Source of the DNA: Neofusicoccum parvum
Taxonomy: Eukaryota; Ascomycota; Dothideomycetes; Botryosphaeriales; Botryosphaeriaceae
NCBI GenBank assembly: GCA_020912385.1
Contig: CP087216.1
Span: 372,001-436,000, forward strand
DNA length: 64,000 bases
Direction of reading: 5' to 3'
The translations under genes and the position numbers were made by a program. Every line of letters starts with the position of its first letter. The first letter of the stretch is position 1. The notes under the pieces were generated by a model that was given only the letters and a program-made list of their open reading frames with translations, was not told where the DNA came from and did no database searches. Positions 1 to 64,000 of the stretch are shown in pieces.

Positions 1-345
1 TGCCCGTCCACGTTTCTTCCCCACTGTAAACTCTGAGGGATGAGCGGATCCTGAAGCGACGGCTGCTGCCACAACGCCTTGCCTTCCCCAAGGAAGCTCC
101 CCGTTATCTGGCCCTCCGATGGAGCATCGGCGAACCGAAAAGAGCCACCATGGTGCCGCCGCTCGGACCCTGGAAACCCGGTCGACCAACCGGGGACTGG
201 CCCGACGTCTAACCCTTACGCCGTCCTGGACCCTGCATGAGATGGTCACAGCTCCTGTGGTGTGTGCTTTGGAGAGCACTCCGAGCTGCCGGAGTTGCAC
301 GGCGGCGGCGCTTTTCTATTCATTCACCCCCGGTGTCTGACTAGA

Positions 346-353
346 TATAAATA
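346..353 (+). promoter_or_regulatory. TATA-like box
   Basis: The string TATAAATA sits about 470 bases upstream of the 816 start codon. A good donor (GTGAGTAC at 651) and a pyrimidine-rich acceptor (TCGTAG ending at 746) lie between them. A transcript starting near 380 with a 5' UTR intron at about 651-746 would therefore be consistent. This is inference from sequence only. Confidence 0.4.
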
Positions 354-815
354 CCGCCTCTGCCCACCCCGGCGTCCGCGTGCTCTGGCAGCTCTCATAT
401 ATCTCACAAAGAAACACAGGGGGGCACAGTACAAGGCCGGAAAGGGAAGTCCACGACGTCGAAGCAACGGTCCAGAACACACACCGGTACCGAACAGTCG
501 GTGCGAGCGCAACAAGAGAGAGAGACACAGGAAGATATATTTGGGACATCTGCTGCTTCATCGCGTGAGCGAAGAGGATATATTCCGCCTCCGTCAATCA
601 TTCCCACCAGCCCATCCATTACTTCCTTGCGAGCCGGCTTTTTCTAAAGAGTGAGTACTCCCTCAGCCTCGCGCTACATGCTCAGGCTTCCCAACCCATT
701 CAGCGCGCGCACAATTCCACAGTCGACTGACAGTCCTCTCTCGTAGCTCTCCTTTGATCAATTCGTCGCGCGACCAGACCAATCACAACCGATCGCTTCG
801 CACACAATCGCGACC

Positions 816-1040
816 ATGTGCTCCTACACGTACAGCTGGTACTACTGCAACCACGACTACTACATCTGGGCCAACAGCATCGAAATCTGCCCCAACCGCC
901 TGCTTAGCGGCTACTCGTACGATGCCTGGTCCATCGACATGTGCAAGAACATGACTGTCAAGTGCGGCGGCTTCTCCAACTACTACTGCTCCGACTGCTC
1001 CGAGGACGTGGCGCTCGAGTACGAGCTGGACGAGATGTAA
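816..1040 (+). CDS. Small Cys/Tyr-rich fungal protein (74 aa), unknown function
   Basis: Single-exon frame that begins MCSYTYSWYYC and ends in an acidic tail (ELDEM). It has seven cysteines, including a C-x2-C pair near residue 58, and many Tyr/Trp residues. No signal peptide or membrane segment is visible, so it is probably intracellular. The start is the first ATG after a CT/CA-rich leader with a likely 5' UTR intron at 651-746. Tiny proteins that start MC and carry scattered cysteines are common and uncharacterised in filamentous ascomycetes; a second one lies at 22911. No function is proposed. Confidence 0.65.
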   Translation: MCSYTYSWYYCNHDYYIWANSIEICPNRLLSGYSYDAWSIDMCKNMTVKCGGFSNYYCSDCSEDVALEYELDEM

Positions 1041-1739
1041 AGAACAACGCAACCCCAACCCCACAACAAACGCACGCAAATTTAGAACGAGGGGAGCAAG
1101 AGAGAGATTAAAGAAGGAGCTAGAAGGCGACAGACAACCAACACATGAGGATTTCGGGGAAGAGGGAACAGGAACCTGTCCATTGGGGGCCGACGGACGA
1201 GCCGGACGCACCATGACACCTGCCGATCCAGCCTTTCCCCGATGAGGCGCCGCTCATCTCCCCTATCGGCTTTAATCGGAGACAACTAGCCTCGCCGCGC
1301 CCTCCTCGTTGGACCCTGAACGCTCGCTCTGTCTTGGCGGGTCGGCGTTATTCTGATCCTTTTTCGGTGCGGTTTCGCGCGGAGTTCGTTCCACTTGGCC
1401 ATGCATGGATTGATGATCTTTTCTGTTCGTTCGCGCGTTTCTCCTTCGGCGGCCGGGTCACATGCATAGTCTACGCCGCTCCTCAGGGCCTGCTTTGCTG
1501 CCTGTTGACGTTTCCTTCCTGCTGCGTGGTCCCTTCAGCGAGCGCGCACTTGGCGTTCGGTGTTTGGCTGGTTCGTTTGCACGCTTTCCAATTGGAAGCC
1601 CGTCTGATGTTTTGGCTTTCGATTTGTGCTTCAGATATCCACAGACCGCTGTCTAGAATTTTATCGAATACAGACCAATCAATCGAAAAGTTACAACGTT
1701 CGAAGGTGAAACCGTGCACCCTTGTTGCCTCCATCCTGA
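1041..1739. other. Intergenic, no gene seen
   Basis: This 0.7 kb gap lies between the 3' ends of two convergent genes. Short overlapping frames on both strands show no family similarity. It probably holds the two 3' UTRs. Confidence 0.5.
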
Positions 1740-3679
1740 CTACTCGGTAACTCTTTCCTTCTCCCCCGGATCGACGCGTTCGCCCTGTACCGGCCCGCGG
1801 CCCTCGATGTTGGCTTGAACACGCTTCACGCGGCGCCGCGCATCAACGTACATCATGAACTCTGTGTACGTCTCTGGCATGACCTTGACGTCCTTATCGA
1901 CGGTGAATGTGTAGTTGAATTGCCCGGTTGGCTTGGTCACCCCGTGCTCGACGTCGCGCACCTTGGAGTCGACCCTGACCTGCACTCGAGTATACTTGCT
2001 GTCCGGGTGTGTCTCATCGTCCGGCGCAGACACAATTGGTGGGTCAGTGTACACAACCGTGGCGGTCAGGTACAAGACACTGCCGACTGGCACCGGATTG
2101 AGGAATGTACTCGGGTCCAAAGATACGAATGTCGGCCGGGCATGGGCAAAGGATGCGGCGCAACAGAAGGCGAGCTCGAACGTCTGCTTCAGAAGGAAGC
2201 CACCAAAGATCATGAAATGATGTCGGTTGCGATACTGGGGCTGCATGATGCTGGCGGTCTGAAGCTTGGTGTCTTTCATAAAGTAAACGTTGGAAGGCCG
2301 TCGGACAGCATCATTGGGATCTGAGATGTTCGTCAGCCAAACGGAGATTTCAACTGCACCCCCGTAGTGTACGAGTAGACAAGTGAGATCGGAGCCGCAT
2401 TTTGTCTTTGTGGCGTATGCAACCGGCACCTAACGTGGGAAACATCTCTTGGAATACTGGTCCACCTGAGGGAGAGTCCAGAGAAGCGTCTTAACTTTCC
2501 CGCTCGGGTAAGTCGAGGTGCAGGCCCGGATAAATTTCCATTTCGTGTAACCGTTGAGTCCTCCTGCTTGTACAGGCGCAGAGTACAGAGGTTGAGGAAT
2601 GAGGCATCCCGATAAATTCAGAGAAGAAATATTGAGACATGGATGTTCCGGTGATTCCACGGAATGATTTTGGGAGAAACATGGGCAGCTTACCGTGATA
2701 CTGCAGCTGTTTCTGCCACAAAGCGTGAATGAGATCACTCTCGAGATCATTTGGCGTGTGTTTGATCAATGCTGTTGTTTTCAATTCCTTGCGGTGCTTG
2801 GAGTTTTGCTCTCCGATAGCGAAAAGCCGCTTCTCCTCTTCCGTTTCAGGAAGAATCGGGCTGACATTCACAGGTCTGGTTCCTTATGAGCTTTAGATCA
2901 GCCTGAAGAATTCTTGACGCTAACCTTTTGGTGCCAGGGTCCAATGAAACCATGGTGAAGGTGCAGTGCAATAAGACATCTTCATCTTTAGCTTTCTCGC
3001 CTTCTTTCGGAGCCTTGGCAACCTGCAGGGAGATTTCCATGCTACTCCGACCTGTAGCATACGTAACCTGGCCGCTATATTCGAGGTCGCAAATCTCGGT
3101 GAGTGGGTTCCGGATCGTGATTCTGTCGCAAGCCGCAGTGACCGTGGTGACATCGTCTCCGGTATGCTTGTAAGCAACAACTCCGGAAAGCGCGTCGAGG
3201 TCCATGAAAATAGTGCCAAGCCTGATGCACGTCAGCCACTGTGGCAGTAGTCGCGCGCATGGACAGCAATGATGTACCTGATATGGCCGGAGGAATTCAA
3301 GTATGTATCCAACAACCAAGGATCTTGAGCAAGTGGGAGAACCTAATGCTGGATCAGTCAGCATCCTGGGGCTGGTGTGAATCTTTGTACTGACAACTCG
3401 GTGATAGCTGTCAGACATCTTCTTGGGCTCGAGCTTCCGATCAGCGGGGACCTGAGGTTTTCCAGATGGCTGCGAAGGATCTTCCCCGTCCAACTGCTTC
3501 TTGCGCAATGCCTCAACCCATGGTGTCTGGACGCGTGACTCCGTCAAAGCACGGAAGACACCATCAGTGGCTTTGTGAGAGGTGAGGCTGAACCGGCGGC
3601 AATTGGGTACAGCGTAGGTCTGCAGCGAGCTTGGCGAGAAGCGCAGGCCCCTCAAGGCTGATCGCGTTACTGCAGCCAT
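1740..3679 (-). CDS. Mitochondrial acyl-CoA thioesterase, ACOT9/10-like (hotdog fold)
   Basis: Hydrolyses acyl-CoA to free acid and CoA, probably in the mitochondrial matrix. The five-exon model is 3679-3395, 3342-3278, 3221-2925, 2875-2694 and 2320-1740. The joined length of 1410 nt is an exact 470 codons (469 aa), and all introns are GT-AG. The N-terminus is Arg/Ser-rich and acid-poor, as expected of a mitochondrial presequence. The first hotdog unit contains LGTIFMDLDALSGVVAYKH and the second contains MQPQYRNRHHFMIFGGFLL, both highly typical of the fungal ACOT9 group. Intron 4 is long for this window (373 nt) and no missing exon is needed, because QYH joins DPND smoothly. The gene shares a divergent promoter with the unknown gene at 4542. 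Confidence 0.88.
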
Positions 3680-4541
3680 CTTTAGCGATGGTGTTGATGC
3701 ATGGTTTGTGGGAGAAGAGGAGGGTGACGGGGAGATGACGCTCTCGGGCCGCGTTCACCCGTCTTCGCCCGCGCCCACACAACAGCCGCGGGGCGCTGGG
3801 GCTCTTTCCCGATGTCAGCGCCGATCCTTCTCCCGCCATTTGCTGCGCTCCATCTCCGACACAACCTCTTCAGATGATCTCTGCGACTGCGAGAAACAAC
3901 CACAGCAGTGCCCTGGACTCCGCTGCAGCTGCTCATCTCAATGGGGCACGCTCATGACTTCCGTGTCGCAGCTCGGGCGCCTTTGCCTGAGCCATTCCCG
4001 TGCTCACCTGAAGCTGACTTCTGATGCCGTCGTAACCACGTCTCTATCTCAGGTTTCCACCGGAGAAAATTTCAGCGCGAGTCCCTCGGCGCCATTGCAG
4101 TCAGGATCTGTGTGGGTCTGTCGAGGTGGAGGTTTCCACCTAGAACTGGATATTTCCGTGAACGGGCGCTCACCGGATAGCCATCTTCAACAGTATCTGG
4201 CTGGCAGCATATGCAATGCAAATGCAAGTGGCTTCCCGTGATGCTTTGCCACAGCTCTAACCGGTATTTAGTTCTGGGATCAGCTCAACCTCCAAGCCGT
4301 TTGGACGCCGGAAACTGCGCTAAACGAAGATAACGCAGCCATAACGGAAGGGAAAATCGTGGTCCAACTCACATACTCGAACCAGGACGTCCCTCTCAAT
4401 TCACGTCACCGCCTGCCTACTGGTGCATCCATATCAGATGTTCAGCCGCCGCATGGAGTTGACGTAGCACATCTGGAGTCCGCCGGACTTACCCTTGATC
4501 TTTCATCATGCAAAAGCAAAACGAAAGGGGCAAAGCAGAAG
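3680..4541. promoter_or_regulatory. Divergent intergenic region
   Basis: About 0.86 kb separates the thioesterase start (minus strand) from the first ATG of the next gene (plus strand). A frame open from 4359 is continuous with the downstream gene, so the true start of that gene may lie here or in an unrecognised upstream exon. Other frames in the gap look non-coding. Confidence 0.4.
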
Positions 4542-5832
4542 ATGAAAAGAATGCATACGGAAGGCTTCTCAGCTGCATCTGTCCCGACGCATGAAAGTGG
4601 AAGTCTTGGGGAAGATGGCTATCAGATGGCCATCCCACTGGACGACTCACAAGGAATGGTGGCTGATGTAACCCTTCCGGCTGCAGGCGAGCCACGGCAC
4701 CTGAATCCTTCCACTGGACTTCCTCAACGCATCGACAGTGGCACAGCATTCACAGATGACCGATTAAGTAAGGGAGGCGCAGGGAAGCACGAGCCTGAAC
4801 AGCCCAGCCCTGAGCACATACTCGAACTGATTGACTCTGCACTTCGGCTCACCATATGCGAGAAGCCGCTTAAGCTTCCACCCGGCATCAAGATCACCCG
4901 CGACAACGTTACGAGGCTTGCCACCGTCGCTCCCGCCCTATGGCGACCCAACCACCTCAAGGTACTATCCACCGACCAATATGATTTTCATCTTGCTAAC
5001 CTTTCCTCGCCAGGCCGTTTTCGAAAGAGCGCCATTCATACCCACGATTGCCCATGCCCTTTCTCATTCTCTTCCGACTAACGCAAGGTCGACTTCGCTG
5101 AAACGAAAAGCTGCAGAGCTGCTGGACCACCACCCACCTGCTGCTTCCCGCGCCGGACCGCTTTCCCCGGAAGACGTACAGCATTACAAGGGTCCGAATT
5201 TCGCATACGAGGCTGCATCAATCGGGTTGTGGAACCTCTTACAACGAGGCGACTTTGGTTCAGGGGCCAGTGGGCGGCTCAAGCGGCTTAAGACACGACC
5301 AAGCAACGTTGACGCCAATGCAATCGGTGAACATGATGAAATGCTCTATGGCAACTCTGGTGAATGGCAACAGAATTCAGGTTCGGTTGCGAATGGAGAA
5401 GATCCAGCTAATCTCCACTCCTCATCTCAAAGTCAGCTGCCTGACGATGAAATGCTCTGGGAATGGAGCGAGTACGAGGAAAAGGACACGAGGTCACCTT
5501 CGCGGACTCCAGTAACGCCCTGTGGAGACGGCAATTTGCTACGTGTATTCCGCTCAGGTGACACGGACGAGGACTTGCTTCTCGATTGGGGAGATTCGAC
5601 AATATCCGGTTATGGCGTCGTTTCTGGAAATCTTCTACAGATGCAGGGTTCGCCTGCAAGGCCCAAGGCTCAAGTTTCAGCAACTGATGATGGCGACATG
5701 GAAGCGAATGTTTCGTTTGAAGCCACTCACCCAACTGATACACTTATGCCTGCAGACGCATACGACCGTTTATCTACGGACCCCGAAATGTTGTTTGACG
5801 GCGAATTCCGAGAGGATGAAGATGGCGGCTAA
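4542..5832 (+). CDS. Unknown acidic fungal protein (about 412 aa)
   Basis: Two exons, 4542-4961 and 5014-5832, are joined by a textbook intron (GTACTA donor, GCTAAC branch, CGCCAG acceptor) that restores a frame of exactly 413 codons. The central part (residues about 90-160) reads like a folded segment with conserved-looking patches such as LWRPNHLKAVFERAPFIP. It is followed by a basic KRKAAELL stretch and a long acidic, Ser-rich tail (DEMLWEWSEYEEKD, EFREDEDGG). No known domain is recognised; the basic patch and acidic tail would suit a nuclear protein, but that is inference. The reading frame stays open upstream to 4359 without an ATG before 4542, so the N-terminus is uncertain. Confidence 0.6.
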
Positions 5833-8120
5833 CTGCAAACGAACCAGCCTTATTTCAATTATGCTTCGCATCTTAATAGGAATTTTGACACAGCATCCTA
5901 CGTTTCATGATCTCTGGGATCCTTGTCTTACGTCGGCTACGACTGGACGGACTCTCGCTGTGACACTTGGCCTTTTGGGAGATCTAGACGGATTGGGTAT
6001 GACATGGCATGGGGCAAATATAATCTTGTCTCTACGGATGGTCAAGAGTAGTGAAGCACTGGTGCAGCGCCGGCACGGGGATGCCGGCACCAGGATCAGT
6101 ATTGAAGTTAGAGTTCGGTACATGATACAAGCCAACGATGCCTTTGCCACTGGTGGTCGCGGCACAGCGCGGCAGAGGGTGCAGAACGGCCGAGGCAATT
6201 AACCCAGACCGCCACAGCTGCAGACAACGGCTGAGGCTCGAGCGGGTTCCTGAGGTGAGGGGCGGGAACTGTGGGGGTTTGAAAATAGGCGAGGCTGATA
6301 TACGAGTACACAGAAGCTGGGGCCGGGTTTCTCCATCGGCTCCCTGACGCCTCGAAGCCGCAGGGCCGGCGGAGGAGCTTCCTGGAGGACTCCACTGGAG
6401 CACTGACAGACGATAAACGAGATAAAGTTAGACGCGGGAGATCCACAGTTCGTCTGACAGCTTGGCTGGCTGACTGCCATTTCGCGAGCGCCAATAGTCG
6501 CGACAATGAAGGAAGTGCCGAGAGCGGAAGGATTCAGCCAGTCGCAGGCGCAGTATTGAGCAGGGTTTGCGACCAGGAAGACCACTCAGGCCATGCCGTC
6601 GCCAGTGCGCTCGCTTGCGCTGCACGTCAGATTGACGGCAGCCGGATCGGCGGGATCGCTGGCAGAGAGTTCCCGGGCGCGCTTCGTGCCGGCGGGTGCC
6701 AGCCGGGGCCAGGCGGCAGGACGTCCTCCGCCCATCCTCAGGTCGCCGCCAGGACGAGCGAGACAGTGGTGCGCTGGCGGCGGCATTCCTGGCGGGCGTT
6801 GCGCTGAGGCAGCGCGGCCCTGCAGGCTGCTGGCCGGTCTCAGTGTGGGCTCTGCCGGCCCTGTGCGACTCTGTGCGACACACGCCTCTGCAGCCGCCCC
6901 TTCGCGCAGGCCGAGATGCGCGGGAGCCCTTCCCCTTCCAACCGGCCCCCCAGCCAGCCGCCCGGCCGCGGCGTTGGCTGGGGCTCTCCAGGAGCCAGCT
7001 GAGCAACGTCTCCCCAGCCGCCGATCTCTCTACGTGCTGCGCGCGGATGCCGGACCAGGCACGCAAGCAGCCAAACGCCTGGGCAGCCTGCAGCCGCGCA
7101 GCCAAGGTCGTCCAGCGCAGACGTCAGCATCCAAGTATGTGCCTCAATTTCGATGTGAGCCCTGCGGTACCACTTGCCCCATGGCCCGCGCGACGGTGGC
7201 TCAATGCAATGCAAGGACGACCAGCTGCGCAGCCTACAGCCCGCCCGCCCCAGGACATGTACTGCTCTCCATCACGCGCAAACTGCCTATTCCTGTCCGC
7301 TTCCCTATGTAGCACATCTCAGCGTCCGCATCGATACGGCGCATCCAGTGCTGCGAGCGTTTCCCTGCCGTGCAAGGGCGCATAGAGACTGCGCGCCGCT
7401 GAGTGGGCGCAACCCACCCTGGAGCTCTCCACCCACGCAACCCGCTGTGTGACCAACGTCCTCCGCCTTTTCTCGCTTGTTTAATTCGCACCACCTCGCC
7501 GCCCGCTCACTTTACTGTCCTTCGGCTCCGCCCTGCAGGAAGTTATTCTCGCTCGTTGCCGTCTGCAAACGCCCCGACCCACCGCCGCGACGCGCCCTCT
7601 GCCCTGCCTGACGCGCTTCCGCACCTACTCACGCCCGAAATTTCCACCCCACTGTCCTCCAGTCAACTGCTTCCCGACCGGGTCCCGCTGGCCCCCGCGA
7701 GCGCTTCTGTCCCATTGCCAATCCGACGTGACCCTCGGCCGGACTTCCAGAGCACGTGTGTAGCACAGAGAAAGCTGACCGCCGGACATTACTACTTCTC
7801 GCCACGCATCTTACGAGCAACAACCGCATCCAGCAGCGAGTTGCGGCGGTGCAGGACAATCTCGACCGACCAACAAGCCGCGATCCCGCCGAGCCACACG
7901 CGGAGAGCTGTCACCGAACCCGTCTCCTCACCCTACTCCACCCACCTCCACTTCACTGATCGGCAAGAAGAGGAGCCGACCTCTAAGTCACGCTTGTCTA
8001 AGAGGGACTCACAAGACGCTCAACTTATGGAAACATCTTAACTTTGCTCCACCAACCACCTCCTTCGCCTCCTTCACCTCACTCTCCATTGCTACGCCTG
8101 TAAGAGGCTTTGAATACACC
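5833..8120. other. Long GC-rich intergenic region
   Basis: This 2.3 kb gap has many overlapping frames on both strands (mainly 6100-7900), all rich in Arg, Ala, Pro and Ser and none with recognisable domains. The last part, about 7400-8120, is C/T-rich with few purine runs, as expected of a promoter and 5' UTR for the MHYT gene. Confidence 0.5.
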
Positions 8121-10928
8121 ATGACTTCTATCACGGATCCCACTTCGAAGTACCGCGTCGGCGATTCGGTCCCGTTCCACGTCGTACCTGGAATCATCGT
8201 AGCATCTTGGTTTGTCAGTTTCATTGGTTCCATTGCTACCGTCGAGCTGCTTCACCGCCGGCGATCTGGTCAAGGATGGATCAACTGGTATGTATCCACT
8301 CGCCTTTGACACGCGCACTCATTCAACTCCACTGCTAACCCATTAGCAAATAGGCTTCAACTTGGTGCTTGCTCTGTCTCTTTTGGAGTGGTTGGAATCT
8401 GGTGCATGCACTTCGTAGGCAACCGCGCGTTAGAGCTGGGTGATGGCTCCAAGGAGATCCAACTTTATTACAGCCCGGGCTTTACTGCGCTTTCAGTCTT
8501 CCTTCCCGTCGTATTCCTCTTCGTCGGATTCTACGTGGCCGAACGTTTCAACCGCACCCGGCGCAGCCTCTATCTCTCGCTCGGAATCACCGGTATATTT
8601 GCCGGCCTCGCAATCGTTGGCATGCATTACATTGGGAACTTTGGAACGACCACATACCACTTGGATAATGACCCGCGGTATATCATTGGCGCGGCTCTTA
8701 TTGCAACTTTCTCTTGCTACGTTGCCATCACCCTTTTCTTCCACCAAAGAGAACAATGGATCAACACATGGGCCAGACGCTTTCCTGTTGCCGCAATCCT
8801 TGCCACTGCGGTGTGTGGCATGCACTGGACGGCTGCCGCCGGCACCAGGTACAGGTTGAAGGAGTTTTACCATGGACAGGAGCAAGCGAGGAACAATAAC
8901 CTGATTGTGGCAATCTCCTTGGTAAGTTCTTTTGTCAGCCCAGCAGCGCTCTTAAAGAGGTCTAATGATATGCAGTGCGTAGTAGCTCTTTTGGTGTGCC
9001 TCTTGCTCGTGGTTTTGACCTCACGTCGCCGCAAGCAATTAGCCGATCGTGCACAGCACGTTGTCCTTGCCTCGGCTACGTTTGATCCCGATGGAAAGAT
9101 TTTGGTGACCCAAGAGGGCCTTCTACCTTGCCAAAAGATCACCAGGAAGTATAACCAGCGAGTGAGTTATTGACGCAGCTGATCCTCAGTGTGAACCTTC
9201 TTGAATCTAACAAGCCAACAGTCATTCAACGATGAATTCAACGTTGCGCATCCTGTTTTCCAATGGATCTTCCGCGTTACTCACAACTGGGACAGTGTCG
9301 TGGATCTCATTGGAACCATGAGACAGCACCTTCGCGCTGTTGGCAGCCTGAGAGATCCTTCGACCCCGGCTAGCCGCGGAAAGAGTTCGCCTCATGAGAA
9401 GATCGAGGGTCCTCAGCCCGAGGTAGACTACTCGATTATCTTCCGGGAGCATTTCTGTGTTGCTGCAGCGGAACTAGCTGCCAACATGGGAACTACGATC
9501 CAGAAGCTCGGTACGCTTTGGGAAGAAATACTGATGACCGGAACCACGGCTGCGGAGATCAAGACCAAGTCTCTTCGTCGCACTTCCAAGGCCCCTCCGG
9601 ATGACATGGAAGCTGGCCTTACAATTCCAGCGCCTGCACTGTTCGGCCGAGGCCAGTTGTTGTTCGTGGTACGTGAGCTCCAAAAGGAGGAATGCGCAGA
9701 CCTTATCGCCAGTGGCTACAGGTGGGCCACAATTGATCAGGTTGGCGACATGCTTTCTCGTAGCATGCAAGTCTCGCGCTCTGACCTCAACAAAACCGTG
9801 GAGCGACTTCGAAAATACCCTTCTCGCCAGGACGGATTGTCGAGCTCCGGAACTTGGCTGGCTTTCTTTGCTTTGCGGCCTGCACTAAAACCATCGACCG
9901 GTAGCTGGGACGTTCTGGTCACGAGAGACGAGCCGTTCCACCTGCCCAAGATCAACATCCTTCCGGAAGCTCCTAACGACGCCATGCTCTCGTTTCTTAA
10001 CTATCTGGACAACCGTACAATCGCCGATTTCTCGCGTTACATCAACGGTGGTCTCAATGCGCAGAAAAGCGAGTGTAGATGGACCGATGAGGAGGCAGCC
10101 TTTGCAGAGAAGCTGCGCGACGGCATCAAGCTCCTTCAAACTCTTATTCCAGAGCACTTCTTCAGACAGGCCGTTTTCACCTCTCGGCCACTCAGGGACT
10201 ATACTGTTGGGACGTCGTCGAGACTGGCCACAATTTTTTCGTTCTGTATTATTCCAGACGTGCACATGTCTTCGATAAAGTCTCCGCACCTGATGTACAC
10301 TCCGCTCAGCTTCTTCCGCTGTCGTCAACACATTCACCGTGGTTCGCCGGACCATGCCGTCCTTGCCCATAGCATCCACCGCGAGTTCAACGAGATCCGC
10401 GCCCATCAACAGAAGGAGCATGGACAGAAGATGACCAAAGCAGGCTCTATTGGTTCCGCTCTACACGCCAACCTGTCACGCCAGAGCAGTGGTGTGCCGC
10501 GTTTCGGTGGTGGCAGCGGCCGCGGTAGCCCTGGTGGAGGCAGCAGGACTAAGCATGGCGGATTCAAGGCGTGGCTCGGTGGCATGTCCGGCGGTAATTC
10601 TCGACGTGACAGTGGACTACAGCCAGACAGCGCATCGGAGAGAGAGCTGGTCTCAATGGGTGACATGTTGAAGCGAGTCTCGGATGAAAGCAGCCGTGAC
10701 CAGCGCAACCACAGCATTGGTGGCTTTGTCAGTGGAGGCGGTGGTGGCGGCCTTGGTGGAATCATGGTTAGTCAGGACATTCGCATCGACGACGACCAGA
10801 AGGAAGACTCGGTTCTTGAGATGACGGATATGGGCATCCGCTCCGAGGCCGGCCAGGGAGGGAAGGAGGAGGAGACGTTCGCGGACCAGCTATTCGAGAT
10901 TACGAGCACCAGGTTGAGGCGCGGGTAA
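8121..10928 (+). CDS. MHYT-domain integral membrane protein (875 aa)
   Basis: Four exons, 8121-8287, 8354-8921, 8976-9161 and 9222-10928, total 876 codons exactly; all introns are GT-AG. The first 250 or so residues hold six to seven hydrophobic helices. Three diagnostic repeats are visible at WCMHFVGN, VGMHYIGN and CGMHWTAA. In bacteria the MHYT unit is thought to bind a metal (copper suggested) and to sense oxygen, CO or NO at the membrane. Here it is followed by about 570 residues of cytosolic sequence with no GGDEF, EAL or kinase motif. Near the C-terminus there is a Gly-rich linker (GGGSGRGSPGGGS). Filamentous fungi have such MHYT proteins, but their signalling output is not established. 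The second and third exons both end in TM-adjacent positions. Confidence 0.85.
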
Positions 10929-12165
10929 GAATATCTCTTCCTCTCCCCTCCTTCGTTTGAAGTGCTGGTTTATCATGAGCCAGCACTCTCGAGGGCTATT
11001 TCTGACGATCCGTCACTCTGAGAAGTTTCCCATGTTCATGCGGAGCCCTGAACGATTTCTCTCTTGCAATGAATCCTTCCTCCTTTCATCATTTGCTCTT
11101 CTTCAGGATAGCATCTTTTCATTCCCGACACGGCCCCCCATTTGAAAGAATGTTTCGTACTTTCGGTTCCGTCATTGGCTACAGTGGGGCAGGCATCGAG
11201 TCGGTACTTTTGCTTCTTGCTCATATTAGGGGACTGCTCGGTCTATTTCTTGCTTCCTTTTCACGTATTCCCCCTTTAAATGTCGTTATCCCGCCCTCCT
11301 TCCCGTTCCTGGATTTTCTTAGCCTAATACCTCATCCCCCAAGTGACAGGCGTGAACGGCATTATCAGATGGGGCGTAAACGGACATTCGGAGCTGAAAG
11401 GAGCGGCAAAGGGTTTGAAGAGCAGCAAGAATTCTCTCGGTCTCAACGAAACGGATACCCATCATTGTATGCATAAAGATAGTAGTTGCTCCTTAGGTTC
11501 AGAGTAGTAAAAATTCATTCGGAAACTTGAGAAGCGGTGTTCCTTCGCATTGAGAGCTGAGACCGTGGCGTGATCGGCGGCTTCGCGGCTCGAGCTGCAG
11601 ACTCCTGCAACAAGAGACTTGCATTTCGTGATACGTATCACCTTCAACCGATGAAGCCGAAGTGCGGAAGAGAGTTTGCAGCGTAGACGTGCGGATTGGC
11701 TTCATTCAGCCTGGCGCAGCGCGAGTCAGCGGTGGGCGGGCGCACGCAATGGGCGCGCCGAAGCCGAAGCTTTTTCGGCCGATGACGCTTCTTCTTCGTC
11801 CAATCCCAAATTCCTCGATTACCTGCGCCCTCGCACAACCCCGCGTTGCACCACACTCCCACTTCCATTCTTCGCCCAACACACCGTCCGGGGCACCTAC
11901 CAGTGTACCCTCAAACTCCAGCGGCTCCCCTACCGTGCAGGCGACCCGGCCGCCCTCAATTGACCCACCGACCGCACTCTCCACCGCCTCGCCGCCGCCG
12001 CATTTCTAAGCGGCACCCAGCCACCACCCACATCTACCACCACCCTTCGAGCTCCCAAACCACCCACCGCTCCTCCCTCTCCCGAACACGCCCACGCCTC
12101 CACAAGCCTCCATCCCCAACCACAGCTCCCCGCGACGGCGCCCCAACCACCGACCACCAGCCACC
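10929..12165. other. Intergenic region and CIA1 promoter
   Basis: Contains the 3' UTR of the MHYT gene and, from about 11840, a long C/A-rich, guanine-poor leader running into the CIA1 ATG. The overlapping frames in this part are Pro/Arg/His-rich and look like composition artefacts. Confidence 0.5.
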
Positions 12166-13446
12166 ATGCCGTCCGCCACCGACCCGACGCCGGCCCCGCC
12201 GCCCCTCCACGCGCTGGCCACGCTCGCGCCGGCCAGCTCGGCGCGCACGTGGATGAGCGCGCCGCACCCGTCGCTGCCGCTGGTGGCGACCGCGTCGTCG
12301 GACAAGACGGTGCGCGTGTACAGCCTGACGTCGTTCACGCTGCTGTCGACCGTGGCGGGCGGGCACAAGCGCAGCGTGCGCGCGTGCGCCTGGAAGCCCG
12401 CTGGGAGCGCCGGCGAGTCGGTGCTCGCGACGGGCAGCTTCGACGCGAGCGCGGGGATTTGGCGGAAGTGGGAGGGCGGGGCGCAGGAGCGCGGGGAGGT
12501 GGATGTGATGGCGGAAGAGGAGGACGAGGAGGATTGGAGGTTCAGCGTGATATTGGATGGGCATGAGAGCGAGATTAAGAGCGTGGCGTGGAGCGCTGGA
12601 GGCCAGTTTTTGGCGACGTGCAGCAGGGATAAGAGCGTGTGGGTGTGGGAGGAGATGGAGGATGATAACTTCGAGACAATCGCGGTGCTGCAGGAGCATG
12701 AGGGCGACGTGAAGAGCGTGGTGTGGCATCCGAGTGAGGATTTGCTGGCGAGCTCGAGCTATGATGATACGATCAGGTTGTATCGCGAGGATGTGGATGA
12801 TTGGAGCGCGGTGGCCGTGTTGGCGGGCCATGAAGCTACGGTGTGGGGTGTGGATTTTGAGGTTGTGGAGGTGACGGCTCTGAGGGTGGAGGATGGCGAG
12901 CCAACGGATGAGGTCAAGGCTGAGAGGGCAAAGTTGCTGCAGGATCGTGTCAGGTCTGGGTCCAGGCTGGTGTCTTGCTCGGATGACTTGACCGTCAGGA
13001 TCTGGAAGAGGGTGCCAAAGGAGGATGGTGCTCCTGAGGCCGGCAGAAATGGGATGCCGAGTATTCTACGCACCAACAGCATCGAGGAGGAGTGGGTGCA
13101 GGAGACCATACTACCGAATAGGCACGACCGCGCCATCTACTCTGTCAGCTGGAGCAAAAAGTCTGGCCTCATCGTTAGCTCTGGCAGCGACGGAAAGATC
13201 ATTGTATACAAGGAGCAGTGGAGGAGTAGCAGTGAGGCGAATGGTGACTCAGCAACAGCGGAGGAGAAGAGCCTGCCTCTGACTGAGTGGGTCGTCGTTG
13301 CGGAGACGGAGGGAGCGCATGACGTCTTCGAGATCAACCACGTTGTGTGGGCACCGCGGAGGGACAGGGAAAGGAAGTCGGAGGAGGAAGAGGTTATTAT
13401 CAGTACGGGCGATGATGGAGAGGTAAAGCTCTGGACGCTGGGTTGA
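12166..13446 (+). CDS. CIA1: Cytosolic Fe-S protein assembly protein CIA1 (WD40)
   Basis: Single exon of 426 aa forming a seven-bladed WD40 propeller. Repeat ends are visible as SDKTVRVYSL, GSFDASAGIW, SRDKSVWVWEE, YDDTIRLYRE, SDDLTVRIWKR, GSDGKIIVYKE and GDDGEVKLWTL. CIA1/CIAO1 is the targeting scaffold of the cytosolic iron-sulfur assembly machinery that hands Fe-S clusters to cytosolic and nuclear apoproteins. The order HKRSVRACAW, HESEIKSVAW, HEGDVKSVVWHP follows the CIA1 family well. Fungal-type acidic insertions occur between blades 2 and 3 and between blades 5 and 6. The start lies after a C-rich leader ending CCACCATGCC. Confidence 0.92.
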   Translation: MPSATDPTPAPPPLHALATLAPASSARTWMSAPHPSLPLVATASSDKTVRVYSLTSFTLLSTVAGGHKRSVRACAWKPAGSAGESVLATGSFDASAGIWRKWEGGAQERGEVDVMAEEEDEEDWRFSVILDGHESEIKSVAWSAGGQFLATCSRDKSVWVWEEMEDDNFETIAVLQEHEGDVKSVVWHPSEDLLASSSYDDTIRLYREDVDDWSAVAVLAGHEATVWGVDFEVVEVTALRVEDGEPTDEVKAERAKLLQDRVRSGSRLVSCSDDLTVRIWKRVPKEDGAPEAGRNGMPSILRTNSIEEEWVQETILPNRHDRAIYSVSWSKKSGLIVSSGSDGKIIVYKEQWRSSSEANGDSATAEEKSLPLTEWVVVAETEGAHDVFEINHVVWAPRRDRERKSEEEEVIISTGDDGEVKLWTLG

Positions 13447-14987
13447 AGGGAACGAAGTATTGGATCATAGGATACATCGACGGGCCGAAACAGAGCAAGC
13501 ACCTCATGAAGGTTGGAGCAAACGACAGGCTCCATCATAGCTGAAGGATATCACATCATGAATTGATCTGGAGATATGGTACCGTTGAGAGACGCTGCAC
13601 GAACAGTGGATGGCATCGCTGTAGGGATGAGGATACCGGCTTGCGGAGATGATGTCGATGGAGACGGATTGCCTTATGTAGATACAATGACAGGGCTCGT
13701 AGTGTAGAAACGGAGCTTAATCCAGCTATGTGAGGTATTGAGGCGCAATCAGAAACAATACACTGCTGTTTACTCACTAATGCACCTATCGAGGATGTGT
13801 TGTGAGAGCAGTTGAAATTTAAGTAATAAGCTTGGAAAATGGTGCGAGTCCCCTATCTCGTTGGGTATCGCACGAAGCCGAATAGAACCCATTGAAGAAG
13901 TCTCTCAATAGACTGTCAATAGAAAAAAAAAACTAAACTCGATTGCCACTAACAAGATACCTTTCGTGAATAAGCTACACAACCTATCAGGAAAGGTTGA
14001 AATTTCATGTGAGGGATTGCGGCTTTGAGCATGAATACAACAAGTATATAACCTACTGAGACCCATTTTAGGTAATGATACAAGGTATTAGGAGCTGTTG
14101 GCAATTGACTGAACCTAATATTCGATGCGTGGGTCTCGCTGCCAACAAGTAAAGCTTAGCCAAAAAGTAGAAAAGCTTAAAGATGAAGTGCCAGCGCTCG
14201 AAACTCAGATTTTGGATTGTGTTAGTCCAGAAAGATTCCGCGTTCAATAGAGTTGGCGAATCGGGTGGTAAATGAAGACCCTGAATCCCTCTGGTTTCCG
14301 TTTCCGGTAAGTCGTCTTTTGCGCGCTCAAGCGTTCCCCTCGAAATGGATTTGATAGCTCCTACCCGCCATATTAAATTTCCTGTGTCTTCAAATTGCTT
14401 CATACCGCATCGGAGAAAAAGGTGAAACCCCACGTCGTCACAATCGATCTGAGCACAAGCCTAGTTTCCAGAATAAGCAAGCGGCATGGTGTTTGAAACA
14501 GCAGATAAAAGAAACCCCACCGCTCGATAAGGCACCCACCAATGGCGTACACGATAAAGCTCCGCGTCAAGGGTATTCCGCTTAGCCGCAGTAGTTTATG
14601 GACTCTTTTGTTGTTGGCTGTGCATCATTGATTCTTGGTCACGTCAAGCTTTCGCTAGCGCTGGCTTGGGCCGCCGTCTCCCGTCTCCCCGGGTATGATA
14701 TCACACCTGCTGCGAGTACGCCACGCACGCACCCAAGTTCCTGCCCCGCGGAAGTGTTGATTCCGGGGTTCAGCACCGAGCGACGGGTTCTTAGGGAAGA
14801 ATGGCGCTAGCGTTGGTCAATGATGACAATTTACGCAGGACGAAAATATGAACCTTACGTCTACTTTCTTTTGTGTCGAATCTCTCACATTAATGACCTC
14901 TCGTAACATTCTACGACAATTGCCTTCTCACCAATGTCCCGTTAATTCTATTATCGTGCTTACTGGCCCTAAATTTGCGATACAAAC
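13447..14987. other. AT-richer intergenic region, no gene seen
   Basis: This 1.5 kb region is more AT-rich than the rest of the left half. It includes an A-run near 13922. A 121-codon frame on the minus strand (14068-14433) has no recognised similarity. It leads into a pseudogene, so part of it may be old, decayed sequence. Confidence 0.45.
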
Positions 14988-16407
14988 ATGGACGCCAAAG
15001 GCCCTAACAAGGACCACAGAGTCACGCGAGAACTTTTGGGCAAGCAATGAGGAAAAAGTCCCCGTTCTCGACACTGGTCAGCCCCAGGCTGGCGAGGAAT
15101 TACCCTCAGCTATTGGATTCTCCAAGTTCCAAGCTGACGAGTTTGTCCCACCAGATCCCGGGAAACTCAAGGAGCTGGCCAAAAACAAGTTGACGCAGGG
15201 AGGATGGTACTACGCGTCGTCCAACGCTAGACAGTCGTACACGCATACGGCAAACCGGCGGGCCTTCTACAGGTACCGCATCGTCCCTCGCATGCTGGTT
15301 GACACTAACACTCGCGACACGCAGGTTGAGATCTTCGGGCACAAGGTCTCGGCGCCCATCGGGTTTGCACCTATTGGAATCAATTGAATTTGCCATCCGT
15401 CAGGAGAGCAACCTGTCGCAAAAGTTGCGAGGGAGCTCAGCACCGCCAGCTCGCAGTCCATCGAGGCCGTGGGCGAGGCTAATGGCGACAGCTCACGGTT
15501 CTTTCAGCTGTACTTGCCGCATGACGATGAGCTAGCGGTCTCGCTATTGACACGAGCACACAAGTCTGGCTTCTCTGTTTGTATACTTACGGTCGACAGG
15601 TGGTGAGTAGTGTTGTATTCCACGCGGGAAGACTTGAGCCTTACAAACTGCTTTCTTCTCTCTTCTGCAGGCAGTTTTGCTGGAGACACGACGATGTCGC
15701 AACCAGTAACTACGCGTTTTACCAAGGCATTGGTGCAGACTTAGGCCTCGGTGACCCCATCCATCAGAAGAGGCTGGCCGAGGACGGCATACACCCTGAG
15801 AAGCAGCCCAACGAGGCGGGCGCCAAGTGGATCGACAAGGTGTGGCATGGTCGGGTGCATTCGTGGGAGAAGATGCCGTGGCTGATGAAGACGTGGAAGG
15901 AGATCTCGGGCCGGAAGCCGTTCGGCATCAAGAGCATCTAGGACGTTAGGGACGCGAAGAAGGCAATGGAGCTCGGTGTCGACGGGACCGTAGTTGGCAA
16001 TCATGCTGGACGGCAGGTTGACGGGGCGCGTGCGAGCCTGGATGCGCTGGAGAGGATTGTCGACGGTAGGTTCGCCTTTGGCCATGTCGGAGACGCGGGA
16101 CTATCGGAGCTAATGCACATGTCATTCAGCCGTCGGAGACAAGTCTTGTATCATGTTCGACTCCGGCGTCCGCGGTGCCTCGGACGTTTTCAAGGCGCTA
16201 GCGCTTGGGGCGAAGTTTGTCTTTGTTGGCCGTCTTTGGGTGTGGGGTCTCTCTATCATGGGCGAGCACGGCGTGCGCCGTGTCATGAAGAGCCTGCTGG
16301 CCGACTTCGACATCCTGCTGAACGTCGCTGGACTTCAGAAGACTGAGCAGATCGACAGAAGCGCTCCAGCTAAGTCCGCGGGGCTGTGTCAGAGGCACCT
16401 CGCGTAG
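14988..16407 (+). pseudogene. Broken FMN-dependent alpha-hydroxyacid dehydrogenase (L-lactate dehydrogenase/oxidase-like)
   Basis: Strong family similarity runs the whole length: YRYRIVPRMLVDTNTRDTQ, KVSAPIGFAPIGIN, FFQLYLPHDDELAVSLL, NHAGRQVDGA and MFDSGVRGASDVFKALALG. The lesions are: an apparent one-base insertion in the GGG at 15038-15040 soon after the likely ATG at 14988; an in-frame TGA at 15385-15387; a missing stretch of about six residues just before LSTAS (relative to remembered family members), which would remove part of the FMN site; and an in-frame TAG at 15939-15941 where the family usually has Gln. The old introns are still recognisable (about 15603-15670, and about 16065-16128 with a GCTAAT branch). 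A Ser before the flavin-site Asn-His is Gly here. The gene is almost certainly inactive. The family oxidises L-lactate or related 2-hydroxy acids with FMN. Confidence 0.85.
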
Positions 16408-17365
16408 CTGATCCTCGACAGAATCAACCACGCCGGGATATCCGCTTCTCCCGCACAAGTCCAAGCTACAGACGCGTGGTTTAATGAGCTCGCGGCGAGG
16501 CATTGGCGGCGCGGCGACGGGTCCGAGTACGACAGCGGTCGGCGTGGAGACGGCGCAGCGTTAAGTGAGGATGTGCGCGGGTACACAAGAATAGACAGAC
16601 AAAGACATTCCCAGACGGCCGTCAGGCGTAGCGAAGTGAAGAGAACGGCTCAGCCACAACCAGGAAATTGAGAGCGCGGGTTGCGAGATTGGAGCAGCAG
16701 CGCTTGCTAAGAATAGTCGGCTCAGCGACGCTGTGCCGTTGCGCGCAGCAGGCGCTCTCCTGAAGGCCCAGTCGCGCAGGCGCGGTGGTGTGCTCTCTCT
16801 CGGCCAAGGGGCAGCATGGCGCGCGAGTAAGGCGGGCGAGACACGGCGCAGTGCACTCGCGGGCAGGCGGGCTCCACGCGGAGAGCGCGTCGGACAGCGT
16901 GCAACGCATGCTCTGGGCAGGCCCGGCCGCGTCGTGGGCGCGTCGCCGGGCGGTATCGTGACAGCAAATCTCTGCAGCGCGGGCGCGGCTAGGAAAGAGG
17001 CGCTGAGTGGCTCTCGGGCCAGAGCAGCAACACCTGGGCTGACTCTTCGTCATCCAGCAACCGAGCCAGCCCAGCGCGCAACCTGCACTCCACGCGATCA
17101 CCTCGCACTGCGTCCAGCACCTATTTCGCGGCCTCACTGTGCCTGTCCGCCGCCCTGCACGCTCCGCTCCGCCCGCGCCAACTCAAAGCCTCTCTTCTTT
17201 CTTCGCCTTTTGTTGTCGCCCACTCCACCTTCCGCTTCGAACCCCGCCCCGCCAGCGAGTTTTCAACCTTTATGCTCACTCAATAGCCACCGAACACGCT
17301 GTCTCCGATACCCACCGCCGCCCTCCGCCTCCCCCTACCACCCGCCCAACCCACCCTAGCCCGCC
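16408..17365. other. Intergenic region and PP2C promoter
   Basis: GC-rich gap with overlapping Ala/Arg-rich frames on both strands and no recognisable domain. The last 250 bases are C/T-rich and end at the PP2C start codon. Confidence 0.5.
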
Positions 17366-19227
17366 ATGGGTCAAACATTGTCAGAGCCGGTCGTCGATAA
17401 GGTGTGTTCTTACCTGTGCGCCACGCCTGAGGGCCCGCGCCGCTGCCACTCCGCTGCCGCTGCCGCCCTCAGTCCCAACGCCCTGCCTCGCAGCCCGCCT
17501 TCGCGAGCGACGCGCTCACCTTGTGCCCCGTCCGGCCCTGCTAACGCGAGCCTGCTGCTACCGACAGAAATCGGCCTCCGGTCAGGATGACCGCGTCATC
17601 TTCGGCGTCTCGTCGATGCAAGGATGGCGCATCAGCATGGAGGATGCGCACGCCGCTGTGCTCGACCTCAAGCCCGAAGGCGCCGACAGTGACGACAGCA
17701 AGCCTACTGCTGCCAACCTCAGACTGAGCTTCTTCGGTGTCTACGACGGGCATGGCGGCGACAAAGTGGCCATCTACGCCGGCGACAACCTCCACCGGAT
17801 CATAGCGAAGCAGGACGCGTTCAAGGAGGGCAACATAGAGCAGGCTCTGAAGGATGGCTTCCTCGCTACCGACCGGGCCATTCTCAGCGGTGAATATTCC
17901 CACTGTGGGCCGACTGCGGCGCAGACGTGAGGCTGACGAGAATTGGCAGACCCTAAGTACGAGGAAGAAGTCTCCGGCTGCACGGCTTCGGTCGGCGTTA
18001 TCTCTGGCGACAAGATCTACGTGGTATGTACCACAATGGCCTCTAACGGCGTCGGCTGATACGTGTAGGCCAACTCTGGCGACAGCAGGAGCGTTCTCGG
18101 CATCAAGGGCAGGGCGAAGCCGCTCTCGTTCGACCACAAGCCCCAGAACGAAGGTACAGCGGCACCGGACGACCCATATAACCACTGCAGACCTGCTGAC
18201 GGAACGTGTAGGTGAGAAGGCGAGAATCACGGCAGCAGGTGGCTTTGTCGACTTCGGTCGTGTGAACGGTAACCTTGCGCTCTCCCGAGCCATTGGCGAC
18301 TTCGAGTTCAAGAAGAGCGCCGACCTCCCGCCTGAGCAGCAGATTGTGACTGCTTTCCCCGATGTCACCGTGCACGAGATCACCGACGATGACGAATTCC
18401 TGGTCATTGCTTGCGACGGTACGTGCGTGCCTGATCTGGATTGCGAACACGCTCACTGACACTTCCGCGCTAGGTATCTGGGATTGCCAGTCCTCTCAGG
18501 CTGTCATTGAGTTTGTGAGACGCGGTATTGCTGCCAAGCAGGAGTTGCAGGACATCTGTGAGAACATGATGGACAACTGTTTGGCGTCGAACAGCGACAC
18601 TGGTGGTGTCGGCTGCGACAACATGACCATTGTTATCGTTGGTCTGCTCAAGGGCAGGTCCAAGGAGGAGTGGTACAAGGCCATCGCTGAGAGGGTTGCG
18701 AACGGCGACGGACCGTGTGCCCCGCCAGAGTATGGCAAGTCTTAAAAATCCCATTTTCATTTATAACCCCCTAGTTGCAGAATAGCATTCTGACAGCGTT
18801 CTTCTTATCTACAGCCGAGTTCCGGGGCCCGGGAATTCACCACCGGTACGATGATAGCCCCGATGACTACGACATGGACATGGGCCGCGGTGCGAGAATC
18901 GGACAGGGGTTGGGCGGACGTATTATTCTGCTCGGTGACGGTACGGAGCTCTCCAGTGACTCAGCCGAGAGCGAGATGTTTGACCATGATGAAGAGGACA
19001 AGGACCTCGAATCGCAAGTCAACAAGAACCAGCGGGAGGAAACGCCCGCCCCGACCGCCGCCTCGGAGGCAGGCACGCCCTCGAAGGGCCAGGCGCCCTC
19101 GGCCGCGCAGGACTCGCCTGCCTCGGACAAGACGGAGAAGTCGGAAAGCGCACCGGACTCGAAGGTCACGCTGAAGCAGGCGGCAGACAGCAAACCGGCT
19201 AACAACAGCACCGAGAAGAGCAAGTAA
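17366..19227 (+). CDS. PP2C-type Ser/Thr phosphatase, Ptc2/Ptc3-like (465 aa)
   Basis: Seven exons: 17366-17401, 17568-17889, 17950-18023, 18069-18153, 18212-18418, 18474-18734 and 18815-19227. They join to exactly 466 codons. Metal-dependent phosphatase motifs appear in order: [77 protein letters not shown] and [10 protein letters not shown], so all Asp metal ligands look intact. The N-terminus MGQTLSEPV is the classic Ptc2/3 start, with Gly2 possibly myristoylated. In yeast these enzymes dampen the HOG MAP kinase and DNA-damage checkpoint kinases. The C-terminal 130 residues are acidic and Ser/Thr/Pro-rich, as in other fungal members. The last intron starts with GC (GCAAGT at 18735) rather than GT. 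Confidence 0.92.
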
Positions 19228-20273
19228 AGAACAGGACCATGGTGAAGAGATGGAGCGTGTGCAGTTCGTCATGGTCACGTCTTTTGATATCCAAAGGTTA
19301 GAAACGACTTCACTCAGAGGACCCGCGGCCGGAGGCAAGGAGGTGACTTGGTTCGTGCGCCGGCCAGCGGGCTCTTCCAGTACCACTTGCGAGGATGATG
19401 GAACGGGGGTTCACGGAGAAAGCGGGCAAGCGGGCTTCCATTGCATGGGATTTGCATCAGACTCTGCGGCTTCGATACCTCGCATTCCAGCACCACGGCT
19501 TTTCTCCTTTTTCGGCCCCCCTGTCTGCCATTTCTCAACCTTTCCCCCTTCCTTCTTCCGTAGGTGCTATCTTACACAACTCGAGTACTTTTTGCCGCGA
19601 TGATTCCTGATTCTGATTGCTGGTTCCTGACTCCTGTGTGGCGCGACGTGGCGAGGCATGTGCGACTGGCAGCCCCTAAGCAGGCGAAGCTGTGCGATAT
19701 CAGTGAGATGACGGCGATGACGTGCGGCCAGCTCTGGGGCACTGGCATTCCGGTCTGGACGCCTTGCGGCTCTGCAGTGACGGCACGGACTTGAAACAGG
19801 GAACTCGGACGGGACTGTGGTTGGCGGGCTTGGCGGGGGCAACGCACGTGAGTGAAAGAACAGACATCTGTGGCTGTGACGTCTCTGGCGCTGGCCTCTG
19901 CGGGCTGGAGCACGTCCCTCGCACCTGTCGACTCGTCCCGTCCCTTGGTCTGGAGCTCGGGCTCAACGAACTCCCACGCGCACCTCCATTGCCTCTTGCA
20001 CGCCTTGCATCCCCTACGTGTCTCCGACTTTCTCCGCGGCTCTCCATCTACAATTGCGCGTGAATTGCCCGTAAGCTTGACGCCCAGCTCCACTCTCCCC
20101 GCATGCGCGGTTTTTCATCCCACCTGCTCCAAGACGAACGGACCACGAACTGACCGCCTGGCGCCCGCAGTCATTCAATCAACGCTGTTTCAGCAGCGGC
20201 GCACCCTCTCCCGTCTTCTTCCTCCCATCGCAAAACAAGCACGTAGTGAGGTCTGCTCCCCCGCACCACCGCC
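19228..20273. other. Intergenic region
   Basis: Contains the 3' UTR of the phosphatase gene and the promoter of the cytidylyltransferase gene. From about 20050 it is pyrimidine-rich up to the next ATG. No gene is recognised. Confidence 0.5.
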
Positions 20274-21812
20274 ATGCCTCCCAAGCGCAAGCGCACCAAC
20301 ACCGTGTCTTCGTCGTCCGCAGCTGCCGTCGACGTCCCGCAACCATCGTCCCGCGATGCCTCCGGCGAAGACACCGAGGACCCCGTCCTCCAGGAGCTGA
20401 AGCAGCGCCAGGCGGAGACGAGCACCTCGACAAAGCGCGCCCGCTCTAGCAGCAAGACCGACGCCGCCGACGCCGATGATGACGACGCCGCCGACACCAG
20501 AGCCGCCAAGGCCGCCCGCACCGAGTCGCAGGAGATGACCAAGGAGGAGAAGCGGGAGCAGGCGTTCGAGGAGGGCGAGAACGGCGAGAAGGGCAAGATG
20601 AGAATGCCCGACCCGCCGCGCGCTGGCATAGTCGACCCGGTGGGCTTCAAGACCAACCCGCCGCCTGAGGGCCGTGCGGTGCGGGTGTACGCGGATGGAG
20701 TTTTCGACCTGTTCCATCTCGGGTATGTGGAGATGATTCTCATTGGCCCTGTTTCGACGGCTGCTAACCCGGTGGTGGTAGACACATGCGACAGCTTCAG
20801 CAAGCCAAGATGGCCTTCCCCAACACGCACCTGCTCGTTGGCGTCACCGGAGACAAAGAGACCCACAAGAGGAAAGGGCTTACGGTCATGTCGGCGCGCG
20901 AGCGTGCGGACAGCGTCCGGCACTGCAAGTGGGTGGACGAGGTCGTTGAAGACTGCCCGTGGGTCGTGACGCCCGAGTTCCTCGAGAAGCACCAGATTGA
21001 CTACGTCGCGCACGACGACATCCCGTACGGCGCCGACGAGGGCGATGATATTTATCTTCCGATCAAGAAGTCGGGCAAATTCCTTGTTACGCAGCGGACC
21101 GAAGGGCTCAGCACGACTGGCATCATCACAAAGTAAGTACACGACTCGACGGATTAAAGCAAGCGTGCGCTTACGACTTTCTAAGGATCGTTCGCGATTA
21201 CGACCAGTACATCCAGCGGCAATTCAAGCGTGGCGCATCCCGCCAGGAATTGAACGTGTCTTGGTTGAAGAAGAACGAGCTGGACATCAAACGCAACGTG
21301 TCTGAGCTTCGCGACAGCATCAAGAACAACTGGACAACGACCGGGCAGGAGCTCGGCAAGGAACTGCGTCAATTTTGGCAGACAAACATCACCGGAAGCA
21401 GACCCGCCAGCCCCGCCCGCAGCCCCGCCGCCACGCCGAGTCGCGAGACTCCCCCAACGCTCAAGCGGCACCTCAGCCACCTGGATACTGGAAGCGCGAG
21501 AGGTTCAATGAGTAACGAACGTGCGAATGATTTTGCGGCCGGCTACAACTTGGGTTTGGTGAGCAGCGTTAGGGGATGGGTACGTGCTTGATCTTTCTCC
21601 GCCATCGCCCCTGCAACCTGCGTGGCTTACGGCGGGACCATACGCTAACAAACAAACAGATGGCGCGTAACCGCCGCAACCTGCGCGAAAGCGACCCGAA
21701 CAGCCCCGGAGATAGCGAGGCAGAAAGCTCCGGCGAAAAGAGCCCCATCGGCAACGACTCGCGCTCGCGGAGAAACGGAAAGTCGAGTGACGAAGTGGAA
21801 GTGCGGCGGTAA
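20274..21812 (+). CDS. PCT1: Choline-phosphate cytidylyltransferase
   Basis: Four exons, 20274-20722, 20782-21132, 21186-21579 and 21660-21812, give 449 codons exactly. The enzyme makes CDP-choline from CTP and phosphocholine, the rate-setting step of the Kennedy pathway to phosphatidylcholine. The nucleotidyltransferase HxGH signature is split by intron 1 (FDLFHLG joined to HMRQLQQAK). The second signature [13 protein letters not shown] closes exon 2. The following helix ([16 protein letters not shown] and [19 protein letters not shown]) matches the amphipathic membrane-binding region M. The N-terminus PPKRKRTN is a likely nuclear localisation signal, and an acidic/basic low-complexity region precedes the catalytic domain. 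The C-terminal tail is Ser/Pro-rich and probably phosphorylated. Confidence 0.94.
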
Positions 21813-22910
21813 ATTTTTGGCGGGGCGGCCCGGTGCGCGTGGAAGATGCTTTCCAAAGTTTTTCTGAATAGACTGGCCACAAAAAGAAACAAGGAAATCC
21901 CTTCGGTACGGTCTTGTTGCGGGGTCATTGCGTTTCCGTTCCTGCCTTATCTGGTTAGTAGCAGCGCATCCGCAGGTTTCCATATCATCCTTTTCCTTTC
22001 CTTTGCATGTATCTCTCTCTTTTCCCTCTTGTATAATGAAAGAAAAAGGAGAGGACTGAGCGGTAATACGGTACGACATTAGCGCTTGGAATAATGAAAG
22101 GAACATATCTCTGGTAGCTCTTGCGTGTCTGGTGAGGGTGAGTGCAGGTGAATGCTGCTTCCCGCCATGCCCTTGATGTAGCTTCTCGTCCCTTCAAAGC
22201 GAAGAGGGCGATCTTGCATGTCTTGTGGTAGTGAGCAACATTTCTTCCTTCTCTGCACGTACGATATGAGCCAAAGACTTCCAGCAGGGCAGCCGGAGAG
22301 CAAGCAAGCAACTGGTCATCCCCACCGCATGTTGCCGCGTGAAGCATATGGCAGGACACATGGCGGCTTTCTGGCATGTCGCCGCCATGCATCTTGTTTT
22401 GGGAAGGGTTGTTTTCTCTTTCTTTCGACGTTTGGAATGGCTGCCTAGTGCGAAGGGGCAGCATGTACACAAACAGCTTTTCGAGAAGGATTCTTTCACG
22501 ACGAGATGTATTTTCGTAGGGGACACACAAATGGCTGATACTAATACCACGGGAGATCTCGAATTCAAAGTCTTGAACTCCTCACGAAGCTGCATCTGTC
22601 GGAAATTCGCTCTGCATCAATTATTGCTCCAAGTTATGGGATATTGAAGGCACTTAAACACGCCCCTCTCCGTCTACAAAATTCATTACCACACGGGAAC
22701 ATCAACGTCTTCTTCTAAAGCCCTCCTCCCTCCAATCCAACACAAGCAATACATCCAACCAGCGCTCAGCTACCGCCCCTCACTTGCCCCCTTGTCCTCG
22801 TCTCTCCGAAATCAGCCTCCACGAACCAATCACGCCTGAAGCAGCCACGACCTTCGCCAGCCATACACACGGTTCCTCCATCCAGAGAGACGACAGAAGC
22901 AACCGGACCA
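21813..22910. other. Intergenic region
   Basis: This 1.1 kb gap is AT-richer just after the cytidylyltransferase gene. Overlapping frames between 21900 and 22650 show no family features. The last 200 bases form a C/A-rich leader for the small gene at 22911. Confidence 0.5.
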
Positions 22911-23123
22911 ATGTGCCACCTCACATTCGCCCGCCCCTCGTGCGGCTGCCCGCCTTACCCTTGCCCGCCGTACTACGTGCTGTGTGCGGCCGCGAAGGAG
23001 TGTCGGCCTTTCCCGCAGGCGTGCACAAAGCCGGGAACAAGGGGAGTGCTGTACACGGACACGGGGAGGGAATGTTGGTTGTGCTGCGAGGGTGAGAGGA
23101 AAGGCAACGAGGAGGGGAAATGA
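22911..23123 (+). CDS. Small Cys/Pro-rich fungal protein (70 aa), unknown function
   Basis: Single exon starting MCHLTFARPSCGCPPYPCPP and ending in a Lys/Glu/Gly-rich tail. About ten cysteines are present, with C-x-C near the start and an adjacent Cys pair in CWLCCEG near residue 55. There is no signal peptide, so it is probably not a secreted effector. It belongs to the same loose class of tiny MC-starting proteins as the gene at 816. No function is proposed. Confidence 0.6.
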   Translation: MCHLTFARPSCGCPPYPCPPYYVLCAAAKECRPFPQACTKPGTRGVLYTDTGRECWLCCEGERKGNEEGK

Positions 23124-24373
23124 GGGGGAAATGGGCTGATGGGGGTTGTTGTGGAGGGCGTGGAGCTTGGTTGGGTAGGGCCCTGAGCCCCAGCATCCCG
23201 TGTGAGTGCTGTCTCTCCAGTAGATGGTAGACTGATAATATACATGCTTCTGGGGTTCTTTGAATGCGCCTCGGTGTCTCAACAGACTGGTGGTGGAGTG
23301 CTCGTGGCCATCGTTGTTTCTCTGCGCCATTTCAGCGGTCATGGGGCGTTACGGGAAGGTGCGATGGGAGACTAGGGCAGACTCTGACTCACAGATTCTA
23401 GGCTCTAACTCTGAAAAGATCAACCGGCTGTGGCTCTCAATCAGAAACGCCATGGAGCACAACAAGACCGAGGATGCGGCTGCGACTGCATCTATACCAA
23501 CTGGAAGTTACCTCTCAAGAACCCAAAGCGAAATAAAACAAGGAAACTTCAACAGTAAGCAGCATCAGCAGATGCCGCGCATCCATTGAAGGCTTTGGTT
23601 TCGCAATAACGGTACTCAAGCTTCGGGACCTGTCAATTCTCTAAAACTTTGCCGACGTTAAAGACACGATATCATTAGATAATTTGTTCTCAGAAGAGGG
23701 AAATACCTGAATCTCACGTCCAAATGCTAACTTCTGCGAATTTTGATGGATCTTTAGAGTATGGTAATCTCTCATCGTCGGGTGAGTTATCTGTGGTTTA
23801 GTATTAAGCTTGCATCCTCCGCATTCGTCATGTAGCACCTGGAGGGTAAAAAGCAATGAACTTACTTCATGCACTCTTCTCAGCGCCTACGGATGGGATG
23901 GCGCAAAAATCCAGATCAGCACTTCTGAGGTTGGTCTCGGGCAGCTGCCTTCAAGTGGAACACCTGGCATGAAATCCATCTTTAGTGTCGCGACGTGGTG
24001 CAAGGGATTCGAGAAGGAGTAAATAGATGCTAGCCAGTAGCTCTCGGTGGTAGTTAACTTTCCCTCAAACTCATCCCGAAGAAAGTAAATGCTAATAAGA
24101 GAACGAGGCTGAAAAGAAGCACAGAAAGAGAAATGAGACATGACCAACAAAACTCAAGCCCTGGAGCGAACGATACCAATAGCCCACCCCGACTCCCCTC
24201 AAAAACCGACAAACATCACAAGCACATTAGCAGACCCCGGCCGTCTCAATACCCAACGCCGCTTCGCCGAACCTCTCGAAAAAGAAAAAAACGAAGCAGC
24301 CATCTACACGCCACCCCCTCAAACCCACAACAAGACAAAACACACCCAGCACACCACTTCACCCCAACCGCCA
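23124..24373. other. Intergenic region, convergent 3' ends
   Basis: About 1.25 kb between two convergent genes. Short frames at 23260-23589 and 23810-24150 have no recognisable domain. The last 200 bases are A/C-rich on the plus strand and are probably the 3' UTR of the repeat gene on the minus strand. Confidence 0.45.
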
Positions 24374-27300
24374 TCACGCCCCCAGCGCCTCCCGGTAGGG
24401 CGAAGGCGCCAGCGCCGCCACCGGCGCCAGCGTCGCGACGGTCACGAAGCCGCCGCCCGCCCCGAGGGTGCCGACGACCTGCCTGTAGCCCGGCACGCAC
24501 ACGGTCGCGTCGGGGATGAGCGAGGTGATCAGGCCGGTCGGTCGGACGACGGTGTCGAGGGTGGTCGGGACAGAGGCTGATGGGGTTGAGGGGGCTGGGA
24601 GGGAGGTGGATGGGGTGGACGCGGTTGGGATGGAGGGGGGCGGGATTGATATGATCGGGAAGGTGGCTGATGGGAGGGAGACGGATGGAGGTGGCGCAGA
24701 TGGAGGTGTCGCGGATGGAAGCGGCGCGGATGGGTTTGATGTACTTGGGAGAGTGGCGGATGGGATCGATGTGGTTGGGAGGGTGGCTGACGGGATGGAT
24801 GTTGTTGAAATAGAGACGCTTGGAATAGAAACCGATGGGACGGAGACCGATGGGATGGAGACCGATGGGACGGAGACGGTAGGAACTGAAAGCGAGAGGC
24901 TTAAAATGGACGCCGATGGAACCGATAGGGCTGGAAGGGGTACGGACGGAAGAGTCAAACTTGTGAGAGTGAGTGAGGGACTGGATGCGGATGGTACAGA
25001 AAGGGTTGGTGGGGAGACAGAAGGCAGCGTTAAACTCGAGACTGACAATGATGGAAGGGTCACGGAAAGTGGGGAAAAAGACGGCAGGCTAAATGTAGGA
25101 ATAGATACCGATGGAGCGGTCAAAGAGGGAAGCGAGATAGATGGAACGTCTAGACTTGGCACAGACGAGAGGCTCGGAATGGAAATAGGAGTTAGGGAAA
25201 CAGCCGGGACAGAGTCCGAAATGGATCCCGTAGGAACATTAACAAAGACTATTGATGTAGAGAACAAGGTACCGATGATGCTCGTAAAATGGACGGTTCC
25301 GGAAGTTCGGAACACGGTGAGCATATCGGGGTCCTCTGGTAGTCCCGTCAAGGGCATTGGAGGCATTGCTGTGGGAACCAAGACAGGCCCGGAAGGCTGT
25401 GAAAGAGGAGGTAGCGCCGGTAAAACTGAACGTGCTGGGGGCGCAACCCGTCCAGATGTTGGAGTGGTGCCTGGGGTCGCAAATGAAGAGAAAGAAGCAG
25501 GTAAAGAAGGTGTACCGATGACGACTGTAGGGGGGCTGGTGTCCGTAGGAAGAATGGTGAAAATAGAAGTGACCGTCCCATCAATTGGTGCTGTCCTTGT
25601 CGCCATCGACGCAGTTATGGTTGTAGTAAGGCTCGTCGGAAGAAGGACAAAAATAGTAGGCAGATTTAACTGTCTCCTTTGTAATGCAAGAAGTCTGTCC
25701 AAAGTGATTACCATGAGCTTAGTTCCGGGCGTGTAGCCAGCAGTCTGGAGAGGCTCAAGTCCAGAAAGCGCAGGCGGAATGGTTATCGAGGGGATATCTG
25801 CGGAAATGCTGACAGCGGCCGTAACAGAGGCCGCGACCGTGGCACTCAAGCTCACATCAATGCCAATGGGTGGAGGAGGAGCAGACGAAGGAATCCCACT
25901 GACTCCTGTGCCGACACTTGTGGTAAGTGGGGATCCCAGAGAAGAAGAAGACAGACTGATGGACGGCACAGATACACTTGGAACCGAAAGACTCGGTACG
26001 GTCAAGCTGGGTACGGTCAAGCTGGGTACGGTCAAGCTGGGTACGGTCAAGCTGGGTACGGTCAAGCTGGGTACGGTCAAGCTTGACACGGTCAAGCTCG
26101 GTACAGTCAAGCTCGGTACAGTCAAGCTTGGTACAGTGAAGCTCGGTACAGTGAAGCTCGGTATAGCCAAGCTCGGTACAGAAAGACTGGGTACAGAAAG
26201 GCTCGGAATGGACACACTGGGTAGACTTGGGATCACAGGTAAGCTCACATCCGGACTGGTAAGTGCTGTTGGAAGCACTACTGATATAGATGGCAAGGAA
26301 ATCCCAGTTGGCAAGCTCAGACTAATGCTCGGTACAGAAGGACTTGGCAGGGAAAGGCTGGGTAGAGCCGTGGGAAGAGTCGGTACGGAAAGAGTGGGCA
26401 GGCTAGAGAGTATTGAAAGACTCGGGACCGATAGGCTTGGAACGGATAGGCTTGGGACCGACAGGCTTGGGACTGACAAGCTTTGAACTGACAAGCTGGT
26501 CTCTGAAAGGCTTGGAACTGATAGACTCGGCACTGAGACACTCGGTACTGGGACACTCGGTACTGAGAGACTTGGCACTGAGAGACTTGGTACTGAGAGA
26601 CTTGATACTGACAGCGTCAAAAGTGAAAAGCTTGGGGCTGAGAGGCTTGGAGCTGAAAGATTTGGAACCGGCAGGCTTGGAACCGGCAGGCTTGGAACCG
26701 GCAGGCTCGGAGCCGACAAGCTTGGAATCGATAGGCTTGAGACCGATAGGCTTGAAAGCGAAAGGCTTGGGACCGGTAGACTTGGAACTGATAGACTTGG
26801 AGCCGAGAGACTCGGGACTGAGGCGCTTGGAATCGATATACTTGGAACATCTACGCTGAGGCTCGGCACGCTAATCGTCGGAAGAGAAAACGAAGGAACC
26901 TGCACGCTTGGAGCCGAAAGGCTTGGAACCGACAGCGAGAAGCTCGGAATTGCCACAGTTGGGACCGAGAGGGATGTCGGAGCCGGAGGCGACACAGACG
27001 GGATATTCAAGCTTGGGTTAGAGATGCTTGGAAGAGCCACACTGGGTAGTGATAGACTCAGGCCAGGGAGAGAGACGGTGGGAAGCTCGGCACTCAGGCC
27101 CGGAAGGCTCAACGAAGGAACGGATAGTGAAGACACGAAAAGCGTCGGCACCGACAACGAAGGCACCGACAACGAAGGCACCGACAACGAAGGCTCTGAC
27201 AGTGAAAGGACTGACAGTGAAGGCACAGATATCGAAGGCACCGACAGTGAAGGAACAGATATCGAAGGCACCGATAACGAAGGAACGGCCACAGTCACAG

Positions 27301-29769
27301 AAGGTAGTAGCGGTGGAATGGGTCCACTTTGTGCTCCACGGGGTGGTTCATTGATCGTTGGGGTGGAGAGGGGCGGGAGCGGGAGAGAACCAATGCCGAG
27401 GGAGGATACGCTGACGGGCGGCACTGAGATGGAAATGGATGGTACCGAGACGGAGGGTACGTCAATAGACAGGGTTGGGAGAGCGATGCTGAGCGATGGT
27501 GCGCTGACCGAAGGGAGCGCCACGGAAAGTGACGGTGGAGTAACTCCTGGTAAGCTCAAAGACCCGGAAGGAAGAGACAGTGACCCAACACTCAGCGTTG
27601 GTAAGTCAACCGAAGGGACGGACAAGCTGAGCGGAGAAACAATCGGGGATGGCAGGCTGAGAGAACCGATGCTTAAGCTGGGGAGGCTCGGAGCAGGAAG
27701 AGATGGTGCGCTGATGGACGGAACACTCAACGACGATGGCCCGGATGGCACAGGCAAGCTTGGGGCGTTAACAGAAGGAACGCTTAATGAAGGCAGCGCT
27801 GTCGGGAGGGTCAAGCTTGGAACGCTAACGGACGGAACGCTCAACGAGGGCAAGTTGACAGTCGGTAGAGAGACCGAAGGCAATGCGATCGATGGAGATA
27901 GACTTGGCATACTGATCGTTGGCACCGATAGTGGAGGAATAGAGACGCTCGGCAGAGTCAACGAGGACAGTCCGACTGAGGCAGAAGGGATGTCTGTTGG
28001 CACACTGATGATGGGCAAGCTTAAAGAAGGAATCGGCATAGATGGAAGGGTCGTAGGTAGAGACGGACTCGGCAAGCTTAACGAAGGCAAGCCAAGATTG
28101 GTGGGCAGAGAGATACTTGACAAGCCAAGGGAAGGTAGCGACAACGGCGGACTGGCACTCGGTATGCTTAGACTTAGAGATGGTAAAGCAGTTGGTAACG
28201 AAATTCCCGGCACGCTCAGCAGCGGCTGCGAAAGTGAGCCTAAAGAAAGAGGCGGCAAAGTCGGTAGAGACCCCAAGCCAGAACTAGCCAAACTGCCGGA
28301 GCCACTGACTGAGGGAGTTGTAGTCGGGAAAGGCAGGCTCAACGTCAGCCTGACTGCGAGCGTAGGAACGGCGCTGCTGGGGATGAGAACAGCAGCGACC
28401 TTGCTTGGATCGACGACGAGGTCCGTCGACTCCGTATAACACTGGCAATTGTTCTGGTTGGCAAGGTTGAGGTCGAGGCCCGCGCCGGGTGCGCCGAGGA
28501 GGACGCAAGTGCCCAGGCATAGGCCGATGTCGTTGTCGCCGCTACCGAAGAGGCGCGGGATGGCGAGGCGAAGTCCGATGGACACGCCGCAGCGGATTTG
28601 GAAGGTTTGACCGGCGGCAGAGATGACCTTGCCGTTGTCCGCCGGACACTGGAAGAGCGGCGGCGTGGCATTGGGGCTGCTTGGTGCCGCTGGTGAAGGC
28701 GTAAGACTTGCTGAGGGAATTGGGATGATTGCAGGAGCGGAAGCGCCAGCGGCTAGGACTGATGATGTTGCAGAGGTCAAGGCACTTGTTGTTCCTGCAG
28801 ATGCTCCGACGGCGGCCGACGAGCTGCCAGCGAGTGACGAAGCTCTGGTTGAGGACAACGTTCCCAGATTGGCTGACGACAACGACGCGGATGGTGTCGA
28901 TACCGGTATGATCGATGTCGACGGCAACGAGGGGGATGCGACGGACACGCTAATGCCAGCGGCGGCGGATAATTGAACGGAAACACTGGCGGAAGCGCTT
29001 ACAGCTACGGGAGGCGCGGGAGTTGATACGCTGGTGGGCCTGACTGACGAGCTCGACGTAGATGGAAGTACCTGTCTCTTCTCACCCGCAAGCGTGAGCG
29101 ACAGCGGGAGCGATGTTTCAAGCGTTGAAAAGGTGGCGGAGATGCTTGGGAAAATCGAGGCCAGCAGGGCCGGGAGATCAGAGACTGCCGGAGAACTGAC
29201 ACACTTGTCTATGACGCCCATGCCAGTGGCTGCGCAAGCAACGACTCCGGCAGCGTCCAATGAAGGAATCGCGAAGCACTTCTGGAAAGCGCTCTGGCTA
29301 CGAAAGGGTTAGATGGGATCACAGACATGAGCGCAAGCTGGTGAGAATGCTTACGTTGAGGGATAGCAAAGATCGAAGGCCTGTTTTGCGGAGGCGCATC
29401 TAAAAGGATTGAACGGGCTGCTTGATGCCAAACATGTCTGTAGTGCTGTGAACTTCTGGTTACATGTTGCTGTGACCACACACTGAAACCCGTTTTGAAG
29501 GTTGAGCGCGCAGCTGCTGTCTGATGGCTGGCAATCGGCACTTGCAGACTACACAGTCCTTTGGTTAGCTACCGATTCGACCACCGCACAATTTGTCAAG
29601 CACTCACATCTAACAAGCTTCCGAGCTCGTTGGTCGGGTTGATGTTTGCCTGGGCAACTTCGCCCTGTGCACGTCTCCCTGATAAAAATTCTTCAGGCAA
29701 AAAGGCGCCATCGACGGACAAGACGGAGCAAAGCAAACAAACGGCCGTTAGGAACGCTGAGCGACACAT
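24374..29769 (-). CDS. Giant secreted Ser/Pro/Leu/Val pentapeptide-repeat protein (about 1759 aa)
   Basis: Three exons, 29769-29608, 29548-29355 and 29297-24374, join to exactly 1760 codons. The first exon encodes a clear signal peptide (MCRSAFLTAVCLLCSVLS, then VDGAF). Next comes a Cys-rich N-terminal region of about 100 residues with ten cysteines and a second Cys block near residue 330 (FQCPADNGK, RCGVSIG, CLGTCVLLG, NNCQCYTES). The remaining 1400 residues are dominated by five-residue units of the form P-S-L-S-V, with variants T, I and A. Protein of this kind would be an extracellular, O-glycosylated cell-wall or adhesin-like molecule; that is inference. No GPI signal is evident at the C-terminus (PYREALGA). 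It is not a CFEM domain, since the Cys spacing does not fit. The start was set at the first true ATG, at 29769. Confidence 0.75.
25994..26206 (-). repeat. 15-bp tandem repeat array within the giant gene
   Basis: About fourteen head-to-tail copies of a 15-nt unit (plus strand GGTACGGTCAAGCTG and near variants) encode repeated SLTVP pentapeptides on the minus strand. The first five or six copies are almost identical. Related 15-nt units continue irregularly across 24800-27300 (for example near 27130-27290). Confidence 0.85.
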
Positions 29770-31582
29770 ATTGTCGAAAGTCAATCAATAGACAGTCCCA
29801 GCCCAGGCTAGGCGATGAGATTTCACTGCGGAAACTTGGTGACGGGGCAACGATGCTGCGATCCCACAGTTATATCTTCTACGCTAGCACGCAAGTCTGT
29901 CGTAGGAATGCGCCTCCTGCTGATGTTTTTGACTTGGCAGCTTCTAGAATGGAAAGTGACCACCTACGGGATTGTGCCAGGGAGCTGGGGACTGAGGTGG
30001 CTGTCTGGAAAGTGCCAATACCGCAAGCACCCCATGGCTCTGGGCTGGACCAAAGAGCTCAAGAATGGATGAACAGCCAACATTCTCGACCGCAGGACCA
30101 TAACAGAGATCGTGAAATATCAGGAGATGGAGGCTGAACAAGAACGACGAATGTTGTTTTAGTCATTGCAGAGCCATACGCGGCCGGAGGAGTACAAAAA
30201 CCGCACAACGGTCCACGATCCAGCACTCAGAGAACGGAATCGCCAACGCAGTCTGGAGCCCTGCCGTTCCACGAGATGAAAGGGCCACATTCGCAGAAAG
30301 ATTCTCAGGGCGAATGCATACTCCATGTTGTCCGTGGAGCGATGACCAAGTTCATGGCTGCTGCTCGTTACAACCACATAAATCTCGCAAACGCGCGAGC
30401 CGTAACAAGCGAGCTCACTTATGGGGTCGTCCTCATCATGAATTCAAGGCTGAAATAGCACCGGTAAAGTTCGGGGAAGGTGTTCTCCGATGCCAAGATG
30501 ATGTGAGTGGATGAAGCCTGGACGAGGGAAGGGGGTCCTCGGCATTATGCTGTACACGCTTGCACGATGAACAAAAGGAAATTGTTTTACAAGAGGCATT
30601 TCAAAGGATAACACAGAGATCGCGATCCAGAAGAAGATCAAGTAACGGGGAGTGAATTGACACAGTAGCCAGCACGACGGCATTTCACACTGTGCTGGCA
30701 CCCTGCTGATGATAGAAAAAGCGTGGTTCTTGTCGAGAGGTTGGAAGCATCCTTACTTATCAAATCAGGCTGTTGCCGATGCACCGAATGCAGACGTTAG
30801 GTTTAGGAAACGAAATGCTCCTGCATTTGGAATAGCTGCTGTGGTACAAAGGACACGCTGGGGCGGGCAGCGGGTAGTGCCGAAGACCCACCGTTGTGTA
30901 AAACAGTGTGCTTCTTGATCCTCCGACGGGGCTGGAATGCGGGAGCTGAAGATCGAGAAGGCTGAAGTGAGGGACGCGGATTGATTCAGATAACAATAGG
31001 CGGGTGGTGATACAGGCGGAGGTGCCTACGAGCCCGCCATGTTCCTTGCAGGAGGGAACTGGACTAGACCGGACATGCCACCTCCCAGCCGGCGGTAGGC
31101 ATGCACGGCGGACGGCAGTCAGTGCAGGGTCTCAGTCGAGCGTGGTGGCGCGTCAGCGTGCACCAAAGCCACAGTGCAAGACACAATGCGAGACAGCTGT
31201 CATCACTTTTTAAGGCTCGGCAACGCCATGCGTGCTGGAGGGCGGATCCCGGGCTGCTGACGGCGGATCGGGGGCGAGACCGGAGAGCGAGTCATGTCGA
31301 CGATGCGGAGGAGGGCCGGTGATGATGGAGACCCCATGGGCGACGTGGCGGACGTGCGGGTGGCGCGTGGGCGTGACTGGCGGCTGCTGGCGCTGGAGCG
31401 CGGTGGCCGCCGGTGCGCGGCTCTCGGCGGCGGGAAAAATAGTAATACCGGGTGTGCCGAGGTACTTGCCCGATTCATGGCATCATCGAGCCGATACGTG
31501 CTTTAACTGTCCGCCGCCGTCGCCATGCGTGTCTCGTCCGCTCCCCGTCAATCCCTCCCCTCCCTCGCCCACCACCACCGCC
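29770..31582. other. Intergenic region between divergent genes
   Basis: 1.8 kb between the start of the repeat gene and the start of the acyl-CoA oxidase. Frames such as 29646-30137 on the plus strand contain weakly protein-like stretches (EEYKNRTTVHDPALRERNR around 30190 in another frame) but no recognisable family. The stretch 31210-31560 is GC-rich and C/T-rich near the end, as expected of a promoter. Confidence 0.45.
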
Positions 31583-33809
31583 ATGGCCCCCATAGTACCG
31601 ACTCCCGACTGGGTGAAGGCCCTCAAGCCCTCGGGCATCCAGGGCCACGAGCTCCTCGCCAAAGAGCGCGCCCAGAGCAACATCCCCGTCGAGAAGCTCT
31701 CCGAGTTCCTATTCTCCAAGGAGGCGCTGGAGCGCAAGCGGCGCGTGCTGCAGGTGCTCGAGGCCGAGAAGATCTTCGACAAGTCGCAGAACTACTTCCA
31801 GGGCCGCATTGACCGCATCGAGACGTCGCTGGCTCGAGCCAAGAAGCTGCGCCAGCTGACCGTCAAGCACGGCTGGTCCGAGGACGAGTTCCGCTGTGCC
31901 ACCGACCTGATCAGCGAGCCTACTCCCTACGGCCTGCACGACAGCATGTTCTTGGTATTCCCCGCCGCCTCCGACGCCAGAAGGCTTCCGCTAATCCCAG
32001 TTAGGTCACCCTCCGCGACCAGAGCACGCCTGAGCAGCAGAAGCTCTTCTACGAGAAGGCCGCAAACTACGAATACATGGGATGCTATGCTCAGACCGAG
32101 CTGGGCCACGGTTCCAACGTGCGGGGCCTTGAGACGCTGGCTATCTGGAGCCCCGAGGACAAGAGCTTCATCATCCACTCCCCACACTTGACCGCTGCCA
32201 AGTGGTGGATCGGCTCGCTGGGCCGCACCGCCAACCACGCCGTGGTGATGGCCCAGCTGGTCATCAACAACAAGCCCTACGGCCCGCATCCCTTCATTGT
32301 GCCTATCAGGGACCTCAAGACGCACCAGCCGCTGCCGAACATCCACATCGGCGATATCGGACCCAAGTTCGGCTACAAGTGAGCATCCCTGCATCCATCC
32401 CTGCTCTTGCCCGGAACGGCAACCCGCTAACATGCTGCACCCACAGTACCATGGACAATGGTTTCCTGCTCTTCAACAAGGTCAAGATTCCCCACGTCAA
32501 CATGCTGGCCAGATTCTCCAAGGTCGACCCCAACACGGGCAAATACATTCGCCCAGAGAGACCCGCTCTCGTCTACGGCACCTTGACCTGGGTCCGCAGC
32601 AACATCGTCATGCAGGCTGGCAGCACGCTTGCGCGCGGTGTCACCATCGCCACGAGGTATTGCGCCGTTAGGAGACAGTTCCAGGATAGGGATTCAACGG
32701 ACAAGAAGAGCGGCGAGACCCAAGTCCTCGACTACACCATGGTTCAGATCCGTCTTTTGACGCTCCTGGCTGCTACTTTCGCCCTTCACTTCACCGGCAA
32801 GAGCATGATGGCACTGTACCAGGAGAATCAGAAGAGGATGAACGCGGATGTTGGCAAGGTGGGCAGCACGGAGCGGGGAGCTGGCCCTGAAGAGACACAC
32901 TCTGGAAGCGATTTGCTCGCCGATCTGCACGCTACGTCCTGTGGCTTGAAGTCCCTTGCCAGTTCCACAGCTGCCGAGGGCCTGGAGGTGTGCCGCCGTG
33001 CATGTGGTGGCCACGGATACAGCAACTTCTCTGGCATCGGAACGTGGTATGCTGACTACCTTCCGACTGTTACCTGGGAGGGTGACAACTACATGATCAC
33101 CCAGCAGGTCGCACGGTACCTTCTCAAGTCCGCCCGCAGCGTGCTCAAGGGCGAGAAGCCTACCAACGACACGACTACCATCTTGAAGACCTTCCTTGAC
33201 AAGTCCGACATGGGCGCCGCATTCGATATCCTTGGCAAGGACGAGGATATTGTCGCCGCCTACGCATGGCGTGCCTCCTTCCTCACCTTCGAGGCGCTCA
33301 AGCACCGCGACGAGCAGAAGAAGGCCTGGAACGACCTCCTCGTCGATTTCTACCGCCTCAGCAAGGCGCACTCGCAGTACTTGATCGTCAAGAACTTCTA
33401 CGAGTCCATCCAGGCCACCGAGTTCGCGCGCGAGCTCGACCCGGAGACGCAGACGCTCATGTACAAGCTGTTCCGGCTCTACGCACTGCACACGCTCGAG
33501 AGCGAGGCCTCGGAGTTCTACACGTCGAGCGCGGTGACGGTCCGCCAGATCCAGCTCGCGCGCACCAGCGCCGTCATGAAGCTGCTGGCCGAGATCCGGC
33601 CGCACGCCGTGCGCCTCGTCGACAGCTGGGACTTCCCCGACTGGCAGCTCGACAGCAGTCTGGGTCGCGCCGACGGCAAGGTCTACGAGGACATGTTCCA
33701 CCGGGCCAGCGAGCTCAACCCGCTCAACAGCATCACATTCGACCCGTACCCGGACAGCCCGGTCTTGTTCAAGGAGAACAAGAGCCAGGAGTTCAAGAGC
33801 AAGTTGTAA
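31583..33809 (+). CDS. POX1: Peroxisomal acyl-CoA oxidase
   Basis: Three exons, 31583-31954, 32005-32378 and 32447-33809, give 703 codons (702 aa), the normal length for the family. It catalyses the first step of peroxisomal beta-oxidation, oxidising acyl-CoA to trans-2-enoyl-CoA with FAD and releasing hydrogen peroxide. Motifs seen are GCYAQTELGHGSNVRGLET, PHLTAAKWWIGSLG, ARRACGGHGYSNFSG-like (RRACGGHGYSNFSGIG) and LPTVTWEGDNYMITQQVARY. These cover the FAD-binding and catalytic regions. The last three residues are SKL, a perfect PTS1 signal for peroxisome import. The first intron (31955-32004, only 50 nt) uses GTATTC and TTAG. Confidence 0.95.
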
Positions 33810-34550
33810 GAGTTTAAAAGGAACGACGGTCCATATCTGTGATGACGATGTATACTTTTATTCTGATCGTATTTCTTGTTCTTGCATGTTGGTAGCTGTG
33901 AACTTTCTTGGGGCGTAGACATGATCATAGAAGAAAGAAGAATAGAGTGTCAATGATCTCCTATCCAGAGTACCTGCGTTCCCCTATCCAAGCCAACGGA
34001 CGAAATCAAAAAGCATGTGCTCGTCGTCCCAGGACTTTTTTTTTCCTGCTCGTCGCATGTGAAGATGACCTCACACCGACCACCTTGCTGTCCGCGTGCG
34101 TGCAGCATCTTATCTTTGGATCAGGGGGGCGCCCCGCTGCCCCCGGAGGAGGCGCCCCAATCCCCCGAAATCGGACCGTTTAGCTTTCCTGGGAAAAGTT
34201 GGGCTGTGTGCACGTGCGCGCTCGTGGACATGTGAATTTGTCTGAGCGCCGCGCCGCCGCCCCGCGTGACAGCTGCTGCTGGTGAACGGCCGTTTCAGCC
34301 TTGTGGACGCCCTGGAGTGGCTGAGCGGTGGCGGGCTTGGGCGTAGGCGTCGGTCGGCTGAGGGGAGGGACTTGGGTAAGGCGGCGCTGGAGCTGGGGCG
34401 GCGCGGAGCGGAGGGGTGGAGGGTTCGGGCTGCCAAGGTTTGGAGGCGGGATGGCGGCGGGGAGAGGGCTGGGGTGTGGGTGGGTGAGGTTGGTGGTGAG
34501 ATTGTTTTCATTTTTGTTCTTTGCTGAATCTGGTTTCACGAAGCTGAAAT
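33810..34550. other. Intergenic region
   Basis: 0.74 kb with the acyl-CoA oxidase 3' UTR and then a G-rich plus-strand stretch (34280-34500). Overlapping frames here are low-complexity. No gene seen. Confidence 0.45.
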
Positions 34551-35560
34551 GTGCTCATCGACCCTTCACATTTGCTCTGTCCGGAGCGTGCGCCCCTTTG
34601 GGATGCCGAACAGCATCATTGCGCTCATTCTTACCGTCCGTTGCCAGAAGGCGAGATGCGCTTTCTCATTCTTTTTCCTGGCCAGTCTGACAATGAGATT
34701 CGAGGTTCCCTTCTCAATGTGAGCTTTGGAAACCTCCCTTGATTCGATACCATGTCATACATGTAGGCAGATGAGAACGATTGCGAGGGACAAAATTTCC
34801 CAGATTCTTGGTGGGCGCCCACGAACAATAATTTACGAAGCACCTTGACGTCGAATAAAGCCTCCGTATCACCAGCGACTACTTCAGATTGATGCTATCT
34901 ACATTAAATAATTTTCTGTTGAAGAACGCAATCATCAAGTCCGACACATGGCAAAAACATATGAAGGGGCCTCAAAGGTGTTTGTCTATCTCGGGGAGGA
35001 TACAGACAACCATTTTGTGCCATTTAGTGATCTCGGATCGCTGTTTGCAGAATCCCAATTGGTCAAATGTCCGGAAACTTTGAGACAAGTCCTGTGACAT
35101 TCTCTATCCAAATTTCTGAAACGGCAATGGTTCTCCCGTATCTCGGTGGTTCAAACATACTCACTGGCTCAGGAAGGCTCTGGATTTTGGAAACAGAAGC
35201 GTCGATCTCTACTGGATGAGTCGGAGCTTGAAAGAATTATTTTCATATTCCACGGAAGAGCACCCACCTTTTCTTAGCCTCGCACGAGGACTCAATGGAC
35301 ATCTCTGGGACTCCGGGATTTGAACTCTGAAAAAGATCACCGCGCGCTACACTTCAGAAGACCCCAGAGATGAATATTATGTCTTGCGTAGCTTCGAAAC
35401 CGACATCCCACAAATGGACCTTATTCCGGATTATGCAAGAACGGCGAACGAGATATACAAGAAGTGGCGGCCTCTCCTATTGTTCGAAAGCATTGCTCGC
35501 CCAATATCCTATCCTCTTCCTACGTGGTTCATGTTCCTCACCAGCTAAGGCATCGTGGAT
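34551..35560 (+). pseudogene. Decayed HET-domain gene
   Basis: Read in three different frames, this stretch gives the successive parts of a HET (heterokaryon incompatibility) domain. The first frame holds YRPLPEGEMRFLILFPGQ, the standard N-terminal pattern of many HET proteins, and stops at TGA 34740-34742 and TAG 34764-34766. A second frame starting near 34885 holds QIDAIYIK, a TAA at 34909-34911, then VEERNHQVRHMAKTYEGAS, VFVYLGED and, after a TGA at 35095-35097, FLKRQWFSRISVVQTYSLA. A third frame from about 35336 holds SEDPRDEYYVLRSF and LIPDYARTANEIYKKW. The blocks occur in the family's usual order. Multiple stops and at least two frameshifts make it a relic. It lies beside a LINE and upstream of an intact but only distantly similar HET gene. 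Confidence 0.85.
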
Positions 35561-36312
35561 AGTTGGCTTCAGCTCCACGACAGTATTAGATCTGAACAAG
35601 CATATAGATGGCCGTCGACTTTCCCTAATTGCGGACAAAATCGGCATAGGTCCGGCGCAATATCAGCCTCATGATGCTTTCGTATCTATTTTGGGCGCAA
35701 GCTATCTGGCAGTCTTGAGATCCGTTAAGGGCGGCTACAAATTCCTTGGTCCCTGTTGGTTTTTAGAAGAAACATGCATCGAATTGAAAGACCCATAATT
35801 CGGAAGAGTTGATGCGGAAGAGAAATTCACTATTCGAGGACAGGAAGGCTGCCGTGGCTTGGGTTGCAGCCGAAGCAAAGAGGTGGAATTTCATCATATT
35901 TCAGTACATTTACTTCATTTGCTTGCTTTGATTTTCGGGAATGGAAAGTCTCTACCCTTGTATCTTAGATATTCTTAGTTTATTTTCGAAAATGCCAGGG
36001 CTAAAAAAAAATAAGGAAAGTTGGAGGGTTGCACGGGCTACTGATGGGCCGACGTTTCGTTCTGCGTGATTTTTTTTTCTCCTAAGCGCTTCGCCCCCAC
36101 GTATTAACTCGTGTAGCTGCTCTCCAATTCGTCCCTTCAGGAGGCTTGCGGCAATCATGCATTGTGGGCCAATTGGAATGCCAGCGCTGATACGCGCCCC
36201 GCACTGCGCCGCTTTTCGTTCAGCTCGGAGCAGGCGTACACGCCGCATATAAGTGTAACGGCGGGCCTCTACCTCTAAGGATCCAAACACCAAAGAGGGT
36301 GGTAAGCCGTGT
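35561..36312. other. AT-rich intergenic region next to the LINE
   Basis: Low-GC stretch that may hold further decayed coding sequence from the HET relic at its left end. It has A/T runs near 36004 and 36070. No intact gene seen. Confidence 0.45.
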
Positions 36313-36322
36313 AGGGTTTACC

Positions 36323-36349
36323 TTGATTGATTGATTGATTGATTGATTG
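36323..36349. repeat. TTGA tetranucleotide tail of the LINE
   Basis: Six to seven copies of TTGA on the plus strand (AATC-type repeats on the element's strand), at the 3' end of the LINE. The first copy overlaps the target-site duplication. Confidence 0.9.
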
Positions 36350-36627
36350 CTATTTAACGTCCGGCGGGTCCACGCGTGGGTCGGCGGTATGCCTATCACC
36401 GTGTGCCCTTAGGCCTCCCACGGGGCATAGGACGTGCCACTCTACCTATAGTCTACGCTAAGGGGTGACATATCTGGGACGTCGCGTCTCTGTAGGCTGG
36501 ATATCGCAGTAAGGCGTTCTCTACCTCCTGCTCGGCTTTAGGGTGTGAAAGAGTGTTTGGGGCCTCTATAGGCGACTATACATAGGAAGGAAAGAGAGAT
36601 AGAATATGAAAGAGGGGGGAGGGGGGG

Positions 36628-38379
36628 TTAATTTAGATATGGTGGTGATGGTCTGAAGAGACTAGGGTCGATAGTGTCTGCCTGCTGGTTCCGGGCGCTA
36701 ATATCCGTAAAGAAGCGAGATTCTTCTACGAACTTTGCGAAGAGGATAGCCCCTTTTGGCGTGGCTAGAGTCATAGGGATAATATCCCTCGGCTTGCCTC
36801 GAAGGCAGTTTGTTCGTTTACGGGCGTGTCTACAGAATGCAAAGTGTATCGTTGTTTTTGGCCGCCCACAGCGGCAGAGGTTATCTTGTTCAGTGTGGCG
36901 GAAACGTTCGTGGTACGCCTGGAAGTCTCCATGGCCTGATCGTGCAGCCAGTAGGTGACCTAGTGTCTCTCTAGGGAGGAGAAGTTCTGGTGGAGCACCC
37001 TTTGCCAAAGGGATTTCTAGGTCCTGGTAGGATTTTGGGGCATTTTCTATCCACCACTGTTCGAAGCTTTCGTGCGCTCGTTCCTTTACAATCCTCTTGA
37101 TCTTTGCTACTGTCAGTGGAATGTCTGGAGGAGCAGAGGATGCGGCGCCCTGTTTGGCCAGGCGGTCAGCTTCTTCGTTGCCTGGAATTCCTTGGTGTCC
37201 CGGAATCCAGTAGATCATGATTTCTCCTGGTTGGATGCTGGGTGCTCGTTTGCGTCGTTTCCACAGTGTCGCTAGTTGTCGGATCCTAAGGATGCTCCCT
37301 TGGCTGGTATCGGTAGGGTTTCCTTCTAGTGCCCTATAGGCCGCTTCCTGGTTGTCAAGGAGGACGTAGATGTTGGTTGCCCGTTGCGTATCCGCCCGCT
37401 GCGCGGCTGCCCTTATTCCTGCCTCGATGGCGATGATCTCTGCATCGTAGACTTCGGCCGCTGTGCCTAGGCTTTGGTAGCCCTCACAGATTTTATATCC
37501 GCGTTGGAAGCCCACGTATCCTAGCCCAGTGTTGCCAGCTGCATCCTGGGACCCATCAGTGTAGAGGGTAATATCAGTGGGTGGGATTGATGAGATCCAT
37601 CGCATGGTGTCTGCGGTTGTCTCAGAGCTTCTTGTCTGCTGTGTCCGGGTAGTGTGCTTAGGTTCAAGGAGTAGAGGTCTTTCGCTCTCTGGAAGAAGTC
37701 GTGCTGTTCTAAGTAGTCTGGTTTGTCCTTTCCCCTTTGTACGAGTAACTAGAGGGTGGTTCTCGTCAAGGGTGCGGAGCCTGGCTGCGTATCTTAACCG
37801 AATTGTCTCCAGCATGACTTCTGCAGGAGGAATGCCAGCCTCCCTATTTAGGGCTGGCGTAGGCGTTGTACGGAATACTGGTAGTATAGCTCTTAGTGCT
37901 GTGTTGACTGTTATGTTGATACGTCTCACGAGCGACTTGCTTAGAGTTGAGACCTCTCCTTGTTTCTTAGCCGAGTATCGTGTGGGGCCTGGCCACCATG
38001 CCTCTGCTCCGAAGAAAGCTACTGTGATAATGCATGCGCGGACTGCGTGCCGGAGGAGTCCCGCCTGCGCTCCATGCTGTGTGTTCCCGAGAGTACGGAG
38101 GTGTTCTGCTACTTTTATTGCCTTTCCCGTCCAGTGCTCTACGTGTGTCCGGAAAGAGAGTCGCTTGTCTAAGGAGATTCCAAGCCATCTGGTTGCTTTG
38201 TTGGGCGAAATGTTAAGGGATTCGAGTTTCAACCTTGGGTTAGAAGGTCCGTTCTTTCGCGTGAAGTGTTGGAGCTCGCACTTCTCTGGGTCAAAGGAGA
38301 TGCCGTTTTGAGTTCCCCATTTGAGGGCTGCTTCGAGATTTGTTGCTAGTTTTGCTGTTGCCCTCTCCAGTGTAGACCC
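36628..38379 (-). pseudogene. C-terminal part of LINE ORF2: end of reverse transcriptase, RNase H, zinc knuckle
   Basis: A 584-residue frame with no stop. It starts after the reverse transcriptase active site (the F/Y-x-DD motif is missing), with the family's GISFDPEKCELQHFTR block and LGISLDKRLSFRTHV. The RNase H domain has its acidic residues in place: LYTDGSQD, DAEIIAIEAG, YVLLDNQEAAYRAL and GNEEADRLAKQG. A CCHC-like knuckle CRCGRPKTTIHFAFCRH follows near the end. The frame continues about 30 codons upstream into flanking DNA by chance. The element cannot move by itself, but its open frame argues for a recent insertion. Confidence 0.88.
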
Positions 38380-38463
38380 AGGGTTTACCTTGAGTGGGTA
38401 CAGGGTTGGGTGGGTTGAGAACAGTGACAAGATACACGTGACGAGCACTGCGTGCGAAGGCCG

Positions 38464-38792
38464 TGTTACTAACAATAGCTCGATTGTTATGGGAGATTGA
38501 CCACGGAGGTCAAAGCTATCTAAGGAGTGTGGTTTATATACGTAGGAGAGTTCTATACAATCTGTACGCTCAGCGAGCGTGTTGCGCTCAATCGCTATCC
38601 TTTCTGAGCCTTGTAGGGCATCTGAGCAGCAGCGCTCAGAGGTCCTATCCGCTCATTTGTCTTGGCGAATGAGCGGGTGGGTCCACTGATCGTGGGGGTC
38701 ACGTGACCTCGGTTCCTTGGGATTCCGACTTCTGTCGTTTCCTGCGGGGTTAACTCCCAACTTCCTCAACCTGTGGAGGCTGCGCCGTAACA
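38464..38792 (-). mobile_element. Candidate solo LTR
   Basis: A 329-bp unit begins TGTTAC and ends GTAACA, the perfect inverted hexamer typical of LTR ends (TG...CA). On the minus strand it has a TATA box (TATATAAA in 38531-38540) about 255 bases from its 5' end, leaving about 70 bases for the R-U5 part, as expected for a small LTR. No internal retroelement coding sequence adjoins it. The five bases on either side (GGCCG and ATAAG) do not match, so no target duplication supports it. Confidence 0.5.
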
Positions 38793-38865
38793 ATAAGGGC
38801 AGCCTCGGCGCATGACAGGTCACCAAAAATCCGACCGCCAAAAAAATAGCTTTGGCCATTGCGCT

Positions 38866-41237
38866 ATGCTCTGTCAGGTCTGCACTTGCATGCTTCGCGG
38901 AGGGATAGGGCAGCAATGGCACGGCACCTACGATCTGACTTTCAAGCATCACAGCAGGACCGAGACTCTACGGAGATCGAGGGAAGTGGGGTGCTTCATC
39001 TGCGTGGCGCTTGCGAACGAGTTGCAACAGGAAATCGACCTCTTTGACGATCAGGATCTTTCTATTAAAGCAAGCTTGTTGGAGCTTGAGAGAACTCAAG
39101 GGGACAATGGCCTTTATCGCCTAAATTTTGCTCTAGAGAAAGGACGAACGAGAACATTCGTTCTACAGCAGAAAGGTAAGGATGTTTTATTTCACCAACG
39201 TTTTATTTTTATTTTTATCTCTTTTTTTCTCTTTTGAAAATGAAGAGAAGATGATTTTATATGCAAGTATGTCTCACAAATTTGAATGCAGATCCGGATG
39301 AATTTTGGTTTAAAACACCAAAGTCCGAGCATACCTCATCAGATGAAGTCTTCGAGCTTGCGCACAGCTGGATCTCGGAATGTCGTTGCGCAGAACGTTG
39401 GGACAAACCCGGCGACAAATGGTATCCCAAAAGGCTTCTCGACCTTGGGGATCTGAGGACTGCCACTGGATTGATATGGGGAGAAAACCGGACGTTCATC
39501 TCGAAAAATGATAGTCTTGAGCACGCAAAGGTGCGGCTGGTCGAAAGCGCGCAGATTGACTTCAGCTCCCACCCAAATGAAAGATTTGTCACACTGAGCC
39601 ACTGCTGGGGCAAACCTGGCAGCGTGAAAGGTCAGTTAAAACTCACAGGTAAAACGGAAGAAAAATTCAAAAAGGGCGGCATAGAGCTCAGAGATTTTAC
39701 CAAAACGTTCCGGGACGCCATCTTAATCGCTTATCGCCTGGAAAAGGTCGGTTACATTTGGATCGACTCACTATGTATTAGACAGTTCAGCCCTGACGAA
39801 GATCCGGATGAGTATGAAAGGGACTGGCTCGAACAATCACGAGTCATGGGCCGGATATATCAGGAGTCCTTTCTCAACATTTCCGCAACGGCAGCTGTGG
39901 ATGGTGGCCAGGGACTCTTCTTTCCGCGCAACCCCGAGCATCTCTGGGAGGAAGAGATCAATCTTAACCTTGCTGGCTTATTGCGTCACCGCTATCAGTA
40001 CGACACGCCTGCCGCAAGCCCTAAGATGTCTGTGTTTCGTATGCGAGACGCCGACCACAATGACAACCCCGACCTCCCAAGGAAGAGACGCAGAACTGGT
40101 ATGGACTACTTGCAGCGATGTAAGATAATCGACGTTTCCTTCTGGGACGACTTGGTGGACCATGCACCCGTAAATCAGAGAGCATGGGTGTTTCAGGAGA
40201 GGTTTTTGTCGCCCAGAGTCCTCCATTTCTGCCGTGATCAGATCGCGTGGGAGTGTTCTGAGTTTGACAATGCCGAGGGGCTTCCAGAAGGCGTTCCAAA
40301 TTTCAAAGTCAAAGAGGGAGAGATTGTGGACGAGGGACGATTCAAAAGCCTGGATCCGGACACCGATGGCCGACGACTCCGGGAGATGCGGTTGAGGGGG
40401 CTTCCTGACCCGGACGAAGGGTTGAGGAATCTCTACATCCATGAGCTTTGGAAAAGGATAGTTGAGAGCTATTCAAAAACAAAGCTGACCATGTCCCGGG
40501 ACAAACTCATTGCTCTCTCCGGTATCGCCAAGATGTTCTCCGAGTCGACTGGAGCAAGATATGTCGCTGGAATGTGGGAACAATATCTCGAGAGCCAACT
40601 ACTGTGGCGAGTAGAACCGAAGGTTAAAGATGGGATGTTCGAGAATCATTCGACGCGCGACCCGTTGAGAGCACCATCGTTCTCGTGGGCGGCATTGGAC
40701 GTCCCGCAGGGCATTGTATACGGAGAAGCAACAGACTACGGAAAAGATCGAGATTTGCAGCTTTTTTTCAGTGTGGAGAGCTGGTCGATCGAATACTTGG
40801 ATCCGGAGAACGAGTTCGGCATGATCAGAGAAGGCAAGGGCTACATCCAGCTCAGAGTGAAACACCTGAGGAAGATAAAGCTACGGAAATTGGAACCCCA
40901 TCGAAGGGTTCCATACGGCTGGCGGCTGGACGACGGTACTTCAGGACAATCTCTCGAACGAGAACATGGCAATGTGTTCCTCGATGCACCTGAAAGCGAT
41001 GTGGATATCTTCTCCGATGACGCAGAGATATACTGCATGCCCGCTGCCTGGGGAGATCGAACAGTCAACGAGAACTCCCGTTACCTGGTGTGTCTTCTGT
41101 TGAAATATAAGCACATACGTGGGCATATTCGGCAATTCAAGCGGATTGGATTGACGAAACTGTCAAAATATGCCGATTCAAAGTCTCAAAAAGAACTTCT
41201 TGGGACGAAAAAGGAGGAAAGGATAATTTTGTGTTGA
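38866..41237 (+). CDS. HET-domain protein (751 aa)
   Basis: Two exons, 38866-39175 and 39292-41237, join to exactly 752 codons. The HET domain, found in fungal self/non-self recognition genes, occupies roughly residues 200-370, with RFVTLSHCWG, YIWIDSLCIRQ, MGRIYQESFLNISATAA and, farther on, NQRAWVFQERFLSPRVLHF. Its N-terminus MLCQVCTCML fits this group of HET proteins; an ATG 54 bases upstream in frame (38812) is the alternative start. Overexpressed HET domains can trigger cell death in several fungi. The start codon lies only 74 bases from the candidate solo LTR, so its promoter may be partly transposon sequence. An extra C-terminal region (about residues 560-751) has no recognised domain. 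Confidence 0.9.
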
Positions 41238-41665
41238 ATTGAATGCACAGTTATTGTTTGTTCTGAAGAATGTCAAAGAAAAAAGGCTGCTTCTGTAGTG
41301 CAATTGGTATAGATGTCTGTGGCCTCGCGTGAAGATGTGATTCTGTTTATAATTGGCGCATGTGACGGCCCTGATGCAGTGCGTTTTCACATCTATCCTG
41401 GTATGCGAACTGCAAATACTGTGCTTGGCAGCTACAAAAACCTAGACATGGTGTCCGCGAAATAGCGCCCATCTCTTACAAAGTAGCGTTGAAGCCAATG
41501 CATCAGCAGCGCTTTGCTCAACGCTAAACCGCATTCGTTGCTGGTGGGGGCCAACCGGACACTGCCACACACCTCCGTCGGCCGCAGCTGCAGACATCTC
41601 CTCCTCACCGTCTCGCCAACACCCCATGTCCACCGTATCGGTTGCAGCCACAGGTGCCTACGACA
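41238..41665. other. Intergenic, no gene seen
   Basis: About 430 bases. At 41290-41305 there is a tRNA-like A-box (TAGTGCAATTGG), but no matching B-box or cloverleaf was found. Confidence 0.4.
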
Positions 41666-43105
41666 ATGGCAGAAGTTCTGGGTGTCGCTGCGTCAGCGAT
41701 CGAAGTCGCCAACCTCGGGTTCAAGCTCTCCACCAGCCTCTACAGCTACATCGAAACCGTCTCATCAGCTGACCGCCGCTTGAGAGAAGTCGCAACCAAG
41801 GTCGAGCTCACGACCGCCGTCATCCAGGAGGTTGGGCTCATTTTCGACGGACCGGAGATTGTCGCCTTGCGCAAGGAGAGCGCCGTCACCACCGCCAGGA
41901 ACACTCTGCGCGAATGCTCCAGTATCTTCGAGGAGATTGAAGACGCCGTCGTCAGATCAAAGAAGAACAAATTCACATTTCCCTTCCGGACATCGAAGCT
42001 TTCCGCTCTGAGCACAAATTTGGAAAGCTTGAAGAGCAATCTCTCATTGCTTCTTCATGTGCTGCAGCATGCCCACAGGATTGCATCCGACGAGAAGGCG
42101 CGAAAGGAAACCGAGGATCGGATCCGGGAAAGGGATGAAGCGTTGAAAGAACTACAGAAACAGCTCTCGGCTGAGAGAGATGCCTCGACATCTCTTCCTC
42201 CGTATGATGCCGGCCAAGGCGGAGGTATCTTCATCGGCCTGCATCAGCAGTTCCCGGACCAAACGGAGAAGGATCCTCCTCAGAAAGTCAGCAAAATAAC
42301 TGAGCCGAATGGCAGAACAGACGAAGATTCGGCTGCCCAGAAACCCACCCGTCATGTTACGGCCGAGGAACTGGAGTCTTGCGTCAGCGGGCTCAAGAGA
42401 CTCATTGAACATATCGAACGCTTTCAGAAAACAATCCCCGTGGCTGGAGAGCCAGAACCAACTAACGGTAATGCTCTTTTGCATACCTATGCAGAAGTCA
42501 GCAAAACCCTTGAAGAGGTCATCCCAAGATGTGGACCGGCTAAAGAGGTGAAGGCCGATGAAGAGCGGGCTGCGAAAGCTGCAAAGGCGCTTGGTTCTGA
42601 ACACGATACGGTGCCGTTTGTTGATGAAGAAGGGCGCAATATTTCCCCTGAACGAGGACATACAGTGGTGCTGGCGTCTTCGAGGCCTGCTGTCCGCGGA
42701 AAATACCAATTTGAAGCGGACTCCGATGAGGAGGAGATAGATTTCGAAGGTTTGAGTGATATTGGTGCTTCCACACATGTTTTGGAGCTGGGCAGAGCCA
42801 CAGGGGAAGCATCGGTGGAATTTTCCGAAAGCATACAGCGGATTAGTCAAAAGGTAAGCCCATGTCAATGGATCTCGCCGTGGATTGGGATAGTAGCAGC
42901 TAACGTTTCCTTGCTGGGAAAGTCTGATTCTGTGAACGATCAAGTGGCTTTGAACCGTACCCGGCTCGACAGGCTGGGTGGCTATACACCAATTATGTCC
43001 ACGAGCAAGCAGAGAGTCGGACTCCCGACCGAGCAGGAGTCTCAGAGGGACGGAGATGCGGTGGACGAGTTGCTGAAGGAATGGACCAATGTCTATGACC
43101 TCTAG
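41666..43105 (+). CDS. HeLo-like fungal N-terminal domain protein (about 456 aa)
   Basis: The N-terminal 150 residues (MAEVLGVAASAIEVANLGFK, then an Arg/Val/Glu-rich helix pair) match the widespread fungal N-terminal helical domain related to HeLo-like death-inducing domains. It is found at the N-terminus of many NLR and HET-associated proteins. A coiled-coil stretch follows (residues about 145-175, KETEDRIRERDEALKELQKQ), then a low-complexity middle and a short C-terminal part. The likely structure is two exons, 41666-42853 and 42923-43105. The 69-nt intron (GTAAGC, GCTAAC branch, AAG acceptor) is a multiple of three, so both spliced and unspliced forms stay in frame. Biochemical role unknown. 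Confidence 0.75.
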   Translation: MAEVLGVAASAIEVANLGFKLSTSLYSYIETVSSADRRLREVATKVELTTAVIQEVGLIFDGPEIVALRKESAVTTARNTLRECSSIFEEIEDAVVRSKKNKFTFPFRTSKLSALSTNLESLKSNLSLLLHVLQHAHRIASDEKARKETEDRIRERDEALKELQKQLSAERDASTSLPPYDAGQGGGIFIGLHQQFPDQTEKDPPQKVSKITEPNGRTDEDSAAQKPTRHVTAEELESCVSGLKRLIEHIERFQKTIPVAGEPEPTNGNALLHTYAEVSKTLEEVIPRCGPAKEVKADEERAAKAAKALGSEHDTVPFVDEEGRNISPERGHTVVLASSRPAVRGKYQFEADSDEEEIDFEGLSDIGASTHVLELGRATGEASVEFSESIQRISQKVSPCQWISPWIGIVAANVSLLGKSDSVNDQVALNRTRLDRLGGYTPIMSTSKQRVGLPTEQESQRDGDAVDELLKEWTNVYDL

Positions 43106-43590
43106 TGCTTCGGGTGCGTACAATTGAGGTGCGGCAGTTTCGGAAACAAGCACATCACAGCCAATAAACGCTACTAGGGCAACGAGAGAAGGCCAAGATG
43201 GCAGCCCGCTAATCAGCTGTCAAGGAACAGCCGCCTGCACGGCACACCGGCAACTCATGGTGCGGCACGGGCCGCCACGCTGCCGAGCGTCCCGTGCCCT
43301 GCATACCCGTCCTATCCGCATTTGAGCAAACACTCTCTGTATGGGCCGCCAAGAAGACTTCGGGTTCCTTCGGCTATCGAGCTCCGATGCAAGTCATCGG
43401 CTGCCTATCGAGAAGTTCCAATAGGATGACGCCACGGACCCGTGTTTGTGTGGCCCAAGACCTATCTCACCGCGCCTTCAAGCCTCCTCGTGGCTATTTC
43501 AACTGCCCGTCTCCCGTCAATTGCTTCAATCCGACAGATCTCATGGGACTCACTCTGCTTTCCAACTCTCCGGCAGCCGAACCAGACACA
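43106..43590. other. Intergenic, promoter of BTB-like gene
   Basis: About 485 bases, GC-rich at the left; holds nothing recognisable apart from the leader of the next gene. Confidence 0.4.
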
Positions 43591-44439
43591 ATGGCAACAA
43601 CCACCGACACCCCTCCCCTCCAAAACGACCAACCCCAGACCTCGTACGCCCCACCGCTCCCAACGCCCCCATCCAGCCTCGCACACATTAACTAATCCAG
43701 ACGCCGGCCCACCAGCCCCTACGCCAGCCCAATCGTCTACCTCACCTTCTCCACCTCCCCCCAGCGCTGGCCCATCCACTCCGCCTTCCTCACCCGCCAC
43801 CCCAAACTCCACGCCCTCCTCCAACAGCAACAACAGCAACAACAGCAACAACAGCAACAGCCCCCATCGCCACCATCATCATCCCCCCTGCCACCAACCT
43901 CCCCCACCCCACCCCCAGACCCCCACCTCCACCTCGACCACGCCGACCCGCAATCCGCACACACACTCCTGCACCACCTAACGACCGGGCGGTACCAAGC
44001 GCTGCGCTCCCCCGACGCGACGACCGAGTACGAGCGCGCGCTGCTGGCGCACGGCGCGGCGGGGTGGTACGGGCTGCGGGCGCTGCGGGCGCGGGCGGCG
44101 GCCGAGGCGGCGCGCGTCGCGCCCGCCGTGCCGCTCGAGGACGCGCTGGTCGAGATCGGGCGCGCCGTCGAGCGCGCCGCGCCCCGCGACCAGGACTGGC
44201 TGCTCGCGCACCTGGAGGCGCGGTTGAGGGCGGAGCACGCGAGGGATGCGGGTGTGTTGGGGGAGAGGGGGACGTGGAGGGGGTTCAATCCGTTTGTGAG
44301 GACGTTGGTTATGGTGGTGGTGGGGTTGCAGGGGGGGAAGGGGGGAGGGGCGCGGGGTGGGGAGGGGGAGGGGGGTGAGGAGGAAGGGGAGGAGGAGGGG
44401 GTGGAGGATGAGGAAGGGGAGGGAGAGGAGGAAGAGTGA
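43591..44439 (+). CDS. BTB/POZ-like protein with internal polyglutamine (263 aa)
   Basis: Two exons, 43591-43643 and 43701-44439, join to exactly 264 codons across a 57-nt intron (GTACGC ... TTAACTAATCCAG). The domain opens with YASPIVYLTF and HSAFLTRHPKLHALL, which fits the start of a BTB/POZ domain (protein-protein interaction). It is then interrupted by 13 Gln and a Pro/Ser stretch before LDHADPQSAHTLLHHLTTGRY, the usual second half. The C-terminal region is helical (ALLAHGAAGWYGLRALRARA) and ends in a long Glu/Gly-rich acidic tail. Without the intron the frame meets a TAA. The BTB assignment is moderate, since the core is divergent. Confidence 0.65.
43822..43860 (+). repeat. CAA/CAG repeat encoding 13 Gln
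   Basis: Thirteen mixed CAA and CAG codons in a row, in the frame of the BTB-like gene. The interruption pattern (CAA CAA CAG) suggests expansion of a 9-nt unit. Confidence 0.95.
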
Positions 44440-44549
44440 GGAGAATGACACTTATATCTGTGGGAGTGGGAAGTGGGACTTTGAGATCAATTTTGGAGCT
44501 TAAAGTACCGAAACTGCAAGAATCCTGCAGGCTTTGAAAGCCTTATTGA

Positions 44550-47500
44550 CTATCCTTCTGCACCTGCGTCGAGGAGAACTGCGACAATGTCATCGTGTCC
44601 TGCAACACGTGCAGCTCCCAGAGCAGTGCCGTGGAGCCCCCCTTGAGCATTGACATTGGCGCCTGCCTGAATGAGCAACCGCACGATATCACCATATCCC
44701 TGAACAGAAGCAGCTTGCAGAGGATTCCCGAACGCACCGCCTTCAGCGTTGACATCAACTCCACTTTCCAGCAGTAGTGGTATGCAATATTGAAGGCCGC
44801 CCAAGCATGCATAGTATAATGGCGGAGCCAGGCTCTCGGTCGTCCTCGGTGATGGGGGGTTGAAGCTCCAGTCCGGATTGTGAAGGCGGTAGCAGATGGC
44901 AAAAGACTTTGGCTTATTCAGGAAAAAGTCCACCACTGCTTCCGGCAGGGTAGGGTCTGATTCCCATACTACTACGACATAATCCATCCAGTACTCTGCG
45001 CAGTACTGTGCTGCTGGGAAAAGCTTCCGGGCTTCTAAGGTCGTCATGTCCTCATTAATGCGTGACAGGTATGCCAAGCAAACCTTCGCAATGGTTCCTC
45101 GGGCAATATCTTTACCGAAGGGGGTTGGAATTTGTAACCTCAATAGGTACTCTTGAACTGATCGGTGTGCTAATCGGACCAAAGATGGCAGCTCATTGCC
45201 ATCAACAGTAGTCCCTTTCGTGACGGTGACAAGGCTTGGGATGTTGCTTTCTATTGTTTTTTCCAGTTCCTGCCTCCTGATTACCTGGAAGTGAGGGCTA
45301 CCTTCAGTAACAAGATCAGCCATCTCCTCCAGGCGAAACGGGCGCCAGGATAAAATGGATAACTGCAGGATTTTAAAGAGGATCGTTTTGGTTGCTTCTT
45401 GAATATCTTCCACGGACTCCAGGACTCGCTCGTAACTGTCATCGAGCGTTTGTGGTAAGTTATTCAGCCATGACCCAATTTCTTTAGGATCCGCCAAGCA
45501 ATCCAATCTTTGGAGTTGACATACGACCCAGGGGAAACTGTTAAGGCTTAGTGATCCTGTTTCTCGAACATTAAATATTCAATCTAGGGAGCGATCTTCC
45601 TCACCTGCCATTGGTCGTTTCAATCAACTTATGAACAATATCCTCTCCAATATTCGACCTCTCAGTGAGAGCCAGTAAAGGGCAACAGCTGAGTTGTCTT
45701 CGAATGTAAGCTTCCATGTCTTCTTGCGATGTCTGATAGTGTAAGGTCAATTCCGATGCCTCAACAGACTTTGCTATCACGGGGTCTGATAGCAAACTGC
45801 TTGTACCCAGTATATGAATATTGGTGAGCATGGATTGATCCATATCTCTACACCAGCGGATTAATCGTTCGTAGTCGTCGCGTCCAGGAAAACATTCGTC
45901 AAGTGCATCAAGAACAATCCAGCATTTGTCTACTTCGCGGATCATGTTCTCGAACGCTTTGCACAAAGAATCTGTACTTGGATTGTTGCCGCTCCTCACG
46001 TAAGAGGAGAATAGAGGATCCAGGGGCGCCTGAACTTTCCTTCCCGGCTTGTAATGCTTGTTTCGGGGTAGTCGAACCAACCTTCCAAATGAGCTTTCAT
46101 TGATATTCTGGGAGTCCAAGTAAAGCTGCTGTATGAGTGATCGAATCAAGCTATCGAAAGAGCGTTTACTGGCATCCTGGAAGTCGAAGTAAAAGAAAAG
46201 AACGGGCTGGGTTCGAGAAGTGGTTGACTGAAGGTGCGTTATGATTGCACTGCTGAGAAAAGTCTTTCCAACCCCGAGCGGCCCCCTTAACCAGAAAAGC
46301 GAACTGGCGCCATTCTTCCAGTTGATGAAATTGGAGCTTCGAAGAAACCGGTCACCTGAGTTCTCAACGCGTTGAGAGCAGACATGAACGTGTATTGCGA
46401 GGTGTTCTGGAGCATTCAGCCAGGCCAAAACTCGTTTCTGATGTTTGGCTGGACTCCATTTGTCAGATGACCGCGCTCCAGAATTGTAGCAACACTATCT
46501 CAGTGCTATATTGAGGGACGAGAAAGATTCCATTTACTCACAAAGTGCATTTGACCCATGCCTGAAAGATTCCAGGATCTTGTCATCTTCTGGCGGAGGG
46601 AAGGATTCGGGGCGTATTCCAGGAGCGTCTAAGACGAATCTCCAATCTGCGAAGGTCGTAAATTCCGATGACGGGTATTCGTGGCTCTCCTCCGTTGTGT
46701 AATTATCGGAGAGGTCTTCATTTTCATATGCATCATCAAATGATGGAAGAGCCAGAGGGTTTGCTGCACTACCGTTGGTGGAATGGGAAGGGCCCATCGT
46801 CAGCCTAGCATCAGACATGTTGTCTTCGTCATCTTTTCCTGGAAGTGCGTTGACAGCGATCAACTCAAGATGACCGGCGATATGATCTCGAATGTTCCTG
46901 TAGGACTCTTCTGGAAAAGAAGCTATCACGCCCTCGCCGACTGTTTCCAGCCTCATTTCTGGCTCATCGCAAAATGTACAAGCAGCCATCATTCTGGAGG
47001 ACCCCGAATGTAAGGCAGAAGCAAGAGCCACAAAGACGTCGGGCAAAGGCTTTGCGCTCTTCTCGACTACGAAAGAGGCTTGTTCAGCGGATATCTCGCT
47101 AGAATGTTCATCATTGATGTGATGAATGAGGCCTTCAGAGCTGGTGAAAAGCTGATCTTCATGCCCATTCGCCTGGCATGACCATATCTTGGTGTGTTGC
47201 CATTCCATGTGATTGATCCATTCATCTTTGGTCTTGTACTGCCGATGTGGAGTATCGCAGTCTTCGAACAGACAAATGTATGGCTCAAGATCAAGCAAGA
47301 CATGACGCCTGGTCCATGTGAGAAACCAGTGATATACGAGGAGCTGTAAGGCGTGAACTTACTTCCAATGGATTATGCTGCCCTTCCTGAATATATCCTC
47401 TCCTAATGGTAGATTACAGTATGGGCAAACAGTTTCGATGTTTCCAGACTCGGGTCTCGGAAGTGTGGGCACGTCAATTTTGTCCAGGCCGGCTTTGACA

Positions 47501-48612
47501 GAGGGGCTAATGGTTGAAAGGACTACCGACTTGGCGTAGGTCGAGAACCCTTTCCTATTGACAACTGAAGCCTCGGTATCGGCGAATGTGACTGTCTTCC
47601 CCTTGAATTTTGGTTCTGGAACCCGCAATTCTTCAGCAGTATTGACAATCTGCAGTATAGGCCGAGCTTCTGTTGAAATGTCCGAGTCTGGCTTTGGATT
47701 GAACACATTCTCCACCCCACGCTGGAGCTTGATACGATGGTTTGCTCGGTAGAGAAACTTTTGTCTCCCGTTTAACACACTTCGGATTATCCGGTCTTTG
47801 AGAGCGGAATGATGCTGCAATCTGGGTAGGGTTCTCTCAAGGGACCATCTCAAAAATGATCCCAGGCTCTGAAGCTCCTCATCCAGTTCCGTATTCTCGT
47901 TTCTGCGCCAGTTCTTGATTCTATCCTCTTCTTTGTTTCGTTGTGGCTTTTTGATGATGGATGTGATTTTGTATAAGTGAGTGATTGTCTCGTTGGTTAT
48001 CCTCATCTGTGCGTCTTTCATTGGTGAACTTTTGGTTGACTCTTGGTCCTCTTTCTCGGAACCCGAATCATCATCGATTCCCAGAGATGAATTCGAGGAA
48101 TATTCATGGTCAGTGTCGTCATCTTCAAGCTCCTCTGCGTCTTCCAAAGTAGCTTCTCCTCCTGAGAATGGTTCCAGGCTGTGTTCAAGTCGCCTCAGCA
48201 GCGTCAATATAACGTCTCTGATGTTCGGATCATCACGCAGGCGATAGTCTGCAGATGCGTATCCTCCAGCAAAGACGCCAAGATTACCGGCCCAGATCTT
48301 GAAACGAGCTCGCTCATCTCGCAGCATGTTGTGGGTCATTGGGTTCTTTTCCGGTTCCTGAATGCAACGTAAGAAAACTTCAGCGCAACGGCGTGCTGAA
48401 TCATTGATGGCATAGGGTAGTAAAGTTTCTTTCGGTCCCTCATTCCCCTGGCTGGTGCTCGGGCCTGCTTCGGTCATTGCGGGTTTGATGCCCGAATCCC
48501 GGTGCGCGTGCTCTCCCTGGGGCCGTGCCTGGAGAATTTGGCGTTGTTCAAGCGCAGTAAGATTGGCGGTGGTTTTCTGTTCTGATATCTCATATACAGG
48601 ATCTTCGGCCAT
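44550..48612 (-). CDS. C2H2-NACHT-ankyrin NLR-like protein (about 1291 aa)
   Basis: Four exons, about 48612-47363, 47308-46542, 46475-45605 and 45537-44550, total 1292 codons. The N-terminal region has a fungal pattern (FKIWAGNLGVFAGGYASADY) followed by an acidic linker. Several C2H2-type units appear about residues 400-570 (CPYCN, CLFEDC, CTFCDE with following His pairs). The NACHT NTPase core has Walker A GPLGVGKT (about 737-744) and Walker B CWIVLDALDEC (about 857-867). It is followed by a winged-helix region (LAHRSVQEYLL) and three ankyrin repeats before the stop. Such proteins act as fungal NLR sensors. The joint between exons 2 and 3 is uncertain: the acceptor used here is GAG, while the better TAG acceptor leads to a stop. 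It may be two genes or a damaged one. Confidence 0.72.
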
Positions 48613-49338
48613 GTGGAATGGACCGGGACACTGCCGGTCACTGCGGCGGCACTGCTGGCAGGCAGGCCATGTCTCGTCGCACTACCGTTTTGACCACGAT
48701 GTGAGAACTGTACTGAAACTGGGAGGAATGAGGTGTGGAACGAAAAACTAACGCTGATATTCCTCGCCCTACACGTTGCACAGCTGCTGCTGCCCTTCGG
48801 GTCGCTGATCATTGATTCCGCACCTTAGTCCCAACACGGGACAGAACCTCCGTGGATGCGTTCGCTTTAGGTCCTTGTGGGCGCAGTTAGATGCGATAAA
48901 TCAGCTTTCTGGATGTTGCTGTGTTGAAGAGACGCTGTGCTGAAATCTTGCGAGAAGGCTGAGGCTGCATGTTACACAGAGGTGGGGCACGTTGACGAGA
49001 GTGATTCATCGTGCATATTCGTTCAGCTCCCTCTACTCTGCCTAGCCAATAGCACGGCACGTATGTGCCTTGTCTCGCATTATGCATTATTGACACGACA
49101 ATTTGTCAGCTTCTGCAGCCAAGCTGAAAAGGGCCTGACCCCGCCTCAAGGCCTTGGGGCTGGGCTGTGTGATTTCCACAGTCAGCCTCGCCTCTACATA
49201 CCCTCTCATTTCTATGTGTACTTAACCCAACCCTTCTCAGATCCCCTATTATACTACGAACTGCTATAGCTCAATCTGTTGTCACTTGCTTGAAGGCCAA
49301 GACTGGAAATCTGCCTTCTCCTTGATTGATCGGCAGTG
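48613..49338. promoter_or_regulatory. Divergent intergenic region between NLR-like and HeLo-like genes
   Basis: About 0.73 kb between two genes transcribed away from each other. A shared promoter is possible and would suit co-regulated partners, but no specific regulatory site can be recognised. Confidence 0.4.
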
Positions 49339-50941
49339 ATGGCTTCTGGAATTGAATGCGCTGGCCTAGCACTCGCTGTTCTACCTATCTTCATCGAGGT
49401 TGCTAAAGCTTACTCTGATGGCGTTGAGACAATTTTCGACGTGGCTATCAAGAGCAGATGGGATCAACGTTTGGAAGATTTCTACTTTGAGTTTTACATG
49501 CAGTTGTTCTACTTGAACGAGTGCATGCAAAAGATCCACGAAGGCGTCTTAGAAGCATATACCGGTCCTGGAGACGTTCCCCAGTCTACGAAACTCTTCA
49601 CAGAATGGCGATGCGACTCCAATCTGGAACTTGGTTTCCGACAATACTTTGGCTCTGAGGGTCGGTTCAACGCATTTACGATCATAAGCAAGAAAACTCT
49701 GCTGCTACTTCAACAACTAGTGAAGGACAAAACTAACCGTGTGGCTGCAAAGGATCAGGTCAGTCTTCTCCTATGAACTACTGCATGTGTACGGTGGCTT
49801 TTTTTGCTAATTTCACTGCAACCATAGAATCCCGAAGCGATGTTCAGCAAAATTGAAAAAATCGCAATCGCACGAGAGCTGGAGACCACCAAAAGCTCTT
49901 TAGTTGAAAGATTTGCGTTTTTCAGACATAGGGAAAAGCGCGATTGTTGCATTCGAAAGCTCAAGCTCTGGGTCGAAAACCTCGAGAAGCTCACTCAAGA
50001 GGCGAGGGGGCGCCCCAAAGACTCATATGAAAGCGCTACTCTGCATCCGTCGCTGGAACTTGATTTCCTCCTCTCCAAAGATTTAAGCACCGGCTCACCG
50101 CGAGACATCAGATGGCAAGAAGGAAATGTGCTGGTCACTTCTCAGTGGTAAGCCAATCCAGGAACTTGATCAAATATACATGCTGACGTAGTTATATAGT
50201 TTGAGTAACTCCGGATGCCATGGCCCTTTACAGGCACTTTGTGAGGTCTTTGGTCCGGATCTTCAGAACCACAGCATTGCATTGGTCTTGGAGGACACAA
50301 ACGGGCAGCAAAGCATGAAGCATCACAAAACCATATTGAGAAAGTTTCAGTTCCTGGAAGCTTCAGATCCAATATCATTAGCGGAGCTCCTGAACGGATC
50401 AACAAAATTGGGCCCCAGTGAGAAGAGAAGACTCGCTCTCGTTTTCGCACAGTCTCTTCTACTATATCATGACAGCGACTGGATATCCAATGGGTGGACC
50501 AAGGAAGACATTTGTTTCTTCTTCAAGTCTGAAGATGAACCGGAAGTTAGTCGTCCATTCCTCTCAGCCCGCTTTAGCAACGCTCCAACCGCCGGCAATC
50601 CATTCCGATGTACCAATCACCACCGCAACCCAAACATCTTGGCACTGGGGATTTTGCTCATCGAGATCTTCAATGAGAAGCCAATTGAGAGATGGAGGAC
50701 GATGAAAGAACGGAGGAATCCGAATGCAGCAACTATGTGGATGGTTGCCGACCGCGTTGTCAAGAAGATGGATCACTCACCATTCCGGGAAGCAATCGAG
50801 GCCTGTCTGGACATGAATTGGGTCCCTGCGGGCCGGGTTGCAGGACTAGAGGATCGTGAGACACGAGCGGGGCTTCTTGAGAATGTTATCATGCCGCTGA
50901 AACAGGGGATCAGATGGCTCTCAGTAGATAAGCTTCCCTAA
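49339..50941 (+). CDS. HeLo-like/DUF7580-type fungal protein (493 aa)
   Basis: Three exons, 49339-49758, 49828-50147 and 50200-50941, join to exactly 494 codons with GT-AG introns. The N-terminus MASGIECAGLALAVLPIFI, followed by amphipathic helices, matches the fungal prion-inhibition/HeLo-like N-terminal class. The C-terminal half has the order LGPSEKRRLALVFAQSLLLY, WISNGWTKEDICFF, VSRPFLSARF and NILALGILLIEIFNEKP. That is typical of the DUF7580 region, which resembles a degenerate kinase-like fold. Such proteins are widespread in filamentous ascomycetes and are thought to relate to heterokaryon incompatibility, but the biochemical role is not known. It is divergent from the NLR-like gene, with which it may be paired. 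Confidence 0.82.
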
Positions 50942-53900
50942 AAGCAGCGAGTTGATACTTAGAAGCAAGGAACCATCTTACTTAGGCCTCTTCACCTCCC
51001 TTGCCGCATGCTGTTCTGGAAAATCTCTACACTGGTTATTACTGACTGGAAATACCGTATCATGTCCTATTTGTTGTATGTACGAGGTTGGTTCGAAAAA
51101 TGTTGCAACAATAGTGTACTTTCGTAAGTAGTTGAAGCGTCCATCCGGATCATTGACATTAATCTCACCGCGCATCCGCACCAAGACGGAGGCTTCACTT
51201 GTCCATGTGAGGAGTTTGTTGGTATTGCAACACTTAAGGAACCCACCACGAAGAAGTGAAAGTTAAAGCATGGGCCCGGGCTACGCCGCCTTGGCGCATT
51301 CCTAAAAGCCATGCATGAGACGATGCAGCGGCACTGTCTTGTCTGGATGACGTATTAAGCTCTTTATGCTTCGTGCTAGATCTTGGGCGGGGATGGAATT
51401 ACCACGCGCGACATGGAGGGTGCGCCCAGAATGAATGTTCCAGAATGTGGTAAAAAGTCACGATGATCTCTCCTGAGTAAGGTTGGCCAACGTGGCCATA
51501 ATGTTAAGGCGGGTTTGAAGTATGCAAGAGATGCTGATCTTGGTCAGACGTAGAATTATACGAGAACCCAAGCTTCTATACGAGCGAGTCGGAACTTGGA
51601 CTGCGGCTCCAACACAGTGTTTTAAAAGCAGGGCCTATCTTTATATGAGCGGATTTACACGCGAAGTAACACCGAGAAGTCACACGTGCAGAAAGCCGGA
51701 AGGCCTTGCATTCAATGACATGTACAGATACGCGAGCGAGTAATGTTTGTTCACCGGTGGCTTGGCCACGCTCGGACGTAGCCCACAAGTAGGCGGAGAT
51801 AGTCCCTTCTGATGACGTGTGCTCCAAGTCTCTACTTCAATGTTCCACAAACGGTTTTCAACCGCAGGGCTATGATTGGCCTATCTGCACATGGGTAGCT
51901 AAATCACTCACTGTCCAAGCGTGGTAAAGGCAACGCTGATTCATTCTGTCGGAAGCCCTCTACCCGCGACTAAAGGGCGCGGATTCCCACTGCGGACCAA
52001 GCACGAACACTTCTCCGAGAACAAACTCGGGCATACAGTTCTCGGCCGCGAGAAGTCGATCCGGCCTGATTCATGGCAGCGTAGTCATGACAAACACGCC
52101 TTCCCAGCCACCGTCCTCTCCAATAGCCCGAGCGGCTGAATCCCAAAAACCGCGCGGGCAAACCTTAAATGCCACAGCGGCATTTTTAAGGGTTCACGGC
52201 AGCAAGAGAATGAAATGGGAAGGCAGCACGGAAGAACTGCGGCATAGAATGATTCGGTAGCATGCTACCTAATTCATCCTTCAAACTTCAGGCGGGGGAG
52301 AAAACCTACTTTGCGCTCTACCCTGGGATTTCCGAGCGCCCACGTTGTGTTTGAGGAGGCCCGAGATTACAGGAAGAGCTTCGCAACAAGGTTTCATAAA
52401 GGTGAACCATCAACGAAGGAATCTTTGCCGGGCCCGACGGCTCGAACGGGGAAGAGTTGCGGCTCGAGACGCGGCATCCGCCATGCGCCTCGTCCAGGTT
52501 GGGAGCAAAGAAAACCAAAAAAGTTGGCCAGCAGCACGGGAAATCACACACACGTCAGACCACTGCGGTGCAGTGGCAGACATGTTAGTTTTCGGGCGCC
52601 TCTGTCCCGCCTGCCCGCCTCTGCGGGGTTTATCCTCGCGGTCGACGATCGCGCGCTGCGCCGATGTGGCTGTTTGGTCAGATGCGGAGGTCTGGACACG
52701 CCGTTCCTCAAAGGAGTATCGGAGTGTGAGCTGTCCGCCTCCACCAACATTATTCTTCTTTCTTCCGCGGCGGCAGTTGGACCTCCGCGATGCGGTAGTG
52801 ATTGGATACTTGGCCCGCCTGCAAGGATGGCCCGTGTCGAGGAAATTTCCAGCTTCATCTCGGCGCCAACGAGATCTAGATCTGAGAGGATGCATGACGC
52901 CCCCAGCGTCTCCTCGTCCGCTCTTGGGCCTGGCTGCCTCGACACGAATCCGAGGTTCTGTCCTTAAGGCGGGGGACGGGAAGACGTGCAGGACCCATCT
53001 CACGCATGCAATGCAGGCGCTCCGGACCAGGCCTGACTGCCGGGCTGCTGGCGGCGCGGACAGCAAGCAACGACCGCGTGGAGAGGGCGAGCCAGAGGGA
53101 GGGACGTCGGGGGGGGTGGTGGAGGGGGAGCCCTCGTTTGAAACTTGCCGCTTGCGGCGTAGCGCCATCCCTGCGGAACGTTGCGGGCACCCAAGCTCCT
53201 CGATAGTCCACGCCGGCTCCCTCTACCGTCGCCCATCGTGTCGCCTTCACCAATTTCTAATTCGGGGGACCCGATCCAGCCCGTGCTCCTCGTGAAGTTC
53301 CTCCGAGCGGGCAGCGTGTTTCGGTGCCCGCCCGCGACAGCCACCGGACCGTCCGCGCCTGCACGCAACAACGGCGCCAACCCTACGGATTACAATCCCC
53401 TTCCTCTGCCGCATCCTCCACGTGGAGCCCAAAAGCCTCCCTCGGCACCAGCAACGCATGCACACAACAGCCGCCGAGCCGTCGGAGCAGCCCTCCATCA
53501 TCACGCCACCATCTCCGCGCTGCTCTCTGCCTCCCGCCCAGAGACGGCCGGCGGAGACGGCGGCCCTGGTCCTCGTCAGCGTCAGGTAGAATGCGTTCCT
53601 GCCTTGCCGGCCGCTGCGCCTCGCCGGGTTCGGGCACGCAGCAGCAGCAGGGACCGCTGTGTTCCTGCTTGCCCGGATGGCCGGGGAGGCCCGCGCCAGC
53701 TCCTGCGGCAAGCCGTGCTCTCTACATGAGGTAAGTGCGAGGCCCGGGTCGGCAAGTATCGCAGCAACGCCAACACCCTACCTCCCACGCGCGGCTGACG
53801 GATCCGGCCGGACGCGAAATAATAATGCGCAGCGAGAAGAAACGCCAAGCTCACCCGGACGGATTGCTTCAGCTGCCCCGTGTGCACTTAGGCTTGTTGC

Positions 53901-54564
53901 AAATAGTTCTCGCGCCGGCCGTGTGGCGTCCCAACGGCCCCGAGCTGGGGTGGAAATGGTAGAGGCCGGCAGTGGTGGACTAGCGCCGATCACCCGGCGG
54001 GCGAGGAATCGTCTGGTGGAACGCACATACGCGGCGGCATCCCTGCCTCCAGGACAAGATGATGGGGGCAGGAACGAGGGGTGCCCGGAATCTCATGGAC
54101 CATGCAGGCGGGATTTCTCTGACATCCGTTTGGCCGTTCTTTTTCTTTGCTTGGGAACCGGCTTTCCCGCATCCAAGAAAAAAAAGATGCCTATCCGTCG
54201 CATGTGTGGAAAACGTCTTCCTCCCCCTCCTCCCATCTTTGGTGCGGAGGTGGCGAGAAAAAAGATATTAAAGAGACTCGGGATATGGGTGTGCTAAAGG
54301 CTCATAACTAACCAGTTCCGACACGGGGGCTGTTTTACCTTTTATTCGTATCTATAGTAGCAGCGGGTGCGTTAGCAAGGACTGACGCGGCGCCAAGACT
54401 GGACCATTCAGCTGCAGTAGTACTCCCTTATAGTGGGACAGGCCTATGAGACGAGGCGCGTGTGAGCTGAAAATCATACAAAGTTATGGCGGGGAGATGT
54501 CCAATTGGTCTAAAAATAGGAAAATAATTTCCTGAAGGGCATTACTTTCGTCTTTGGTGTTAAT
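50942..54564. other. Long region without recognisable genes
   Basis: 3.6 kb. 51000-52300 is moderately AT-rich with short frames only. A small hairpin (AAATGCC with its complement GGCATTT around ACAGC) lies at about 52167-52185. From 52300 to 54300 many overlapping Arg/Ser/Pro-rich frames occur on both strands, including one of 316 codons. None has recognisable domain content, and both strands are about equally open, as expected of GC-rich non-coding DNA. Confidence 0.5.
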
Positions 54565-54822
54565 CTACCGAACGAAGGGGCCTCCGGACACTAGCCGGCA
54601 ACCGTTGCAACGGGCATGATAGCAGTTCTCGCACTCGCCTTCCGAAACGTGGTTCAAGATCGCGCTTCCGTGTCTCCTTTTGCACTTGCAGCATCGCCAC
54701 CACTCCCTCTGTGGCGGCTGGGCAGCGCTTGGGCATTCGCCTTGGTAGCCAGCATTGGGATGTGGGAAGATGGCGTGAGACGGACGATGCTTGCTAATGA
54801 GATTGCCGAGTTGGACGAGCAT
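54565..54822 (-). CDS. Small zinc-ribbon-like fungal protein (85 aa)
   Basis: Single exon. The C-terminal half has the order WWRCCKCKRR ... GECENCYHARCNGC, that is CCxC, then CxxC-x-H-x-R-C-x-x-C. This Cys/His arrangement is common in short, uncharacterised proteins of filamentous ascomycetes and probably binds zinc. The N-terminal 40 residues show no feature. The start at 54822 is the only ATG in frame, but an additional upstream exon cannot be excluded. Confidence 0.6.
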   Translation of the reverse strand: MLVQLGNLISKHRPSHAIFPHPNAGYQGECPSAAQPPQREWWRCCKCKRRHGSAILNHVSEGECENCYHARCNGCRLVSGGPFVR

Positions 54823-55936
54823 TTTGGCGATACGAGGGTGCCTGCAGCGCTAAGTAGCAATATGCTCTGGGAGATCAAGGAGCAAAGATGTAAGATAGAG
54901 GGTGGATGGAAAGATCAGCCATAGTTTTAATGCGGAGGAACTTCTTACTGACCGCGACGATGGACCACATTCCGTTCAAGCGGGTGTCTACGACTGCCAA
55001 AAGCCGTTCGTGTTTGACGTGTTGAGTGAAACAAACGTCGAATGACAGCGTCCTGACATTGAAACAATGGCTTTGTTTGCACGGGCGAACTCCACATCTC
55101 AAGAGACAAGACAGTTTACGCTATCCAACCAAATCTTGTCGTTGTCTCAGCCACTTGGCCTGCCCAGGGAGCGTATCTGAGAGGTAGACGCGGTTGACGC
55201 CCTGTCCTATAGACATTGCGCGGAGATGATACCGTGGAAAAAGAAAACTCCGCCGGAGAATGCTTGAATTGCCCAGGGCGCGGCAAGTCTCATGGCCAAC
55301 CCAGCGGAATGATGCGGTCGCTATCTGCACGCAGTGGCTGTTGATCACTGTCTTTAATGGTAACTCGTGAGCAGGCGCCCATAGCATACTTTACACCAGG
55401 AGGCCCAGTCTTGGCGGATGCAAAAGTGGTCTGTTTTTACGTCACTTTACCCTGAGAAGGTTCAGCGATCTGAAATACCGTAGCGTTGGTAAATGGTTCC
55501 ACAGAACAGGAGACACCATCGGGGATCAGGCTGGTCAGTGGGAGGGATAGCCTGACATGGCATGTATTTAGAGGTGTTGCTTGGCGCTTCGGCAATCGCG
55601 ACCTTGAATCGGCTCGGTATTCTCGGTTTCCAAAACCCAGAACGACAGATTTTGATCTGTGCTGATGCTAAAACCAACATGAATGCCGTGCTGATGAGAT
55701 GCGAGACGCGTGAAGAGAGTGGAGACGCTTTCCAAAATGCCATCCGTGCAACTCCGACTCCCAGAAACATGCCCAGGTTCCCTGCCCAGCCTTACGCGCA
55801 GCTCGTACCGGTACAATCCACCTCGTACAGTAGTATAGTAGTCTTTACAGTTCATCCATCTATTACTCGAACATCGGTCGCGCCAGGGTGCCCTCGTCTA
55901 GGGACCGCGCGAGCCTTATCTTCAGGTCTTGCCACA
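54823..55936. other. Intergenic, no gene seen
   Basis: 1.1 kb. Short frames at 55100-55400 and 55460-55770 on the minus strand have no family features. The right part may be the 3' UTR of the FAM210-like gene. Confidence 0.45.
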
Positions 55937-56799
55937 TCACGCCTTAGGCTTCCTCTTGCCAATGTTCCAGCCCCAGCCACGCAGGACCTTGACAATCTTG
56001 GGGGTGACGGCAGCCGTAAGCGGCACCCGCAGGAAGATGAAGGATTTATGGATGGCGTACGCGAGGGCAAGCTGGGTCCATATTGCTGCGATTGCATCAG
56101 ACAGGGGGCGGCAATGGATGATCACACGGCAATGAGACACGTACTAGCTTCTTCGCCGGCATTGGCCTTCTCCGCCGCGTCGACGTCCTCCAACCCGCCC
56201 ACCGCGCCATCCCGCACCTGGCCGGCCTCTGTCGCCACGGCGCCGTCCGGCTGCGGCTGCTGCTGCTGGTGGACGGTCGGGAAGGCGACGTGCACAGCGC
56301 TCCAGAAGGCGGACACGACGGCGTGCTCCCAGCGGCCGATGCGGTCCGTCCCGAGCATCCGCACGGCGAGGAAGCAGAACGGGAAGTCGAGCACCGACAG
56401 CCCCAGGTACACGCCCAGCGCCACCCAGCCGTACTCGCGGGACAGCTTGCGCAGGCGCTGCGACAGCGAGGGCGCGGCGGCGGGGCTGCCCAGGTTGGGG
56501 GTGGGGTTGGGATTGGGGTTGGCCGGCTTGGAGGAGGAGCTGTTGAGGCGGCGGGCGGCGGGGGTGCGGAGCAGGCGCGCGAGCGGCGACGAGGGCGCGG
56601 GGCGGGGGCGGCAGAGGGTCTCGGAGGCGCGGAGAAGGGCGCGGGGCAGGGCCGGCGACGGCGAGGCGCGGTGCAGGCGGGCGGCGGCGGTGGTGAGCTG
56701 GCGGGCAGCGCTGAGGGCGGGCGGCGCGGGCATGGGCGGGCGGCGGGCCAGCGGTGAGCGCAGCAGCGCGGCGGGCGACACGAGGCTGCGCGGTTTCAT
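55937..56799 (-). CDS. Mitochondrial FAM210/DUF1279-domain protein (267 aa)
   Basis: Two exons, 56799-56145 and 56085-55937, total 268 codons; the short intron (GTACGT ... CGCAG) is needed to join the domain. An Arg/Ala/Ser-rich N-terminus of about 90 residues looks like a mitochondrial presequence. DUF1279 starts with LRKLSREYGWVALGVYLGLS, has a membrane segment (LSVLDFPFCFLAVRMLG) and ends with LAYAIHKSFIFLRVPLTAAV and TPKIVKVLRGWGW. Between these lies a Gln/Glu/Ala-rich insertion (QQQQPQPDGAVATE). Yeast Nat2 and animal FAM210A share the domain; their exact function is not settled, although animal FAM210A has been linked to mitochondrial translation. Confidence is high for the family, low for function. 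Confidence 0.85.
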
Positions 56800-58850
56800 G
56801 TTGAGCGGCGGCGCGTGGAGGGCGGGCGGGCGGTCGCCGGTCAGGACGTCGAGGGCGTGTGCGGTGCAGCGTCAGGCATTCTGCGCGTGTTCGGCGAAGC
56901 TTCGAAAATGCTCTCGAAGGTCTGGCGGCGGCGGCGCGCACGGACGCTCGTCGCGGCAGCGGCCAGCACCAGCCAGCGCCAGCGGCCAGCGGCCAGCTGC
57001 CGGCGCGCGCGCAGGGATTGCGCGGGCCGAAAGACGCCGAGCGCCGGCTTTCCAGGCGGTTACGGCCCCCGACCCTTGGACGTGCGCCGAGTCAGGCCTT
57101 GGCCGCGTGCGCGGCGACGAGACGAGATCGCAAAGTTTATTTTGATGGTGAGGCATTCCAACTCCCCGCCGCCGCCCTCCCAAGCCCGCCCGCCACGTCG
57201 TTCTGCGCCGCAGCCATGATTCGGCGCCCGGAGATGAGCCTTCGTACCCAAACTCTATCCTCGCCGCGCTCTTCTCTCCCACCAGCCAATTTGCCGCTTC
57301 GGGCAATCCCGCACTGGCGTGACCGCAGTTTGACCATCTTGTCTCGGAAGCCGGGGCGCACAGGCAGGCCTCGCGCGCGTGCCGGCATTCCAAACAGCTG
57401 GCCGTCTTGTCAAACTTTAACTTCGATGAGAGCCGCATCACCGCCATGCGCACGCCTGAACTCCGGCCTATTGCGCCCCCATGCCAATATCCCACTCGAC
57501 CACCGCATCCGCTGCGCAGGCGCGTGCATCCTGCCTCGCCGGCGCCCGGCTTCTCTTCCTGCTGGTGCCGCGGCGGGCGGCGTGCAGTGCGCCTGCATGA
57601 AACCCCCGCCGCGCGCGCAAGTTTCGTGCAGCACGCTGCGTGCTCGGGGCTCTGGCGCGGGCTCTGGCGCGCGCTCAGGCAAACAGGCACCGGCCCAGCG
57701 CCATCCGGCATCCGGAGCTGCAGTGACGTTTGCGATCAGCGGCCAATATAGCGAGTCAGCGCAAGCGAGCGCCTGAAGCTTAGTTGCGCCGCCAGCAACA
57801 GCCTCTGCTCCTCCAGGGAGCATTGCCGCTTTCAAGCTCAGCGGCCGCGTGGCGCGCCTGTGCCCACGCGACGTCTATGCGGGCGGGAGGCATCATTTGC
57901 ATCATCGCCTTCCGGCGGGTGGGATTGACCGGCGGGCTGGCGTGAGCGGCGCGGTTAAGGTTTGCGTGAGCGGTGATGGCGCGCAGGAAAGGCCTTCTGT
58001 CCGCGCCCAGGGCGTGCAGCAGGCTCGCCGCGGGACCCCCGCAGGTGTTTCTGCAGCTGCGAGCACGCCCTCATCGGACCGCGCTGTCGTCGGCGCCAGG
58101 TCGTGCCAGCCTTGCCATGGTGGCTGTCGGCTCTACCCGCCCTGCAGTCAGCTGCGACTTGGGACCGCTCCCGTGGCAGGTTCCACGCCCCCGGGCTGCG
58201 CTGCGTTTTGTGCCCGGGGCCGCCGTGAATCGCGGCCGCGCGCCCGTCACGTATTCGCATGAACCCCAATCGCGGGGCGCCGCCGCGAGCCCGCGCCGTG
58301 CTGCCCCTGAGCGCGCGGGCACCGCGAGCAGCTGGCATTGACGCCTGCGCGGCGTGGCGCAAGCCGTGAGGGATCTTCCCCGCCAAATGCGCGCGGCCGT
58401 TGCGCGCTCTCGGCCGTCTGATGCGCGACATCTAACTCTGTTTGTGCCTCTCTCTCACTTCGCTTGCTCCCAGCCCACCAGAAGCGGCGACGCGCCGGAC
58501 TGACATCGTCCTGCTCGGCGGCGCTGCCCCTGCGCTGCCCGGCGGACGTGCGCCTGGAGCGCCCTGCGCGTCGGCGCCGTTTGCTCTCGTCGGCCTGGAG
58601 CCTTGTCACTCCACGTGGGTCCTGCTCTGCTCTTCCATGTCCGGCTGCCAGGCATGCTCTTTATAGCCCGCCCGCCGCCCGCCCTCAGCATGTTTCCCAC
58701 CAGCGCTCCAGCATTGCCCCTTCCCTCACAGCCGCCGCCGCCCCTCGCCCGTCGTCCTCTATCTGCTTTGCACCTTCCCGGCCCGTCCTAGCCGTCCCCG
58801 CCCAAGCACGCACCCGCCCGGCTCTGTGTACCTATCTCCGCCCCGCAACC
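56800..58850. other. Long GC-rich intergenic region between divergent genes
   Basis: 2 kb of very GC-rich DNA with long overlapping frames on both strands (up to 300 codons), all Arg/Ala/Pro/Gly-rich and with no domain features. It must hold the promoters of the FAM210-like gene (left) and the 98-aa gene (right). From about 58660 it becomes C/T-rich. Confidence 0.5.
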
Positions 58851-59147
58851 ATGGGCAACGGCGAAATAGTCAACGGCCACGGCCCCATGACCCTACAAAA
58901 GGCCCTCGACATCGCCCGCGACAACGAATCCGGCGTCGAACCGTCCGTCTCCGCGTTCCTGCAGCGCGAGCTCCAGAGCGTGTGGTCCAAGCTGCTGGCC
59001 CAACCCGACACCTACGTCTTCACGCGCGACGAGTTCGGCCTCTTCAACTACTTCCGCCAGCAGTACACCGGCAACGAGGTGGCCACCAAGGCCGTCCAGC
59101 GCTTCTGGAACCACTACCACGGCGCCGACCCGGCCAGCCGGGGGTAG
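58851..59147 (+). CDS. Conserved small fungal protein (98 aa), unknown function
   Basis: Single exon starting MGNGEIVNGHGPMTLQKALD at a good ATG context after a C/T-rich leader. The rest has the look of a folded, helical protein (AFLQRELQSVWSKLLAQPDT, VFTRDEFGLFNYFRQQY, AVQRFWNHYHG). I recall similar short proteins with this N-terminus and the RDEFGLFNYF block in other filamentous ascomycetes, but no function. Gly2 could in principle be myristoylated. It is followed 280 bases later by the PNGase A gene on the same strand. Confidence 0.7.
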   Translation: MGNGEIVNGHGPMTLQKALDIARDNESGVEPSVSAFLQRELQSVWSKLLAQPDTYVFTRDEFGLFNYFRQQYTGNEVATKAVQRFWNHYHGADPASRG

Positions 59148-59427
59148 ACACTTTTGTGACTGGTCTCTTTCTCTTTCCTGGCCGACGACAGCGCAACAAC
59201 CCCCCGGGCTTGGCGCACCTGAGGCGACCACCGCCTGCCAGAGAGCCCAACCACCGACGCCGAACGCCTCGCGGCCAGTAGGATCGCGGCCCTCCGCTCC
59301 CGTCCCCACCACGCGCCGCCTGTCGCCCTGCGCAAAGCCCCCCAACGCGCGAATCGCCTTCAGGTGAGGCGGGAAAACCGGGCCCGTCGTCGTCGGATCC
59401 GCCGATCGTCCTTCGCGGCTGAGCGCA

Positions 59428-61848
59428 ATGCCAGCTGCCTGCGCGCACGACATGCACGAGCAGCACCCATCGCCAGGGCCTCAATGGCCCGCGGCCCGCG
59501 GGCCTCCCCGATCGCGCGCAGCATCACCCGTGGCCGTCCTGATTACGCCAGCACGCCCTCGCGCCAGGGTGCTGAGCAGCCTGGGCTCCGTCTTACTACT
59601 TGCAGCCCTAGCCCTCTGCCTTGGTCTGCAGCTGCCAACCGCGGCCGCTGCCGCACCCCGTCACCCCGGCCCGCTGGCCATTCGTGCGGAGAATACGTCG
59701 AGCTCCCTATTGGAGGTGCTGGAGGTCGACCCACCGGTGCTGGCGCCGGCCCAGCCAGCCTGCCAGCAGACGTTGATGGTCCATGTCTTTGCCTACAGCT
59801 ACGGCATCCCCTTTGTTGGTATGCAGCAATCTTTCCGTACTGTACAAGTCTTATCAAACAGTCCATTCGCCTGTCAATCCTTGCTCTCTGCGTGTCATTT
59901 CTGCTTCCGCGACTATTGATTGGTGATATTTCCGAGGCCTCGCCCTGGATTTGCGAGCCGGTTCCATTTTTCTGGCTGCATGCATGACGCACCAACTTCC
60001 GCCCCGCCCTCTCTTTCGCCAGCTGCATTGACCGGCATCATCGACCGCCTCTCGTCCCGACCCGTTAACCTTCAGCAAGTAATACAAGACTAATCCCGTT
60101 CGATCGTAGGCTCGTATGTCCCACCTGCATGCGACTTTAACCGGGTCACGTTCAACCTGACCGTCACGTCGCGGGGTCGGCAGTTTGACCGACTGGCCTT
60201 GATGTACTTCAACGACACGGAAATTTTCAGAACCTCGACTGCAGAGCCGACGGCCAATGGCATCATCTGGACGTATATCAGGGACATGTCGGCCTACCTG
60301 CCGCTGTTCAAGGAGCCCCAGAAGATCATCTTCGACCTGGGCAACCTGATTGACGATACGTACACCGGCTCATTCAACACGACGCTGACCGCCTCGTTCT
60401 ATGCCGACCCTGAGTCGTCTTTCGCCCCAGCCGACCTCATCTTACCCGTTTCAGCCCGCAAAGCCTCCACCGACAGCGCTAGCGCATTCAACCTACCGAC
60501 CGACAATGCAACTAACACGCTATCGCTCCCGCAGAACGTCGACAGGGCCATCTTTTCCGTCTCGGCCAACGGACAATCCACAGAAGAGTTCTGGTGGGCC
60601 AATGTGCTGTCCTCGGACGTCTCGGCCTTCGGCTCTGTGACGACACTGTACGGCTTTTCACCCTGGCGCGAGGTGCAGCTGTACATTGACGGTGCCTTAG
60701 CGGGTGTTGTGTGGCCCTTTCCGATCATCTTTACTGGCGGTGTCGCCCCGGGGTTCTGGCGCCCAATCGTTGGCATCGACGCATTCGATCTAAAAGAAGA
60801 CCAGATTGACATTACCCCGTGGCTTCCGCTGCTGTGCGACGGTCTAGACCATGCCTTCGAGATCCGGGTCACTGGTTTGAACGACACGGGCTCGGGGGAG
60901 GCTACTCTAAGTGGAACGGTCGGCAGCTACTGGGTGGTGACGGGCAAGGTGTTTTTGTGGCTGTCCGACGATGCATCCGCCATCACGACGGGCACCGTGC
61001 CCACCGTCTCCGCACCGGAGCCAAGCATCGCCGTCAGCTCGCTGGCCGGCGGCATCAGTCCAAACGGAACCAACTCCACCCTCGACTACGCCGTCACGGT
61101 GTCGCGTCGCTTCAGCGTTAGCGGCACCGTCGTGACGGGCGGCGGCGGCCAGCAAGCCGCGTCCTGGACGCAGACGCTGACCTTCTCCAACACCGGCAAC
61201 TTCTCCGACGCGGGCAACGTGCAGGTCAACACCCAGACGACCACCGGGCTCGACCAAGCCGGGCTGTCCGCCAGCAACTACACGTCCGCCTCACCCCTCT
61301 TCGAGCGCACCTACGCCTACCCCCTCTGGGCCTACACCGCCTACGCCACCTCCGGCTCCAACTTCTCCATCGCCGCCTCCCTCGACCGCGGCAAGCACGT
61401 CTCCACCACCGGCCCCTCAGCCTTCCCCCTCGGCCTCGCCGACTACAACACCACCGCCACCGGCACCGCGCTCGCCGACCGCCAAAACGGCTCCGCCACC
61501 TACCTCTCCGTCGCCTCCCCCTCGCCCCAGAGCTTCAGCGCCGGCTCCACCGAGCAGGACCTGTCCTTCTCGGGCACCGGCAAGGACGGCGCAGAGCAGC
61601 TGCTCTACCACCGCCACATCGTCGCCACCAACGGCTCCGTCACGGCTGACGCGGAGCAGCTGCTGGCCGCCGACGGCGCCGCCGGGGCTTCGCTGACTAC
61701 GTGGTCGGGCCCGCCGCCTGGCCAGGAGGTCCTGCTGCGCGGGTGGGGCGCGAAGGGCGTGAGGGAGATGCTGGGGCGGGGGCCGGAGGGGTCGGCGGCA
61801 GCGGCTTCGCCTTCGCCTTCGCCGTCGTCGTCGTCGGGGCGGAAGTGA
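59428..61848 (+). CDS. Peptide-N4-asparagine amidase A (PNGase A family), membrane-anchored or secreted
   Basis: Two exons, 59428-59818 and 60110-61848, give 710 codons exactly. The enzyme class removes whole N-glycans from glycoproteins or glycopeptides. A hydrophobic stretch near residues 48-76 (LGSVLLLAALALCLGLQLP) sits after a 47-residue N-terminal tail and would be a signal anchor or a late signal peptide. The PNGase A region follows: HVFAYSYGIPFVGSYVPP, VTFNLTVTSRGRQFDRLAL, IWTYIRDMSAYLPLFK, GFSPWREVQLYIDG and FTGGVAPGFWRPIVGIDAFD. Many Asn-x-Ser/Thr sites suggest the protein itself is N-glycosylated. The intron is long (291 nt). Confidence 0.88.
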
Positions 61849-62940
61849 GGTAAGTGGGGCAGTTGGAGTGGGAGTGGGGGTTCAGGGGCGGCGAGGTGGA
61901 CGCAGCGACAAGGGTGGGGGAAGCGTGGGGGGGCAAAGGTGTCTTACCATGGGGTGTTGGTGATGACGACGTGGAGCGAGGGGATCGGAGGATCGACATT
62001 AGGGGGGTGGAGCGGGTTTAGGCTTTTTGGCTTCTCGACTATCCTTAATCGGCATGGAAGCAAATAGCTCTCGGGTGGAAGGAATATGTGGACGCTTTGG
62101 GGGGTAGGGGTCGGAGGTGATTATTGAATTTTCTTTTCTTTATGCTTCTTGGTGTTTATTTGAAGTATGGCGGAGATTACTTTCTTGATCGAGCATGAAA
62201 CAACAGTTGGAATATTTAAGCTTTCCGTGTCTTCATGCGCCAAATCCTTCGGGCTGCTCTTGGGCTTTCACCTCTCCTCGATAGTTCGGCATCGGCATCA
62301 CATGCTTCCGCAGGCAGCTTCGGCACGGCAACTCTTCGACGAGTTCTTCGTTGTTCAATGATCGATCTTCTCTATTCAACATTACGGCAGCTGTCTATCT
62401 CGAACGCCCCCAGAACAACCCAAACTCAACCCACTAGAAGTGAAGAGAGGAGAAGTATCAGAGGGCGGAGAGGTGTGTGTATATGCGCGTCTGTCTTTGT
62501 CTATGCAGATAAATGTCTGACTGAACTGAGAAAAGAGTGCAGGGATAAAGCAGAGAGAGCCGTCTACGCGTAACCAAGTCGTGAGAGGAAAAGAAACCGA
62601 AACTTACACACATACCCGCCCATGTTGTCTAACTCCATCCTATGCTCTATGTATCTCGGACGGAAATGAGAACGATTGAAAATGCAAAACTTTTTCTTTC
62701 GCGATGCCACCTCCTAAAATCAAAAACGCCATGCTGGAACGCACCAAAATACAGGCTGAAGAATAATACTGAGGCAGGCCGGTTGGTGCCTTTGTTGTCG
62801 ATCGGAGGGGTTGTTTACGGGGCGGTGTCGGTGAGTCGGTCCGGGCTAGGAGGTGGAGCAGGATGATGCAAGCGGCAAAACAACACTCGCAATCCTTGCG
62901 TCTGCACCGCAGCACGCGTCGGGTGTGAATTCCGCGTTGC
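61849..62940. other. Intergenic, convergent 3' ends
   Basis: 1.1 kb between convergent genes. The left part is G-rich on the plus strand, the middle is AT-rich, and short frames are without features. It probably holds two 3' UTRs. Confidence 0.5.
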
Positions 62941-63598
62941 TCAAATCTTGGCGAGCTGCATCTTCCGGAGCTCCCTCTCCTGCGCGAAAGCCCTCCTGCT
63001 CATCTCCAGGACCATCTCGAAGCCCTCGCGACCCCTTGCGGCGTTCTGCTGGAAGCGCTCGACGGTGAACTGCTCGATGCCGTTCCGGACCTTCTGCCAG
63101 CCTCCGCAGAGGGCGACGATTTGGGCGTTCTGCTCGAAGGTCGTGTTCGTGTTCGGGTTGGTGGCGGAGGGCTTGTAGACCACCGTCTCGCGCACCTCGA
63201 GCAAGTCCGACCAGGTCATGTTGACGCTGGTCATCGTGACCTTCTTGCTCTTCGGGTCGACGTACGACGTCTCGTAGACATGCGACACCTCCTGGCCACC
63301 GAGGAAGGACGATAGCCACTTCGGCGCGGATTGCTTGCAGGTGATGAGGCGCTCGGTGCGGAGCTGGAATTGGAGATCAGCACGCATAATCTAAAAATAA
63401 TGACGCAGCTTATTGCGAGGTTGCGAGGGAGGGGAGAATGCTCACAATGCCGGTCTCAGGGTCGACGTGGCGGTCGAGGGTGTCGACGGCGATGACATGC
63501 GGCGTCTTCTCGTTCCAGGGACAGTATTTCCGCCAGTTGTTGATCGAGACCTCCTCCCAGGAGTAGTTGAAGTCGTGGGTTGTCGAAAAGATCTTCAT
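62941..63598 (-). CDS. PRELI/MSF1-domain mitochondrial lipid-transfer protein (Ups-type)
   Basis: Two exons, 63598-63446 and 63363-62941, give 192 codons (191 aa). The PRELI/MSF1 domain fills the protein: MKIFSTTHDFNYSWEEVS, VDTLDRHVDPETGILRTERL, VYETSYVDPKSKKVTMTS and CGGWQKVRNGIEQFTVERFQ. Ups proteins, with Mdm35, carry phosphatidic acid or phosphatidylserine between mitochondrial membranes for cardiolipin and phosphatidylethanolamine synthesis. The N-terminal MKIF... and DRHVDP pattern is closer to the Ups2/PRELID3 side than to Ups1, but that call is not firm. An alternative upstream acceptor (TTTTTAG at about 63390) would insert nine residues in frame; the acceptor used here gives the family-typical GILRTERL join. 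Confidence 0.88.
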
Positions 63599-64000
63599 GG
63601 CGGCGGATGCGGGCGCGTTGACGGGCGATGGGGAGCGGGTGCCGGAGATGTCAACGGAGGTCCGGCGATGCGGCGTGGCGATAAAAATCCAGTCAGCGGG
63701 AGTCAGCGAAAGTGGACGCGGCGGCGCGGAGGCGGGTAGGCGTCGACGTCGGCGGTCCGGGTATCTCAGATGCTGGTAGCGTGGAAGGACTGCGAGGGAG
63801 CGTGGTGCGGCAAAGCGCAGCAGAAAGCCGGAGGGTTGAGAGAGGAGCGCGTGGGGGAGGAGCGCGGCGCGTGTGCGATAAAGGAACGATGGACGCCGGC
63901 AAAAGGAAGAGGATGGAGAAAGTCGGAAGCCGGGCCCGTGCGCGGTTCCCTAGCGTCACTGGGCCGCAGAGCCAGTGAGCCGCAAGGGGAAGGAGCGCGC
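63599..64000. other. Promoter region of Ups-type gene, window edge
   Basis: 400 bases of GC-rich sequence upstream of the lipid-transfer gene, running to the end of the window. No further gene seen. Confidence 0.4.

What the first reader, a model, noticed from the sequence alone, without database searches (positions are those of the whole stretch)
34551..50941. Candidate allorecognition/innate-immunity island: HET, HeLo-like, BTB-like, NACHT-ankyrin and DUF7580 genes side by side
Within 16 kb lie an intact HET gene, a dead HET gene, two proteins with HeLo-like N-termini (one of them DUF7580-type), a C2H2-NACHT-ankyrin NLR-like gene and a BTB-like gene, mixed with a LINE and a possible solo LTR. 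These domain classes carry out fungal self/non-self recognition and programmed cell death, and NLR-effector pairs are often encoded next to each other. The NLR-like gene and the DUF7580-type gene are divergent and 0.73 kb apart, which suggests a sensor-effector pair. The grouping is seen in sequence; the joint function is inference.
Basis: partly seen in the sequence, partly recalled or inferred. Interest (0 to 1): 0.8.

Follow-up and report, generated by a model that had tools for sequence, protein, structure and literature searches.

The report
Fungal swappable-sensor and pseudokinase gene pair
Two back-to-back fungal genes, a multi-domain NLR-like protein and a kinase-shaped partner, belong to a repeated family of such pairs in which the partner stays the same while the other gene's far end is swapped, which suggests a fungal sensor-and-effector system.

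Summary
The NLR-like gene (44550-48812, minus) encodes Zn2Cys6, a helical-bundle-plus-C2H2 module, NACHT and ankyrins; 526 bp away starts the DUF7580 gene (49339-50941, plus). In this genome the module occurs at 12 loci, all 12 head-to-head (190-529 bp) with one of 19 DUF7580 genes. Partner divergences correlate (Mantel r 0.77, p 1e-4). What follows the module differs: NACHT-ankyrin, HET, Macro/HSF, kinase, PHD-like and others. In four Fusarium assemblies the orthologous DUF7580 gene and a module gene ending in NB-ARC-TPR have consecutive locus tags. DUF7580 is predicted to be a kinase fold without catalytic motifs; two unpaired DUF7580 genes carry a Pfam HeLo domain in the same frame. Best reading: modular sensor plus MLKL-like pseudokinase effector. 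Linkage is shown; sensing, cell death and allorecognition are inferred. The BTB label and a HeLo-like N-terminus of the window's DUF7580 protein are not confirmed.

The parts
44550..48812 (-). NLR-like gene, five exons (48812-48753, 48681-47363, 47308-46542, 46448-45605, 45537-44550), 1325 aa
   Evidence: Open spliced model; 93% relative P0156
48650..48785 (-). Zn2Cys6 domain, split by intron 1 (protein residues 10-38)
   Evidence: PF00172 24.3 bits, cut-off 21
46837..48480 (-). Conserved partner module: helical part plus C2H2 block (about residues 88-617)
   Evidence: Aligned with 11 paralogues; model of a homologue
45605..46400 (-). NACHT/NPHP3_N domain, only 60% identical to the nearest relative while its flanks are about 90%
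   Evidence: PF24883 5e-32, PF05729 3e-9
44556..44819 (-). Ankyrin repeats
   Evidence: Ank_2 2.8e-16
48813..49338 (.). 526-bp divergent intergenic region between the two start codons
49339..50941 (+). DUF7580 gene, three exons (49339-49758, 49828-50147, 50200-50941), 493 aa
   Evidence: Open spliced model; PF24476 3.6e-28
50047..50911 (+). DUF7580 domain, predicted protein-kinase fold without recognisable catalytic motifs; this copy lacks 57 residues present in P0121, P0122 and P0123 (junction near 50019)
38866..41237 (+). HET gene, intact, two exons; not shown to belong to the pair
   Evidence: PF06985 9e-21
34590..35900 (+). HET remnant with stops
   Evidence: blastx best E 4.5e-11
41666..43105 (+). 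Weakly PigL_N/HeLo-like gene, 456 aa open model; not shown to belong to the pair
   Evidence: PF17111 19.5 bits, below cut-off 27.2
43696..44439 (+).
36350..38650 (-). LINE fragment (body 36350-38380) with an LTR-like leader (38381-38650); not part of the pair

Best explanation
The two genes are one two-gene unit of a repeated family: a sensor-type gene and a DUF7580 gene transcribed away from each other. Shown: linkage, orientation, correlated divergence, a conserved module, differing C-termini, a predicted kinase fold. Inferred: the DUF7580 protein is an MLKL-like effector whose pseudokinase domain holds an N-terminal helical region in check. The sensor's module (helical bundle plus C2H2) docks on it, and the swapped C-terminus (here NACHT-ankyrin) detects a non-self or stress cue. 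NTPase-driven oligomerisation relays the signal, and the effector then damages membranes or arrests the cell. My odds: real co-inherited unit about 0.95; sensor-and-effector division of labour about 0.6; cell-death output about 0.4; allorecognition specifically about 0.2.
For: 12 of 12 module loci lie divergent to a DUF7580 gene, 190-529 bp from ATG to ATG. Distance matrices correlate, r 0.77, p 1e-4. The same orthologous DUF7580 gene has a consecutive locus tag to a module gene in four Fusarium assemblies, there with NB-ARC-TPR instead of NACHT-ankyrin. C-termini differ between pairs and across fungi. NACHT is 60% identical to the nearest relative while the module is 92% and ankyrins 90%. DUF7580 has a kinase fold by model comparison, and two unpaired DUF7580 genes have HeLo in the same open frame.
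Against: No functional data. The paired DUF7580 proteins give no HeLo hit (hhalign 0.8%), and their N-terminal model is of low to moderate confidence. Foldseek had no match at E<=0.001 and TM-scores are low. Several partners (C1, C3, C13, C3b) show no recognised sensor domain. Zinc fingers fit DNA binding as well as docking. The window copy of DUF7580 lacks 57 residues and may be impaired. The window pair, C12 and C12b fall in different places in the two trees. The Fusarium adjacency shows no orientation.
Confidence: 0.6

Rival explanations
1. Regulator and target: the zinc-finger protein is a transcription regulator that controls the neighbouring DUF7580 gene through the short divergent promoter, and its C-terminal domain is a ligand or stress sensor; DUF7580 is a scaffold without a death role.
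For: C2H2 block (GLI five-finger chain, E 2.4e-5) and, in the window copy, Zn2Cys6; start codons 190-529 bp apart; several relatives are named zinc finger transcription factor ace1 by their sources; HSF domain behind one module.
Against: NACHT, NB-ARC, HET, kinase and Macro ends are unusual for a local transcription factor; co-divergence of the two proteins suggests contact rather than promoter control alone; HeLo-DUF7580 frames.
Confidence: 0.25
2. Killer and antidote or meiotic-drive pair: one gene harms cells that lack the other, which keeps the two linked.
For: Tight head-to-head linkage in 12 of 12, one locus with a degraded module gene beside an open DUF7580 gene (C8, by eye).
Against: The exchanged C-terminal domains have no place in a simple antidote; the pair is kept as an ortholog across Dothideomycetes and Sordariomycetes rather than turning over fast.
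Confidence: 0.07
3. No joint function: an ancestral pair was duplicated as a block and drifted; adjacency is history only.
For: All copies could descend from one pair, and co-duplication alone gives matching trees. Six of 19 DUF7580 genes have no module beside them as far as read or searched.
Against: Pairs are 13-49% (DUF7580) and 17-56% (module) identical and lie on eight contigs, yet 12 of 12 modules keep the partner within 529 bp; adjacency is also kept in Fusarium.
Confidence: 0.08

Closest known systems
NWD2/HET-S-type NLR-HeLo gene pairs with amyloid signalling (Podospora anserina)
   Same: An NLR gene beside an effector gene; membrane-targeting helical effector is the model.
   Different: No amyloid-type motif seen between NLR N-terminus and DUF7580 (simple alignment); the constant part here is a C2H2 module, and the effector candidate is a pseudokinase.
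Protease-gasdermin gene clusters of fungi
   Same: A sensor gene with variable repeats clustered with a death effector (more than 80% of fungal gasdermin genes are clustered with a protease gene; PMC12881547, passages).
   Different: No protease in the 12 pairs where a domain was recognised; no gasdermin looked for by a dedicated search. One unpaired DUF7580 gene does lie by a Peptidase_S8 ORF.
MLKL (four-helix bundle plus pseudokinase), and fungal HELL-kinase/pseudokinase proteins
   Same: Helical N-terminal part plus catalytically unlikely kinase fold; two unpaired DUF7580 genes have Pfam HeLo in frame. PMC12881547 notes that some HELL domains occur in proteins with kinase or pseudokinase domains (passages).
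   Different: HeLo not detectable in the paired proteins; no phosphorylating partner identified.
Head-to-head sensor/helper NLR pairs of plants with integrated domains
   Same: Divergent orientation, a constant partner, exchangeable domains.
   Different: The partner here is not an NLR. In Sordariales head-to-head NLR-NLR pairs are rare, 13 of 225 two-NLR clusters (PMC12258605, passages).

Membership tests
Fungal NLR | NACHT or NB-ARC NTPase with superstructure repeats | tested here: met
   NPHP3_N 5e-32, NACHT 3e-9, Ank_2 2.8e-16 in the ORFs of one spliced model
Fungal NLR | N-terminal effector domain of a known class (HeLo, HET, Goodbye, Patatin and so on) | tested here: not met
   N-terminal ORFs give only weak hits in Pfam and Zn_clus; the constant part is the C2H2 module
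DUF7580 (PF24476) | Profile match over the curated cut-off | tested here: met
   99.6 bits, cut-off 27; the match starts at profile position 44 because of the missing stretch
Protein-kinase fold | Two-lobed kinase fold in the predicted model | tested here: met
Active protein kinase | HRD catalytic motif | tested here: not met
   None seen in the 28 of 29 homologues that cover the region, alignment to kinases by eye
HeLo/MLKL-type executioner | HeLo or 4HB N-terminal domain | tested here: inconclusive
   Not found by Pfam or hhalign in paired proteins; found in 2 of 19 DUF7580 frames, both unpaired; N-terminal fold not searched alone
NLR-amyloid-HeLo pair | Amyloid signalling motif shared by NLR N-terminus and effector | tested here: inconclusive
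   Simple local alignment of 120 residues only, best E against DUF7580 1.1; no dedicated motif model was on hand
PF26082 zf-C2H2_AcuF | Profile match of the module | tested here: inconclusive
   All 120 listed relatives of the module profile carry it, but P0156, the nearest relative of the window NLR, does not, and only 2 of the 13 rows do; the family is not in the held Pfam copy
het (allorecognition) locus | Allelic polymorphism between strains that controls heterokaryon fate | not testable with these tools
   No strain genomes; only one close relative, from metagenomic contigs (P0156, P0121)

The most novel reading that the evidence does not exclude
A further widespread class of fungal sensor-effector unit beside amyloid NLR-HeLo and protease-gasdermin pairs: a constant MLKL-like pseudokinase effector (DUF7580) with a divergent sensor gene built on a helical-C2H2 docking module whose C-terminus is freely exchanged for NACHT, NB-ARC, HET, Macro, kinase, TPR, ankyrin, BAG, RhoGEF, homeobox or other domains.
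Probability: 0.45. Interest if true: 0.87.

Novelty: new variant of a known kind. Interest (0 to 1): 0.72.

Why it matters
DUF7580 and the C2H2 module are among the unexplained protein families of filamentous fungi; one profile search alone found 753 module relatives (capped). If they work as a pair, many proteins now named 'C2H2-type' or 'ace1' gain a testable role. Fungi would gain a sensor-effector system in which the bait changes while the effector stays, comparable to plant NLR pairs with integrated domains. Because the genes are fixed head-to-head, partners can be found in any annotated genome, so the question of what many fungal NLR-like proteins signal to becomes directly testable.

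Tried and rejected
HET as part of the unit: a listed HET within 10 kb in 4 of 19 DUF7580 genes (P 0.03), 3 of 18 places if the two C4 genes are counted once (P 0.10), 2 of 12 paired genes (P 0.17). Too weak to include. The window's own HET was not among the 150 scored matches, so that list is a lower bound.

BTB-like gene: no BTB family in Pfam and none among PDB sequences. Left as an unconfirmed ORF.

HeLo in the paired DUF7580 proteins: Pfam and hhalign negative. The HeLo profile there had only two sequences; shuffled-column controls scored 0.0-0.1% against 0.8%.

PDB sequence search of the DUF7580 profile: sulfotransferase and one isomerase row, E 0.078 or worse; taken as chance.

DEP and SIN1_PH behind the C6 partner: no homologue confirms the fusion; may be the next gene, so not counted.

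RIP: indices of the dead HET do not stand out from its neighbours.

NCBIfam: nothing for P0121 or P0012.

Literature: searches (DUF7580, 0 papers; FGSG_08146, 0 papers) listed nothing that describes this pair. No preprints and few subscription papers are held. For PMC12258605, PMC9815663 and PMC12881547 I saw passages; of the others, listings only.
Full report
What is in the window. The window is bases 372001-436000 of contig C11 of an unnamed 44.0 Mb, 18-contig fungal genome. Named relatives of its DUF7580 protein at 55-56% identity are from Macrophomina and Lasiodiplodia; the species is not known. The minus-strand gene (five exons, 44550-48812) encodes 1325 residues: Zn2Cys6 (PF00172, above cut-off), a long part with helices and C2H2 pattern that has no hit over cut-off in the held Pfam copy, NACHT and ankyrin repeats. 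The plus-strand gene (three exons, 49339-50941) encodes 493 residues with DUF7580. The start codons are 526 bp apart.

The pair is a family. DUF7580 has 19 matches in the genome. The N-terminal 617 residues of the window NLR gave 25 matches: 18 at 11 DUF7580 loci (the window included), six rows over the Zn2Cys6 region only and one C2H2-only row elsewhere. Two further module queries gave 26 matches (25 at DUF7580 loci) and 20 matches (16 at DUF7580 loci); the misses are C2H2-only rows in one stretch, C1:3228-3245 kb. The twelfth locus, C12:1136-1142 kb (C12b), was first found by reading beside a DUF7580 gene and is also hit (E 1.8e-4); it is the most divergent. All 12 loci were fetched and read. 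The 12 modules align along their length. All 12 are divergent to the DUF7580 gene, 190-529 bp between the start codons I chose. Random placement of 12 genes gave on average 0.04 and at most 3 within 4 kb in 100,000 trials (5 of 18 contig lengths estimated).

The other seven DUF7580 genes. C8 has a degraded partner on the expected strand (by eye). C13:1682930 lies by a Peptidase_S8 ORF on the same strand. C15 has an NB-ARC-TPR-like gene upstream on the same strand (by eye). C4:3321740 and C6:1889697 carry a Pfam HeLo domain in the same open frame, 26.5 and 100.6 bits against a cut-off of 23.2. The surroundings of C4:3328433 and C12:1686727 were not read; the module searches found nothing there.

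Partners diverge together. On alignments of 547 and 426 columns the distance matrices of DUF7580 and module correlate at r 0.77 (n 12; 1 of 20,000 permutations as high), r 0.86 without C10, C3b and C13 (n 9, p 1e-4) and r 0.91 without the window and C12b as well (n 7, p 8e-4). Groups (C13,(C10,C3b)), (C9,(C11b,C3)) and (C6b,(C1,C6)) appear in both trees; the window, C12 and C12b do not agree. Some gene models are approximate, above all C11b.

The far end is swapped. Behind the module: NACHT-ankyrin (window; C11b with a weak NPHP3_N match of 28.1 bits, and ankyrin similarity), HET in the same ORF (C9, 25.3 bits, cut-off 22.5), Macro and HSF (C12, 7e-31 and 6e-13), protein kinase (C10, 4e-9), a PHD-like stretch (C12b, 23.8 bits, below its cut-off of 27), and a stretch similar to the end of PF26118-bearing proteins (C6b). 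C1, C3, C13 and C3b gave no recognised domain. Relatives in other fungi hold such ends in one polypeptide: P0168 with RRM and Macro, P0158 with a kinase, P0022 and five others for C6b, P0035. The module profile found 753 proteins among 7994 scored candidates (capped); 120 are listed and all 120 carry PF26082, several with further domains such as PF00621, PF22893, PF13424, PF00076, PF02179, PF26118, PF24883, PF00046 or an N-terminal PF00172. The names RhoGEF, ULD, RRM, BAG, DUF8035, homeobox and AcuF for these accessions are recalled or from source labels, not from a call. Against this, PF26082 is not listed for P0156, the nearest relative of the window NLR, and only for 2 of the 13 rows, so the window branch is divergent.

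Other species keep the pair. 35 relatives of the window DUF7580 protein and 13 of the window NLR residues 1-680 were found. Four of the 13 come from assemblies that also gave a DUF7580 hit with readable tags, and all four pairs have consecutive tags and equal contig lengths: Fusarium culmorum HYE67_000229/000230, F. graminearum HG531_005780/005779 and SNK03_004369/004370, F. austroamericanum FAUST_2710/2711. Orientation is not visible. These four are close relatives, so they count as few independent cases; for the other nine adjacency could not be tested. In these four proteins similarity to the window NLR stops at residue 616, and the precomputed domains are NB-ARC and TPR (P0164 NB-ARC 33.5 bits and TPR_12 56.6 bits). 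So with an orthologous DUF7580 neighbour (about 47-49% identity over the whole length for most of these rows) the module is kept and the NTPase and repeats differ.

Local divergence. Against P0156 the window NLR is 92.4% identical over residues 40-700 (611 of 661), 71.8% over 700-770, 60.1% over the NACHT region 770-1075 (169 of 281), 75.6% over 1076-1210 and 89.6% over the ankyrins (103 of 115). P0121, the nearest DUF7580 protein, is 95.5% (471 of 493). P0156 and P0121 lie on separate metagenomic contigs; that they come from one organism is assumed. The window DUF7580 lacks 57 residues found in P0121, P0122 and P0123. Over 33 columns of that stretch 17 of 29 homologues are complete or nearly so, 6 partial and 6 blank (gene models may be at fault), and it is not found elsewhere in the 144 kb read. 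Whether the window copy is an allele or damaged is unknown.

Mechanism and how far it is shown. Shown: a linked, co-diverging two-gene unit with a constant kinase-like member and a member with a constant module and exchangeable ends. Inferred: sensing by the exchangeable end, transfer through the module, output by DUF7580. The MLKL-like output rests on the fold, on HeLo in two unpaired DUF7580 frames and on analogy with known fungal executioners (PMC12881547, passages). The best rival is a regulator-target pair, because the module has zinc fingers and sits on a short divergent promoter region.

Novelty. Eight paper searches listed no account of this pair. PMC12258605 (passages) reports 13 head-to-head NLR-NLR pairs among 225 two-NLR clusters in Sordariales and zinc fingers in 57 NLRs, 52 of them C-terminal; PMC9815663 (passages) has no 'C2H2' or 'zinc finger' in its main text. 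This is no proof of absence, since preprints and most subscription journals are not held.

Verdict. The six-gene island, the BTB label and allorecognition are not supported by what could be tested here.

Noticed in passing
window 36350-38650 (-): The LINE body has copies of 93-97% identity on C12, C10, C6, C14 and C1; four of them are cut at different points (834, 1530, 1543, 1935 of the query) yet have the same LTR-like leader (query about 61-272) directly beside them. The leader alone recurs in pairs 7616 or 7531 bp apart, as LTRs would; this looks like a template-switch chimera.
   Followed up: partly
G000 C11:450241-457113 (L028, L029): A second NLR/DUF7580 divergent pair lies 34 kb from the first, but it is not its closest paralogue (21% and 25% identity; its sister pair is on C3), so it is not a recent local duplicate.
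   Followed up: partly
G000 C13:1681430-1685044 (L014): A DUF7580 ORF of the divergent clade is followed on the same strand by a Peptidase_S8 ORF; no module partner seen in the 5 kb upstream.
   Followed up: partly
window about 50019 (+): The window DUF7580 gene lacks, in frame, 57 codons present in its 95.5% identical relative P0121.
   Followed up: partly
window 45605-46400 (-): NACHT region is only 60% identical to the nearest relative while the module is 92% and the ankyrins 90%, a mosaic pattern.
   Followed up: partly
window 31500-33800 (+): An acyl-CoA oxidase-like gene (by eye) in 57-65% GC borders the AT-richer 35-51 kb stretch, 45-53% GC apart from 43-45 kb.
   Followed up: no
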